From the IMG/VR virus record IMGVR_UViG_3300019763_000004, positions 1-41,254 of that record: a stretch of 41,254 bases of DNA. One strand, given 5' to 3'. The stretch is from a virus. The translations under genes were made by a program, and so were the position numbers. Of the stretch, positions 1 through 41,254 are shown piece after piece (position 1 is the first letter of the stretch; every line of letters starts with the position of its first letter). Below the pieces are notes generated by a model. It had not been told where the DNA came from. It saw only the letters and a program-made list of their open reading frames with translations, and did not search any database.

Positions 1-123
1 CAACTTCTTCTATAAATGATTTCCGTGAATCATAATTGTAATCATTACGAGTTTTATTGTTAAGATCTATTTTTGCATTTAACGCTAATGGTGCAGGTGT
101 ATTTGTTACCATATTAAATATAG
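1..123. repeat. Terminal overlap, copy 1 (circular closure)
   Basis: These 123 bases are identical to 41132-41254. They lie inside the tip/fibre reading frame and restore it across the ends, so they represent the same bases read twice from a circular or circularly permuted genome, not a biological long terminal repeat. Confidence 0.95.
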
Positions 124-733
124 CAGTTCCAGCAGAGAATGAACCCGAAAAGAACACCCTAATATCCTTATAGTCTTCATTAAACGTATAACTAAATACC
201 TCGACAGCCTCGTCAATAATTAGATTTTTAAATGTAAAAAAATCTTCATTTAATTTTTGCGCCGCAAATGAGATTTGAAAACCTGCTACTGGCGCCTGTG
301 TTGTGAACGTTATAGTTTCCCCATTCGCAATAGGATAATTTAGCAAATATACACCACCCGGAATGAAGTCTATCGTTCTAGTTCTGTCATTTGTAAATCT
401 AGATTCTAATATATCCATATCGGCACTATACACCTGCTTTTTTATCCATTTACCCCCATCGTATTCAAGCACGCATATTTCATTCTCAACCCTGATGTTT
501 GAAAAGTTTGGGTAAACACCATCAGTAGTTGGCAAGACCGTTGCCCCTTCTTCAACACCTGTTTTTGCAGGGCTTGATGGTGTTATGTCACCTAAGTATT
601 GAGTCTTGAGATTACCTAAGTTGTTCAACACTAAATCAAAAGCGTCCCTAGCATCCTTAGCTTTGATTGCTTTGTTTAAATTATCAGGTAGTAAATTGCC
701 TATCAGCACTTTTAAATCGCCTATATCGCTCAT
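1..733 (-). CDS. Tail tip/fibre protein with M14-like peptidase domain, N-terminal part (continues across the genome join)
   Basis: The ATG at 733 lies 2 nt after the stop of the hub-like gene, and the frame stays open to base 1. Because bases 1-123 equal 41132-41254, it continues in frame into the gene ending at 39459, giving one 801-aa protein. This part is residues 1-244. It starts with a short helical segment (MSDIGDLKVLIGNLL) and is followed by beta-rich sequence with a module around residues 120-215 (ending DYKDIRVFFSGSFSAGTA). A second copy of that module occurs further on (DYVDIRVAFSSLATAGTA). The last position in the tail operon and the modular build suggest a receptor-binding tip or fibre. 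The enzymatic domain is in the C-terminal half. The role in host binding is inferred. Confidence 0.85.
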   Translation of the reverse strand, partial: MSDIGDLKVLIGNLLPDNLNKAIKAKDARDAFDLVLNNLGNLKTQYLGDITPSSPAKTGVEEGATVLPTTDGVYPNFSNIRVENEICVLEYDGGKWIKKQVYSADMDILESRFTNDRTRTIDFIPGGVYLLNYPIANGETITFTTQAPVAGFQISFAAQKLNEDFFTFKNLIIDEAVEVFSYTFNEDYKDIRVFFSGSFSAGTAIFNMVTNTPAPLALNAKIDLNNKTRNDYNYDSRKSFIEEV

Positions 734-735
734 GA

Positions 736-2769
736 TTATTCTGTTTTTTCCGTTAATGTAAATATAGTATTTGTTGAATAATTTGAATCATCCTGAGTAT
801 TCCAATCATCATTCCAATCATCATTGAACTCACCAGTGGCGTTAATATACTCAAAAACCTCAACAAACTCAGCGTTCATCTCGTCTGTGTTCATATCCCA
901 ATCGGCCGAGTTAATCATTAATCGCTTATTCTGATCATCTATGTTTGTCCACAAGTCATAATCCCAAATTACAGTGCCGTTAACTTGTCTTGCAGGCTGC
1001 CTGTTTTGTAGGCCATAGCCTATTGCAACTTTCTTCAATAGGTTTTCGGCTGTTGTGTCGCCTTCTCTCTTCCAATCAACTTGTGAAACTCCTGAGGCTG
1101 TGAAAAGGCCGCCTAAATATACTATGCTTGAATTTGGCTCGACAGGAACATTACCAATGATTAAATCATAAGAATCTGGGTTTAAATTATTTTCATTATT
1201 TATGACTCCTTTTATATTCTGATCTACAACAAGCCCCTCGTTATCCTCAAACCTATTTAAGACAACAGAGTCTAGCTGAGTCGTGAAGTATGAGTATACA
1301 TATTCAGGCTTGTATGTAAATGATATGGATGCACCGCCAACCAACACGCTCAACTCTCCGTCTTCTGGGAATCCAAAAAAGATATACTCTTTTTCTGCAC
1401 TAATACCTAGTCCTGAGGATATTCTAGCATCATCGTGAATAGCCTCAATGCTTGCAAATTCAGTCCATCCATCATCGGTTATTGCATACAGCTTAGTTGA
1501 TGATTTTAACACTAATGCAACACTAGCACTAGAGCTAACGCCGCCGAACACATCCAGTAGATTGTAGTTTGCATCATAAGTTTTATTCAATATCGTCCAA
1601 TTCATTTTAACAGAATAAGATCGTGACGATGATTTTACGTTGACTTTATTTGTAAGAACAATACATCTATGACTAACCAATGTGCCAGCGCCATATAGTG
1701 TTGCGCCGCTATCGTTAACTCTTGCGGCACCAGTAACCATTAATTTGTTATCTGATGAAAAATGCATAAAAACATCATCTCTTGGAGTAACTCCAGTTAT
1801 TGTAACATCAAAATCTTTATTAGTGTCATATAGGAATTTATCACCCTCGTTTATGAATGAATTATCATCTAAGAAATCGACATTATAAACACTATCAGGC
1901 ACATTGTAATCTTGCTCTAAAGTGAATTCCTTCCAAGCTGGAAGTATAGTCATTTCAGAATCCCTACCTATCCATTTAAAATCTTTAACTACAGGCGTGA
2001 AATTTAACGTCTCAGCTAAATATGTTGGATAAGTAGCACTATTCCCTTGCACTGTGGTTTGGTTGTAGTATTTGGCTTGATCTACAATTTGCCACTTACT
2101 GTTAATCTGCCTTATTTGAGCTCCAAATCCCGTAAGGATGTTAGTTAATACATCTAGGCAATTCAATGGCTCATTATCTTCAAAGTTCCAAAAAGCATCA
2201 TTATTAATATATGTTTGTAATGTTGTGTCTGTGTCATCAAACATATCTGATGAAAATAAACCTATCTTATCAATTAAGTCAAGACTATAGCCGACTCTTC
2301 CTAAAACATTATTAAGGATTATAGCCGCCGCGCTTAAGCCTGTTATTCTATCGCCTGATTCATCTAAATAAGGAATAGTTTCAAGTCTTCCTAAATTATC
2401 TCTTGCCGTTAGATTTACCGTATAATTCTTGTATGAATAATAAGGCTCCGAGTAACTATCTGATTCTAAAAAACCATTAAAAATCGTTATACCATTTCTT
2501 ATAATCTTAACTAAAAACTTTTTATCGTCCGATGTGAATAAATGCTCGAACTTCATATTGCGAGTACTTAGCAGTCTTAAAGATGCAGTAAGCTTCTTTA
2601 TTGGCTCTTCTCGGCCGTCTCCTGAATCTGACAAATGTAAGCTTGCGCCCATTTCGCCTTTAAGAAACTCAGCAGCTCCAGCGTAATCTCTTTCTAGTAT
2701 CTCAACTCTTACAAGTCTTTGATAATGTAAAGATGTAAACTCGTTATAGTATCTTAAATTGTATGCCAT
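736..2769 (-). CDS. Putative tail hub/distal tail structural protein
   Basis: This 677-aa protein sits directly downstream of the tape measure gene, sharing one base with its stop, and directly upstream of the tip/fibre. That is the usual place of the distal tail or hub protein. The N-terminus (YYNEFTSLHYQRLVRVEILERDY) resembles a conserved start of baseplate/hub-like proteins in Bacteroidota phages and is followed by long beta-rich sequence. I see no catalytic motif, signal peptide or membrane segment. The C-terminus is rich in Asp and Asn (NDDWNDDWNTQDD). Structural role is confident from position; the exact hub identity is inferred. Confidence 0.7.
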   Translation of the reverse strand: MAYNLRYYNEFTSLHYQRLVRVEILERDYAGAAEFLKGEMGASLHLSDSGDGREEPIKKLTASLRLLSTRNMKFEHLFTSDDKKFLVKIIRNGITIFNGFLESDSYSEPYYSYKNYTVNLTARDNLGRLETIPYLDESGDRITGLSAAAIILNNVLGRVGYSLDLIDKIGLFSSDMFDDTDTTLQTYINNDAFWNFEDNEPLNCLDVLTNILTGFGAQIRQINSKWQIVDQAKYYNQTTVQGNSATYPTYLAETLNFTPVVKDFKWIGRDSEMTILPAWKEFTLEQDYNVPDSVYNVDFLDDNSFINEGDKFLYDTNKDFDVTITGVTPRDDVFMHFSSDNKLMVTGAARVNDSGATLYGAGTLVSHRCIVLTNKVNVKSSSRSYSVKMNWTILNKTYDANYNLLDVFGGVSSSASVALVLKSSTKLYAITDDGWTEFASIEAIHDDARISSGLGISAEKEYIFFGFPEDGELSVLVGGASISFTYKPEYVYSYFTTQLDSVVLNRFEDNEGLVVDQNIKGVINNENNLNPDSYDLIIGNVPVEPNSSIVYLGGLFTASGVSQVDWKREGDTTAENLLKKVAIGYGLQNRQPARQVNGTVIWDYDLWTNIDDQNKRLMINSADWDMNTDEMNAEFVEVFEYINATGEFNDDWNDDWNTQDDSNYSTNTIFTLTEKTE

Positions 2770-4484
2770 TATCGCTTAAGTTGTTTTTGTCCTTGATTAT
2801 TGGCTAGTGCTATGTCTTTGCCTTTAATTGTTCCGGTAACCTCTACATTTATGTTTTGCGCCTGTGTGTTTGCCGTTCTTCTGGATGTGTTATTGGTGTC
2901 GGGACCTCCAAATTGGCGTGTGTTTATTGAAGTTACAGAGCCGCCAGAGCTTGCAGAGCCTCCCCCGATTCCTGAGAATGCGGAAACAACACCAGCAACC
3001 CCCGAAGCTATCGCTGCTAAATTTGCAGGGAATGGCAGTGCAGCACCAGAAGCCACAGCAGAGCCTACAGATTGACTAAACAATGCAGGTATCATCTGAG
3101 CAACGGAGCTTAACACTTGAGAAGCTACATTTGCAAAAGTGGCAATTGTACTATCACCCATCGCCGTAGCTATCTGCCCGACAGATCCCATTACAGAGCC
3201 ATAGGCAGACATCGCGTTTTGGGTCATTAGAACTTGCTGTTGCGTTCCTAGCAAAGAGTTTTGTATATTTTCCTGAGTGGCTTTAAATCCCTCACTCTCT
3301 GCAAGTGTCCCAGATACGTCTAGTTTTACGGGCAATTCTATAGCTTCTAATTGATCTTTATCAAGTTGTAATGATGTTATATCAATAGTTGGTATTATAG
3401 GAATTGCAGTACCCTTGGCTGTTTGCTCTATCCCAGTAGGCCCTGCGGCTACTGCTGCATTTTTAGCATCAGAAACTTGTATTTCTTTTAACTTGGCATT
3501 TAATAAATCAACCAATTGGAGTCTATCTTCTATCTGCTTATTTAATTTATCTCCACTTGTTTCCATACCCAAAAATCTCTTTTGGATATCCGCCCATTTA
3601 TTCTCTTCTAATATTTGTAGCTCAGTATCACCAAGCTCTGTAACCTGATCTACAATACCATCAATCTGTTTGTTTATGAAATCAGTAGTTAAAAGCCCTT
3701 GCTTCTCCCACGATTCAAAGATATTTTCCGCCCCTGTTTTCTCTACCTCATCGCCCAGACTAGCTAACAGCACCTTTAATTCTGATACTGCCGTTTTAAA
3801 CAAAGATGATTTAGAAATACCATCCCCTATCTTTTCTTGTAGATCTCCGTATGTGTTGCTGAGCTGTTCTATTGCTCCAGTTGATGTTTGAGCCTCCGAC
3901 GTTGCAATTTTCATACCATCAGCCATAGCCTTCTGAAGAACAGCCGCCTTTTCTGTTTCTGTATTAGCTGATCTTAACGCAGGAATGTAGCGATTAAGCA
4001 TTTCAAACTCCCCGTTTTGAGCAAGTATAACACCGCGCATTGCAGTCTCTAACGATATGCCGAAAGCCTTTGATAATCCTATTGCTCCTTTTGCCGCACC
4101 CTTAGCTTCCTGAGTAGTTGCACCCATAGATTCCGCAACCTGTAAAAGCTTAAGGGTTGTCTCATCACCAATGGTAGTAATTGATTGTAATTCGCTAGCA
4201 AAATTCTTATAATCATTTAGCGTGGATTGCGCCGCTTTCCCATTGGCTTCTATTTGTGCCCTTAGCGATTCTTCGGCTTTCTCTTGTATTCCGTAAAGTT
4301 TAAAAGCATTCTTAAAAAAGGCTGTAACTTTACCAATGGCAAACGCCCCAGCGATCAAGCCGCCTATCTTCTTTATGTTATCGCCGAACAACTTAGTCTG
4401 TTTTCCTGAATCTTTCAACCCCTTTTTGAAGTCCTTGTTTTCAAGACCTAATTTTACAAGTAAATTTGAAATAATACTACCCAT
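2769..4484 (-). CDS. Tail tape measure protein
   Basis: This 571-aa protein is helical and Ala/Gly/Gln-rich. It has hydrophobic stretches near the N-terminus (IGGLIAGAFAIGKVTAFF) and in the C-terminal half (about 440-510), as is typical of tape measure proteins. The region around residues 95-200 resembles the N-terminal domain of phage tail-length proteins. It lies just after the frameshifted chaperone pair (8-nt overlap) and before the hub gene, the canonical order. Tape measure length scales with tail length, so a rather short tail (below about 100 nm) is expected. No lytic domain is visible. Confidence 0.88.
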   Translation of the reverse strand: MGSIISNLLVKLGLENKDFKKGLKDSGKQTKLFGDNIKKIGGLIAGAFAIGKVTAFFKNAFKLYGIQEKAEESLRAQIEANGKAAQSTLNDYKNFASELQSITTIGDETTLKLLQVAESMGATTQEAKGAAKGAIGLSKAFGISLETAMRGVILAQNGEFEMLNRYIPALRSANTETEKAAVLQKAMADGMKIATSEAQTSTGAIEQLSNTYGDLQEKIGDGISKSSLFKTAVSELKVLLASLGDEVEKTGAENIFESWEKQGLLTTDFINKQIDGIVDQVTELGDTELQILEENKWADIQKRFLGMETSGDKLNKQIEDRLQLVDLLNAKLKEIQVSDAKNAAVAAGPTGIEQTAKGTAIPIIPTIDITSLQLDKDQLEAIELPVKLDVSGTLAESEGFKATQENIQNSLLGTQQQVLMTQNAMSAYGSVMGSVGQIATAMGDSTIATFANVASQVLSSVAQMIPALFSQSVGSAVASGAALPFPANLAAIASGVAGVVSAFSGIGGGSASSGGSVTSINTRQFGGPDTNNTSRRTANTQAQNINVEVTGTIKGKDIALANNQGQKQLKR

Positions 4485-4848
4485 TATCTATAAATATTTC
4501 AGGAACATTAAGCCCCATTTTCTGAATCGTTTCAGCTTGTCTCTTAGTTACCTTGGTTGGCTTCACTTCTACTTTTACATCAATACTTAATCCAAACAAA
4601 TCGCTAGGTCTTCTCGGTTTTGATGACTTCTTAATATTAGGGTTGCCCATTATATCCTCGAAAACATGATACCTCAATCTCTCCCATGATCTTTCATTCT
4701 GTCTGTTAAAGGCTCTCATCTTGATATGATATTCGCCTATGGTTAGCGTGTAGAGATCTTCATGTCTTAAACCCAACTCCCCTATACAGTCTTCAGAAAT
4801 GGACTGCCAAACAGCCGGTGAATCCAATTCTTCTTCTTCTTCTTTTTT
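4477..4848 (-). CDS. Tail assembly chaperone, frameshift extension (GT-type product)
   Basis: This frame is the -1 continuation of the upstream chaperone gene (4782..5162). It is open across the A-run at 4843-4851 and has no ATG near its start, only a TTG at 4827. A -1 slip on the A-rich stretch gives a 228-aa fusion passing through KKK-EEEEE-LDSPAVW and ending with NVPEIFIDNG. Such G/GT pairs bind the tape measure protein during tail assembly in many siphoviruses. The position immediately before the tape measure gene fits. Confidence 0.8.
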   Translation of the reverse strand, partial: KKEEEEELDSPAVWQSISEDCIGELGLRHEDLYTLTIGEYHIKMRAFNRQNERSWERLRYHVFEDIMGNPNIKKSSKPRRPSDLFGLSIDVKVEVKPTKVTKRQAETIQKMGLNVPEIFIDNG

Positions 4849-5162
4849 TTTACTTCCTCAGATAATTCTTTAATAGACTTCCCCATGCTTTTAGACTCGC
4901 CAAAGCATTTTAAAGCTTTCTCAAACTCTTTAAAGTCGTTATTCATTAATTGATATACGTCCTTTATCGTAGCGTCGCAATCATCGCCTAATAAGTCGGC
5001 GTGATTCTTAATACCTGCCCAAACTGTATTTACAGAATTCATATGATCTGATTCGTCAGTGGACATGCTCAATTTCTCATCCTCGATGATTTTGAAAATG
5101 CGCACCCCGAAGAGTACGCCTATTTCTTTATTATTGAGCTTTATGGTGCATTCGCCTATCAT
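4782..5162 (-). CDS. Tail assembly chaperone, upstream frame (G-type product)
   Basis: This 126-aa acidic protein lies between the tail tube gene (1-nt overlap) and the tape measure gene. It begins MIGECTIKLNNKEIGVLFG, like chaperone subunits in other Bacteroidota phages. Its last codons run through a Lys7 tract encoded by A9 followed by AAG repeats. The residues after the tract (NWIHRLFGSPFLKTV) are the out-of-frame tail made when no frameshift occurs. The overlapping heptamers A-AAA-AAA and A-AAA-AAG are good -1 slippery sites. Confidence 0.82.
   Translation of the reverse strand: MIGECTIKLNNKEIGVLFGVRIFKIIEDEKLSMSTDESDHMNSVNTVWAGIKNHADLLGDDCDATIKDVYQLMNNDFKEFEKALKCFGESKSMGKSIKELSEEVKKKKKKKNWIHRLFGSPFLKTV
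4843..4851 (-). promoter_or_regulatory. Programmed -1 ribosomal frameshift site
   Basis: On the minus strand nine A's followed by G give the slippery heptamers A-AAA-AAA and A-AAA-AAG in the chaperone frame. The -1 frame then stays open to 4477. This matches the conserved tail-chaperone frameshift of long-tailed phages. Confidence 0.8.
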
Positions 5163-5590
5163 TAAGCTGTTGTTGAAGGAACTAGTTGCCCTACGCCCTT
5201 AAATGACACACTCATAGTCATTAATTCACCTTTTGGGGCTGGAATAGATATGCTTTCCAGCAAAGCTTCGCCAGTAAACAAGATGTCACCTGTTTCAGTG
5301 TCTTCCCCGATTGCAATTTTACGCCTAGTACTCTGGGCTGGGTCTAAAATTCTAGTTATTAATCCAGTTACCTCAGCGTTTTCTTTGTCATAAAAAAGCT
5401 CTGATGATGCGCTCCAACTTCTTGTTCCATCAATAAAGTCTTCGACTCCACCAGTACCCTTGTCTGACGCGTCTAATAAAGCGTTCCCGAAATCTAAATC
5501 GGTCGATGTCTCTGTCGGGATGGCTGTTTTTACAGTTCCCGCAACGTCAAATATCCAAAGGATAAACTTATCTCCTAATTGTTTTGGCAT
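5162..5590 (-). CDS. Major tail tube protein
   Basis: This 142-aa beta-rich protein lies just upstream of the chaperone pair. It carries the pattern of TP901-1-like major tail proteins: an early FDVAGTVKTAIPTETSTDLDF, a central DGTRSWSASSELFYD, and a C-terminal stretch LESISIPAPKGELMTMSVSFKG typical of the final strands of the tube fold. Length matches small tail tube proteins. It stacks into the tail tube around the tape measure protein. Confidence 0.82.
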   Translation of the reverse strand: MPKQLGDKFILWIFDVAGTVKTAIPTETSTDLDFGNALLDASDKGTGGVEDFIDGTRSWSASSELFYDKENAEVTGLITRILDPAQSTRRKIAIGEDTETGDILFTGEALLESISIPAPKGELMTMSVSFKGVGQLVPSTTA

Positions 5591-5593
5591 AGC

Positions 5594-5989
5594 TTAAAAA
5601 TTAATTTGTGTTAAATTATACGTATAGTTTATTAATATTCTATTAATTGTGCGCTGATCGTCAGCGTTTTCTTCGGTTAATGGTGTCGTCCCTGTCATTA
5701 TAACCATATCCACGGTAAAATCAGGCACTATTACAGGGGTTTCAATTATCTTATTCTGCAATTCTTCAGATATCAACATAGCTTCGCCCTCATTGCGATT
5801 TTCTGTTATCACATCGAACACGATATCAACGGGTTTCGAATTATCGCCCTTGTCTATCTGTTGACCTCCTGATGATAAATACACCTCTACACGCGGATAA
5901 TCACCAACGCCGTTATTAATGTACCCGTTATCAGGTAGCCAATTATCTTTAAATTCCGCCAGGAGCCTGAATCCTTGATCTTTTTGCAT
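5594..5989 (-). CDS. Putative tail terminator/completion protein
   Basis: This 131-aa protein precedes the tail tube gene, the usual place of the tail terminator that caps the tube and joins it to the head. The sequence (FRLLAEFKDNWLPDNGYINNGVGDYPRVEVYL, read in segments) has mixed alpha/beta character. The frame is open to 6049, but the ATG at 5989 is preferred. It is preceded by an A/T-rich leader and a -7-like TATATTTA (6013-6006) downstream of the palindrome at 6031. It starts the tail operon. Confidence 0.6.
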   Translation of the reverse strand: MQKDQGFRLLAEFKDNWLPDNGYINNGVGDYPRVEVYLSSGGQQIDKGDNSKPVDIVFDVITENRNEGEAMLISEELQNKIIETPVIVPDFTVDMVIMTGTTPLTEENADDQRTINRILINYTYNLTQINF

Positions 5990-6005
5990 AAAAATTGATT
6001 TGTTG

Positions 6006-6013
6006 TAAATATA
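6006..6013 (-). promoter_or_regulatory. Possible -7 box of the tail operon promoter
   Basis: TATATTTA on the minus strand lies 17 nt from the palindrome at 6031-6044 and just upstream of the ATG at 5989. It differs from TAnnTTTG only in the last base. No -33 TTG is present; the palindrome occupies that area. Confidence 0.4.
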
Positions 6014-6030
6014 CGAAATAATTTGATAAC

Positions 6031-6044
6031 ATGTTTTAGAACAT
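6031..6044. promoter_or_regulatory. RTGYT-N4-ARCAY palindrome, copy 1
   Basis: ATGTTTTAGAACAT lies between the tail operon (minus) and the plus-strand gene at 6116. Exactly 33 nt separate it from the plus-strand -7 box TAGATTTG at 6078-6085. It is one of eleven such sites in intergenic regions. Confidence 0.75.
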
Positions 6045-6077
6045 ATCAATAGATTTTTATGGGGAATTATAAAGGAG

Positions 6078-6085
6078 TAGATTTG
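6078..6085 (+). promoter_or_regulatory. -7 box TAGATTTG of a plus-strand promoter lacking -33
   Basis: Perfect match to the flavobacterial TAnnTTTG element, with no TTG at the -33 position. A start about 7 nt downstream would leave a leader of roughly 24 nt before the ATG at 6116. Two other plus-strand promoters (13573, 17512) have the same octamer at the same 33-nt distance from a palindrome. Confidence 0.65.
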
Positions 6086-6115
6086 CTTTTAATGGATTCG
6101 CCTGACATATAAAGT

Positions 6116-6508
6116 ATGTTGCATGAAGTTTTTATTTATTTATTGGGTGGGTTTTTCCTATACACAAACAGAGTTAATATTGAAAAAATAAACAATATGG
6201 ATTTATATAAAAAGATTTATAATGACCTTGGTGGGAATGTTAAATGTAAGCCAAGTGTTAAAAAAACAGAAAGTCAGACTGCTAGATTATACGAATTATG
6301 GTCAGAAAAGCTTTCTTATATAAACTACATTAGTGTTTCAGATAGAAATAAAGCTGTGTTTTACAATAGAATATCACTGTACACTAGTAGTGATAGTAGT
6401 GAGTTTTATCAAGAGATTTCAGTTTCTGCAAGCCAGAGATACGCTTTTGATAAACTAAAAACAATGGAGGAGAAGAGGGAATTTATCGCAAAAGCATTTT
6501 CACTATAA
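6116..6508 (+). CDS. Hypothetical protein of a counter-oriented single-gene unit
   Basis: This 130-aa product has an N-terminal hydrophobic stretch (VFIYLLGGFFLYTN) and then a soluble, Lys/Ser-rich region. I do not recognise the family. It is the only plus-strand gene between the connector and tail genes, with its own promoter (6078) and terminator (6602-6629). The ATG at 6116 is preferred because it gives a 24-nt leader; an ATG at 6197 would drop the hydrophobic stretch. Such isolated genes are often moron-like functions, but nothing in the sequence shows which. Confidence 0.65.
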   Translation: MLHEVFIYLLGGFFLYTNRVNIEKINNMDLYKKIYNDLGGNVKCKPSVKKTESQTARLYELWSEKLSYINYISVSDRNKAVFYNRISLYTSSDSSEFYQEISVSASQRYAFDKLKTMEEKREFIAKAFSL

Positions 6509-6577
6509 TATGCTTTTGTAAAAAGCAAATAGCGTGGGGAAAATAAATAAAAATTGCATGTAACATAGGTATAAAGT

Positions 6578-6599
6578 TCATGTCCATTATCGGACATGA
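6578..6599 (+). other. Perfect hairpin in the 3' region of the 6116 unit
   Basis: TCATGTCC (6578-6585) and GGACATGA (6592-6599) form an 8-bp stem with a 6-nt loop. It lies just before the terminator hairpin and could stabilise or process the transcript end. Confidence 0.5.
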
Positions 6600-6601
6600 G
6601 C

Positions 6602-6629
6602 AAAGCCCGACCTTAATTGATCGGGCTTT
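6602..6629. terminator. Bidirectional terminator between converging genes
   Basis: AAAGCCCGA (6602-6610) pairs with TCGGGCTTT (6621-6629). It sits between the plus-strand gene ending at 6508 and the minus-strand gene ending at 6630 and has U-runs in both directions. Confidence 0.85.
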
Positions 6630-7145
6630 TTACAACTTAGCATTTCTACCGCTATTGCGTAAGACTACTTTTAGATTCTTAACAAGTAAATTAGCGTTCT
6701 TTTTCCATGCTGGTATTAAATAAGGTCGAGGCTTTGTTCCATTATTAGCTATGGACCTGCCGATTAAAAAAGCCACTGATTTGATTTTTTTAGGATCCGT
6801 TTCAATTCCTTTTTTCTTAACCCATGTTTCAAGCGGCGCAAGTGGTGGAAATCCCCCCGCCTTTCTTCCAAACTCTAAGTAACCGCCATAAGCAGCACCC
6901 ACAATGACCTCACCTATATTCCTAAGCTTATTAAAGCGGCTTTCAATAGAGTTGATTAGTAAGCTCGTTGATATGCTGCCGTTATCTTTAACATTCTGCT
7001 TTGCATCTGCTGCCGTGTTTAAAGTAGCTTTGATCACTTCATTGGAGCATTGCTCTAAAGTTTTACCACCCCAAAAACGAATAGAGCGCAACGCCCTATT
7101 CATATCTTTGTCAAAAACCTTTAGTTGAATACCATCTTTAGCCAT
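6630..7145 (-). CDS. HK97 gp10-like connector/tail completion protein
   Basis: This 171-aa protein has the typical gp10-family pattern: VIVGAAYGGYLEFG, then GGFPPLAPLETWVKKKG, and a C-terminal TKPRPYLIPAWKK. HK97 gp10-like proteins act at the head-tail joint. It lies directly downstream of the head-tail adaptor gene (1-nt gap) and is the last gene of the head operon, ending at a strong terminator. Length is slightly above the usual 110-160 aa. Confidence 0.82.
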   Translation of the reverse strand: MAKDGIQLKVFDKDMNRALRSIRFWGGKTLEQCSNEVIKATLNTAADAKQNVKDNGSISTSLLINSIESRFNKLRNIGEVIVGAAYGGYLEFGRKAGGFPPLAPLETWVKKKGIETDPKKIKSVAFLIGRSIANNGTKPRPYLIPAWKKNANLLVKNLKVVLRNSGRNAKL

Positions 7146-7146
7146 A

Positions 7147-7488
7147 TCAAGCTGTATAAGACCCTAATATAACGACTCTTCTTTTAGCGTGATTGTCTGG
7201 ATCAACAAAAGACGCTACTGGTATCTTATTGCCGTTCCACATAAAATAAGAGGGTAGTGTGTCTATCCAATTCATTTCGATTAACACAGGATTATTAATC
7301 CCCTGTTGTCGATATTGCAAGGCTTTATTACCGCTTAACACATCTATCTTCGCCAGTCCTGTAAATAAAGATGTATCTGTGTTGCTACTTCCAAATCCAG
7401 CACCTTCAGTTGTTATGAAAGCCTCGACCTCCTGATCGTAATCAGTGCCTAGTATTCGTCTTTTTGGTTTGAATATCATAAGCCCCAA
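7147..7488 (-). CDS. Head-tail adaptor/head closure protein
   Basis: This 113-aa protein matches the phage head-tail adaptor type (SPP1 gp16-like). It has short beta strands and a C-terminal FVDPDNHAKRRVVILGSY block that recalls the conserved end of this family. It closes the capsid after packaging and receives the tail. It overlaps the upstream gene (7476-7488) and lies 1 nt before the gp10-like gene, a standard connector order. Confidence 0.72.
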   Translation of the reverse strand: MGLMIFKPKRRILGTDYDQEVEAFITTEGAGFGSSNTDTSLFTGLAKIDVLSGNKALQYRQQGINNPVLIEMNWIDTLPSYFMWNGNKIPVASFVDPDNHAKRRVVILGSYTA

Positions 7489-8546
7489 ATTACATTATCA
7501 AAAACAAAACCCTGAAAACCACCAGTAACACCTGTATTATTTGCCGAAACAGATTCGCACCTAAATACGATATCTGATTTCTCTTGGAAAACTAAAGGGA
7601 TGGTATAAACAGCCCTCCATGTTCCTGTTCCTTGTGTATTTAACGATATTCTTCGGCCAACTCTAAACACCTTGCCGAAATCGCGCCTTAACTGGGTGAA
7701 CACTGCTGAACTGGCAACGCCGCCGCTTTTAGATATGGCAACATAACCCTCAACATACACCAGTGTTTTACCTGCTGGCACAGAATATATCATCATTTCA
7801 GTTTGATTCGCTGATGCTTTAACTTGTGCTCTAATTAAAGAGACATCAATGGGCACGCCACCAGAAAGAGCTGTGTTTTCATAAACATACACGTCTCCCA
7901 ATAGAGGCGTGGTATTGCTGTTAAACACCCTATACACTCTTATTAAACTGGTCGGCAATGCGAGTCTCGTTTGTCCTGTTAAATTAATAGTCTGAATAAC
8001 CCTATCCCAATTAGCATCCAACCCCTCTATCGTAATCTCTACATTATCAGACGCGTTAGAGCTTGATATACTATTAATAGCGGCTGTCGTGCTAAAAGTG
8101 TAGATTCCTCCAAGATCCCAGATATCCTCTGGCGCTGAGCCTGTGTCTATAGATTCGTTTTCCCCATACTTATTGATCGCATAAACGCCTCTTATTTGCC
8201 CTAGCTGTACTTTTATTGCAAAATTATTATCGTTCAGCAAATCAAATACGTTGGTGCTTATAATTCCAGCAAGTTCAGCTTCTAAAGCCGCAGCATCTGC
8301 GTAAGGAGTGCCGCTTTCATCTAAATAACTGGTTATCGGCTGGAATTTAACTAGCTCAAAGTAATTATCTTTGCCGTATATAGCCGCACTAAGCTTTCCA
8401 GTGCCGTATGTTAGCCTATATTCGTTTTTGGGATAAATATTATCGTTTATTCTGAAATTACCTTCTGTGTCTGAATAAACTCTTTGGCTAAATGCAGATA
8501 AAAAGGCTGCAAGTATTAACGATAATAATAATAATAGTCTTTTCAT
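7476..8546 (-). CDS. Virion-associated beta-rich protein with N-terminal signal peptide
   Basis: This 356-aa protein lies between two connector genes. Residues 1-21 form a classical type I signal peptide: MKR, a Leu-rich core, then a Bacteroidota-like cleavage site SAFSQ. The next part (about 30-100) resembles N-terminal parts of phage structural proteins (YLDESGTPYADAAALEAELAG). The rest is beta-rich (APEDIWDLGG, then VEITIEGLDANWDR) and resembles structural or decoration proteins of marine phages. A secretion signal on a head-region protein is odd: it may be exported, cell-surface exposed, or start internally. An internal start would remove the signal, but no ATG lies close after it. Confidence 0.6.
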   Translation of the reverse strand: MKRLLLLLSLILAAFLSAFSQRVYSDTEGNFRINDNIYPKNEYRLTYGTGKLSAAIYGKDNYFELVKFQPITSYLDESGTPYADAAALEAELAGIISTNVFDLLNDNNFAIKVQLGQIRGVYAINKYGENESIDTGSAPEDIWDLGGIYTFSTTAAINSISSSNASDNVEITIEGLDANWDRVIQTINLTGQTRLALPTSLIRVYRVFNSNTTPLLGDVYVYENTALSGGVPIDVSLIRAQVKASANQTEMMIYSVPAGKTLVYVEGYVAISKSGGVASSAVFTQLRRDFGKVFRVGRRISLNTQGTGTWRAVYTIPLVFQEKSDIVFRCESVSANNTGVTGGFQGFVFDNVIWGL

Positions 8547-8549
8547 ATC

Positions 8550-9032
8550 TTAGTATATTTCTGATTGAATTGTTCTTAAATGTACTGTTATTGCCTTTCT
8601 AGCATCCATGTCTGTCGATCCTGTGTATTTCATAACAGAATAGTCGAGGATGGACGATGAGAGTACATCATTATCAACTCTAACACATGAGTAATTGATA
8701 AGATATTGGTGTTCTGATTCAGTATTAATCACACTGTTTTTCGCGTTAGTTGTGTAAGTCAAATCGTCGCCTGTAATCAAGTCTTTCGCAGTTGTAATAG
8801 TAATGTTGTCAAACAAAAGATCTTGCTTTAAAGTGGGCTTGTCTTGTGTCAATTCCACATCAAAGTCAGCGGCTGGAATGTTTGACATTTTGCTTACGAC
8901 CACAATTGCAGCATTTATCCATCTCTGTATATCTGCATCTTTTTGCGTGTGATTAATGCCACCTATATAAGCCTTGAAATCTGCAAGGCTTACAGGTGGG
9001 TTCGATATATTACTGAGCTTACTTTTTAACAT
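8550..9032 (-). CDS. Head-tail connector protein (gp6-like)
   Basis: This 160-aa protein starts with the pattern of gp6-like connectors (PPVSLADFKAYI, then DADIQRWINAAI). In these proteins an early helical domain binds the portal. Position after the capsid gene and before the adaptor fits the ring attached under the portal. It overlaps the preceding small gene by 14 nt, suggesting coupled translation. Confidence 0.72.
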   Translation of the reverse strand: MLKSKLSNISNPPVSLADFKAYIGGINHTQKDADIQRWINAAIVVVSKMSNIPAADFDVELTQDKPTLKQDLLFDNITITTAKDLITGDDLTYTTNAKNSVINTESEHQYLINYSCVRVDNDVLSSSILDYSVMKYTGSTDMDARKAITVHLRTIQSEIY

Positions 9033-9204
9033 GCTTAATGTATCCTTTTTTAATAAACTTATCAGCTATTATCTTGTTGCTAATGGTCAATCCGACACCT
9101 TTAGGTAAGCATGGGTAAGTGTCAGTCGTAATGTACTTATTGTCTGCGGTTGCTTTTTTAGGCTTTCTTTTAACTGCCTTATTTTCTAATTCTTTATTCT
9201 CCAT
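9019..9204 (-). CDS. Small basic protein between capsid and connector genes
   Basis: This 61-aa, Lys-rich protein (ENKAVKRKPKKATADNKY near the N-terminus) begins 13 nt after the terminator that follows the capsid gene. A small gene at this place is common in HK97-like head operons and can encode a head protein or a short regulator. I do not recognise the family. Its overlap with the connector gene supports it being real. Confidence 0.6.
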   Translation of the reverse strand: MENKELENKAVKRKPKKATADNKYITTDTYPCLPKGVGLTISNKIIADKFIKKGYIKHVKK

Positions 9205-9216
9205 GTTTCAGATATT

Positions 9217-9248
9217 AAAAAAAAGGGATGAGCAGAAGCCCACCCCTT
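9217..9248 (-). terminator. Terminator after the major capsid gene
   Basis: On the minus strand a hairpin with an AAGGGGTG/CATCCCTT-type stem (one mismatch) is followed by eight T's (9224-9217). It lies 20 nt after the capsid stop and probably reduces read-through so that capsid mRNA exceeds connector mRNA. Confidence 0.7.
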
Positions 9249-9268
9249 AAAGTATTAATTAAAACTAA

Positions 9269-10510
9269 CTACGATGTTCTGTCTGGATCAAGAGCAATTA
9301 ACGCTGTGTCGATATCTGAAACGTAAATATTACCTGCCTTGTCTGGTGTCTCTACCAGTGACTGACCTCTCCAAAATACAACCGCTGTAAACTTGTCGGT
9401 TGACAAATCGGCGTTTTCTTGTCCGATCTTAAACTCCATGCCTCTTTTAATCCACAGCTCTAATGTCGAGCTATCTACCGCCAGCATTTCATTGTCCCCC
9501 ATTGCATAAGACTCGATAATAGTCATTCCACCAAGGACCTTTTCACCGTTCACCATTCGGATAATTAACTGTCCTGTAGTGTCTCTTACTCTCGAGTATT
9601 TAGCTACGGTTAATTTGTTCATGATGACGTAATTAGGCGTATAAACATCAGCCTGTACGTTAATTGCCACAGCTAAATCATCAATTGTAGCCTTTTTGTA
9701 AGCTCCGATTAATTCAGTTGGCGTACTGTAAGCTGTAGATCCCTGTGTTTTAAGCCCGTAAATATGCTTTTTCTGAGTGGCGTCATTACCATCGCCTGAG
9801 ATCAATTCAGTATTAATGAACTTCTCAGAATTAAACATTAATTTATTCTGTAATCTTGAAGCGAATGCAGAACGGTCTTCGAACATTTCAGCAGTAAAAG
9901 GGATTTTAGCCGAAATTTTAGCAACTTCACGCGTCTTTTCCTCCTCTGCACCTGTGTCATCAGCACCGATTGCGGCACCTTCACCTACATAACCTACATT
10001 TGAAGTGTAAGAACCCTCTACCCATAACATACGGCTTCTGTCTTGCTCCATTGGCACAACTGAGAACAGGGGCGTAACAGTTAACATCTGCTCTCTAGGA
10101 TAGTTTGCCCCTGGCTTAATTTGCGTTCTGGTCACATCGCCTACAAAAGCGGTGGTGTCTACCTTCATCTCAAAAGACTTCCCTTCTAGGCCTTTCATTT
10201 TACCAGCGTCAAAAGCTTTCTTTGTTTCAGGATCTTTCAGAATTCTGTCGATTTCCTGAGTGAAAGTTTTTGTTTCACCTTCTTTTTTAATCAACCCTTT
10301 AACCTCTGTGTTAAGCTTGTTCAATGCGTCGTTAAGAGATTTAATTTCTGCAACATCCTTCATTTCTGGCATTTCATCAAACTTTTTTTTAAGTTCTGCG
10401 ATACCGTCAGTAATAGACTTCGTGTCTAAATCTTTGTTTTTATCGACAAAAGATTTAAGATCTTTTAATTCTTGCTCGATAGCCTGAGCTTTCTTTTCTA
10501 GTTCTGTCAT
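9269..10510 (-). CDS. Major capsid protein, HK97 fold
   Basis: This 413-aa protein starts with about 85 residues of charged coiled coil, the expected delta/scaffold domain. The HK97 core follows, with a typical early P-loop region (QIKPGANYPREQMLTVTPLF) and FTAEMFEDRSAFASRL in the spine-helix area. The prohead protease gene lies directly upstream (1-nt gap) and probably removes the N-terminal part. A terminator follows the gene. It forms the icosahedral shell. Confidence 0.93.
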   Translation of the reverse strand: MTELEKKAQAIEQELKDLKSFVDKNKDLDTKSITDGIAELKKKFDEMPEMKDVAEIKSLNDALNKLNTEVKGLIKKEGETKTFTQEIDRILKDPETKKAFDAGKMKGLEGKSFEMKVDTTAFVGDVTRTQIKPGANYPREQMLTVTPLFSVVPMEQDRSRMLWVEGSYTSNVGYVGEGAAIGADDTGAEEEKTREVAKISAKIPFTAEMFEDRSAFASRLQNKLMFNSEKFINTELISGDGNDATQKKHIYGLKTQGSTAYSTPTELIGAYKKATIDDLAVAINVQADVYTPNYVIMNKLTVAKYSRVRDTTGQLIIRMVNGEKVLGGMTIIESYAMGDNEMLAVDSSTLELWIKRGMEFKIGQENADLSTDKFTAVVFWRGQSLVETPDKAGNIYVSDIDTALIALDPDRTS

Positions 10511-10511
10511 T

Positions 10512-11135
10512 TTATTTTAAATTTATGTAATCGAATACCGTTTTTGCCTCAGGCTCACGGGACTTTAATTCTACTTCTAATCTTAATTCTAAAGCTTTTA
10601 GTTCTTCATCACCCATTGATTGAAGGTCGAAATCTTCTGCTTTGCGCTCAGTTGAAATAATTTTAGCTTTCTTATTTGCAGCTCTTGTCACTGCCGAGAA
10701 TTCAGCTAGCCCAAGCTCTTTTAAGAATCTTAAAGACTCACCATCCTCTTCTTTGAAGTCTCTCTCCTCAACCCAATATCCAATAGAAAACTTTTTTATT
10801 ATACCTTCCTCGATTTTAACTGCCCTACCTTCCTCACTAGCCGAAATTACAGCTTCAAAATACAACCCGAAATCATCCTCCTTAAGCACCATAATATTAC
10901 CTATCGGCTGCTTCATGTCGTGCTGCCAACAGAAAGCAATATCTTCTTTATTTTCTCCGGTTATTGTTTTTGCAAACGCTCCCTTAACAATAACGTCACC
11001 ATAAGAATCTACATTACCAAACACAGCAGCATAACCTTTTACAATCAATCGCCCCGCAAACTCTCCATCAGCTTTACGCTCAAAAGCTTTGATATTTTCA
11101 GCGGATATATTTTTAAATTCTATTTCTCTACTCAT
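10512..11135 (-). CDS. Prohead maturation protease (HK97 family, U35)
   Basis: This 207-aa protein has the herpesvirus-assemblin-like protease signature: FCWQHDMKQPIGN with catalytic His72, and IIKKFSIGY with catalytic Ser117. The conserved LAEFSAVTRAAN block sits around 144-153. It cleaves the scaffold domain of the capsid protein, and probably itself, during prohead maturation. It is the first gene of the head operon, downstream of the palindrome at 11183. The C-terminal 35 residues are acidic and helical. Confidence 0.93.
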   Translation of the reverse strand: MSREIEFKNISAENIKAFERKADGEFAGRLIVKGYAAVFGNVDSYGDVIVKGAFAKTITGENKEDIAFCWQHDMKQPIGNIMVLKEDDFGLYFEAVISASEEGRAVKIEEGIIKKFSIGYWVEERDFKEEDGESLRFLKELGLAEFSAVTRAANKKAKIISTERKAEDFDLQSMGDEELKALELRLEVELKSREPEAKTVFDYINLK

Positions 11136-11182
11136 TGTTAATATTTTAACAAGTTTTTTAATACTGCTAATTTACTAATAAA

Positions 11183-11196
11183 ATGCTGTAAAACAT
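11183..11196. promoter_or_regulatory. RTGYT-N4-ARCAY palindrome, copy 2
   Basis: ATGCTGTAAAACAT lies in the divergent intergenic region between the protease operon (minus) and the large plus-strand island (11308 on). No -7 box is found at the 33-nt distance on either strand, so its role here may differ. Confidence 0.65.
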
Positions 11197-11249
11197 GAAA
11201 ATAAGTTTGGAATTGTTCTATTTTCTTATATGCAATATTCATATAATAT

Positions 11250-11279
11250 TTGTTTAATATTATTATTGTCGTATATTTG
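11250..11279 (+). promoter_or_regulatory. Flavobacterial-type promoter of the 11308 island
   Basis: TTG (11250-11252), a 19-nt spacer and TATATTTG (11272-11279) match the Bacteroidota housekeeping consensus TTG-N17/23-TAnnTTTG. The expected start lies about 20 nt before the ATG at 11308. This is the clearest canonical promoter in the window. Confidence 0.8.
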
Positions 11280-11307
11280 GGTATTGTTTAACTAAAACTA
11301 AATAGCC

Positions 11308-11532
11308 ATGAAAAATTTACGCTACAATTTACAAGGGGCACACATGCATGATAATACTGCATGCCCCCCTCAGGACAAAATGAAGGAGTTAGGCATAACG
11401 TATAAAAAAGCGGTGCCGCAGTCAATATGTGACCAATGGTGGTTTTTGGGCTGCGACAATATACCTAAAGAACTTCCCGAGTATATAACTATTTTAGACG
11501 CTGATGTGTCTGACTTCCCAGAATGTAAATAA
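11308..11532 (+). CDS. Hypothetical protein, first gene of the plus-strand island
   Basis: This 74-aa protein follows a canonical promoter with a short leader. It has four Cys residues (ACPPQ, SICDQ, LGCDN, PECK) and the motif CDQWWFLGCDNIP, which could coordinate a metal, but spacing fits no family I know. No signal peptide or membrane segment. It leads a nearly gapless operon of small genes. Confidence 0.65.
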   Translation: MKNLRYNLQGAHMHDNTACPPQDKMKELGITYKKAVPQSICDQWWFLGCDNIPKELPEYITILDADVSDFPECK

Positions 11533-11538
11533 ATAACC

Positions 11539-11733
11539 ATGAAAGAATTAATTTCAGAAAACGTAGGCGTAATATTTTGGCTAGTCGGGTGTGTTATCAC
11601 ATTCCTGTTATTAGACAAAAAGGAGTTTAATTTCTGGTCAGTCGTGTTTATTGTTCTCTCATGGGTGACTCTTATATGCACTTTTATATTAATGAAGGAT
11701 AAGCAGTGTAAAAAATTAAATGAAAATGAATAA
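11539..11733 (+). CDS. Small membrane protein with two transmembrane segments
   Basis: This 64-aa protein has two hydrophobic helices (about residues 10-26 and 33-52) joined by a short charged turn (DKKEFNF), and a Lys-rich tail. It lies 6 nt after the preceding gene. Size and topology would fit a small holin or an inner-membrane exclusion factor, but position in a non-late plus-strand operon argues for an accessory role. Confidence 0.6.
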   Translation: MKELISENVGVIFWLVGCVITFLLLDKKEFNFWSVVFIVLSWVTLICTFILMKDKQCKKLNENE

Positions 11734-11735
11734 TT

Positions 11736-12044
11736 ATGAGTAAAAGCAATCTAAGGCCAGTATACAGAAATGATGAAGATTATCTGGCAGCACAAAACAG
11801 GAGTAGAGAGATATTTGGAAAGGTTAACTTTTCCATGTACGTAAACATGTTGATTGAGAAGGATTTGAGAAAGGAGGAGTCAATAACAGTTGTAGAACGC
11901 GGAATGCCACAAATAAACTCTATAGCTGAAAGACAAGCTTTAACTCGGTCAATAACAAAATGGGTGTCAATTAAAGAGTTTAAGGAGAATAGTGAAGAGG
12001 TTGTAAGCAAAATTGTAAATGAAATATTGGAGGAAATGAAATGA
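11736..12044 (+). CDS. Hypothetical protein, possible small DNA-binding protein
   Basis: This 102-aa protein has a FSMYVNMLIEKDLRKEE stretch that resembles the second helix of short ribbon-helix-helix-like proteins, followed by a longer helical C-terminus. The resemblance is weak. It overlaps the next gene by 4 nt (ATGA), so the two are translationally coupled. Confidence 0.55.
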   Translation: MSKSNLRPVYRNDEDYLAAQNRSREIFGKVNFSMYVNMLIEKDLRKEESITVVERGMPQINSIAERQALTRSITKWVSIKEFKENSEEVVSKIVNEILEEMK

Positions 12045-12469
12045 AAGAAGAAATAAAGCAAACGCTTTTAAATGGCATCGAGAAAGGAGGGTTTACACGT
12101 TCTTTCTCGGATGATCTATTTGATAATCTAGATGCGATATCCGAATACTTAGCAAATCAAGACATATTACTTAATCGTGATGTTGTTTTGATTAAAAAAC
12201 ATTATAGTGGTGAAACTAAGATTTCAACAGATACTTATTGTGCCTGTAAAAAATCGGATGTTGATGATTCTATTAAAAAAGTAATGAATACTAAGGAGCG
12301 GTATAAAAAAGAGCTATCCGATGCAAAAGCCCACATAGGCCTTCAGAAAGAAGAGATTGCAAGGCAAATAATTAGAGTTAAGCTTGCCATGAAGTTAAGT
12401 TTTATTATATACTCATGCGTGTTTGTCATGGGTTTAATCGTGGGTTTATTAATGGATTTAATATTTTAG
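12041..12469 (+). CDS. Coiled-coil protein with C-terminal membrane anchor
   Basis: This 142-aa protein has a soluble N-terminal half, a helical region rich in Lys/Glu (about 75-115), and one transmembrane helix at the end (about 117-139). The Cys pair CAC lies near residue 68. A tail-anchored topology with most of the protein in the cytoplasm is likely. Start overlaps the previous stop. Function unknown. Confidence 0.6.
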   Translation: MKEEIKQTLLNGIEKGGFTRSFSDDLFDNLDAISEYLANQDILLNRDVVLIKKHYSGETKISTDTYCACKKSDVDDSIKKVMNTKERYKKELSDAKAHIGLQKEEIARQIIRVKLAMKLSFIIYSCVFVMGLIVGLLMDLIF

Positions 12470-12473
12470 ATAT

Positions 12474-12692
12474 ATGTATATCATAGTTAAGATAGAGCAG
12501 CATGGATATACCTACGTCACGTATAGCCATAGTTTGGTAGGCTGTAATATTGAAAATGAATCCAATGATCCTGAAGAATTTGAACCGATGCCTATTTTTA
12601 AATCTAAATCTGTAGCTGAATTAGAAATGAAAAAGCTTAAAGACGAAAATAGGTGCTATAAATATAGAGTTTTACCACTAAATATAATTTAA
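12474..12692 (+). CDS. Hypothetical protein
   Basis: This 72-aa protein begins 4 nt after the previous stop. It has beta-rich N-terminal sequence and an acidic centre (ESNDPEEFEP). Its pattern, including KSKSVAELEMKKLKDEN near the end, resembles short phage proteins of unknown function. No signal or membrane segment. Confidence 0.6.
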   Translation: MYIIVKIEQHGYTYVTYSHSLVGCNIENESNDPEEFEPMPIFKSKSVAELEMKKLKDENRCYKYRVLPLNII

Positions 12693-12702
12693 TAGGTTAG
12701 AC

Positions 12703-12987
12703 ATGAAAAACACAGTAACAATAAGCTTAGAAGAATTCAAAGAGATGGAGCGAATTATTGAATTGGCAGAGTCTGGGAACGAGACAGTTCTTAGAATTCA
12801 TTCTAATTATCGTAGTGGAGGAACTACAGAAAAGCTAACTACTAAAGATGAAGTTTTAGAAGAGCTTAATTTTAAGTTAAAAGCGAGTAAGGACTACGGT
12901 GTTGAAGCCGATAAACAAATAAACTCATTAAGGTCTGATATTATGAGAATCCCATTGTGGATAAGACGAATATTTAAAGCTGTTTGA
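12703..12987 (+). CDS. Hypothetical protein
   Basis: This 94-aa mostly helical protein begins VTISLEEFKEMERIIELAESG, a start often seen in small phage proteins with a coiled coil. A basic C-terminus follows (PLWIRRIFKAV). It is followed by ATG after 1 nt, consistent with an operon. Confidence 0.58.
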   Translation: MKNTVTISLEEFKEMERIIELAESGNETVLRIHSNYRSGGTTEKLTTKDEVLEELNFKLKASKDYGVEADKQINSLRSDIMRIPLWIRRIFKAV

Positions 12988-12988
12988 T

Positions 12989-13153
12989 ATGAAAGATCTA
13001 ATTAGGAGTATTAAAGCGCTATTCAATACGGAGCCATTTCTACCGCCTCGATTCATTAAGGGTAAGATGGTTGACTCTAATCACGAAGAACTTAAAAAAG
13101 AATTGAAATTAAATCACAAGAAATATTCCCAGTCTCAGAGCGAGACGGATTAA
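12989..13153 (+). CDS. Short reading frame, probably the N-terminal part of a frameshifted gene
   Basis: This 54-aa frame begins 1 nt after the previous stop with MKDLIRSIKALFNTEPFLPP. Up to about residue 37 it looks coding; after the A6 run at 13094-13099 the residues (LNHKKYSQSQSETD) look out of frame. The -1 frame, open from 13096 to 13251, continues with plausible coding sequence and ends 1 nt before the next ATG. It is either a programmed frameshift, an indel mutation or a sequencing error; the slip site is not a canonical heptamer. Confidence 0.5.
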   Translation: MKDLIRSIKALFNTEPFLPPRFIKGKMVDSNHEELKKELKLNHKKYSQSQSETD

Positions 13154-13251
13154 TTAATAACTACTCCCCTGTAATCGATAAGGTTATAGCGGCTTTGACA
13201 GTCGCAGAGGATGAAATAAATGATCTGAAAGAACAGTTAAAAAATAAATAG
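13096..13251 (+). CDS. Continuation of the frameshifted small gene
   Basis: This frame has no ATG but reads as ordinary protein (IFPVSERDGLINNYSPVIDK, then a helical VAEDEINDLKEQLKNK end). Its stop lies 1 nt before the ATG at 13253, as expected for an operon gene. It is in the -1 frame relative to 12989. It could instead start on a non-ATG codon such as ATT. Confidence 0.45.
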   Translation, partial: KRIEIKSQEIFPVSERDGLINNYSPVIDKVIAALTVAEDEINDLKEQLKNK

Positions 13252-13252
13252 G

Positions 13253-13495
13253 ATGATTGAAGACAAAAAGTTTACCGCTGAAGATGCTAGAGCTGCTAGC
13301 ATGAAGAACGAAATGACATACGAAAGAGTTTTAACAGAGATTGAAACAGTCGCTAATGGTGCTTATTGCAATAGACAGTGCCATATAATGGGTTTCATGT
13401 CTAGTGAGGTTCTTAGAAAGTTACTGGCAGATGGTTATAATATATCTACCATTAAAGACCAGTTGAGTATGGACATCACAATAATTAAATGGTAA
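13253..13495 (+). CDS. Hypothetical protein
   Basis: This 80-aa protein contains YERVLTEIETVANGAYCNR and SSEVLRKLLADGYNIS and ends ITIIKW. The pattern resembles short proteins in T4-like and other phages in which a helix-rich core precedes a terminal I-x-W strand. It is the last gene before the terminator-like hairpin at 13501. Function unknown. Confidence 0.6.
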   Translation: MIEDKKFTAEDARAASMKNEMTYERVLTEIETVANGAYCNRQCHIMGFMSSEVLRKLLADGYNISTIKDQLSMDITIIKW

Positions 13496-13500
13496 ACAAG

Positions 13501-13527
13501 ATAACCCGACCTAGCACCTCGGGTTAT
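13501..13527 (+). terminator. Hairpin ending the first plus-strand operon
   Basis: ATAACCCGA (13501-13509) pairs perfectly with TCGGGTTAT (13519-13527). It lacks a clean U-tract, so termination may be partial. The palindrome at 13526 begins at its right edge. Confidence 0.55.
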
Positions 13528-13539
13528 GCTTTACAACAT
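13526..13539. promoter_or_regulatory. RTGYT-N4-ARCAY palindrome, copy 3
   Basis: ATGCTTTACAACAT is followed, after exactly 33 nt, by the -7 box TAGATTTG (13573-13580) of the lipoprotein gene. This spacing is the same as at 6031 and 17465. Confidence 0.8.
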
Positions 13540-13572
13540 GCTTTCAATTAGCTAGAATGCTTTTTAAAGTTG

Positions 13573-13580
13573 TAGATTTG
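13573..13580 (+). promoter_or_regulatory. -7 box TAGATTTG of the lipoprotein promoter
   Basis: The octamer sits in AGTTGTAGATTTG, a 13-mer also present at 17507-17519. No -33 TTG is found at the right distance. The predicted start leaves a leader of about 25 nt before the ATG at 13612. Confidence 0.7.
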
Positions 13581-13611
13581 AATATTATTAATAATTAAAC
13601 ACAAAAACAAG

Positions 13612-13986
13612 ATGAGAAAATTAATGATTTTAATAATTGCCTTAGTGACATTATCGATGTCAAGTTGCACTGATGCTGATGTAGCATCAAGAAATTTAAG
13701 CAGGGCTGCTGATCAGTTCGAGATTTACAGAAGGGTAGTGTTTTATAATGGTATTACAGATGCTTACATATTATCTGTAGAGGGATATTGCTCTATCAGT
13801 GAGCTTAACGGACAATTAGAAGTGACAATAAAGACGAAAGAAGGAATGTTTCTTAAGCATCATTTAGGATTGTCTGACAATGTTACCTACTTCTCTGAAC
13901 AATTACAGTCAAAACACGTATCTAAAGATAGATATAGGGTAATATTTAAACCTAGTGTTATTCTACCAAGTATAGATGTAGAATAG
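13612..13986 (+). CDS. Phage beta-sandwich lipoprotein family
   Basis: This 124-aa protein starts with a lipoprotein signal peptide ending in SMSSC (lipidated Cys19). The mature part carries the conserved pattern of a lipoprotein family found in many unrelated phages: DADVASRNLSRAADQFE, RRVVFYNGITDAYILSVEG, HHLGLSDNVTYFSEQL and YRVIFKP. Its molecular function is unknown; membrane-anchored phage lipoproteins often act in superinfection exclusion, which is an inference here. It has its own palindrome-linked promoter and a strong terminator, so it is a self-contained unit. Confidence 0.88.
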   Translation: MRKLMILIIALVTLSMSSCTDADVASRNLSRAADQFEIYRRVVFYNGITDAYILSVEGYCSISELNGQLEVTIKTKEGMFLKHHLGLSDNVTYFSEQLQSKHVSKDRYRVIFKPSVILPSIDVE

Positions 13987-14004
13987 AATATTTTTCGATT
14001 AAAC

Positions 14005-14033
14005 AAAAGCCTCACCTAGCCAGTGAGGCTTTT
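14005..14033. terminator. Strong bidirectional terminator
   Basis: AAAAGCCTCAC (14005-14015) and GTGAGGCTTTT (14023-14033) form an 11-bp stem with a 7-nt loop. It lies between the converging lipoprotein and head morphogenesis genes. Confidence 0.92.
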
Positions 14034-14792
14034 TTATTTGGCGCGATAGGCAACAGCACACATGCAGCCTATTGACTCTTCGGCTCCAATGGTCGTATCT
14101 CTGGGGTACTTCCCTTTATACGCTCCAACTTGGAATAAATCATTCTTACCAATAGTAACACCATTTAAAGCTACATGATTGGCATGGGGCTGTTTTGCTC
14201 CTGAATGGATCCAAGTTTTTGTGTACTCTAATCCTGTACTATCCGCCCCTATCTTATTAGACACAGAATAAGCCGCTAAAACCTCTTGAGAAACTATCTG
14301 TCTCACCTTCCATGTTTCATAGCCAGTATAGCTGTTCTTCAATATCACTTTAGCGCGCTGAGTTAAAGCTTCCAATCCTACACCTTCCTCAATGGCAATA
14401 TTCACATAATCTTGAATAGTCTTCTGAACCCACTTCTTTAAAGTGCCTTCAACGGATACAATAAGTTCGCCAGTATTCGCAGATACCCATTGTTGAAGCT
14501 GAATATTCCAAACGGCATCGCGTATATCTGCTTTAAGCCCTAATAAACTATTATACTGCCTACGTGCCCAATATCCACCAACACCGGTATAAAGTTTATT
14601 ATAGAAGTCAGGCAAATAGAACTCATCCACTAAAGCGGCTGCATTATCGGCTAATGTCTCATAAGATCCTGTCATATTATCCAAAACGACTTGCATAGCC
14701 TTTCTTCTAAGTGGCTTTAATACCCTTTCAAAATTGGCTATAAATACGGCATTACGCCTCTGTTCTGCTTTTAATTGTTGTCTAATTCCCAT
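14034..14792 (-). CDS. Phage head morphogenesis protein (SPP1 gp7/Mu F family)
   Basis: This 252-aa protein is helical at the N-terminus. Its end has the MuF domain pattern: TWIHSGAKQPHANHVALNG, DLFQVGAYKGKYPRDTT and a final IGCMCAVAYRAK. These minor capsid proteins bind the portal and go in with the DNA. The frame reaches a TTG at 14807, but ATG 14792 (MGIRQQLKAEQRR) is the likelier start. It is separated from the portal gene by more than 3 kb of small genes, whereas the two are usually adjacent. Confidence 0.88.
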   Translation of the reverse strand: MGIRQQLKAEQRRNAVFIANFERVLKPLRRKAMQVVLDNMTGSYETLADNAAALVDEFYLPDFYNKLYTGVGGYWARRQYNSLLGLKADIRDAVWNIQLQQWVSANTGELIVSVEGTLKKWVQKTIQDYVNIAIEEGVGLEALTQRAKVILKNSYTGYETWKVRQIVSQEVLAAYSVSNKIGADSTGLEYTKTWIHSGAKQPHANHVALNGVTIGKNDLFQVGAYKGKYPRDTTIGAEESIGCMCAVAYRAK

Positions 14793-14805
14793 AAAGTAAA
14801 GGTAC

Positions 14806-14836
14806 AAAAAAAACCGACCTCGTGAAAGGTCGGTTT
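14806..14836 (-). terminator. Terminator of the 15054 gene
   Basis: On the minus strand a 10-bp stem (14836-14827 with 14820-14811, AAACCGACCT-type) is followed by T8. It stops transcription just upstream of the head morphogenesis gene. Confidence 0.85.
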
Positions 14837-14859
14837 ATATGCAATCAATTTAAGCTATC

Positions 14860-15054
14860 CTAAGACAATAACTCTAGTCTAGTTGTAAGTATGCATATAA
14901 AACTTCTCATAATTCCGTACTGAGCTTTCAATAATGGTTTTTGAGCCTCATCGATCGATTCAAAATTAGGTGAATTAATAAAAGAATCGAGCTTAGTTGC
15001 TTTTACTGTCTCTTCTTTAATCTCTGTGATAAGTCTTGTTTTGAATTCTGACAT
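14860..15054 (-). CDS. crAss001_48-related small phage protein
   Basis: This 64-aa helical protein has the pattern FKTRLITEIKEETVKATKLDSF-INSPNF ... LLKAQYGIMRSF ... RLELL (read in parts). It matches a family common in phages and annotated as crAss001_48-related. Its function is unknown. It is a single-gene unit with a canonical promoter (15118-15089) and a terminator at 14806-14836. Confidence 0.7.
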   Translation of the reverse strand: MSEFKTRLITEIKEETVKATKLDSFINSPNFESIDEAQKPLLKAQYGIMRSFICILTTRLELLS

Positions 15055-15088
15055 GATTAAGGTTTTTTTTATTATAAATAATGAACTT

Positions 15089-15118
15089 CAAATATACCTC
15101 TTTAAATCGACACATCAA
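15089..15118 (-). promoter_or_regulatory. Flavobacterial-type promoter of the 15054 gene
   Basis: On the minus strand TTG (15118-15116), a 19-nt spacer and TATATTTG (15096-15089). The palindrome at 15121-15134 abuts its -33 side, a position suited to modulation of RNA polymerase binding. Confidence 0.75.
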
Positions 15119-15120
15119 AC

Positions 15121-15134
15121 ATGTTTAAGAACAT
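15121..15134. promoter_or_regulatory. RTGYT-N4-ARCAY palindrome, copy 4
   Basis: ATGTTTAAGAACAT overlaps the last codons of the gene ending at 15125 and lies 2 nt upstream of a -33 TTG. Here the distance to the -7 box is 24 nt, not 33. Confidence 0.7.
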
Positions 15135-15547
15135 GATAATTCTTCGCCTGTTAAAGCGAAATATAAGTTCTGTAATTGGTGGACGTACTCGATTTTATGA
15201 TGTCCATTCTTAAAAAACCAATACCCAAAAACATTACTCAGTTTAAGCATGTGCTCTTCTGTCACTGGATTTATCCCAATAGTAGCGTGCTTAGTTTCTT
15301 TATAATCTTCTTTCAATAACCACCTTGTTATTTTCCTATGATTACTGTCTGTTAATTCAAACCCAAACTTAACTAGCCACTCTTCTGTTAGTAGGATTGG
15401 TTTGTAATCGTTAATGTCGTCAGACCCATAAAATAAACCTCGATCATCTTTTGTTGAAAACCCCATGTCTCCCAAATTGGCTATCACCACATCTTTCCCG
15501 TCACTGTATCTAATGATATTTCCTATTCTCAATTCTTTTGCATTCAT
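15125..15547 (-). CDS. Conserved Bacteroidota phage protein
   Basis: This 140-aa protein begins ELRIGNIIRYSDGKDV and ends KIEYVHQLQNLYFALTGEEL. These two blocks mark a family widespread in Bacteroidota phages and prophages, usually annotated as hypothetical. The middle carries ILLTEEWLVKFGFE. No catalytic motif is known. It stands between a 530-bp non-coding stretch and the 15054 unit. Confidence 0.78.
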   Translation of the reverse strand: MNAKELRIGNIIRYSDGKDVVIANLGDMGFSTKDDRGLFYGSDDINDYKPILLTEEWLVKFGFELTDSNHRKITRWLLKEDYKETKHATIGINPVTEEHMLKLSNVFGYWFFKNGHHKIEYVHQLQNLYFALTGEELSCS

Positions 15548-16079
15548 CTTGTTTAGTTTAGTTATTGATTATTTGTATTGGTTAGAGTGTTTGTTGTCCC
15601 AAGCGTCCTTTGTGTAATATACTACTAAATCAATAATGATATAAATAGAATAAAACACTGGATTAGTTTATTAAGATTTAAACTAATCGGGCAAAGACTG
15701 ACACATGTTGCGTTCATGCTGTTTTACTGACTAAGATCTCTCTATTACACTGTCAACGGAGGTAATACTTGTAAATCATTGCTCCGAATATATTAACTGT
15801 CAACTTTATACCTTACCTTTTAATATACTTAATTTAATAAGCTTTATCAAACAGGATTTATTCTTTATTGTTAGTCTGGCTTAAATCTTTACAGACACTT
15901 AAAGGAAATTGAAAACTTTAAGCGAATGACAGGCAAGAGAAAACCCTATCAGCCATATTGTGAGATGTGGATCGATAGGGTTTTATATTTTAAAAAAGAA
16001 ATGAAATACATGTTATCTGACCATCTCACCTGTCATTCAATACCACAAATGTAACTCTTTTATTTGGGTTGTGCAATAG
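15548..16079. other. Non-coding region with nested inverted repeats
   Basis: No reading frame in this 532-bp stretch looks coding. It holds four perfect inverted repeats. GATTAGTTTA/TAAACTAATC lies at 15661-15688. CTTAAAG/CTTTAAG lies at 15898-15922. An outer pair GAATGACAGG (15924-15933)/CCTGTCATTC (16029-16038) encloses AAAACCCTATC (15940-15950)/GATAGGGTTTT (15974-15984). The nested set could fold into a structured RNA of about 140 nt or mark a replication or packaging signal. No known RNA family is recognised. Confidence 0.6.
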
Positions 16080-16487
16080 CTAATTTATAAACAAATTAGA
16101 ATCATCTCCACTTAATTCATAATAATCACTAGGCTCACAGCAATTATAATAACAATAATCAACAAGCCTTAAGTCTTCATCCTTATAAACAACTCCCAGT
16201 TTGTCAAAATAAGGCTTAATAACCTCAAGTTCTTTCTTAGTGAGCAAACGCACATTTCCCCAATCACCTGACTCTTCACCATATGTACTGTAGTAAAGCC
16301 AATCGATATAAAACGCCTCATCTGAATATCCCAACTTAAAGCTATTTTTGCTCCTATTATCCCATAGACCACCTATCTTTTCTTTAAAATACTCCTCACA
16401 CTCATACGGGTCTTCTGCGTTGTATTTCTCAATAATACTTTTAGGGAATGGTAATCTAATTACCTTTTCGTGCTTGTAATCACTCAT
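16080..16487 (-). CDS. Hypothetical acidic protein
   Basis: This 135-aa acidic protein is rich in Tyr and Asp, with a CYYNCCEPSDYYELSGDDS C-terminus. No recognised family, signal peptide or membrane helix. It has the A-rich leader (AACTAAAAATAAAAGGAT before the ATG) shared with the next two upstream genes, which suggests an operon transcribed from the promoter near 17430. Confidence 0.6.
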   Translation of the reverse strand: MSDYKHEKVIRLPFPKSIIEKYNAEDPYECEEYFKEKIGGLWDNRSKNSFKLGYSDEAFYIDWLYYSTYGEESGDWGNVRLLTKKELEVIKPYFDKLGVVYKDEDLRLVDYCYYNCCEPSDYYELSGDDSNLFIN

Positions 16488-16503
16488 ATCCTTTTATTTT
16501 TAG

Positions 16504-16977
16504 TTATTTACTTAACTCTTTATATTCGCTTGCCAAAATCTCAATCATATCTGACTTAGGTTTATAGTCGCATTCGTCACTAATTGTAATAAGAAAGCTT
16601 TCGTCAATATCTTTCAATCCAAATGCGTGATGAAACGTCATATCTGTAAATTGCTCGCTAAATCCTATAGTGCCATTAAATTCGTCATAACTAACAACGG
16701 GTAAGCTTTCTATTTTCGAAACCACCTCTTTATTTTTAACTTTTGGATAGTATAAATCTTGATATTTCTCTCCGACAACCTTATATCCTTCAGGCTTGCC
16801 GCTCAAAGATTCTAGTGCTGAGATTCCACCACCAACACCATTGCGATCCTTGCAACATCTATTAAAGCCAAGCTCTTTGGTTAAATCTAAAGCCTTATTG
16901 TTACAGTCTGTGATTTTATCGCAAACACTTCTTAGTTTATTGTATGTTTCCGTTCCTTTTTCTACTTTAAAATACAT
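16504..16977 (-). CDS. Conserved hypothetical phage protein
   Basis: This 157-aa protein contains YFKVEKGTETYNKL, CNNKALDLTKELGF and GGISALESLSGKPEGYK. The pattern resembles a family of unknown function that I associate with other phages. Three Cys lie in the first 45 residues. It is the middle gene of the 17384-16080 operon, with an A-rich leader. Confidence 0.65.
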   Translation of the reverse strand: MYFKVEKGTETYNKLRSVCDKITDCNNKALDLTKELGFNRCCKDRNGVGGGISALESLSGKPEGYKVVGEKYQDLYYPKVKNKEVVSKIESLPVVSYDEFNGTIGFSEQFTDMTFHHAFGLKDIDESFLITISDECDYKPKSDMIEILASEYKELSK

Positions 16978-17027
16978 ATCTCTTATTTTTTAGTTATTAA
17001 TTTCTTGCAAGTACGACATTTAATCTT

Positions 17028-17384
17028 TTATTCAAAATACATATTCTTTCGTAGAATTTCAGCAGTCTTGTAATCCTCTATATTATTTTTTATTCTTTTC
17101 ATCATTGATAATCCTATAATAGATTGCCCATTATCAGATACTAAATTCATCATTTGATTATTACCGCGTCCAATACAATAATGATCACTAAATCTTATAA
17201 TAAACGTCTGTAGGTAATCTAATTTGCTATCTGATTCTGACAATTCAACATATACGCTGTTCGATTCGCTTTTATAAATAGATTCAACAATAAAACCATT
17301 GCCTTTAAAATCAATGCTTTCTATGCTGTTTATTATATTAATTAGATTACTGTTTGATTTACTGATATTTACTTGAGTAGTCAT
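17028..17384 (-). CDS. Hypothetical protein
   Basis: This 118-aa Ser/Asn/Ile-rich protein is the first gene of its operon. A beta-rich middle (GFIVESIYKSESNSVYVEL) is followed by a helical C-terminus. No family recognised. Its -7 box GTTATTTG (17431-17424) lies 33 nt from the palindrome at 17465. Confidence 0.6.
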   Translation of the reverse strand: MTTQVNISKSNSNLINIINSIESIDFKGNGFIVESIYKSESNSVYVELSESDSKLDYLQTFIIRFSDHYCIGRGNNQMMNLVSDNGQSIIGLSMMKRIKNNIEDYKTAEILRKNMYFE

Positions 17385-17423
17385 ATCTTTTAGTTTTATA
17401 GTTAATAACTCGTTTTGCTATTA

Positions 17424-17431
17424 CAAATAAC
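17424..17431 (-). promoter_or_regulatory. -7-like box GTTATTTG of the 17384 operon
   Basis: Exactly 33 nt separate it from the palindrome at 17465-17478. It differs from TAnnTTTG at the first two positions. It pairs with TAGATTTG at 17512 on the other side, so one palindrome could serve two divergent promoters. Confidence 0.5.
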
Positions 17432-17464
17432 GGCATTTAAAACCGACTGGTAAAATATATCGAT

Positions 17465-17478
17465 GTGTTGTGTAACAT
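17465..17478. promoter_or_regulatory. RTGYT-N4-ARCAY palindrome, copy 5
   Basis: GTGTTGTGTAACAT is centred between divergent units. The -7 boxes on both sides (17424-17431 minus, 17512-17519 plus) are each 33 nt away. Confidence 0.8.
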
Positions 17479-17511
17479 GTTTCCGGATAACTCGAATTGT
17501 CTTATTAGTTG

Positions 17512-17519
17512 TAGATTTG
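17512..17519 (+). promoter_or_regulatory. -7 box TAGATTTG of the 17546 unit
   Basis: Perfect TAnnTTTG match without a -33 TTG, 33 nt from the palindrome. It gives a leader of about 20 nt before the ATG at 17546. Confidence 0.7.
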
Positions 17520-17545
17520 TTGGAGTATCAATAAAAACCTAAGAA

Positions 17546-17710
17546 ATGAATTACAAGAAACATGATAAGATTGTTAGAATTGATAACTTAGACGATGAGG
17601 GAGATTTGAGGGAAAAAGAAGAAGCATTATGCGCTTGTTTGTCCCCAACGCCAGACTCAGACAATGAATGTTGCAGGGTTTGTGGCGAATTATTATTTAA
17701 AGAACATTAA
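17546..17710 (+). CDS. Small zinc-ribbon-like protein
   Basis: This 54-aa protein begins MNYKKHDKIVRIDNL and has CAC near residue 30 and CCRVCGELL near residue 43. Four or more Cys in these positions suggest a small zinc-binding fold. It follows a palindrome-linked promoter and precedes another small gene by 14 nt. Role unknown. Confidence 0.65.
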   Translation: MNYKKHDKIVRIDNLDDEGDLREKEEALCACLSPTPDSDNECCRVCGELLFKEH

Positions 17711-17724
17711 CCAACAAAAGAAAG

Positions 17725-17922
17725 ATGAAAGTAAAAGTAGGCGCAATATGCAGAGATTTAAACGGCACAAAGTGCCATATAGTAAACACATTCAATGAGG
17801 GTAAAAAAGATGTCGTTACTTATAAGTATTGGGCGAAAGAAAAACAGCGCTGGATATTCAAAACAGACTTTACAGAGTTGTTTTTAATAGGCTTTAAGTA
17901 CGGATGGACTTGGGGTATATAA
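17725..17922 (+). CDS. Hypothetical small basic protein
   Basis: This 65-aa beta-rich protein starts MKVKVGAICRDLNGTKCHIV, a pattern compatible with a small barrel-like fold. It is Lys-rich and ends KYGWTWGI. It is the second gene of a two-gene plus-strand unit closed by the terminator at 17946. Confidence 0.6.
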   Translation: MKVKVGAICRDLNGTKCHIVNTFNEGKKDVVTYKYWAKEKQRWIFKTDFTELFLIGFKYGWTWGI

Positions 17923-17945
17923 ATAATACTGAAGTAGCTAAAACA

Positions 17946-17973
17946 AAAAGCCGTGACTCACATCACGGCTTTT
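17946..17973. terminator. Strong bidirectional terminator
   Basis: AAAAGCCGTGA (17946-17956) pairs with TCACGGCTTTT (17963-17973). It separates the converging 17725 gene and the portal gene. Confidence 0.92.
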
Positions 17974-17978
17974 TTATT

Positions 17979-19178
17979 CTATTCTAAATCGATGTCGGGG
18001 GCTACACCAAACTGATCGCTTATGTTTGTTACTGGTTGATCCCATTGGTCGTTGCCGTCTAGAATTTCCGTATTTAATCCCGCAGCCTCCCATCTTTGTC
18101 TAATTGACGCTTTAGCCTTCTCTAACACCTCTTGAACTTCTTTAGGGTCTTTCTGGATTTGTCTGACTTTGTCAATGTCGACAATCATTTTATATCCCTT
18201 ACCATCATCAAGAAACTCAGTCAATTGTTCACAGTAAATCTGTTTAAGTGGAATAGTCGTGTTTAATGCTAGTGTTTTTTCTGATGTGATAACATTGTCT
18301 CTTGTGCTTGCTTCTTCTGATATCAAAGGAATTGGAACGCCGTATAACAATGCTAATAATTTTCTGGAATCCTTAGATGTTTCAAGAATATTCAGGTCCG
18401 CTGGTGTTTTTGAAATGTCATGAACCTGAGCTTTTGCACCCATGAATCTAATGCCACCTTTCAAACTAGGGTCGTTAATCTGCTCCTGCGCGTTGGCTGC
18501 TTGTGTTTTGTCATATAGCACGTCACCGTCAGCAGTCACAAGGTAATTAGCCCCTTTGTTTCCGTATGCAGTAATATCCATTTTATCACCTTCCTCTATC
18601 TTCTTTATGATCTTTGAGGCTGTAATAAGCTTAGATGTGGCGTGTTGTGTCACTGCTGGATCCAACACATTCCCAATCGTAGATTTTATGTTTTCGAGAG
18701 GTACTTTTTTTGTCTGATTATATGAGTTTACGTAGCTAACTATTTTACCATTACTATCTAATTCAAAAGCGACATATTGCCCCTGTATTATATTAAGCTC
18801 CGCTCTCTTGCCCTTATTTAGAGCAACACCTTCAATCCCTCCATCTATAAAGCACTCGTCGTATATGCAGTATTGAGTAATAAAAGCATTCTCGAATTGG
18901 GTTTGTGTTTGCAGATAGTTAGGGCTTTTCAATAATTCTTGCTGATAAATACCTTCTACGTCTTTCCCGTCTTTATCTACCCATTTAACAGGAATAGACA
19001 CAAAGCTATCAACAACCTTATCAATAACGAGCCTTGCCGCTGAACTATCCTTGTAGACGTTGTGAAGATCACGCCTTTCATAATTACCCGTATCAATAAT
19101 TTTACTCCCAAAAAACAAACTACTAATAAGACTCTCCCCCATTAGTGATTTAATCGCTGCTTTAATATTTAATGCCAT
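17979..19178 (-). CDS. Portal protein (HK97 family)
   Basis: This 399-aa protein shows the portal pattern: an N-terminal SSAARLVIDKVVDSFVSIPVK, then ALLYGVPIPLISEEASTRDN and the late helix KTLALNTTIPLKQIYCEQL. The dodecameric portal forms the DNA entry channel and binds the terminase. It follows the large terminase gene and ends 6 nt before a terminator. Its length is typical of the family. Confidence 0.9.
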   Translation of the reverse strand: MALNIKAAIKSLMGESLISSLFFGSKIIDTGNYERRDLHNVYKDSSAARLVIDKVVDSFVSIPVKWVDKDGKDVEGIYQQELLKSPNYLQTQTQFENAFITQYCIYDECFIDGGIEGVALNKGKRAELNIIQGQYVAFELDSNGKIVSYVNSYNQTKKVPLENIKSTIGNVLDPAVTQHATSKLITASKIIKKIEEGDKMDITAYGNKGANYLVTADGDVLYDKTQAANAQEQINDPSLKGGIRFMGAKAQVHDISKTPADLNILETSKDSRKLLALLYGVPIPLISEEASTRDNVITSEKTLALNTTIPLKQIYCEQLTEFLDDGKGYKMIVDIDKVRQIQKDPKEVQEVLEKAKASIRQRWEAAGLNTEILDGNDQWDQPVTNISDQFGVAPDIDLE

Positions 19179-19223
19179 ATCTATTTTATTTACAATTTCT
19201 TAGTAAAGATACAAAAATAATAA

Positions 19224-20690
19224 TTACATAATCCAGAGCTCAGTCGAGACTATGTTTTTTTCAATAATGCCAGTTAACGTATCTGGTGCATCATCGTGCT
19301 TGTTTGCACTAAAAACTCTCTTGAATTTCACCACGTGATTGTAAAACTCAGGCCAACGAATATGCCAGCCTTGTGGGAAAATAATCTTTTCTTTTACTGT
19401 AGCGGCATTTGATATGATACGAGCCTCTTTATTGTCGCTTTGATGAAACCATCTTATATAACACGTGTCGGATGTTAGTTCGTCTATCTTTCTTGCAAAG
19501 CCTCTACCTCCATTATTGCTTTCAATATCTGATTCCCTTACTTTGTTTCGATCCATCATGCCAGACACTAAAGGCTCAGTAACTTCCATACTCTCTTGTG
19601 TGTATGCGACATCTACAATATAAATAAGTCCATCGCTTGAAATGTCGTAATCAATAGAACAAAGGTAGTCATCGCCTTTATCGGCTGTATCGGTGTAGTT
19701 TTTCCTATTAATAACATTATCAGGCTGCTTGTTGTAGGTTTTCCAGTCGGAACCATACAAAAGCCCCTCTTTACTTGTTGGATTTCCTTGATATAAAGAA
19801 TCAAACTTAACAGGATCTTTAGCTCTTGATTTTTCGAGCTTCTTCAAACTATGACGGCTGGGCCAAAGTGGCTCATTCTTCTTTCTTGGGTCTAGTTCTG
19901 TAGGCTCACTCAGTTTAATAGCTTCAAAATTAATCTTAAACCAAACGTCTTGATTTTTATATTTCTCTACATCTGCCCACGACTCGATTAAAATAACAGT
20001 CTCGTTCTTTTCAATAAATCCCACCAGATCCTCTTCGTGCCACCGCGTAAACACTATTAGTTGCTGTGAGTCATTATGAAGTCGCGTATCAGCTACCGTG
20101 ACATACCAGTCAATTACATTATCACGTATGATAGGTGAATTAGCCTCTTTCCAATCCTTATATAAATCATCCATTAAAAGAACGTCTACGGGATCACCCG
20201 TAAGCCCTCCTTGATAACCTACCATTTTTAACGAGCCATCACGCCCAACCATCTCGATTTCTTCGGCTGTGTTGATATAATTAGTATCCCCTTTATCAGC
20301 CATTTTAGCATCAGGATACAACTCTTTATATCTTAGTTCCGACAGTAGTTGTTTTGTTTTACGTCCAAACTTTCTTGCTTTGGTAGCGCTATAACAGACG
20401 GTGGCAATCTTTAAATCTGGATTGCGACCTATCATTTGAGCTGGAACATTTATCGAACTGCCTTGACTCTTCCCGTGTTGCGGTGGTACTGATATTATGA
20501 GCTTCTTTATTCTCCCATGAACAAACTCATTTAAAACTTTATAGTAAGTCTTATGGAAGCTTGTTGCCTGGAATGTTGGCATAGTGTAACGCACAAAAGC
20601 GAGAGAGTGCTTTTTCGCATACTCCGCCCGCTTTTCTTGTACTGCTTTATCAGCTAAGATTATGTCTTTATTCGTAATCTTCGAACTCAT
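19224..20690 (-). CDS. terL: Terminase large subunit
   Basis: This 488-aa DNA packaging motor has the ATPase motifs PPQHGKS (Walker A, 69-75), VLLMDD (Walker B, 170-175) and TRWHEEDL (coupling motif, 215-222). The RNase H-like nuclease follows, with DTADKGDDY (334-342) and a late acidic motif KHDDAPDTLTG. It cuts and pumps the concatemeric genome into proheads with the small subunit and portal. It overlaps the small subunit gene by 23 nt. No cos or pac site is evident from sequence alone. Confidence 0.95.
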   Translation of the reverse strand: MSSKITNKDIILADKAVQEKRAEYAKKHSLAFVRYTMPTFQATSFHKTYYKVLNEFVHGRIKKLIISVPPQHGKSQGSSINVPAQMIGRNPDLKIATVCYSATKARKFGRKTKQLLSELRYKELYPDAKMADKGDTNYINTAEEIEMVGRDGSLKMVGYQGGLTGDPVDVLLMDDLYKDWKEANSPIIRDNVIDWYVTVADTRLHNDSQQLIVFTRWHEEDLVGFIEKNETVILIESWADVEKYKNQDVWFKINFEAIKLSEPTELDPRKKNEPLWPSRHSLKKLEKSRAKDPVKFDSLYQGNPTSKEGLLYGSDWKTYNKQPDNVINRKNYTDTADKGDDYLCSIDYDISSDGLIYIVDVAYTQESMEVTEPLVSGMMDRNKVRESDIESNNGGRGFARKIDELTSDTCYIRWFHQSDNKEARIISNAATVKEKIIFPQGWHIRWPEFYNHVVKFKRVFSANKHDDAPDTLTGIIEKNIVSTELWIM

Positions 20691-21105
20691 TTAAGCCTTT
20701 CTTAACTCTGTTTAAAGCTTCTTGTTTTTGCTCCTCGTTCAGATCTATATTAATATTTGTAGTCGTGTTAATAGTTTCGGTTGTTTCTCTTTCACCCAAC
20801 ATCTTTTGGCGCCATATTGCTGCGGTGGCCTGATACTCTTGCTCTAAAGCTCCCTTATTGATCCTTGAGACAATTCTTTTTTGAATATCTCTTTTTAAGT
20901 TTTCAAGAACGGGAAATTTTTTTATTAAATAATCTATGTGTGAATCCCTCATTTCCACTGAAAAACACGCATCAGAAAAACACAGAATACTAGAGTCTTT
21001 ACATGCGTTATCGTACATTTTTTCGAACACTTCAGAAGAGTTTTCGATAGTCCATTTTTCAGCGGCTGTATTTCCTATTTTAAATCTTGTTTCTTCTCCG
21101 TTCAT
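20668..21105 (-). CDS. terS: Terminase small subunit
   Basis: This 145-aa protein precedes and overlaps the large subunit gene. The helical N-terminal region (GNTAAEKWTIENSSEVFEKM) and the acidic Asn/Glu-rich end are typical of small terminases, which bind the packaging start site. The frame is open to a TTG at 21129; ATG 21105 is preferred. A -7 box TATCTTTG (21134-21127) and the palindrome at 21160 lie upstream. Confidence 0.82.
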   Translation of the reverse strand: MNGEETRFKIGNTAAEKWTIENSSEVFEKMYDNACKDSSILCFSDACFSVEMRDSHIDYLIKKFPVLENLKRDIQKRIVSRINKGALEQEYQATAAIWRQKMLGERETTETINTTTNINIDLNEEQKQEALNRVKKGLNEFEDYE

Positions 21106-21126
21106 ATTCCGTCTATTTGATTTACC

Positions 21127-21134
21127 CAAAGATA
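21127..21134 (-). promoter_or_regulatory. -7 box TATCTTTG of the packaging operon
   Basis: Perfect TAnnTTTG match on the minus strand, 25 nt from the palindrome at 21160 and 21 nt upstream of the small terminase ATG at 21105. A TSS here would leave a leader of about 15 nt. Confidence 0.6.
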
Positions 21135-21159
21135 CGAAATTTATTTAAATCGATTAAAT

Positions 21160-21173
21160 GTGCTTTATAACAT
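21160..21173. promoter_or_regulatory. RTGYT-N4-ARCAY palindrome, copy 6
   Basis: GTGCTTTATAACAT lies between the divergent packaging operon and the plus-strand island at 21242. Distances to the -7 boxes are 25 nt (minus) and 43 nt (plus). Confidence 0.7.
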
Positions 21174-21193
21174 ACTAAACCATTTCCCCGACG

Positions 21194-21224
21194 TTGGGAT
21201 AATGGTTAAATTGCGGTATGTTTA
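21194..21224 (+). promoter_or_regulatory. Promoter of the 21242 island
   Basis: TTG (21194-21196), a 20-nt spacer and TATGTTTA (21217-21224) match the flavobacterial consensus except the last base. The ATG at 21242 follows after a short leader. Confidence 0.6.
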
Positions 21225-21241
21225 ATTTAAAACCTAGATAA

Positions 21242-21439
21242 ATGAACATTACAGATAAGCTGTTTAACTTCTATTTCGACTGGATATTAATGTTGCCGTC
21301 AAAAACAGTAGAGAATTGCCATAAGATAATAAGAGTTTTTGCAAATATATTTCTTATTGCATGGATACCGTTTGCTATTATCGTATCAATACCATATTTG
21401 CTTGTATTGTGCGTAGCTGCATTAATTATCGAAGCCTAA
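21242..21439 (+). CDS. Small membrane protein
   Basis: This 65-aa protein has an amphipathic N-terminal part and one long or two short hydrophobic helices (about residues 33-63). No signal for secretion. First gene of a three-gene plus-strand unit. Function unknown. Confidence 0.6.
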   Translation: MNITDKLFNFYFDWILMLPSKTVENCHKIIRVFANIFLIAWIPFAIIVSIPYLLVLCVAALIIEA

Positions 21440-21466
21440 CCACCCGAGAGGGAAAATAAAATAACT

Positions 21467-21595
21467 ATGAGTAAGAAAAAATCACTTTTAACCAAGCTAT
21501 TAAATATTAGAGGCTATTTATTGCCTGAAGACTACATGCTGAGTAGCTCTAATTTAGAAAAGCTAATATCAAATTTAAACCAAACCAAGAAATGA
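21467..21595 (+). CDS. Short protein coupled to the next gene
   Basis: This 42-aa frame (MSKKKSLLTKLLNIRGYLLP at the start) has an A-rich leader. Its stop overlaps the next start (ATGA at 21592-21595), a sign of translational coupling. Basic N-terminus, no recognised family. Confidence 0.6.
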   Translation: MSKKKSLLTKLLNIRGYLLPEDYMLSSSNLEKLISNLNQTKK

Positions 21596-22293
21596 AAAAA
21601 CAAATCTATTTCCCGAAAGGGGCGAAGTCAATTAATTTTGATCTAGAACAAGGAATTGCAACGGCTGTTTATGAAGAAGAAAGACCAGCCTTGAAGGTTG
21701 GTGAGTGGGCATATTGCTCGATGCGTGGTGAAAATGCTCTAATATTAGATGAGCGAGGGCATCATGTAGGTATTAAGAACTGTAAGTGGATTGATAGAGA
21801 TGAAGCCGTAACAATTCCTATGCGCTCAAATAAATGGCAACCCGCCGACATGCAAGAAGTGAAAAAGCTTCTGATTAAAGAGGCTGAGAAGAGGGGGTTT
21901 AAGGAAGGTATTATCTTTAACGGCCTATCATCACGGTCTGATGTTATTTACAAAGGTTGTGAGATGGCTGATAATTATTTTGATATTAACCTAAATGGGA
22001 TTCGAGTATTGACGCCCGAAGAAACATGGGATGACTTATGCTCTAATCCTTTTATATTTGATTTCAAAACGGGCAAGTGGGCCGAAATCGCAAAGAAGCC
22101 TTTGTATGTAAATCAGTATGGCACTGAGTTTTTTGAGGGGGATGCGTATTGCTTTGTTATAAAATGTACCTACGAGATTGATTATTCAGAAAGTTTAGAG
22201 ATAGAAACTACAGGGCTAGGTGGTAATTCTAATGTGACTGAAATAATGACAAGGCGTGAGTGTCACTTGTGGATAGCTGACCAATTAAAGTAA
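21592..22293 (+). CDS. Hypothetical phage protein
   Basis: This 233-aa soluble protein has a segment ADMQEVKKLLIKEAEKRGF followed by beta-rich sequence and YGTEFFEGDAYCFV near residue 180. Similar proteins of unknown function occur, as far as I can judge, in Bacteroidota phages. It is the largest gene of the island and ends 8 nt before the terminator at 22297. Confidence 0.68.
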   Translation: MKKQIYFPKGAKSINFDLEQGIATAVYEEERPALKVGEWAYCSMRGENALILDERGHHVGIKNCKWIDRDEAVTIPMRSNKWQPADMQEVKKLLIKEAEKRGFKEGIIFNGLSSRSDVIYKGCEMADNYFDINLNGIRVLTPEETWDDLCSNPFIFDFKTGKWAEIAKKPLYVNQYGTEFFEGDAYCFVIKCTYEIDYSESLEIETTGLGGNSNVTEIMTRRECHLWIADQLK

Positions 22294-22296
22294 AAC

Positions 22297-22325
22297 AAAA
22301 AGCCTCGCTAACAACGAGGCTTTTT
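22297..22325 (+). terminator. Strong terminator of the 21242 island
   Basis: AAAAAGCCTCG (22297-22307) pairs with CGAGGCTTTTT (22315-22325) around a 7-nt loop, followed by further T's. Confidence 0.92.
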
Positions 22326-22366
22326 TATTGGCGCTTATTTAATTTCTAGAAAGAATAATTCATAAA

Positions 22367-22395
22367 AAGAAAGCCCCGTGATTTGTGGCTTTCTT
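22367..22395 (-). terminator. Terminator of the leftward 25512-22510 unit
   Basis: AAGAAAGCC (22367-22375) and GGCTTTCTT (22387-22395) form a 9-bp stem, with T-run continuation on the minus strand. It meets the plus-strand terminator at 22297 tail to tail. Confidence 0.8.
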
Positions 22396-22417
22396 CGAAC
22401 CATTAAAACGGTTCGAA
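22394..22417. repeat. Hairpin with CATTAAAACG core, copy 1
   Basis: TTCGAACC (22394-22401) and GGTTCGAA (22410-22417) flank the loop ATTAAAAC. The same decamer core CATTAAAACG occurs inside a different hairpin at 22471-22486. Confidence 0.6.
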
Positions 22418-22429
22418 ACAGTCATTAAA

Positions 22430-22468
22430 TTACATCTCGTTCCTCGACGGTAATTTACTTTTGTGTTA
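22430..22468 (-). repeat. Degenerate third copy of the 63-bp intergenic repeat
   Basis: Read on the minus strand, AACACAAAAG-TAA-ATTACCGTCGAGGAACG (in parts) aligns with the repeats at 26985 and 31586 (AACACAAAAG-GAA-GTAGCCGTTCGAAGAATG). About two thirds of positions match. It lacks the palindrome part. Confidence 0.45.
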
Positions 22469-22470
22469 GA

Positions 22471-22486
22471 GTGCATTAAAACGCAC
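22471..22486. repeat. Hairpin with CATTAAAACG core, copy 2
   Basis: GTGC (22471-22474) and GCAC (22483-22486) flank ATTAAAAC. The stem is different from copy 1 but the core is identical. Confidence 0.5.
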
Positions 22487-22509
22487 AATAACAAAGGCTA
22501 TAATTAATA

Positions 22510-22692
22510 CTAATCTTCGCAGTTATATTTCCGTTTGGTTTCATTTTTAATGGTGTAAAACTTGTCATGGTTTAAATTAATGTTTAAGCCATCATCAAAC
22601 TTATCAATCATTCTATCGTGTTTTCCAGTTACATCAAAACGTTTTACAACTTTATCTGTTCCAAACTCTTTTATTTCTATATATTTATTCAT
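22510..22692 (-). CDS. Hypothetical small protein
   Basis: This 60-aa charged protein begins MNKYIEIKEFGTDKVVKRFD, a short beta-hairpin-like start seen in many small phage proteins. It is the last gene of its unit, before the terminator at 22367. No family recognised. Confidence 0.55.
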   Translation of the reverse strand: MNKYIEIKEFGTDKVVKRFDVTGKHDRMIDKFDDGLNINLNHDKFYTIKNETKRKYNCED

Positions 22693-22745
22693 CTTGTTTA
22701 TTTTAAATTTTAGTTTTCAAATCCGTACTAATCATAGCCAAACCG

Positions 22746-22982
22746 TTATAAGCCATTTGAAGAAAGAAAGTCGTGTATTCGCTTTCTTAATTTTTGTGGT
22801 AATAACGGTGATTCTCCATTTACATAGGTTTCAATATCTTTTGTTCTTACTTCCCGTAAAATTTCAAGCACTTCTTGGTAGCTATCTTCTGCCCATACTC
22901 GGCAATCTACTTTTGGTGGTGTTTGGCTTTTGCCTAATAAAATTTTACTATCTCCTGCTTTAATTAAATGTGGTACGTTCAT
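22746..22982 (-). CDS. Hypothetical small protein, cassette-like
   Basis: This 78-aa protein has helical sequence EDSYQEVLEILREVRTKD. It is framed by related repeats: CCTTTGTTATAAGCCG just before its start, and its stop codon is embedded in GGCTTATAACGG. This start/stop arrangement is typical of a mobile gene cassette. Function unknown. Confidence 0.55.
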   Translation of the reverse strand: MNVPHLIKAGDSKILLGKSQTPPKVDCRVWAEDSYQEVLEILREVRTKDIETYVNGESPLLPQKLRKRIHDFLSSNGL

Positions 22983-22998
22983 AATCTTAAATAAAAAC

Positions 22999-23038
22999 GG
23001 CTTATAACAAAGGCTAAAATTAATAGCCTTATCAAGCC
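22999..23038 (-). repeat. attC-like inverted repeat S1
   Basis: Nested arms GGCTT (22999-23003)/AAGCC (23034-23038) and AAGGCTA (23010-23016)/TAGCCTT (23024-23030) lie between the PAPS-reductase-like gene and the next gene downstream. A second pair GATTAG/CTAATC lies just beyond. Confidence 0.5.
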
Positions 23039-23144
23039 AATTGCTTAATTGATTAGTTCATTACTTAGGCTACTAATCTTAGCCAAATAAGTTGCAATTT
23101 TTATTTATTTTTTTTGCCACCGCACTTTTGCTTTTTCAAAGCAA

Positions 23145-24023
23145 TTAGGTAAAAACAGTGCAGCCAGATCCACAACTCCCCTCAAAGTCGAATAGGTTAT
23201 TTTCATAAACATATTCATCTGTTGCTTTTGTAAATGGTCGCTTTGCCATATTGCTCAAATCATTTATAGTATTAAAGCCTCTAAAAAACGTCATAGAGTT
23301 ATTTTCTTCCATCAAATCGTTATATGAAGGCTTGCCATCTAAAGGCTTATTTCCGTATTCATCAATCATATTTTGCCACCATAAACCGATTTTAGGTTCT
23401 TCTTTTAAAATGGTCATAAGTTTACGATTTGATTTTTCAAAACATAAATCACAATTACCTTTAAAAGCTGGTATTTTTATTTGTATTTTCTGAGTTCTCC
23501 AAAACTTATTTCTATAATCTGTGCCTATTCTATTCTCAACTAAAGGGTAAAATATATTATTATCATTGTATTTCTCGGAAACTCTATCAATTTCATCTGC
23601 ACGAATACCAACGGCAATAGAGTAATTATTCAACCCAAAAATACTATCAGCATATTTTTTCAATGGTACTAACTTTAATTCTCTATTACACCATTTATTT
23701 ATACTGCTTGGTATTCCGTATTTTTTAATCCCATTTTCAAATAATTCGCCTTTAGTTTTCAGGTTAGTAAAAGAAGTTACTAAATAATCAGTTCCTTTGT
23801 TTTTCTCTTGGTTAATTATTGCCTCGATCCAAACCATGTCCAACATAAATAACTTGTCACAATCATTCATAAATTGCAAACTTTCAATTCTTTCCTTTGA
23901 AGTATTAGCCATTGCAAATACTATATTGTGGTTTGGATACCACGCTTTTATCTTTATAGCCATTAACACGCTTGAATAACCTGCTGAAATGCTGCAAAAA
24001 ATATTGTTGTTTTCTAATTTCAT
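23145..24023 (-). CDS. PAPS-reductase-like adenine nucleotide alpha-hydrolase
   Basis: This 292-aa protein has a PP-loop near its start, ISAGYSSVLMA (residues 12-22), a variant of SGGxDS. It also has WCNRELKLVPLKKY, GIRADEIDR and CDLCFEKSNRKLMTI, and ends GSCGSGCTVF. These blocks mark the phage/plasmid PAPS reductase-like family, which activates or cleaves adenylated groups in nucleotide or DNA modification and sulfur metabolism. The second Gly of the loop motif is Ala, so activity is uncertain. ATG 24023 is preferred over an open frame to 24080. It sits between two attC-like repeats, so it may be an acquired cassette. Confidence 0.78.
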   Translation of the reverse strand: MKLENNNIFCSISAGYSSVLMAIKIKAWYPNHNIVFAMANTSKERIESLQFMNDCDKLFMLDMVWIEAIINQEKNKGTDYLVTSFTNLKTKGELFENGIKKYGIPSSINKWCNRELKLVPLKKYADSIFGLNNYSIAVGIRADEIDRVSEKYNDNNIFYPLVENRIGTDYRNKFWRTQKIQIKIPAFKGNCDLCFEKSNRKLMTILKEEPKIGLWWQNMIDEYGNKPLDGKPSYNDLMEENNSMTFFRGFNTINDLSNMAKRPFTKATDEYVYENNLFDFEGSCGSGCTVFT

Positions 24024-24073
24024 ATTAAAAAATCCCTCCCTAAAAAATAAATAAAAACAGTTCGCTTCGCCAA

Positions 24074-24130
24074 CTAACACACAATAAAGTGCATTCCGCT
24101 GCGCTCCACGACACCTTATTGCCGTCCGTT
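24074..24130 (-). repeat. attC-like inverted repeat S2
   Basis: CAATAAAGTG (24082-24091) pairs with CACCTTATTG (24112-24121), one wobble. Outer boxes are CTAAC (24074-24078) and GTT (24128-24130). The stop of the gene at 24129 lies in the outer box. Confidence 0.55.
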
Positions 24131-24563
24131 AAAACAATTTATCATTTATAAAATCTTTTGCTTTGTGAAATAATATCTTGCATGTTTTATGCCCACCATT
24201 ATTTCTAAATCCATCTACATATTCCTGCATAATCTCAACAGCCTTTTGATTTTCCGCGCAAAGCTGAAGATTTCTATTATTTAGCTCTACGTACTCATCC
24301 GCTAATTTCTCATGCTTCAGAGTTAAATCATGAATCATCTGCTTTGCAATTCGCTTTTCATTCTCTATACGTGCCGCCTGTGTTCGTTCTGACACTTTTT
24401 CGAGTGCCTTTGATGGCGTTACTACTAACTCTAGGTCATTATCTGAAATTACACAATCTCCTTTCGTATTCTTGGCGATGTGTATCTTTTTGTATGCCGA
24501 GTGAGTGAACGAGCTACATTCTAAGCTAGCAATCTCTAAATCTGTAAATTGTATGGCTTTCAT
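24129..24563 (-). CDS. Coiled-coil hypothetical protein
   Basis: This 144-aa protein is beta-rich to about residue 55 and then a long coiled coil (about 55-125, with LTLKHEKLADEYVELNN). It starts 4 nt inside the previous gene's stop (ATGA overlap), so translation is coupled. Function unknown. Confidence 0.6.
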   Translation of the reverse strand: MKAIQFTDLEIASLECSSFTHSAYKKIHIAKNTKGDCVISDNDLELVVTPSKALEKVSERTQAARIENEKRIAKQMIHDLTLKHEKLADEYVELNNRNLQLCAENQKAVEIMQEYVDGFRNNGGHKTCKILFHKAKDFINDKLF

Positions 24564-24958
24564 ATCGTCACATTTTTAAGGGTTAATTCTCCGTTCATTG
24601 CATTTGCATATCCGCCTATAGTTTTTGCAGCAATTATTATAGTCTCTACATTTTCGGGATTATCACACATGAATATAACCTTCTTTTCAGCTTTTTGCCA
24701 CTCGGCTACTGATTCGTGATAAATATCCATCCCGCAAACGCCACAATCAGAGCCTTTGTAGTTATGAATATCAGGCTTGACAATCGGATTGATAAACATC
24801 TCCTTGGTTAGTGGTTGCTCGCGTAATTCCCCAAATTTCAATTCTAATTCAAAACACTCTCTCCCCACAGAGTTAACCATCCCTAATCCTGCAGATAAAA
24901 ATTTTTCTTTCAATATTCTATCAAACTGGCTTCTAGTGTAAAGCTTTTCTAGTTTCAT
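24560..24958 (-). CDS. Hypothetical protein
   Basis: This 132-aa protein has a CGVCG motif in DCGVCGMDIYHESVAEW, which could bind metal together with Cys99 (FMCDNPENVETI). No family recognised. Gapless position between the genes at 24960 and 24563. Confidence 0.58.
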   Translation of the reverse strand: MKLEKLYTRSQFDRILKEKFLSAGLGMVNSVGRECFELELKFGELREQPLTKEMFINPIVKPDIHNYKGSDCGVCGMDIYHESVAEWQKAEKKVIFMCDNPENVETIIIAAKTIGGYANAMNGELTLKNVTI

Positions 24959-24959
24959 A

Positions 24960-25193
24960 TTACGAATTTTTAAGATAAGCGGTTAAAATTATTCCTAAAG
25001 GAATCGAAATTCCGGCTAATCGGATTAATATTTTATTCCAGATTCCACGAATTAAAAATTTCCTGAATCCTTCTGAAACTTCTAAGCCTAGAAGTTCGCT
25101 TGCTGGCAAATCATTAAATTTAACATCTTTCATAAAGCCGTCTTTCTGCAGATAGTTATAATACGCTTCGAGGTTGTTGATTTTTCTTTTCAT
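24960..25193 (-). CDS. Small tail-anchored membrane protein
   Basis: This 77-aa protein starts at ATG 25193 (MKRKINNLEAYYNYLQKDGF); the frame is open further upstream but overlaps the previous gene. One hydrophobic helix near the C-terminus (about 52-73) ends in a short basic tail. Function unknown. Confidence 0.55.
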   Translation of the reverse strand: MKRKINNLEAYYNYLQKDGFMKDVKFNDLPASELLGLEVSEGFRKFLIRGIWNKILIRLAGISIPLGIILTAYLKNS

Positions 25194-25209
25194 TGCTTTG
25201 GGTTTAGGG

Positions 25210-25512
25210 TTATTTGTTAATGATTTTCCACTCTTCCTCTGTAGGTTCTCTTTCTTCGTCACAATATTCACACCTCATTTTTGTATATTTCCTTGGAGCT
25301 GTGTGAACTTGCTTAAACTCATGCTCTCCGCCGTTCATGCATGGGGCTTTTTGTGCATCGTAATCAAAACTTATACTTGTTGTGAATGCAAAATCTTTAT
25401 CGCAATCATAACAATGTTGCTGAAAAGTTACACCTTCTTCATATCCATAACCATCATCGTGATTAATTACTTGACCTTCTCCGCAATATGGGCACTCTAC
25501 ATCTGTATACAT
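25210..25512 (-). CDS. Zinc-ribbon protein of Bacteroidota phages
   Basis: This 100-aa protein starts with CPYCGEGQVINHDDGYGYEE, then HCYDCDKDF and ends with MRCEYCDEE. Three CxxC pairs plus APCMNGGEHEFK match a family frequent in Bacteroidota phages. The role is probably nucleic-acid or protein binding. First gene of a unit headed by the palindrome at 25587. Confidence 0.78.
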   Translation of the reverse strand: MYTDVECPYCGEGQVINHDDGYGYEEGVTFQQHCYDCDKDFAFTTSISFDYDAQKAPCMNGGEHEFKQVHTAPRKYTKMRCEYCDEEREPTEEEWKIINK

Positions 25513-25545
25513 ACTATTTCATTTAGGTTTAAATTTCTACTACAA

Positions 25546-25553
25546 CAAATTAC
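25546..25553 (-). promoter_or_regulatory. -7-like box GTAATTTG of the 25512 unit
   Basis: Lies 33 nt from the palindrome at 25587-25600 and 33 nt upstream of the ATG. It differs from TAnnTTTG at its first two positions, as does the box at 17424. Confidence 0.5.
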
Positions 25554-25586
25554 GTAAATCAAAACCATTAAATCAAAACTAAGAGT

Positions 25587-25600
25587 ATGTTGTAAAACAC
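25587..25600. promoter_or_regulatory. RTGYT-N4-ARCAY palindrome, copy 7
   Basis: ATGTTGTAAAACAC lies between the terminator at 25621 and the unit starting at 25512, with a -7-like box at 33 nt. Confidence 0.75.
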
Positions 25601-25620
25601 ATTCAGAAAATAAGGCAAAG

Positions 25621-25650
25621 AAAAAGCGCCCACCTGAGAGGTGAGCGCCT
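25621..25650 (-). terminator. Terminator of the 26915-25724 unit
   Basis: AGCGCCCACCT (25625-25635) and AGGTGAGCGCCT (25639-25650) form a stable stem with a 3-nt loop and one wobble, followed on the minus strand by T5. Confidence 0.85.
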
Positions 25651-25723
25651 AAACCATCAACAAAATAAACCCGTAATGAATGAAACAAGGAAACCCAATC
25701 CTAATTACGCTTGCAAGATAGGG

Positions 25724-26101
25724 CTATTTATTTAATTCCGACTCAGTAATGTAATATTTTTTATCTATTCCTATCGCGTATCCTTTTGAGCGTAGGAAGT
25801 CAGATTCAAAAGAGTTTAAAAGCATTTCATTTTCCTTCATTGAAAATTCATCAAACTCCCATTGTCTACAATTACTAGTTCCATTTAATTCTTTTAAATC
25901 CTCATCTGAAATATCCTTAAGCTCTTTGAGGATTAGTTTTGTGTTATTTAAATATAAAGCGTGGGATATTGTATTTAAAAAATCAAGATTGTGTGGTGTT
26001 ACTTTTTTAATATCACCTTTCTTGTGCCAGTTTATTGTGTTTAAAGGCATTACATATTCACACCCTAAATACCTTCCAAACCAAGAAATTTTGTCGTTCA
26101 T
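25724..26101 (-). CDS. Conserved Bacteroidota phage protein
   Basis: This 125-aa protein begins ISWFGRYLGCEYVMPLNTI, a start that recalls a family of small Bacteroidota phage proteins of unknown function. The rest is acidic and helical. Last gene of its unit, before the 25621 terminator. Confidence 0.6.
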   Translation of the reverse strand: MNDKISWFGRYLGCEYVMPLNTINWHKKGDIKKVTPHNLDFLNTISHALYLNNTKLILKELKDISDEDLKELNGTSNCRQWEFDEFSMKENEMLLNSFESDFLRSKGYAIGIDKKYYITESELNK

Positions 26102-26112
26102 CCTGTAAGTTT

Positions 26113-26406
26113 TTATTTATGAAATAATTTAATTTGCTTTCTAACTTTGACTATGGAGAGAGCAAATACATATTTGTACCATCTACTATCACATGATCTG
26201 TAATTCCTTTTGCATGCTTCTAAAACTCTAAGCAATCCATCTTTCGACTTCCCTTCAGTCTGGAAGAAGATAAACCATAAATTATGTAGTTGTAATTTTC
26301 TGCAAGCCCAATTTAATGGAGCGTATATTAAGATGCAAAGTAGAACTAAATAAGTTAATGGGTTTGTGTATATTAAAAAATTATCAACAGTTATATTAAA
26401 TCTCAT
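26113..26406 (-). CDS. Small membrane protein
   Basis: This 97-aa protein has one or two transmembrane helices at its N-terminus (about 9-35) and a basic, Lys/Arg-rich C-terminus with two Cys (CKRNYRSC). Function unknown. Confidence 0.58.
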   Translation of the reverse strand: MRFNITVDNFLIYTNPLTYLVLLCILIYAPLNWACRKLQLHNLWFIFFQTEGKSKDGLLRVLEACKRNYRSCDSRWYKYVFALSIVKVRKQIKLFHK

Positions 26407-26416
26407 ATGCCTAATT

Positions 26417-26707
26417 TTAAAATTGTTGTAAAAATGATGTTTTATTTGGCTTACTCATCCACTCGTAGAATTGTTCTATAGTGTAGACTTGTGGCGATCT
26501 TGGATAGATTGCACGGCTTGATATTTTTGGCTGTCCAGTTTGTCTATCAATATGAAACGACACAGAATGTAGTACATTATCTCTCATACCCTCAATTAGT
26601 CTGTAGTAAATACATTTATGATGATGCCTAACGTCGTCAACACCTGAACAATTCACATTATCAAGCCACATAATAAAATCCTTCTCCGCTTTCTGTAATT
26701 CAGTCAT
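26417..26707 (-). CDS. Hypothetical protein
   Basis: This 96-aa protein begins with a helix (TELQKAEKDFIMWLDN) and has a HHHKC motif near residue 30. The end has YTIEQFYEWMSKP. No family recognised. Two-nt gap to the previous gene. Confidence 0.58.
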   Translation of the reverse strand: MTELQKAEKDFIMWLDNVNCSGVDDVRHHHKCIYYRLIEGMRDNVLHSVSFHIDRQTGQPKISSRAIYPRSPQVYTIEQFYEWMSKPNKTSFLQQF

Positions 26708-26708
26708 A

Positions 26709-26915
26709 TTATTTCTTTTTACGTCTTATTGTTTTTATGCCTTGAGTAACTGCCTCTACAGATATACTATCATGCCACACATATAACTGTATGCTTTCTA
26801 GGCTTTCACTGCGTGAATCATCCTGCCATCCTTTCAACTTCATTAATTTGATAATCTCATCTGCATGATCTAAAATTTGCTTATCAATTTGGGCTCTAGT
26901 CAATTTCTTTCTCAT
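26709..26915 (-). CDS. Hypothetical small basic protein
   Basis: This 68-aa helical protein begins MRKKLTRAQIDKQILDHADE and ends IKTIRRKKK. First gene of the 26915-25724 unit, following a -7 box (26952-26945). The basic ends could suit nucleic-acid binding, but no motif is recognised. Confidence 0.58.
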   Translation of the reverse strand: MRKKLTRAQIDKQILDHADEIIKLMKLKGWQDDSRSESLESIQLYVWHDSISVEAVTQGIKTIRRKKK

Positions 26916-26944
26916 CTGGTTTATTATTAGGATTAATACTAAAA

Positions 26945-26952
26945 CAAAAATA
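26945..26952 (-). promoter_or_regulatory. -7 box TATTTTTG of the 26915 unit
   Basis: Perfect TAnnTTTG match, 34 nt from the palindrome at 26987. No -33 TTG at a suitable distance. Confidence 0.65.
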
Positions 26953-26984
26953 GTGAGGCTTGTTCAAAATCTCGCTATCCAAAG

Positions 26985-27047
26985 ACATGTTATAAAGCAT
27001 AACAGTTAGGAAATGCCATTCTTCGAACGGCTACTTCCTTTTGTGTT
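26985..27047 (-). repeat. 63-bp intergenic repeat R1
   Basis: It differs from 31586-31648 at only 3 of 63 positions. It includes the palindrome at 26987 and the block CATTCTTCGAACGGCTACTT. Two of the three differences are inside the palindrome but keep its RTGYT-N4-ARCAY form. Confidence 0.88.
26987..27000. promoter_or_regulatory. RTGYT-N4-ARCAY palindrome, copy 8
   Basis: ATGTTATAAAGCAT, part of repeat R1, 34 nt from the -7 box TATTTTTG. Confidence 0.75.
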
Positions 27048-27052
27048 GTGTT

Positions 27053-27385
27053 TCATTTGCCCTCCCACAATTCGCCTTCATAGCAAATTCGGTTCAATCC
27101 TTTTTCAGCGTAGTAACTTCCAACATTACAGTCATTCATGCACGTATGGTCATCTTCGCAATTAAATCGGCAGTTCTTGCACGTTTGTTTAGGCTTCTTC
27201 TTGCCACCGCGCAAAAACGAAAACACAACACTAAATATAAATAATAAAAATTTACTACGTTTTGCGCTAATTATAAACGCTCTACATAGCTTTAACCAAG
27301 CTAATTCAAGTATCATAAAAGCTCCCTGTGCGGTATCCAAGCTTATTAGTAACCTTTGATGTAAATTGTAATATGGTTTTTTCAT
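27053..27385 (-). CDS. Cys-rich protein with hydrophobic N-terminal half
   Basis: This 110-aa protein has two hydrophobic stretches (about 9-30 and 43-58) and then a Cys-rich part CKNCRFNCEDDHTCMNDCN with six Cys in about 20 residues. A membrane-anchored metal or disulfide domain is plausible. No family recognised. Confidence 0.6.
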   Translation of the reverse strand: MKKPYYNLHQRLLISLDTAQGAFMILELAWLKLCRAFIISAKRSKFLLFIFSVVFSFLRGGKKKPKQTCKNCRFNCEDDHTCMNDCNVGSYYAEKGLNRICYEGELWEGK

Positions 27386-27480
27386 TTCCGTAAATTTTTA
27401 AAATTCATATTCTTGTCCATTACCTACAATATAGGCTTAGTTCGTGCATTTTATTAAAGTCATTGCTTAACCGACCGTAT

Positions 27481-27630
27481 TTATTTTTTCCTTCCATCTT
27501 TTCGTTGCTTTAAACCAATTCGCAATAATTCTCTAATCTCTCTATTTACATTATCTTCACTATATTTTTTAGAAGATTCCCGAACTTCTTCTAAAAGTTC
27601 GGGTTGTAATCTTATTTGATATGGTATCAT
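27481..27630 (-). CDS. Ribbon-helix-helix protein
   Basis: This 49-aa protein begins MIPYQIRLQPELLEEVRESS, the ribbon and first helix of an RHH (CopG/Arc-like) DNA-binding protein, and continues NREIRELLRIGLKQR as the second helix. RHH dimers bind short palindromes, so this is one candidate for the recurrent 14-bp site. ATG 27630 overlaps the upstream gene's stop region. Confidence 0.72.
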   Translation of the reverse strand: MIPYQIRLQPELLEEVRESSKKYSEDNVNREIRELLRIGLKQRKDGRKK

Positions 27631-27631
27631 A

Positions 27632-28669
27632 TTACTTCTTAATATGGTTAGTAACTTTATCAATAAGCAATCCTACGTCTGCATACATCTTTTGTGTTTT
27701 TACTGCTTTAAAAGCATACTTAGTTTTTAATAATTCAAGGTCGTTAATTAAATCTTTAACCTTAGCTTCATCACCCTTGTTAAGTTCGTCTTGCAGTCTT
27801 TTTTCTTCGTCTGCTTTTGCCTTTTGCTCTGCTTCCTTTTTAGCTTGTAATTCAGCTTCAAGTTTTTCACGTTTTATTCGTTCTTCTCGCTCAATCTTTT
27901 CTTTAGCATCACGTTCAGCTTTTAGTTTAGCTTCATATTCAGCACGTTCTTTCTTTTCTTTTTCCTCACGTTCTTTTCTTTCGGCTTCTTCTTTTGCTAA
28001 TCTTTCTTTTTCAGCTTTTAATCTTTTATCAGCTTCTATTTTAGACAACCTTTCACGTTCTTCTGCTTCCGCTTTTAATTTAGCATTCTCTTTTCTTATA
28101 CGTTCTTGCTCTTCTTTTTCAGCCTGTATTTTAGCTTGTCTTTCTTTTTCCGCATCCAGTTCAGCTTGTATTTTATCTAAGTGAGCTTGTTTTTTTGTAG
28201 CTAAATAAGATTCCCAAACATCATCTTCCATATTTGCTAAATCTCTTTCACTTGCATCTTCTACAAATTCAGACAACAAAGAAACCCTTTCAGATTGTAT
28301 TTTGGCAATCCTTTCTTTTTCTAAGTTTTCAAAATGCTTTTCAGCATCCATTAATTTTTCTTCCATTTGTTCGTTAATAGCTCTTTCCTTATTCTTAATA
28401 GCATCAACAAACTTTCCGCCAGTCAAGAAAAACTCTTTATTGGTTTTGTGCCATTTATCTATTCCTTGTGTTCTGTTTTTTACTATTGCTAATCTTAGTT
28501 TTTTAAAAGTTGGTAAATTTTCTTGAGTTAGTTCTAATTTAGATACTTCTTCAAATTCTTTAATAAGTAGTTCTCGTTCTGCTTTTACTACTTTTAAACC
28601 TACGGTTAATTCATTTGCTTTTGCAGTTTCTAATCCGTAATCTTCTGCTTTAATAATTTCTACTTTCAT
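27632..28669 (-). CDS. Coiled-coil recombination-associated phage protein
   Basis: This 345-aa protein has an N-terminal domain (1-150: GLETAKANELTVGLKVVKAE, IDKWHKTNKEFFLTGGKFVD) that matches proteins next to RecT/ERF genes in Bacteroidota and Firmicutes phages. A long Lys/Glu/Arg-rich coiled coil follows (about 150-300). It probably works with the annealing system. It has a canonical promoter (28735-28705), unlike its neighbours. Confidence 0.78.
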   Translation of the reverse strand: MKVEIIKAEDYGLETAKANELTVGLKVVKAERELLIKEFEEVSKLELTQENLPTFKKLRLAIVKNRTQGIDKWHKTNKEFFLTGGKFVDAIKNKERAINEQMEEKLMDAEKHFENLEKERIAKIQSERVSLLSEFVEDASERDLANMEDDVWESYLATKKQAHLDKIQAELDAEKERQAKIQAEKEEQERIRKENAKLKAEAEERERLSKIEADKRLKAEKERLAKEEAERKEREEKEKKERAEYEAKLKAERDAKEKIEREERIKREKLEAELQAKKEAEQKAKADEEKRLQDELNKGDEAKVKDLINDLELLKTKYAFKAVKTQKMYADVGLLIDKVTNHIKK

Positions 28670-28704
28670 TTATTAGTTTATTTAATTAATATACATTTAC
28701 AATA

Positions 28705-28735
28705 CAAATATAGTACTATTATTTTAGTTTTGCAA
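28705..28735 (-). promoter_or_regulatory. Flavobacterial promoter of the coiled-coil gene
   Basis: On the minus strand TTG (28735-28733), a 20-nt spacer and TATATTTG (28712-28705). The 15-bp palindrome at 28732-28746 overlaps the -33 element. Confidence 0.75.
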
Positions 28736-28746
28736 AATAATTTTGC
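28732..28746. promoter_or_regulatory. Operator-like palindrome GCAAAATAATTTTGC
   Basis: A perfect 7-1-7 palindrome over the -33 TTG of the promoter at 28705-28735. Its sequence is unrelated to the RTGYT palindromes, so it would bind another regulator, probably a repressor. Confidence 0.55.
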
Positions 28747-28804
28747 CAACGCTCAAAAAAATAAATACTAAATTTGTGCTTTTAATTTAGGTTATTGCTT
28801 AAAA

Positions 28805-28881
28805 ACGCCTATACAGTAGGTAACAATGTATATAACCCATTGCCGAAAAAGGCAACGTGCCATATACTCAACGTTAGGCGT
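28805..28881 (-). repeat. attC-like inverted repeat S3
   Basis: Outer arms ACGCCTA (28805-28811)/TAGGCGT (28875-28881), middle arms GTATAT/ATATAC, inner arms TTGCC/GGCAA around a short loop. On the minus strand it begins with CGCCTAAC, five nt after the stop of the gene ending at 28886. Confidence 0.65.
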
Positions 28882-28885
28882 AATG

Positions 28886-29143
28886 CTATGCGCTTTCTAT
28901 ATCATCCAATATTTTTACTTTTCTTTCATGTAATTTTTGGTTAACTACAATTCTAACCGCATCTATAATATCTTGATCTTTATTGTGATCCAACGTAAAA
29001 CTATACGCGCGCTCACCACCATCTTCGCCTCTTATTTCTATTTTGCAAAATTCAACAGTATTGTCGAATCTTTGTATCTGTTTTTCCTCACGCTCTATTT
29101 GTTCAATCTTACTTGCAATTTCTTTAGCCTTCTCTAGTTTCAT
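28886..29143 (-). CDS. Hypothetical protein with coiled-coil N-terminus
   Basis: This 85-aa protein has an N-terminal helix (MKLEKAKEIASKIEQIEREE), a beta section (CKIEIRGEDGGERAYSFTL) and a C-terminal helix. ATG 29143 is preferred over 29161. It is flanked by attC-like repeats on both sides (S3, S4), so it is a clear single-gene cassette. Confidence 0.6.
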   Translation of the reverse strand: MKLEKAKEIASKIEQIEREEKQIQRFDNTVEFCKIEIRGEDGGERAYSFTLDHNKDQDIIDAVRIVVNQKLHERKVKILDDIESA

Positions 29144-29165
29144 AATATTTGTATAAAGCACATAC

Positions 29166-29265
29166 GCCTAACAAGCGGTAATAAAGCATGCTATTAGTCT
29201 ATATGTGAAATTTAAAGCGTAGTACCTCGGCACGCTTCATACCGCCAATACATTATATGTAAGGC
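29166..29265 (-). repeat. attC-like inverted repeat S4
   Basis: Outer boxes GCCTAAC (29166-29172)/GTAAGGC (29259-29265), next arms GCGGTA (29175-29180)/TACCGC (29240-29245), inner arms AAGCGT (29215-29220)/ACGCTT (29232-29237). On the minus strand the 3' box reads GTTAGGC, fitting the integron core GTTRRRY. The stop of the gene ending at 29265 overlaps the other box. Confidence 0.68.
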
Positions 29266-29465
29266 TAATCGAAATACTCAACCTCATATACTCCGTTCTC
29301 GTATCTATATTTTAATTCCCCATTTACATCTACACCATACGCACATACATAATTTTGTTCGGCATCCACTCCGAAATCGCTAATGGCTGTTACATTGTCT
29401 TTGCCTACCTCGTGAATTTTAATCCCACTCACTCCGTTGGTTGTTAGTTTCTTTATTTTTCTCAT
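29265..29465 (-). CDS. Hypothetical small protein, cassette-like
   Basis: This 66-aa beta-rich protein begins MRKIKKLTTNGVSGIKIHEV and ends YRYENGVYEVEYFD, with no known domain. It is bounded by attC-like repeats S4 and S5. Confidence 0.58.
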   Translation of the reverse strand: MRKIKKLTTNGVSGIKIHEVGKDNVTAISDFGVDAEQNYVCAYGVDVNGELKYRYENGVYEVEYFD

Positions 29466-29484
29466 TGTGAATTTGTTTAGTACC

Positions 29485-29590
29485 GCCCAACATACAACAA
29501 GCGGTCATAGTTAATAAAGCCAATTAAGATTAGTATTTCATAGGTTGCGGTGTGGGTGGCTTTGCTAACCATACCGCAAGCCGGTTAGGC
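29485..29590 (-). repeat. attC-like inverted repeat S5
   Basis: Outer boxes GCCCAAC (29485-29491)/GTTAGGC (29584-29590), arms AAGCGGT (29499-29505)/ACCGCAA (29573-29579, one mismatch), inner arms AAAGCCA (29516-29522)/TGGCTTT (29557-29563). On the minus strand it runs from GCCTAAC to GTTGGGC, both matching integron core boxes. It starts 4 nt after the stop of the gene ending at 29595. Confidence 0.7.
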
Positions 29591-29594
29591 ACAA

Positions 29595-29903
29595 TCAAGA
29601 CACCGCCTTTACAAAGGTTATAAAGTCTATATAATAAACTGCTCTATCCATTCTGTCAATCCACCCCACAATATCACCAGCTACACTTAGGCAATATGGG
29701 AATTTATCTTTTATTCTCATATAGTCGACTACTTGTTTGCCTTGCCCATCGCACCACGCTATTACATAAGCTAATTCATTTTTGTTATTGCACACAATCA
29801 CAGAGTTATGTCGCTCTAAAAAATTAACTGTGCCTAACAATGCATAAGAATCATTGCCTTTTGGCGGTGTTGTAGTTCTATCTTTATTTGGTTGCTGTAT
29901 CAT
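29595..29903 (-). CDS. Hypothetical protein, cassette-like
   Basis: This 102-aa protein has RTTTPPKGNDSYALLGTVNF near its N-terminus and a beta-rich body with IAWCDGQGKQVVDYM. No family recognised. Bounded downstream by repeat S5. Confidence 0.58.
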   Translation of the reverse strand: MIQQPNKDRTTTPPKGNDSYALLGTVNFLERHNSVIVCNNKNELAYVIAWCDGQGKQVVDYMRIKDKFPYCLSVAGDIVGWIDRMDRAVYYIDFITFVKAVS

Positions 29904-30054
29904 ATTTTTAAAGTATTTAGTTATTAATTAAATTGGCAACGCTTCTTGTGCGAGCCGTTATGCCTCAAGCCTGCATAGACTCATGAAGCCTTAACACCTC
30001 GTAATCATAGCCTTTGTCTTTAAAAATACTTTTCCTGAAATTTCGAAGTTCATT

Positions 30055-30174
30055 CTATTTTAGTTTTTCGCCACAATTATGGCAGTTGTTACTAATTCTT
30101 ATATTTGTTTCAAACTCGCACTTATCACACTTTTTAAATACTTCGTGACTTGCTTTTAAGCCTTTTAAAACCAT
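30055..30174 (-). CDS. 39-aa zinc-ribbon micro-protein
   Basis: This short frame starts at an ATG inside the end of the 30134..30535 gene, in another frame. It encodes two Cys pairs: KKCDKCEFE (Cys16, Cys19) and CHNCGEKLK (Cys31, Cys34). The spacing fits a small zinc ribbon. The overlap with the upstream gene suggests coupling, but no leader evidence exists, so it could also be a relic. Confidence 0.5.
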   Translation of the reverse strand: MVLKGLKASHEVFKKCDKCEFETNIRISNNCHNCGEKLK

Positions 30175-30535
30175 CCTTTAAGTTTTTGTAATCCGATTCA
30201 TCACACTTCCTTTTACTAGTCTTACGTATTAAATCATAAGCCTTAGGAGAGTTAATTAACCGACCTGTCATATCTCGCTGTCCATCCTTGTGAAAATCAA
30301 AATCAGGGTATACCGCTGGTTCTGTAGAGTATTTTTCAATACTAGACTTTTCTTCGTCCGTTAGTGGCGCTTTATAAGTTCTTCTTTTTATAGCGGCGAT
30401 ATAATCGTCAGACCTCGCGTGAAGATCCAGCCTGTATGGTAATTTCTCCTTTCTTTCCTCAGGGCGTTCGTAATCCTGAGGGTTTTCGAAAGATTCTTGC
30501 TCTCTCATTTCTAAAAAATCGGCTCTATTTGACAT
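30134..30535 (-). CDS. Hypothetical protein next to the annealing protein
   Basis: This 133-aa charged protein overlaps the end of the ERF gene by 11 nt. It has KEKLPYRLDLHARSDDYIAA and AYDLIRKTSKRKCDESDY, no membrane segment and no known domain. Position suggests a role in recombination, which is an inference. Confidence 0.6.
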   Translation of the reverse strand: MSNRADFLEMREQESFENPQDYERPEERKEKLPYRLDLHARSDDYIAAIKRRTYKAPLTDEEKSSIEKYSTEPAVYPDFDFHKDGQRDMTGRLINSPKAYDLIRKTSKRKCDESDYKNLKDGFKRLKSKSRSI

Positions 30536-31067
30536 TTTCTAATTCTTTTTTGCGCTTATTGGTAGCTGTTTTAAATGCTGTATCTTTCTGAAACGCTAAG
30601 CCTTTTTTCCAAACACTCTCAAGCATTTTAACATTAGCTGAAGTCTCAATCTCTTTTATTGCATCAGAAATAGTATAAGCCTTTTCATTGTGTTTATTTG
30701 TTGCGTCAGAATCCTTTGTGTCATCAATACAGAACAATCCATTTAAAGCGTATTTTCTAGAATAAGAAGATGTAGACCCTGTTATCTGGCTATCGTCCAT
30801 ACCCTTCTTTGTAGTAGCATGTCTGGCGTGCGCTGTCACCTCATGCTTGAAATCGCCATGTATAAATGTAGCAGTTGATTTTATGAATGCCATTCCGCAA
30901 ATCTCTTCCACTGAATCAGACAATGTTAAAAGGCACTCATTAGCCACAAGAAGAGGCTTGACAGCTTCTAGTATATCTTCACAGCTTCTGTAATTGTAAT
31001 TCCCGAAGGAGTTTTTTTGATTCTTAGGGGCTTTTAATTCACCCTGTATTTTAATAAGTGTTTTCAT
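30525..31067 (-). CDS. ERF-family single-strand annealing protein
   Basis: This 180-aa protein has the ERF signature: FGNYNYRSCEDILEAVKPLL near the start and MDDSQITGSTSSYSRKYALN followed by GLFCIDDTKDSDA. ERF proteins anneal complementary strands in phage recombination and genome circularisation. ATG 31067 is preferred (frame open to 31094). It has its own promoter region with a palindrome (31135), an AT-rich dyad (31105) and a -7-like box. Confidence 0.9.
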   Translation of the reverse strand: MKTLIKIQGELKAPKNQKNSFGNYNYRSCEDILEAVKPLLVANECLLTLSDSVEEICGMAFIKSTATFIHGDFKHEVTAHARHATTKKGMDDSQITGSTSSYSRKYALNGLFCIDDTKDSDATNKHNEKAYTISDAIKEIETSANVKMLESVWKKGLAFQKDTAFKTATNKRKKELENVK

Positions 31068-31093
31068 AGTATTTTGTTTTGATTGACAATACA

Positions 31094-31101
31094 CGAATGT
31101 A
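31094..31101 (-). promoter_or_regulatory. -7-like box TACATTCG of the ERF unit
   Basis: One base from TAnnTTTG; exactly 33 nt from the palindrome at 31135 and 27 nt upstream of the ATG at 31067. Confidence 0.55.
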
Positions 31102-31104
31102 TAT

Positions 31105-31132
31105 CTAATTAATTTAGCTGCAAATTAATTAG
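31105..31132. promoter_or_regulatory. AT-rich dyad upstream of ERF
   Basis: CTAATTAATTT (31105-31115) and AAATTAATTAG (31122-31132) form a perfect 11-bp inverted repeat around AGCTGC. It fills the space between the palindrome at 31135 and the -7-like box at 31101, where RNA polymerase would bind. Confidence 0.55.
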
Positions 31133-31134
31133 AT

Positions 31135-31148
31135 GTGTTATAAAACAC
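31135..31148. promoter_or_regulatory. RTGYT-N4-ARCAY palindrome, copy 9
   Basis: GTGTTATAAAACAC lies 33 nt upstream of the -7-like box TACATTCG of the ERF gene. Confidence 0.75.
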
Positions 31149-31150
31149 GT

Positions 31151-31558
31151 TTAAAAGAAATTGATTAATTCATTTTCAATATCCTCAGTAGTGCATCCGA
31201 TAATCCTTATAATAACATTTATAGATGCTGAATAAAGCTTTTCAAATTCCGTCTCATCCATTGATGCAAAGTTTATCGATTTAGGTGTGTAAAACTCTCC
31301 TTTTGGAGTTATATGCTTTTCGTAATATCCAGATTGCATTGTTACGTAAGCTCTGAATCATTCAAAATTCATAGTGTTGTCTGAATTCTGGTAGCCCAGA
31401 TTGACTAAAGCAAAGAACTTTTTGTGAAACTCGTAATTCCTTGGAGCTGTAACTTTAAATTTGTAATCCTTATTTGCCTTAAGCTTTTGCGCCTCTTCAT
31501 TATCAGAATCATTCAAAGGCAGTATCTTTCGATTTTTTATTTGTGCGTAGAATTCCAT
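31151..31558 (-). pseudogene. DUF1367-like gene interrupted by an in-frame UGA
   Basis: Read through, 135 residues fit a DUF1367-like phage protein: an N-terminal MEFYAQIKNRKILPL, the block NYEFHKKFFALVNLGYQN, then FRAYVTMQSGYYEKH and SINFASMDETEFEKLYSASI. A UGA at 31360-31358 stands between MNFE and FRAYVT, where intact relatives have a sense codon. A second ATG at 31339 could start the C-terminal part. It may be a nonsense mutation, recoding or a sequencing error. No other gene here shows a broken UGA, so the genetic code is standard. Confidence 0.65.
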
Positions 31559-31585
31559 TAATGTAAGTTTGGGTTTATTATTTCC

Positions 31586-31648
31586 ACATGCTTTAAAGCA
31601 TAACAGTTAGGAGATGCCATTCTTCGAACGGCTACTTCCTTTTGTGTT
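31586..31648 (-). repeat. 63-bp intergenic repeat R2
   Basis: Second copy of the repeat at 26985 (60 of 63 identical), containing the palindrome ATGCTTTAAAGCAT. It lies directly beside the cassette-like inverted repeat S8. Confidence 0.88.
31588..31601. promoter_or_regulatory. RTGYT-N4-ARCAY palindrome, copy 10
   Basis: ATGCTTTAAAGCAT is a perfect dyad. No -7 box is found 33 nt away, so this copy may have travelled with repeat R2 without a promoter, or it may regulate the DUF1367 gene from another spacing. Confidence 0.65.
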
Positions 31649-31740
31649 AGTAGCAAGCGGGGTTCGCTCTCGTATCAAAGTTCCTGCGTAATTGGAACAA
31701 AAAAAAAGAAAAGCCCCGCCCGCTTTTGCCTTATCAGGCA
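31646..31740 (-). repeat. attC-like inverted repeat S8 with terminator-like stem
   Basis: AAGCGGG (31655-31661)/CCCGCTT (31719-31725) encloses GTTCC (31680-31684)/GGAAC (31694-31698). GTTAG (31646-31650) lies at one end and GCC boxes at the other. On the minus strand AAAAGC-CCCGCCC-GCTTTT followed by T-rich sequence could also terminate the gene ending at 31734. Confidence 0.5.
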
Positions 31741-32372
31741 ATTGGGGTAAAAGAACACATCACTAATTCAGTTTCTTCTACTCTTGTCTTAATATCGTCA
31801 ATAGTGTATTTGTGTTTATTGCCAACTACAATAACATCCGCAACTATCTTTTCAGGTAAAGTGTCGTAAGCATCCGTTTCAAACACAATAGTGTCATCGT
31901 TAAATTTTAAAGCCAATGCGCTTTTACCTATCCCACTTTCGCCAATAAACACATAAGTAGGTCTAAGTTCTTTTTCTCTTCCATTGGCTTTGAATAAATC
32001 CATATTAACATTATAACCTCCGCTCGGGTAGTAATTACAACCTCCGTTATAATTTACGCTAAAAACATCGTTCTCTACATCTTCGGCTTCAATGCTAACA
32101 TCATCAACAATAAGCTCTTTTATTGGCTTATGTGTGTATCCATTAAATTTGTCTACAATAGTAACATTGCGATTACCCCAAGATGCAGTACACCAACCAG
32201 AGCCACATTCTCCTTCTTCGGTTGTTAATTCAATTTCAACCTTTCTATTATCTTCAAGTAGTCCTAAAATTATGTGCTTTTCAAATTCAGCATCGTTGTA
32301 TTCAAAATCACAATTATGTCCAGAAACTTCTTTTCCAATATACTTTTCTACTCTTAATCCAATAATTTTCAT
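31734..32372 (-). CDS. P-loop NTPase-like protein, cassette-like
   Basis: This 212-aa protein has a beta-rich N-terminal domain (1-140) and a short P-loop domain with GESGIGKSALALKF (Walker A, about 144-157), then TIVFETDAYDTLPEK and a strand VIVVGNK. It is shorter than usual kinases. The overall type resembles predicted P-loop kinases. It is flanked by inverted repeats S8 and S6. Activity is unknown. Confidence 0.65.
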   Translation of the reverse strand: MKIIGLRVEKYIGKEVSGHNCDFEYNDAEFEKHIILGLLEDNRKVEIELTTEEGECGSGWCTASWGNRNVTIVDKFNGYTHKPIKELIVDDVSIEAEDVENDVFSVNYNGGCNYYPSGGYNVNMDLFKANGREKELRPTYVFIGESGIGKSALALKFNDDTIVFETDAYDTLPEKIVADVIVVGNKHKYTIDDIKTRVEETELVMCSFTPIA

Positions 32373-32470
32373 ACCTATAGTTTTTAAATTAATAAAATAA
32401 AATCCCCACGCTTCGCTTTTCTTTTTTTAGTGCTTCGTTCGGGCGGTGGTGGGTAATTAAACCGCCAGCT

Positions 32471-32531
32471 ACTAACACGGTGTCATATTGCATAGCTGAA
32501 AAAGCTACGACAATATACACCAATACGTTAG
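32471..32531 (-). repeat. attC-like inverted repeat S6
   Basis: Nested arms CTAAC (32472-32476)/GTTAG (32527-32531), GGTGT (32479-32483)/ACACC (32517-32521), ATATTG (32485-32490)/CAATAT (32511-32516) and TAGCT (32493-32497)/AGCTA (32503-32507). It folds into one long hairpin with bulges, as attC sites do. It lies just after the stop of the gene ending at 32540. Confidence 0.68.
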
Positions 32532-32539
32532 CAACAAGG

Positions 32540-32917
32540 CTACATTTCGTATTCTATCCTAAATTTTCTTATACTGTCATCGTCAAGCAAATATGCTTTT
32601 CTATGTGGCAATAGCTTTGTTGCAACTGTCCAAGTTTCTAGGCTGTAATCTTCGTACTGCAAGGCAATATTTGCTTTCCTTCGTGCTGCTTCATCAAGTA
32701 TTTGCTCATTAGTAAGCCCAGTTGCTAGCACAGGCTCATAAGTAATAATTTTAACTAGCTTTTGTGCTAAATCATAAAATTTTGCTCTGTCAATAAACTC
32801 CACTACCCCACCATCTGCCATTGTTTTTACCTCAGTGTGCTTCTCTAATTCTTCTACTATTTCAATTTCTTGGTCTGTCATCTTTCGTTCTTTTAAGTCG
32901 TTAAAAATACTACTCAT
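32540..32917 (-). CDS. Hypothetical protein, cassette-like
   Basis: This 125-aa protein has EIEIVEELEKHTEVKTM and FIDRAKFYDLAQKLVKIITY (parts), no known motif. Start at ATG 32917 just beyond the small inverted repeat GCCTAAT/ATTAGGC (32919-32934); ATG 32881 is an alternative. Confidence 0.58.
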   Translation of the reverse strand: MSSIFNDLKERKMTDQEIEIVEELEKHTEVKTMADGGVVEFIDRAKFYDLAQKLVKIITYEPVLATGLTNEQILDEAARRKANIALQYEDYSLETWTVATKLLPHRKAYLLDDDSIRKFRIEYEM

Positions 32918-32918
32918 A

Positions 32919-32934
32919 GCCTAATCCATTAGGC
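32919..32934 (-). repeat. Compact GCCTAAT/ATTAGGC inverted repeat
   Basis: Perfect 7-bp arms with a 2-nt centre lie between two genes. It looks like the two outer boxes of a cassette site joined without the middle, perhaps the scar of a deletion. Confidence 0.55.
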
Positions 32935-32938
32935 GTAA

Positions 32939-33337
32939 TTAGTACTCGCAGATTTCACAAGTATAATCAAATAATGCCTCTATCTCTGTACATATTGCCT
33001 TTGCCATATCCTTGCTTTGCATTAGTGTAGCCTCTCTCATTTTCTTGGTGTCTTGAAGTATTTCGTCAATCAATCCAGTATAATAAGTTACTTTAGGGTA
33101 AGCCTTAGTAGTTTCTCTTAACTTTATAAAATAACTACGCCTAACACGTTGTAAATGCAAACCGCTGTTCTCGTTCGAGCATTCGCCACCACGCAACTTT
33201 TCAATAGCTTCAGCGCATTGCTTTATCTCATTTTTACACTTTTCTACTATATCCAAATCTCCTTGTTTAGTCCAAATTCTTACTTCACTTTCCAGTGCTT
33301 TTATTGCATCATCTAGTATTCTTAAAGCTTTTTCCAT
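32939..33337 (-). CDS. Hypothetical protein, apparently a fusion of two cassettes
   Basis: This 132-aa frame has a helical first part (1-60, LDDAIKALESEVRIWTKQGD) and a second part (70-132) with RETTKAYPKVTYYTGLIDEI and CTEIEALFDYTCEICEY. Between them the DNA reads, on the minus strand, CGGTTTGCATTTACAACGTG followed by TTAGGCG. This looks like the 3' half of an attC site translated as SGLHLQRVRR. The frame may have arisen by loss of the first gene's stop, joining two cassettes. Confidence 0.58.
   Translation of the reverse strand: MEKALRILDDAIKALESEVRIWTKQGDLDIVEKCKNEIKQCAEAIEKLRGGECSNENSGLHLQRVRRSYFIKLRETTKAYPKVTYYTGLIDEILQDTKKMREATLMQSKDMAKAICTEIEALFDYTCEICEY
33139..33145 (-). repeat. GTTAGGC core box inside a reading frame
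   Basis: The minus strand reads CGTGTTAGGCG here, inside the 32939..33337 frame. It matches the outer box of the neighbouring attC-like repeats. Confidence 0.5.
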
Positions 33338-33365
33338 CGCTCGGTTATTTATAGTTTTATAATTC

Positions 33366-33420
33366 GTTTAACTTTAGTGCTAGTTTGGTAAAGCGGTCAG
33401 CACTTACAACCAACGTTACG
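33366..33420 (-). repeat. attC-like inverted repeat S7
   Basis: GTTTAAC (33366-33372) and GTTACG (33415-33420) flank perfect arms AGTGCT (33376-33381)/AGCACT (33399-33404). On the minus strand the last box is GTTAAAC, matching GTTRRRY. Confidence 0.5.
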
Positions 33421-33423
33421 GAA

Positions 33424-33507
33424 TCACACCCAAGCTAAGAGCTCTAGTAGTCCGCATGTTAACAGTGCAGCTATGCACATCCACCATTTATCTATAAACT
33501 TCTTCAT
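33424..33507 (-). CDS. 27-aa single-pass membrane micro-protein
   Basis: MKKFIDKWW followed by a hydrophobic helix (MCIAALLTCGLLELLAWV). Its ATG overlaps the stop of the upstream gene (ATGA), supporting real translation. Topology suggests a small membrane peptide of unknown function. Confidence 0.55.
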   Translation of the reverse strand: MKKFIDKWWMCIAALLTCGLLELLAWV

Positions 33508-33716
33508 ACTTCTGCCTCCTTATTTGCTTTAATCCACTTTAAGCGGCTTGTTTTGTTGTCGTCCCTAATTATTAGAGCTGTGTAGTTTGGATCGTTCTGC
33601 TTGTCTCTCTGCTGCTCCTTAGCTCTATTTAGAACTACCTGAGCCTTTTGAATATCCGTTAAGCCTATTATTTGCTCATCGGTATTCTTTTTGGGTGAAT
33701 TATTCGCTTTCTTCAT
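33504..33716 (-). CDS. Hypothetical small protein
   Basis: This 70-aa charged, helical protein contains DEQIIGLTDIQKAQVVLNRA and a basic stretch TSRLKWIKANKEAEV. It overlaps both neighbours, so it belongs to the 34140-33424 operon. Function unknown. Confidence 0.58.
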   Translation of the reverse strand: MKKANNSPKKNTDEQIIGLTDIQKAQVVLNRAKEQQRDKQNDPNYTALIIRDDNKTSRLKWIKANKEAEV

Positions 33717-33900
33717 CGTTTTCTATTTTTAAAATTAATCCCATTGGCTTTAGATTAGTTTCAAGCCATTTTATTTTATTGCCGAATGTTGCGATCTTTG
33801 AGTAGGAGTCATTGGCGTCTACGCCTAAAAACTCCGCTCTATCTTTCCTTTTCGGGAATAGCTCTTTTAATCTTTGCTCTACGATTTCTTGATTTTCCAT
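33700..33900 (-). CDS. Hypothetical small protein
   Basis: This 66-aa protein (QRLKELFPKRKDRAEFLGVD, then IATFGNKIKWLETNLKP) is helical and charged. It overlaps the next gene by 17 nt. No family recognised. Confidence 0.58.
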   Translation of the reverse strand: MENQEIVEQRLKELFPKRKDRAEFLGVDANDSYSKIATFGNKIKWLETNLKPMGLILKIENDEESE

Positions 33901-33939
33901 TTGGTTTGTTTAGTGGGGCTAATTAAAGCCCCTTTTTGT

Positions 33940-34140
33940 TTAAACTCGATAATAATCGTCTGATTTTAAAAATTGTTTCCAGTCGTTTTCACTGTTCATT
34001 TCTTCACTGTCAAATTCTTCTTGTGACATTGGGTAAGTTCTATATTTTGCGAATAACTTACCGTCAATATACTTGCGGATAGTAAAAGTTCTTTTACTTT
34101 GGTTAGCTGCTACTTTGATTGTTTCGTTTGAAGTTATCAT
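33940..34140 (-). CDS. Hypothetical small protein, first gene of its unit
   Basis: This 66-aa protein begins with beta strands (ETIKVAANQSKRTFTIRKYI) and continues acidic. It leads the unit after the palindrome at 34239; the leader before its ATG is A-rich. Confidence 0.6.
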   Translation of the reverse strand: MITSNETIKVAANQSKRTFTIRKYIDGKLFAKYRTYPMSQEEFDSEEMNSENDWKQFLKSDDYYRV

Positions 34141-34238
34141 TTTGTTTATTTTTCAATGAGTGGGTTTATCTCTCATTGTCCATGACAAATTACGGATAAA
34201 AAATCCATAGTATCAAATAATAATAGAGTTATTTTCAT

Positions 34239-34252
34239 GTGTTTTAAAACAT
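34239..34252. promoter_or_regulatory. RTGYT-N4-ARCAY palindrome, copy 11
   Basis: GTGTTTTAAAACAT heads the 34140 unit. At 33 nt only a weak -7-like sequence (GATTTTTT) is seen, so the promoter here is not clear. Confidence 0.7.
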
Positions 34253-34258
34253 GTGCAC

Positions 34259-34285
34259 AAAAAAAGCGAGGAACCACCCTCGCTT
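34259..34285 (-). terminator. Terminator of the replication-lysis operon
   Basis: AAGCGAGG (34264-34271) pairs with CCTCGCTT (34278-34285), followed on the minus strand by T7. It ends the long operon starting at 37849. Confidence 0.88.
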
Positions 34286-34338
34286 AAAAATTAACCCTAA
34301 AAATAATCTATGAAAACTAATTATGAAACTATAAAAAA

Positions 34339-34512
34339 CTATTTATGCTTACCACCGCCATCTTTGCGGTTTGGGATTAAAAAAGAGACTAGCTTAATCA
34401 CCCATTCTAAAATACTATCATCCTTCTTTGTTGGTGTTAATCGGACTACAACCTCCGCAAGTGCTATAACACCAAATAACAACTCTATCCAATTCGTTTG
34501 TAAAAATTCCAT
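34339..34512 (-). CDS. Putative small holin-like membrane protein
   Basis: This 57-aa protein has a hydrophobic helix (about 8-24), an amphipathic or second hydrophobic helix (about 35-47, LEWVIKLVSFLIP) and a basic tail NRKDGGGKHK. Size, topology and position after the DUF5675 gene suggest a holin or holin-like factor. No sequence family is certain. Confidence 0.6.
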   Translation of the reverse strand: MEFLQTNWIELLFGVIALAEVVVRLTPTKKDDSILEWVIKLVSFLIPNRKDGGGKHK

Positions 34513-34554
34513 TTTTATTTGATTTAATTTGACTTATTTATATTATAAAGGTAA

Positions 34555-34788
34555 TTATTTTTTAGACTTTCTCAAAACACGCTTTCTTTTACGCTCCGCT
34601 TTGTTCTCGGGATCACGCTTTAAGAATCCAAAAATACCCTTCTTTGCTTTAATTTTGGTATTATCGGTTTTCTTTTGCTTCTCGATGTAGTCGCCTGATA
34701 CGTTTATCTCTTCTGGATCTTTAACCTTAAGATAGATTAATAGCGCAGTTAAAGCACCTCCTAAAAACATTGATATTGATTTCCACAT
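34555..34788 (-). CDS. Membrane-anchored basic protein of the lysis group
   Basis: This 77-aa protein has one N-terminal transmembrane helix (about 5-22) and a strongly basic C-terminal half (ERKRKRVLRKSKK). Similar short proteins with this topology stand next to endolysin-like genes in Bacteroidota phages. Whether it is a spanin, holin or regulator cannot be told. Confidence 0.6.
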   Translation of the reverse strand: MWKSISMFLGGALTALLIYLKVKDPEEINVSGDYIEKQKKTDNTKIKAKKGIFGFLKRDPENKAERKRKRVLRKSKK

Positions 34789-34790
34789 AA

Positions 34791-35231
34791 TTAAGGTTTT
34801 GCAATTTCTAAAAATACTTTTTCATTTCTTTCTTGTAATTCTCTAACCATCAGGGTTATTCTATCAGTCATGCCAATGTTTTTAAGTGTGTTAACTCCAT
34901 CACACTCACCCACCAACAAACACCCTTCAGATTGTCTTATTGTTCGTCCCCAGTGTATTCTAACACCTTCAAAATGCGGCACATTGCAAATTAATGTCAT
35001 GTTTCTCTCAAATGCTGGAGACCATGTGACGTCTAACTCATAGGTGCCGTAAGGGATTGCAGTTTCCCCGTAAACCTTACCTTCGTCTTTATCCTCTAAA
35101 TCTCCGTCAGCGTTTCGATCTCTTACAATATCTTCTAGTGTGTCGCACAGGAATTTATCGTGAAAAAATAATACACCTGGCGTTTGCTCAGGCTCTGGCA
35201 TTCTTAGTAGTTTGAATTGCGGTTTACTCAT
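34791..35231 (-). CDS. DUF5675-family protein, putative cell-wall lysis enzyme
   Basis: This 146-aa protein has the DUF5675 pattern: FLCDTLEDIVRD, then ETAIPYGTYELDVTWSP, and RIHWGRTIRQSEGCLLVG (91-108). The His and Cys of the last block (IHWG...EGC) recall the HxG-GC active site of L,D-transpeptidase-like folds. No other endolysin-like gene is visible in the genome, so this is the best candidate for the lysis enzyme. That role is inferred from position and fold. Confidence 0.75.
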   Translation of the reverse strand: MSKPQFKLLRMPEPEQTPGVLFFHDKFLCDTLEDIVRDRNADGDLEDKDEGKVYGETAIPYGTYELDVTWSPAFERNMTLICNVPHFEGVRIHWGRTIRQSEGCLLVGECDGVNTLKNIGMTDRITLMVRELQERNEKVFLEIAKP

Positions 35232-35553
35232 GATTTTGATTTTTAGATTTACTTATTTTAATTCCATCGTGACAATGAACTTTAATTGTGTCGTGATTCT
35301 CAACGGGTCTTTTCTTTTTAAATATTAATATCCAACTAAACCATTTATTTATCAAATCAATTCCTTTTCTCATAGCTACGTATTGATTATAATCATCTTC
35401 TGTTAAGAGATTCTCGCCGCACTCAGGACATGCGCAATTTATAAAATTACCCATCTGCTCAAGTGTTAAACTTTGATATTCTCTTTTAAAATCACACTCT
35501 TCATTATCACAAACTAATGATTGTAGATTTAATGGCTCGATTAATTTTCTCAT
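35224..35553 (-). CDS. Zinc-binding hypothetical protein
   Basis: This 109-aa protein has VCDNEECDFKREY and CACPECGENLLTEDDY near its N-terminus, a four-Cys zinc ribbon. A hydrophobic stretch WFSWILIF follows. It overlaps the next gene by 8 nt. Similar zinc ribbons occur in Bacteroidota phages. Confidence 0.65.
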   Translation of the reverse strand: MRKLIEPLNLQSLVCDNEECDFKREYQSLTLEQMGNFINCACPECGENLLTEDDYNQYVAMRKGIDLINKWFSWILIFKKKRPVENHDTIKVHCHDGIKISKSKNQNHE

Positions 35554-35554
35554 C

Positions 35555-35749
35555 CTATGATTCTTTAAGTAAAATTATTAATTTTTCTTGGTCTGTTTTA
35601 AATTCCTTTTGCTTCTTTGAGTTATTCCCAATAGCGAAAACTGACTCTCGGATAATCACTTCAACTTTGAAACTTTCCCTATTCTTCAATTGCAAGCTTT
35701 CGGCAAAGATATTCCCCACCTTAAGCTCTGATACTTTTATGTTTTTCAT
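35555..35749 (-). CDS. Hypothetical small protein
   Basis: This 64-aa protein (KNIKVSELKVGNIFAESLQL, then charged sequence) has no known domain. Its start, V-S-E-L-K-V-G-N, resembles small phage proteins with a short beta core. One-nt gap to the zinc-binding gene. Confidence 0.58.
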   Translation of the reverse strand: MKNIKVSELKVGNIFAESLQLKNRESFKVEVIIRESVFAIGNNSKKQKEFKTDQEKLIILLKES

Positions 35750-35758
35750 TTCAGTTTT

Positions 35759-36103
35759 CTATATTTTTACCCAAACAACAGCCCCTTGTGGGTGATTATA
35801 TGGAATTGGATTATCATATCGTTTAGAATCTTTTAATTGCCATGCATATTTCCACCTATCGAGCAATTTAAGATCTTCAACTTTATGGTATCTAATTAAA
35901 CTTTCTTTTTTAGGTATAGGATTAGGGAAGCATCCTATAATTGTTGTTTCGCCAACGATTAAGCCTGTACCAGATTCAATTAATCCTATGCGACCTGTTA
36001 TTTTAGTCTTAAAAGACCTCATCTCCCAAACCTTGCCCTCGTTAAAGATTTTATCGAGCCATTCATTTTTAACTATTAAAGCCCTTTCAATTTTCTGTTT
36101 CAT
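35759..36103 (-). CDS. ASCH-domain protein
   Basis: This 114-aa protein carries the ASCH/PUA-like pattern: ALIVKNEWLDKIFNEGKVWEMRSF near the start (in two parts), then IGLIESGTGLIVGETTIIGC and a final AWQLKDSKRYDNPIPYNHPQ. ASCH domains bind RNA or modified bases, some with nuclease activity. A typical phage version. Confidence 0.78.
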   Translation of the reverse strand: MKQKIERALIVKNEWLDKIFNEGKVWEMRSFKTKITGRIGLIESGTGLIVGETTIIGCFPNPIPKKESLIRYHKVEDLKLLDRWKYAWQLKDSKRYDNPIPYNHPQGAVVWVKI

Positions 36104-36104
36104 T

Positions 36105-36743
36105 TTATTTTCTTCTTGATTCGCCTTTAATTGGCATTACGTTAAACATTTCTTTTATTCTATCTCTCACCCTGTCCCCATAGCGCTCTTCCATTTGAGA
36201 GGGTTTAAGGTTGGTTGTGATAAACATTAGGAATCTACGGTCTAAATATCTTCGGTTGAAGATCTCATAAATTGGAGCTTCTTTTGTTCCATAATTATTA
36301 ATTTCTACTTGCTCAGTTCCAAGGTCATCAATAAATAAAGGAGAAACAAATAAACGATCTTTACCCTCTTTGCTTTTGAAAATCTCTACAATCTCAATTG
36401 CTGAATATTGAGCGACAATTTTATTTGCATACTTCATAAACTCAACAAAGATTTTTAGAGTCAAAGTTTTTCCGCATCCAATTTCACCAGATAGCAATAA
36501 GCCTTTTTGTAAATCGCCTTTAAAGCTTTTATCCATAATACACCACTTTAAAATCTCGGTGATTGGCTCTTTTAGATTCTCATCTACTTTATAACTTCCG
36601 TTTGTCAATCTATTACCAATGGCAAACCAAACATTTTTACAACTGTTTAAATCAGAAAAAACATTAAATGATTTTCTAACATTGGCCGATGATGCCAAAA
36701 GTTCTTTTTCGTGTTCGATTATTTCATTAATACTTTTCATCAT
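36105..36743 (-). CDS. DnaC-like helicase loader ATPase
   Basis: This 212-aa protein has Walker A SGEIGCGKTLTLKIF and Walker B LFIDDLGTEQ, sensor ITTNLKPSQ and a C-terminal arginine finger region RYGDRVRDRI. It matches DnaC/IstB-type loaders that place the replicative helicase on phage DNA. ATG 36743 is preferred; the frame is open to a TTG at 36749. The previous gene overlaps by 17 nt. The host DnaB is presumably used, as no helicase is seen. Confidence 0.85.
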   Translation of the reverse strand: MMKSINEIIEHEKELLASSANVRKSFNVFSDLNSCKNVWFAIGNRLTNGSYKVDENLKEPITEILKWCIMDKSFKGDLQKGLLLSGEIGCGKTLTLKIFVEFMKYANKIVAQYSAIEIVEIFKSKEGKDRLFVSPLFIDDLGTEQVEINNYGTKEAPIYEIFNRRYLDRRFLMFITTNLKPSQMEERYGDRVRDRIKEMFNVMPIKGESRRK

Positions 36744-37491
36744 GATCAAATTTTCCTGCGTTTTTAATATCGTCTTTTGGTTTGAAATTTCCCGCGGAAC
36801 TTCCTTTTTCGTAGTTAAAATATTTTATAAACTTGTCTTCTCGTGTGATAAATTCAGGAGTCAGGAAATGAGGGTTTTCAATATGATATTTATCAGATTT
36901 GCAATTTTCAATAGCAATTATTAAATCATCTACCGTGTAGCCTTCTGAAATTCTAGAAGTGATATTTGCCTTGGCTTTCTTATCAACTACTCTTAGTTTC
37001 TTTTTTTTAATTCTATTAAACTCTGAAAGGAAGAAATCAAAATCAATAACAATCTTCTCTTGTTCTTCTTCTTGTTCTTCTTCTTGTTCTTCTTCTTGTT
37101 CTTCTTCTTCTTGCGATTTAGTACCTATACCCTTTACATACTGTATCAATAGAGTATCTTTAACAGTCGCAAACTCTTTATTCATGCAGGCTAAAACCTT
37201 TGGGGATGTACTTGCATTATATTTAAGCCAATTCTTTAAAGCGAGCTCTGAAGTTTCCTCGTTATATCTTATTTTATTTAGTTTAATGAAGTATTTAAGC
37301 AGTAATGATACTCTATCGATAGTATAGCCAAGATCAAAAGCAATCTGCTTTTTAGTTATCTCATAAACACCGCACTGTTTCGTCTTTTCATTAGTGAGTA
37401 GATATATGTAGAATAGTTTTTTATCTTTATCAAGATCACTAAAGAAACTATCACCCCACATAGAGGTGTGAATCTTTCTAAATATCGCCAT
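36727..37491 (-). CDS. Replication initiator/replisome organizer
   Basis: This 254-aa protein has an N-terminal winged-helix part (residues 1-95: FRKIHTSMWGDSFFSDLD, LFYIYLLTNEKTKQCGVYEI), a Glu/Gln linker and a C-terminal DnaD-like part (FFLSEFNRIKKKKLRVVDKK). This arrangement matches phage replisome organisers that bind the origin and recruit the helicase loader encoded next. The linker is coded by a 12-bp tandem repeat (37059-37106). Confidence 0.82.
   Translation of the reverse strand: MAIFRKIHTSMWGDSFFSDLDKDKKLFYIYLLTNEKTKQCGVYEITKKQIAFDLGYTIDRVSLLLKYFIKLNKIRYNEETSELALKNWLKYNASTSPKVLACMNKEFATVKDTLLIQYVKGIGTKSQEEEEQEEEQEEEQEEEQEKIVIDFDFFLSEFNRIKKKKLRVVDKKAKANITSRISEGYTVDDLIIAIENCKSDKYHIENPHFLTPEFITREDKFIKYFNYEKGSSAGNFKPKDDIKNAGKFDHDEKY
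37059..37106 (-). repeat. 12-bp tandem repeat (EEEQ) in the initiator gene
   Basis: TTCTTCTTGTTC-type units repeat about four times and keep frame, coding a run of EEEQ. Repeat number can vary by slippage without frameshift. Confidence 0.8.
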
Positions 37492-37709
37492 TATTCAGCC
37501 TCCCTTAATTCGTCATTATCAAAATCTTTCATTTCTAGACTCATTATTGCATCTTGCAAGTCTCCGCTGACGCATGTATAATTATCATCTTCATCCCAAG
37601 TTTTAAGCGGGCAGCCTTTACATCCGATCGTGTTACATGTATTGTTTATTACACGTGTCCACTCGCTATTCAGCCTATCTAGCTTTAATTTATCATCATT
37701 ACTTAGCAT
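37491..37709 (-). CDS. Hypothetical Cys-containing protein
   Basis: This 72-aa protein has CNTIGCKGCPLKTWD, a CxxxxCxxC pattern common in short phage proteins, and a further Cys. It overlaps the upstream RHH gene (37703) and touches the initiator gene. Function unknown. Confidence 0.62.
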   Translation of the reverse strand: MLSNDDKLKLDRLNSEWTRVINNTCNTIGCKGCPLKTWDEDDNYTCVSGDLQDAIMSLEMKDFDNDELREAE

Positions 37710-37849
37710 TTCGAACCCTCCTTTACAAACTCATTAATAAATTCTTTCACAGCTTTAGAAAGCTTCGTGTTCTTCTTTTCTGCCGCCTCGTGAGCCTTAC
37801 CTAGTAAAGTTTCGGACAGTCTGATTTGATAAACTTTGTTTTGTTTCAT
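37703..37849 (-). CDS. Ribbon-helix-helix regulator at the head of the replication operon
   Basis: This 48-aa protein begins KVYQIRLSETLLGKAHEAAE and continues LSKAVKEFINEFVKEG, a full RHH fold (ribbon, two helices). RHH proteins repress or activate by binding short palindromes or repeats as dimers of dimers. Being first in the operon beside the repeat-rich region 37850-38095, it may regulate its own operon or bind there. Confidence 0.72.
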   Translation of the reverse strand: MKQNKVYQIRLSETLLGKAHEAAEKKNTKLSKAVKEFINEFVKEGSKC

Positions 37850-38095
37850 GACTGTAAAGGTAATTACTTAATCCGTAATTACAAATAATAAATGTAATTT
37901 CTTTTAAATATTCATTTGTTCGGGATTTCCGACCCACTCCGCACCTTGATTTTTAAGTGTGGAGTGGCAAGTGTGGTATTTACAAATGTAGCAATTACCA
38001 CTTCATTTTATTGAAACTCAGTGTATTGCAAAAATGAGTGATATTATCTTTTTGAAATTACCACTCAAATTACCACTTTTAAATTATCTTTAAGT
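37850..38095. other. Origin-like non-coding region with iterons
   Basis: Between the divergent RHH and RusA genes. It holds three direct repeats AATTACCACT (37993-38002, 38056-38065, 38068-38077), two GTAATTAC palindromes (37860-37867, 37875-37882) and an 11-bp inverted repeat CCACTCCGCAC/GTGTGGAGTGG (37934-37967, one wobble). The surrounding DNA is AT-rich. Position beside the initiator and loader genes suggests an origin or operator array. No clear promoter with both boxes is found. Confidence 0.6.
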
Positions 38096-38482
38096 ATGGA
38101 AATAATAAAAGGGAGCATTCCGAGTAAATCGAATAGCTACAGGATAGCAATCAATAAAATAAGAGGTAAATTGACAGGGCGGCTTGTGAAGTCTTCTAAG
38201 ATGTTGGCCTATGAAAAATTATTCATGTTGCAGTGTAGAAAATACCGCAATAAAAACATTGATGGAGAATTTGGGTTTGAATGTTCTATCTATTACGATT
38301 CTAAGCGGCCTGATTTAGATGGAAGCTTTAAGGCGGTATTAGATTGCCTGCAAAAATTAAAAGCCTTTAAAAACGATAATAAATGCGTTGAAATTATCGC
38401 AAGGAAATTTAAGGATGCTGGTAATCCTAGAATAGAATTTAAAATAACGCCTTTGGAAAATTGGGATTATTCGGGAAAATAA
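38096..38482 (+). CDS. rusA: RusA-like Holliday junction resolvase
   Basis: This 128-aa endonuclease has the RusA signature: RPDLDGSFKAVLDCLQ with Asp73 and Asp75, and KNDNKCVEI with Asp94, at the same spacing as the catalytic Asp triad of Escherichia coli RusA. It resolves branched DNA so that concatemers can be packaged. Single-gene plus-strand unit with terminator at 38483. Confidence 0.88.
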   Translation: MEIIKGSIPSKSNSYRIAINKIRGKLTGRLVKSSKMLAYEKLFMLQCRKYRNKNIDGEFGFECSIYYDSKRPDLDGSFKAVLDCLQKLKAFKNDNKCVEIIARKFKDAGNPRIEFKITPLENWDYSGK

Positions 38483-38504
38483 AAAGGAGCCGTTTAGCTC
38501 CTTT
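38483..38504. terminator. Bidirectional terminator between RusA and the tail-end genes
   Basis: AAAGGAGC (38483-38490) pairs with GCTCCTTT (38497-38504) around a 6-nt loop, T-rich on both sides. Confidence 0.85.
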
Positions 38505-38566
38505 ATTTCTTTGTTAGGTCCGCAAATTACTGGCGCCAACTTTTGTATTTATTCTATTAAATCCCA

Positions 38567-38959
38567 TTAGTTTTTTTCGCTTCTAATCCCTGTGAATTTA
38601 ATTATTTCTCGTATGTGGTAATTATATTCTTTTTCTGCTATTCTTATCTTTATCGTATCACCGCCCGCTAATGCTGCCATTTTAGCCATGTATGCGGCTG
38701 TTAATTTTGATTTAGTAATTTGTCCAGCCTCATATCTCTCAACTCTTAAGTAATATTTCTCCACATCATCTTTATTTGCTTTCTGATTTTCCAGATTAGC
38801 AATCTTATATATTCCTGTGCCCATAGATCCTAAAAAAAGAACAGCTAACAGTACAATTGTGTTCCATGCGGCTTTATTTCTTTTATCTAAACTATCACTC
38901 TTATTGTCTATTTTTTTTAAGACATCGCTAGCTGTTGTTAAAAAATCTTGTTCACTCAT
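38567..38959 (-). CDS. Membrane protein at the end of the tail operon
   Basis: This 130-aa protein has an N-terminal amphipathic part (SEQDFLTTASDVLKKIDNKS), one transmembrane helix (about 35-52) and a charged, helical outside or inside part. ATG 38959 overlaps the stop of the upstream gene (ATGA). Position after the tip gene could fit a lysis accessory or exclusion protein. Confidence 0.6.
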   Translation of the reverse strand: MSEQDFLTTASDVLKKIDNKSDSLDKRNKAAWNTIVLLAVLFLGSMGTGIYKIANLENQKANKDDVEKYYLRVERYEAGQITKSKLTAAYMAKMAALAGGDTIKIRIAEKEYNYHIREIIKFTGIRSEKN

Positions 38960-39309
38960 TTTCTGTATATTTGGAATAAAGAAAACCCAATAATACACCA
39001 AAGTATTTGAGTGCAAACTACAGGGCTTGATGTAAAGTCTCTATAAGAGCTAAATGGCTTAAATAGTACCGCGACATTAAATAAAATATAAAATATTTTC
39101 CACACTATCACAACTTCAAAAATTCGCTTATAATTTATGTTTTCAATTACATTCCTTATAAACAGGGATGATAATAATGCAAAAAATAATTCTGTTTCGA
39201 AAAAGAAAGCGTACCATTTCACATCATAAGCATCACCAAAACACAAGAATGTTACAGCAGCTATCATATAGGCTACTGCAACAATCGTTATTACTCTTTT
39301 ACTTATCAT
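38956..39309 (-). CDS. Multi-pass membrane protein
   Basis: This 117-aa protein has four hydrophobic segments (about 7-24, 31-50, 61-83 and 100-112). ATG 39309 is preferred. It stands between the tip/fibre gene and the 38959 gene. A holin is possible, but the lysis enzyme lies 4 kb away in another unit. Confidence 0.6.
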   Translation of the reverse strand: MISKRVITIVAVAYMIAAVTFLCFGDAYDVKWYAFFFETELFFALLSSLFIRNVIENINYKRIFEVVIVWKIFYILFNVAVLFKPFSSYRDFTSSPVVCTQILWCIIGFSLFQIYRK

Positions 39310-39382
39310 TATCTGGTGGAATAACAATAGGCGGCTGTACGTCTTCCTTTGGCTCGTTGCAACTTAAAATTTGTTTTCTCAT
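39299..39382 (-). CDS. Possible 27-aa peptide, Pro-rich
   Basis: MRKQILSCNEPKEDV followed by QPPIVIPPDNDK. Its end overlaps the start of the next gene. No hydrophobic signal precedes the Cys, so a lipoprotein is unlikely. Real translation is uncertain. Confidence 0.35.
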   Translation of the reverse strand: MRKQILSCNEPKEDVQPPIVIPPDNDK

Positions 39383-39458
39383 AATATAAAATTTAATGTT
39401 TGTGTAAAGATAGGAAATATAATTAACTATTATTTGTATAGTTCGTTGTGTCATTATA

Positions 39459-41254
39459 TCATTTGGTTGATAAATCTAAAATTCTACATAGAAAATTGAT
39501 AAACCCATCAGTTGCCTGTGTTACAGCCTCAGAAGTATTCTTTGTTGATGGATTATCTGGCAATAACACCCCATTATCGTAATTAATTCTATCACAACTT
39601 TCATAAGTGCAAGATAAGGCCCCCTTATCTAATCCATACACAGCCCATGTCCCGTGATTAGTAGTATATTGCACCCATCCGAATTGAGTAATTACATCAG
39701 TTATTGGAGGATGTGAAGCATAATTAATTTTCCACTTTCTGGAAATATATTCAATGCTTTCAGCCCCTATATTTATCACCTCTCCCATTCTTGTACTAAC
39801 GTACATTTGATTTTTATTTGCTCCTGAAGTAAAATTATGATGATCTATGAAGACTTGAGGGTTAATTTCCTCCATATAATGAACAATCACCTGTGTTTCG
39901 TATTCACTCGCGGCAGATGGTCCAGAGTAAGTGCTTGTTCCGAATCCTTCAACTCTCCAATCAGATGTAGGTGCATTTCTATTCAAGTCTACACCGTTGA
40001 AGTTTGTTCGAGTTCCTTTATCAACTCCATAAGGACCAGCGCACGGCATAATGTAAAATGTTGAATTATAACGCATAGCCTCTATATTCTTATTTGATGC
40101 CCATGCTGTGCATATTAAGTTCATAGTTTGGTATAAATCAAAAATACCCATATACTCTGGGTGTATTCCAGACAAAATAAAACATTTCAATTCATCTGCT
40201 ATTGATGTAACGGTAGCCTCCACACTGTTGCTTGGTGCATGATACGGAGAAAACTTGTACATATAAATCGGATGCCCAGCCATGTAAGCAGGCGTGTTTA
40301 TGCCTGAATCAGCATCACAATCAATCTTCGATACGTATTCAGGGAATGCAGTAACTAAATCATCATATAACCCATAAAAATAAGGCGTTGATTCATCTAC
40401 CGATAAAGGAGGAAGAACAGGAAGAGCAGGAGGGTCTATCTCGAATGTTAAGCCCCTGTTGAATACAGGCTTTGAAACTAGCCTACTATTTTTTGTTGTG
40501 TCCCTAAAGTTCAACTCAAAAACATAATCCAAAGACCCCGAACCTGTTAAGCCTGTTGAGTACCATGCTAAAGATGTGTAGTTCGTCTCAGCTATAAAAA
40601 TATGCTCAGTTAACCCACTTACTTCGTCCCGTGTTATAGTTTGGTTCGTCGTTCCGTCCTCTCTCGTAAATACAATATTGCCTTTTAAAACATCTACGCC
40701 AGAATCTATTGTAAATTTTAATTCTTCGCCAGAATATAAAACAATATTAGGGATGGTAGTAGTTAGTCCACCTGTATATTTAAAACCACCTGTTGTTATT
40801 GATTTTCCGTTTTTAACCTCTGTGATTGCCTCGCTAAGTGGAATGTTCGCTAGTGTGTCAATATTAACATCAACGGTAGCTGTGCCCGCAGTTGCTAATG
40901 AAGAAAATGCCACCCTAATATCTACATAATCCTCAACCGCTGTCCAACTGTAGCTAATCCCGTCAGCGACTGCTGCGTCTTGTTTTATAGCCACAAAAGA
41001 CCCATTTTTCAATTCGCCAGCAATAGTCACAAGGTAGCCGTATGTGGATGTGTTAATGTTTACAAAAATAGTTTCTCCTTCATGAACTCCATAACCTAAA
41101 AAGTGTAAACTACTTGCCTCATAATCAAATTCAACTTCTTCTATAAATGATTTCCGTGAATCATAATTGTAATCATTACGAGTTTTATTGTTAAGATCTA
41201 TTTTTGCATTTAACGCTAATGGTGCAGGTGTATTTGTTACCATATTAAATATAG
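39459..41254 (-). CDS. Tail tip/fibre protein, C-terminal part with M14-like zinc carboxypeptidase domain
   Basis: This is the continuation of the gene that starts at 733; the ATG at 41243 is internal (residue 208). After the second and third beta modules comes a proline-rich linker (about residues 478-490) and a domain with the M14 metallocarboxypeptidase signature. The signature comprises GIHPEY (His568), GVDLNRN (624-630, substrate-binding Arg), DHHNF (zinc His, 674-678) and TYES (catalytic Glu755). The usual HxxE zinc pair is altered: Glu is at +2 and Tyr at +3. M14 enzymes remove C-terminal residues from peptides or cleave peptidoglycan stem peptides. On a tail tip this would suit local attack on the cell envelope or on surface glycopeptides during entry. 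The fold call is confident; activity and substrate are inferred. Confidence 0.87.
   Translation of the reverse strand, partial: IFNMVTNTPAPLALNAKIDLNNKTRNDYNYDSRKSFIEEVEFDYEASSLHFLGYGVHEGETIFVNINTSTYGYLVTIAGELKNGSFVAIKQDAAVADGISYSWTAVEDYVDIRVAFSSLATAGTATVDVNIDTLANIPLSEAITEVKNGKSITTGGFKYTGGLTTTIPNIVLYSGEELKFTIDSGVDVLKGNIVFTREDGTTNQTITRDEVSGLTEHIFIAETNYTSLAWYSTGLTGSGSLDYVFELNFRDTTKNSRLVSKPVFNRGLTFEIDPPALPVLPPLSVDESTPYFYGLYDDLVTAFPEYVSKIDCDADSGINTPAYMAGHPIYMYKFSPYHAPSNSVEATVTSIADELKCFILSGIHPEYMGIFDLYQTMNLICTAWASNKNIEAMRYNSTFYIMPCAGPYGVDKGTRTNFNGVDLNRNAPTSDWRVEGFGTSTYSGPSAASEYETQVIVHYMEEINPQVFIDHHNFTSGANKNQMYVSTRMGEVINIGAESIEYISRKWKINYASHPPITDVITQFGWVQYTTNHGTWAVYGLDKGALSCTYESCDRINYDNGVLLPDNPSTKNTSEAVTQATDGFINFLCRILDLSTK
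41132..41254. repeat. Terminal overlap, copy 2 (circular closure)
   Basis: Exact copy of bases 1-123. Removing one copy leaves a 41,131-bp circle with an uninterrupted tip/fibre gene. Confidence 0.95.

Follow-up and report, generated by a model that had tools for sequence, protein, structure and literature searches.

The window, that is, the whole stretch of 41,254 nucleotides that was analysed, was a complete Bacteroidota siphophage genome with a 123-bp terminal overlap and a terminase 47% identical to those of Bacteroides phages. At about 22.4-33.4 kb, small minus-strand genes were separated by intergenic imperfect inverted repeats with AAC/GTT boxes (Table 1). Many repeats opened with an RYYYAAC-like box 0-10 nt past a stop codon, for example at 28875 and 29586 (both GCCT/AAC), 29959 (GCAT/AAC), 32529 (TGCT/AAC) and 33417 (CCGT/AAC; a slash inside a motif marks a boundary or crossover point throughout), and the boxes at 22746 and 24129 took in the TAA stop codon itself. 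An earlier note on this DNA had described an integron-like cassette array lacking a tyrosine recombinase; a profile search likewise detected no PF00589 recombinase in the window, and an Rfam scan of the window matched no family. Some intergenic regions of the interval held ordinary terminators (25640 region, 33901-33939). The intergenic segment W13 (27386-27480) was dropped as a boundary element, being without a convincing AAC box. In pooled tblastn searches the cassette proteins of the window mainly retrieved PP-loop and phrog_10007 homologues in phages; the 212-aa protein had a 46.9% homologue in Bacillus phage Troll, and its gene was absent from the sister phage L045.

Table 1. Boundary elements and genes of the array. 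PWM, rank among 782 AACs of the window; z, single-stranded fold compared with shuffles.
Feature	Position	Strand	Remarks
W12 boundary element, class II (AACACAAAAGTAA...GACTGTT)	22405..22471	+	coding-strand unit edge at 22467
W11 short boundary element AACGGTTTGGCTATGATTAGTACGG	22712..22747	-	follows gene 22746-22982, whose TAA stop is in the box
Cassette gene, 78 aa, hypothetical	22746..22982	-	78% aa identity in L016, same downstream box
W10 boundary element, imperfect hairpin (coding strand TTGC/AACTTATTTGGCTAAGATTAGTAGC..)	23002..23097	+	PWM 4th; z -1.8
Cassette gene, PAPS-reductase-like PP-loop protein	23145..24023	-	phrog_424; PADLOC SspD weak
W9 boundary element (coding strand TTTT/AACGGACGGCAATAAGGTGTCG..)	24072..24134	+	stop of gene 24129 in box; PWM 1st
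W6 boundary element, class II	26997..27051	+	right-hand L144 breakpoint, ACAC/AACACAAAAGG vs GCCT/AACACAAAAGG
Exchanged block: genes 27053, 27481, 27632, 28886, 29265, 29595 with W5, W4, W3	27048..29950	-	L144 comparison
W5 boundary element (GCCT/AACGTTGAGTATATGG...ATATACATTGTTACC)	28803..28879	+	PWM 8th
W4 boundary element, conserved half ATTACCGCTTGTTAGGC	29157..29263	+	half-site common to unrelated phages L157-L164 and L152
W3 attC-like element	29492..29590	+	good RYYYAAC and GTTRRRY boxes; extra-helical C five bp into stem; z -2.5
W8 boundary	29930..29963	+	left-hand L144 breakpoint: GGCATAACGGCTCG shared, then divergence
ERF single-strand annealing protein, backbone gene	30525..31067	-	PF04404, E 1.4e-37
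W7 boundary element, class II	31598..31652	+	paralogue of W6
Cassette gene, 212 aa	31734..32372	-	phrog_10007 family, P-loop-like segment
W1 best-structured attC-like element	32470..32533	+	extra-helical C five bp into stem; stem score 11.0; z -4.1; PWM 3rd
Cassette gene, 125 aa, hypothetical	32540..32917	-	absent from L045
ORF with exchanged C-terminal half	32939..33337	-	L152 comparison
In-ORF exchange box (TTAC/AACGTGTTA)	33142..33150	-	breakpoint with L152
W2 boundary element (CCGT/AACGTTGGTTGTAAGTGC...GTTAAAC)	33366..33421	+	attC-geometry scan; PWM 27th; little structure

Sites with AAC/GTT boxes exceeded chance, because an attC-geometry scanner returned five minus-strand sites scoring at least 18, compared with 0.6 per shuffle. 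When a PWM of unit starts was derived only from Freya, P12002L and JQ units, with none from the window, window sites ranked 1st, 3rd, 4th and 8th of the 782 AACs (MWU p 0.003) and W11 ranked 53rd; the class II sites (W6, W7 and W12) and W3 scored poorly with this Freya-type matrix. Strictly canonical attC geometry, defined as an extra-helical base with correct spacing, was confined to W3 and W1 on the plus strand, both placed exactly in intergenic junctions, and this total of two did not exceed what shuffles gave at the same threshold (1.7 per strand). Folded as single-stranded DNA, W1 and W3 were clearly better and W10 weakly better than shuffles. The remaining sites were not clearly better, showing that hairpins were not universal, and several (W11 and W2 among them) were short or barely structured. 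A covariance model, R1, matched nothing in the window at its default filter settings; once the filters were switched off, its scores were only 7-10 bits (E >= 1.4, best 10 bits). Built from 15 genuine attCs, the model is small, has low sensitivity for Bacteroidota-type sites and gave just 11.8 bits to P12002L 30005-30059. The repeats named S1-S8 in the earlier note are not canonical attC sites: its inverted repeats between minus-strand genes and its boxes past stop codons were found as described, but neither the model nor the structures supported attC proper.

Orientation also set the window apart. At W1 and W3 the attC-like top strand, judged from the extra-helical base and the crossover edges, was opposite to the genes, and the same antisense orientation was found at class I sites of seven other contigs, whereas the genuine attCs of TJE1, Vibrio p16 and the Shewanella M16-3 prophage were sense with their genes. 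This placement and the failed attC model bear on whether the array is a classical CALIN, with attC cassettes from a host chromosomal integron moved by host IntI. Phage CALINs have been reported for other phages, and of six phage attC sites tested with IntI1, five recombine, one of them from Polaribacter phage P12002L (PMC9892861); moreover, W1, W3 and P12002L 30005-30059 (not necessarily the IntI1-tested attC2) have the extra-helical-base geometry in common. However, hardly any complete integron is known from Bacteroidetes (PMC9024848), and cassette gene 22746 had no match among the 84,980 species genomes scanned, so we regard a host-integron CALIN as improbable. Capture from a host IntI integron, one of two origins proposed in the earlier note, was not supported, on the same grounds and because the only recombinases found in the element-bearing relatives were XerA-like; the other, a Bacteroidota-specific mobile-repeat system, fitted best.

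The gene-plus-repeat units are mobile, as whole blocks differed in L144 and L152 with breakpoints at ..YYY/AAC... L144 was 98.2% identical to the window up to 27047 and again from 29951; between these breakpoints the window held 2.9 kb with six genes and L144 0.6 kb with two other genes, and the block edges lay at AAC boxes. L152 was 99.97% identical over 6.4 kb and matched down to 33142, diverging at ACAAC/GTGTTA inside ORF 32939..33337, past which the encoded C-terminus differed and three additional genes followed, with palindromes between some of them. In L045, different units were placed among shared backbone genes. All of the ten boundary comparisons, which were hand-picked and not fully independent, fell at AAC or <=6 nt after it (chance per boundary 0.186; 0.033 for the exact edge). 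The more distant DnaC relatives L155 and L156 had too little collinearity for unit changes to be read, and conserved coding stretches predominated in an all-against-all search for short isolated repeats, which gave no count. Whole-unit gain and loss in L144, L152 and L045, with breakpoints at AAC/GTT boxes, bore out the one-directional, integrase-less, cassette-like array of the earlier note. Its placement of S1-S8 at gene boundaries held in part, one exchange box lying inside an ORF and some intergenic regions being plain terminators. The note would have given up this architecture if attC-model matches and unit gain or loss were both absent; because only the first was absent, the architecture stands.

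Seven isolates of Polaribacter phage Freya (Freya_1, 2, 5, 6, 8, 9 and 10) had a common 43,914-bp backbone with 0-4 mismatches, and carried arrays of 96 to 5,038 nt and 0 to 12 ORFs in which whole units differed between isolates. The units were stacked at one constant site, AACACCCCTATAACAAC, adjoining a gene for a 271-aa XerA-like tyrosine recombinase, and net end additions always adjoined this integrase at the constant site, which appears to behave like attI and is a putative attI analogue. AAC was common to 6/6 tested junctions; the sequence shared at exchange points was exactly AAC from F9 to F10 and four nt from F2 to F5. In phages Leef and Ingeline, the recombinases were preceded by AACRCCC-type sites, with units upstream. 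Units similar in sequence to those of Freya occurred in the window, and the proposed link between the two is drawn from the boundary box and position that they have in common and from sequences that are similar in part.

One rival explanation takes the repeats for intergenic hairpins or terminators of an ordinary regulatory kind, and the mosaic of genes for normal modular evolution of phages; the plain terminators in some intergenic regions and the several sites that folded no better than shuffles speak for it. Against it, genomes 98-100% identical had whole units replaced, with the same box at the edges, and the Freya array series has already largely refuted it; we consider it very improbable. 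Alternatively, the repeats may be conserved gene-boundary linkers at which co-infecting phages swap modules by their own ERF/RecT-type annealing, with no site-specific recombinase. The ERF gene of the window phage was considered as the alternative exchange enzyme, Freya encodes RecT, and flanking elements are sometimes similar enough that they could seed annealing (W6 and W7 are near-identical paralogues, 95% over 63 bp). However, identity at exchange points went down to 3-4 nt, which is too short, the same trinucleotide recurred at each of them, and the Freya units varied at one constant site adjoining a tyrosine recombinase; exchange by annealing is thus unlikely. In mosaic (lambdoid) phages, short conserved boundary or linker sequences at gene junctions mark exchange points. 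Short conserved junction sequences do so in the window system too, but here exchange has one trinucleotide core, and in Freya unit after unit is stacked at a single site adjoining the recombinase.

The recombinases of Freya, Leef, Ingeline and L171-L173 gave full-length NF040815 matches of 129-206 bits, below the cut-off of 220, and matched PDB XerA with the R..H-x-x-R..Y motifs mostly aligned. The XerA-XerC/D family (NF040815, TIGR02224/02225; PDB 4A8E, 5HXY) was their best match, although they fell below curated cut-offs and lay where a variable gene array ends, not at a dif site. The relatives' recombinases were far below the IntI cut-off (92-155 bits vs 265 for TIGR02249), and the IntI-specific insertion, as in Vibrio IntIA, was absent from them in alignment. 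Relatives of one such recombinase (E<1e-30) were found in 3/32 element-bearing contigs, one of the three being the query's own, compared with 0/40 control phage contigs; as the contigs are fragments, this association is suggestive only. The Freya recombinase could instead serve prophage integration, as Freya's discoverers assumed.

We consider it probable that the window carries an array that lacks an integrase and belongs to an integron-like phage system circulating among Bacteroidota phages. Read in the coding direction, a unit would comprise an AAC box just past the stop codon, often a palindromic element with a 5' leader, the gene or genes, and RYYY before the next AAC, with exchange at the AAC core (RYYYAA/C, which is G/TTRRRY on the other strand). 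The XerA-like recombinase may catalyse unit exchange, and hairpin elements may be recognised as folded single strands, like attC sites. Because the window phage has no recombinase, we infer its mobiliser: a co-infecting phage or the host would serve it, and the array is probably mobilised in trans. Such arrays may supply accessory or counter-defence genes.

Integrons (IntI/attI/attC) resemble this system in their one-directional arrays of small genes, in whole-unit gain and loss with crossover at G/TTRRRY (found in L144, L152 and the Freya junctions), in the constant insertion site adjoining a tyrosine recombinase (Freya) and, at some junctions, in hairpins that have an extra-helical base. Unlike in integrons, no intI gene with the IntI-specific insertion was found in the window or among the relatives' recombinases, the window had no attI site next to a recombinase and no site recognised by the attC model, and the attC-like elements W1 and W3 and the class I sites of seven other contigs were not co-oriented with the cassette genes, as an attC 3' of its gene would be. 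The genes pointed towards the constant site, opposite to the attC-like orientation, the newest units stood at the 3' end of the array, many sites were short or weakly structured, and the system is phage-borne. The phage CALINs of P12002L and Tetrasphaera phage TJE1 (Qi et al. 2023, PMC9892861) likewise place attC-like sites in virulent phages that encode no integrase, and P12002L and the window had the same element classes. Two P12002L sites were treated in that study as ordinary attCs of divergent direction, whereas we found that the elements bound many accessory genes in P12002L and the window, antisense to the genes; they probably belong to a phage-borne system for which Freya, Leef and Ingeline encode a recombinase of their own.

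These results suggest that certain phages capture genes by an integron-like system of their own. We lean slightly towards the wider reading that it belongs to Bacteroidota phages and evolved apart from IntI integrons, that a XerA-type recombinase stacks accessory genes at a constant site, each preceded by an element with AAC borders and facing the opposite way from classical cassettes, and that recombinase-less arrays like that of the window are widespread and exchanged in trans. If true, the accessory genes of many Bacteroidota phages would be assembled by a phage-encoded site-specific cassette system and not by random mosaicism only, the 0 to 12 extra genes on near-identical Freya backbones would be explained, and some phage "integrases" now taken as signs of lysogeny would be recast. 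Freya on Polaribacter sp. HaHaR_3_91 would then be a tractable cultured model, and the boundary rule YYY/AACG would delimit accessory, possibly counter-defence, genes in uncultivated phages.

The single elements differed in distribution. Blastn gave no match to the class I element in plasmids and phages, and the W6/W7 repeat, sought by exact match in 84,980 genomes and in viral contigs, occurred nowhere outside the same population. A W12-like copy was present in L144 and in L045, in the latter flanked by a C5 methyltransferase gene on one side and the g24129 homologue on the other. The W5 element class also occurred in Winogradskyella phage Peternella_1 and P12002L. The W11 pattern was found in 26 viral contigs, and in L016, too, its box followed the 78%-identical gene.

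Imperfect inverted repeats flanked by AAC/GTT boxes, reported in the earlier note, were present between the genes at 22.4-33.4 kb (boundary elements W1-W12, table). When read in the minus (coding) direction, many elements opened with a ..YYY/AAC box (slash, edge) 0-10 nt past the stop codon. The TAA stop was incorporated in the boundary box at the genes starting at 22746 and 24129, so the edge of a unit (gene or genes plus an AAC-bounded element) can provide the stop codon. When folded as DNA and compared with shuffles, W1 (z -4.1) and W3 (z -2.5) were clear and W10 was weak; the remaining window sites were no better than shuffles. A scan for attC-like geometry gave five minus-strand sites scoring at least 18, and 0.6 in each shuffle. 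A covariance-model check did not confirm the repeats as attC sites proper. The model, built in-house from 15 genuine attCs (TJE1, Shewanella M16-3, Vibrio p16), retrieved many genuine attC sites and found none in the window; it is small and insensitive to the site at 30005-30059 of Polaribacter phage P12002L (11.8 bits). Plain terminator-like hairpins were interspersed with the boundary elements and should be left out of cassette-site counts.

Contig L144 was 98.2% identical to window 21418-27047, and the match resumed, up to 30116. Window 27048-29950 (six genes, W3-W5) was replaced in L144 by 0.6 kb holding two other genes with their own palindromes. The right edge of this exchange read ACAC/AACACAAAAGG in the window versus GCCT/AACACAAAAGG in L144; at the left edge, the sequences diverged beyond GGCATAACGGCTCG. 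Contig L152 was 99.97% identical to window 33142-39581 and diverged past TTAC/AACGTGTTA, within an ORF; therefore, a common N-terminal half was fused to a different C-terminal half, which is domain swapping through cassette exchange. Beyond it, L152 had three further genes, with clear palindromes between some. L045, a more distant sister, had backbone genes in common with the window (24129, 24960, 26417, 30134, ERF, DUF1367 and 33700) and different intervening genes, among them one for a C5 methyltransferase flanked by two elements. The edge was AAC or at most 6 nt past AAC in ten hand-picked, partly non-independent comparisons (L144, two edges; L152; W6/W7; W12/L045; L157/L158/L160; two P12002L copies; L016; L123/L139; L135/L137); in these intergenic regions, an exact edge had a chance of 0.033 and a near edge one of 0.186.

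The window yielded no tyrosine recombinase, and an IntI family model search of 28 element-bearing viral records found no true IntI; the hits were XerA-like tyrosine recombinases in three of the records and a remnant. With one XerA-like recombinase as query, E<1e-30 was reached in 3/32 element-bearing records (one being the query's own contig) versus 0/40 control phage records. Its best cultured matches were Polaribacter phages Leef and Freya and Cellulophaga phage Ingeline. The recombinases were without the IntI-specific insertion and scored 92-155 bits against an IntI cut-off of 265; XerA was the best-fitting model, with scores under its cut-off.

The Freya phages are the decisive case for a system with a recombinase. 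Units, edges and backbone identity were directly visible: the 43,914-bp backbone was identical across seven isolates (Freya_1, 2, 5, 6, 8, 9 and 10; F1-F10 below) save 0-4 mismatches, and the stretch from gene 66 to the recombinase start varied from 96 to 5,038 nt and had 0 to 12 ORFs annotated in it. Net additions (F1 to F2, F2 to F5, F5 to F6, F9 to F10) directly adjoined the constant AACACCCCTATAACAACAATAAG before the recombinase, and the sole difference between F8 and F10 was one internal 902-bp unit. AAC was common to 6/6 junctions tested; the F9 to F10 overlap was exactly AAC. Similar constant sites preceded the recombinase in Leef (AACGCCCCTATATACGCACC) and Ingeline (AACACCCACATAACTCCACCC), with units upstream in both. 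The paper describing Freya took the integrase as potential lysogeny, and the words integron and cassette are absent there (PMC8776804). Danklef phages carried three Freya_10 array pieces (96.7% identity) at other genome locations. Double TAAC boxes occurred before the recombinase start in contigs L171 and L173.

A weight matrix built on the starts of 20 units (Freya, P12002L, Tenacibaculum JQ, Peternella and Panino; none from the window) linked these elements to the window. Among 782 minus-strand AACs, W9 ranked 1st, W1 3rd, W10 4th, W5 8th, W2 27th and W11 53rd, and the 12 proposed window edges together gave MWU p = 0.003. The likeness was visible between W10 (AACTTATTTGGCTAAGATTAGTAGC) and Freya unit E (AACTTACATGTATAAGGTTAGTAGC). 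The class II sites (W6, W7, W12) and W3 did not fit this matrix; they fall into different classes of element, whose edge is the same. Many junctions of P12002L, the phage of Qi et al., carried the same elements as the window, and one P12002L site recombined with IntI1 in an assay (PMC9892861). Two intergenic P12002L copies had a near-identical ~70-bp unit start (TAACAACGGATAAAACAAGTTTTACC...), a TAAC box as left edge and different upstream genes. A short element, CTAACGnATGGTAATATGRTTAGTRCGGATTAATAACnACTAAATTTAATAnnATG, was located between a stop and the following start in 26 viral contigs, from many unrelated Bacteroidota phages; its 3' portion was conserved and is possibly a leader or promoter.

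In genuine attCs, the extra-helical base lies 4-5 bp into the stem, in the arm adjoining R'', and attC direction is gene direction in TJE1, Vibrio and Shewanella. W1, W3 and class I sites from seven further contigs (L152, L157, L158, L160, L162, L163, L164) had the extra-helical base on the antisense strand relative to their genes; the feature was not clear in W6/W7. The exchange edge was consistent with this orientation, RYYYAA/C in the coding direction being G/TT on the other strand. Therefore, if taken as attCs, the sites sit upstream of their genes and in the opposite orientation. The system operates in an integron-like way but is set apart from IntI integrons by the lack of IntI, the lack of an attC-model match and the inverted gene orientation; by the features tested, it is not a member. 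Clusters of attC in phages have been described before (PMC9892861), and hardly any complete integrons are known from Bacteroidetes (PMC9024848). No description of such a phage-encoded system was found in the open literature (subscription papers and preprints aside), and there is a fair chance that it is independent. We infer that the phage-encoded XerA-like recombinase would cut the element, folded or double-stranded, at the AAC core and join units at the constant site before its own gene, a site that would play the role of attI, and that phage transcription would read unit genes towards that site. Enzyme-less phages, such as the window's, would retain arrays and could have them reshuffled in trans, via co-infection or a host enzyme.

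Coordinates of boundary elements and other features
Feature	Location	Remark
W1	window 32470-32533	
W2	window 33366-33421	
W3	window 29492-29590	
W4	window 29157-29263	
W5	window 28803-28879	
W6	window 26997-27051	class II
W7	window 31598-31652	class II
W8	window 29930-29963	left edge of L144 exchange
W9	window 24072-24134	
W10	window 23002-23097	
W11	window 22712-22747	
W12	window 22405-22471	class II
TAAC box including the gene's TAA stop	window 22746-22748, 24129-24131; L152:6587-6589	
Terminator-like hairpins	window 25620-25680, 22298-22325, 33901-33939	
In-ORF exchange at AAC box	window 32939-33337; L152:6245-6589	C-terminal half changed, N-terminal part kept
C5-cytosine methyltransferase gene	L045:8631-9647	between two boundary elements, located between the homologues of window genes 24960 and 24129
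~70-bp unit start	P12002L (L149) 29166-29247, 37200-37304	
Short CTAACGnATGG... element, examples	L016:750-820; L131:2868-2924; L135:13757-13813	
Recombinase gene region, uncultivated phage	L171:1-300, 1100-1200, 1471-2277	before the recombinase: one gene (61 aa), two strongly palindromic elements
DUF1367-type gene	window 31151-31558 (minus)	in-frame stop, giving two ORFs
PP-loop/PAPS-reductase-like protein	window 23145-24023	weak match to SspD (Ssp phosphorothioation system)

The 41,254-bp record was a whole virus record with a terminal overlap of 123 bp, and its end-to-start junction was spanned by another contig (L153). The genome was siphophage-like, with terminase, portal, ERF and DnaC-like loader identified. 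A Bacteroidota host is very probable, because the top-scoring matches of the terminase among 50,697 phage records were terminases of Bacteroides, Parabacteroides and Alistipes phages (44-48% identity). The interrupted DUF1367-type gene had an intact 136-aa homologue in L045 and an annotated counterpart in Freya. Genes like that for the PP-loop protein were common in phages of Salmonella, Vibrio and Riemerella.
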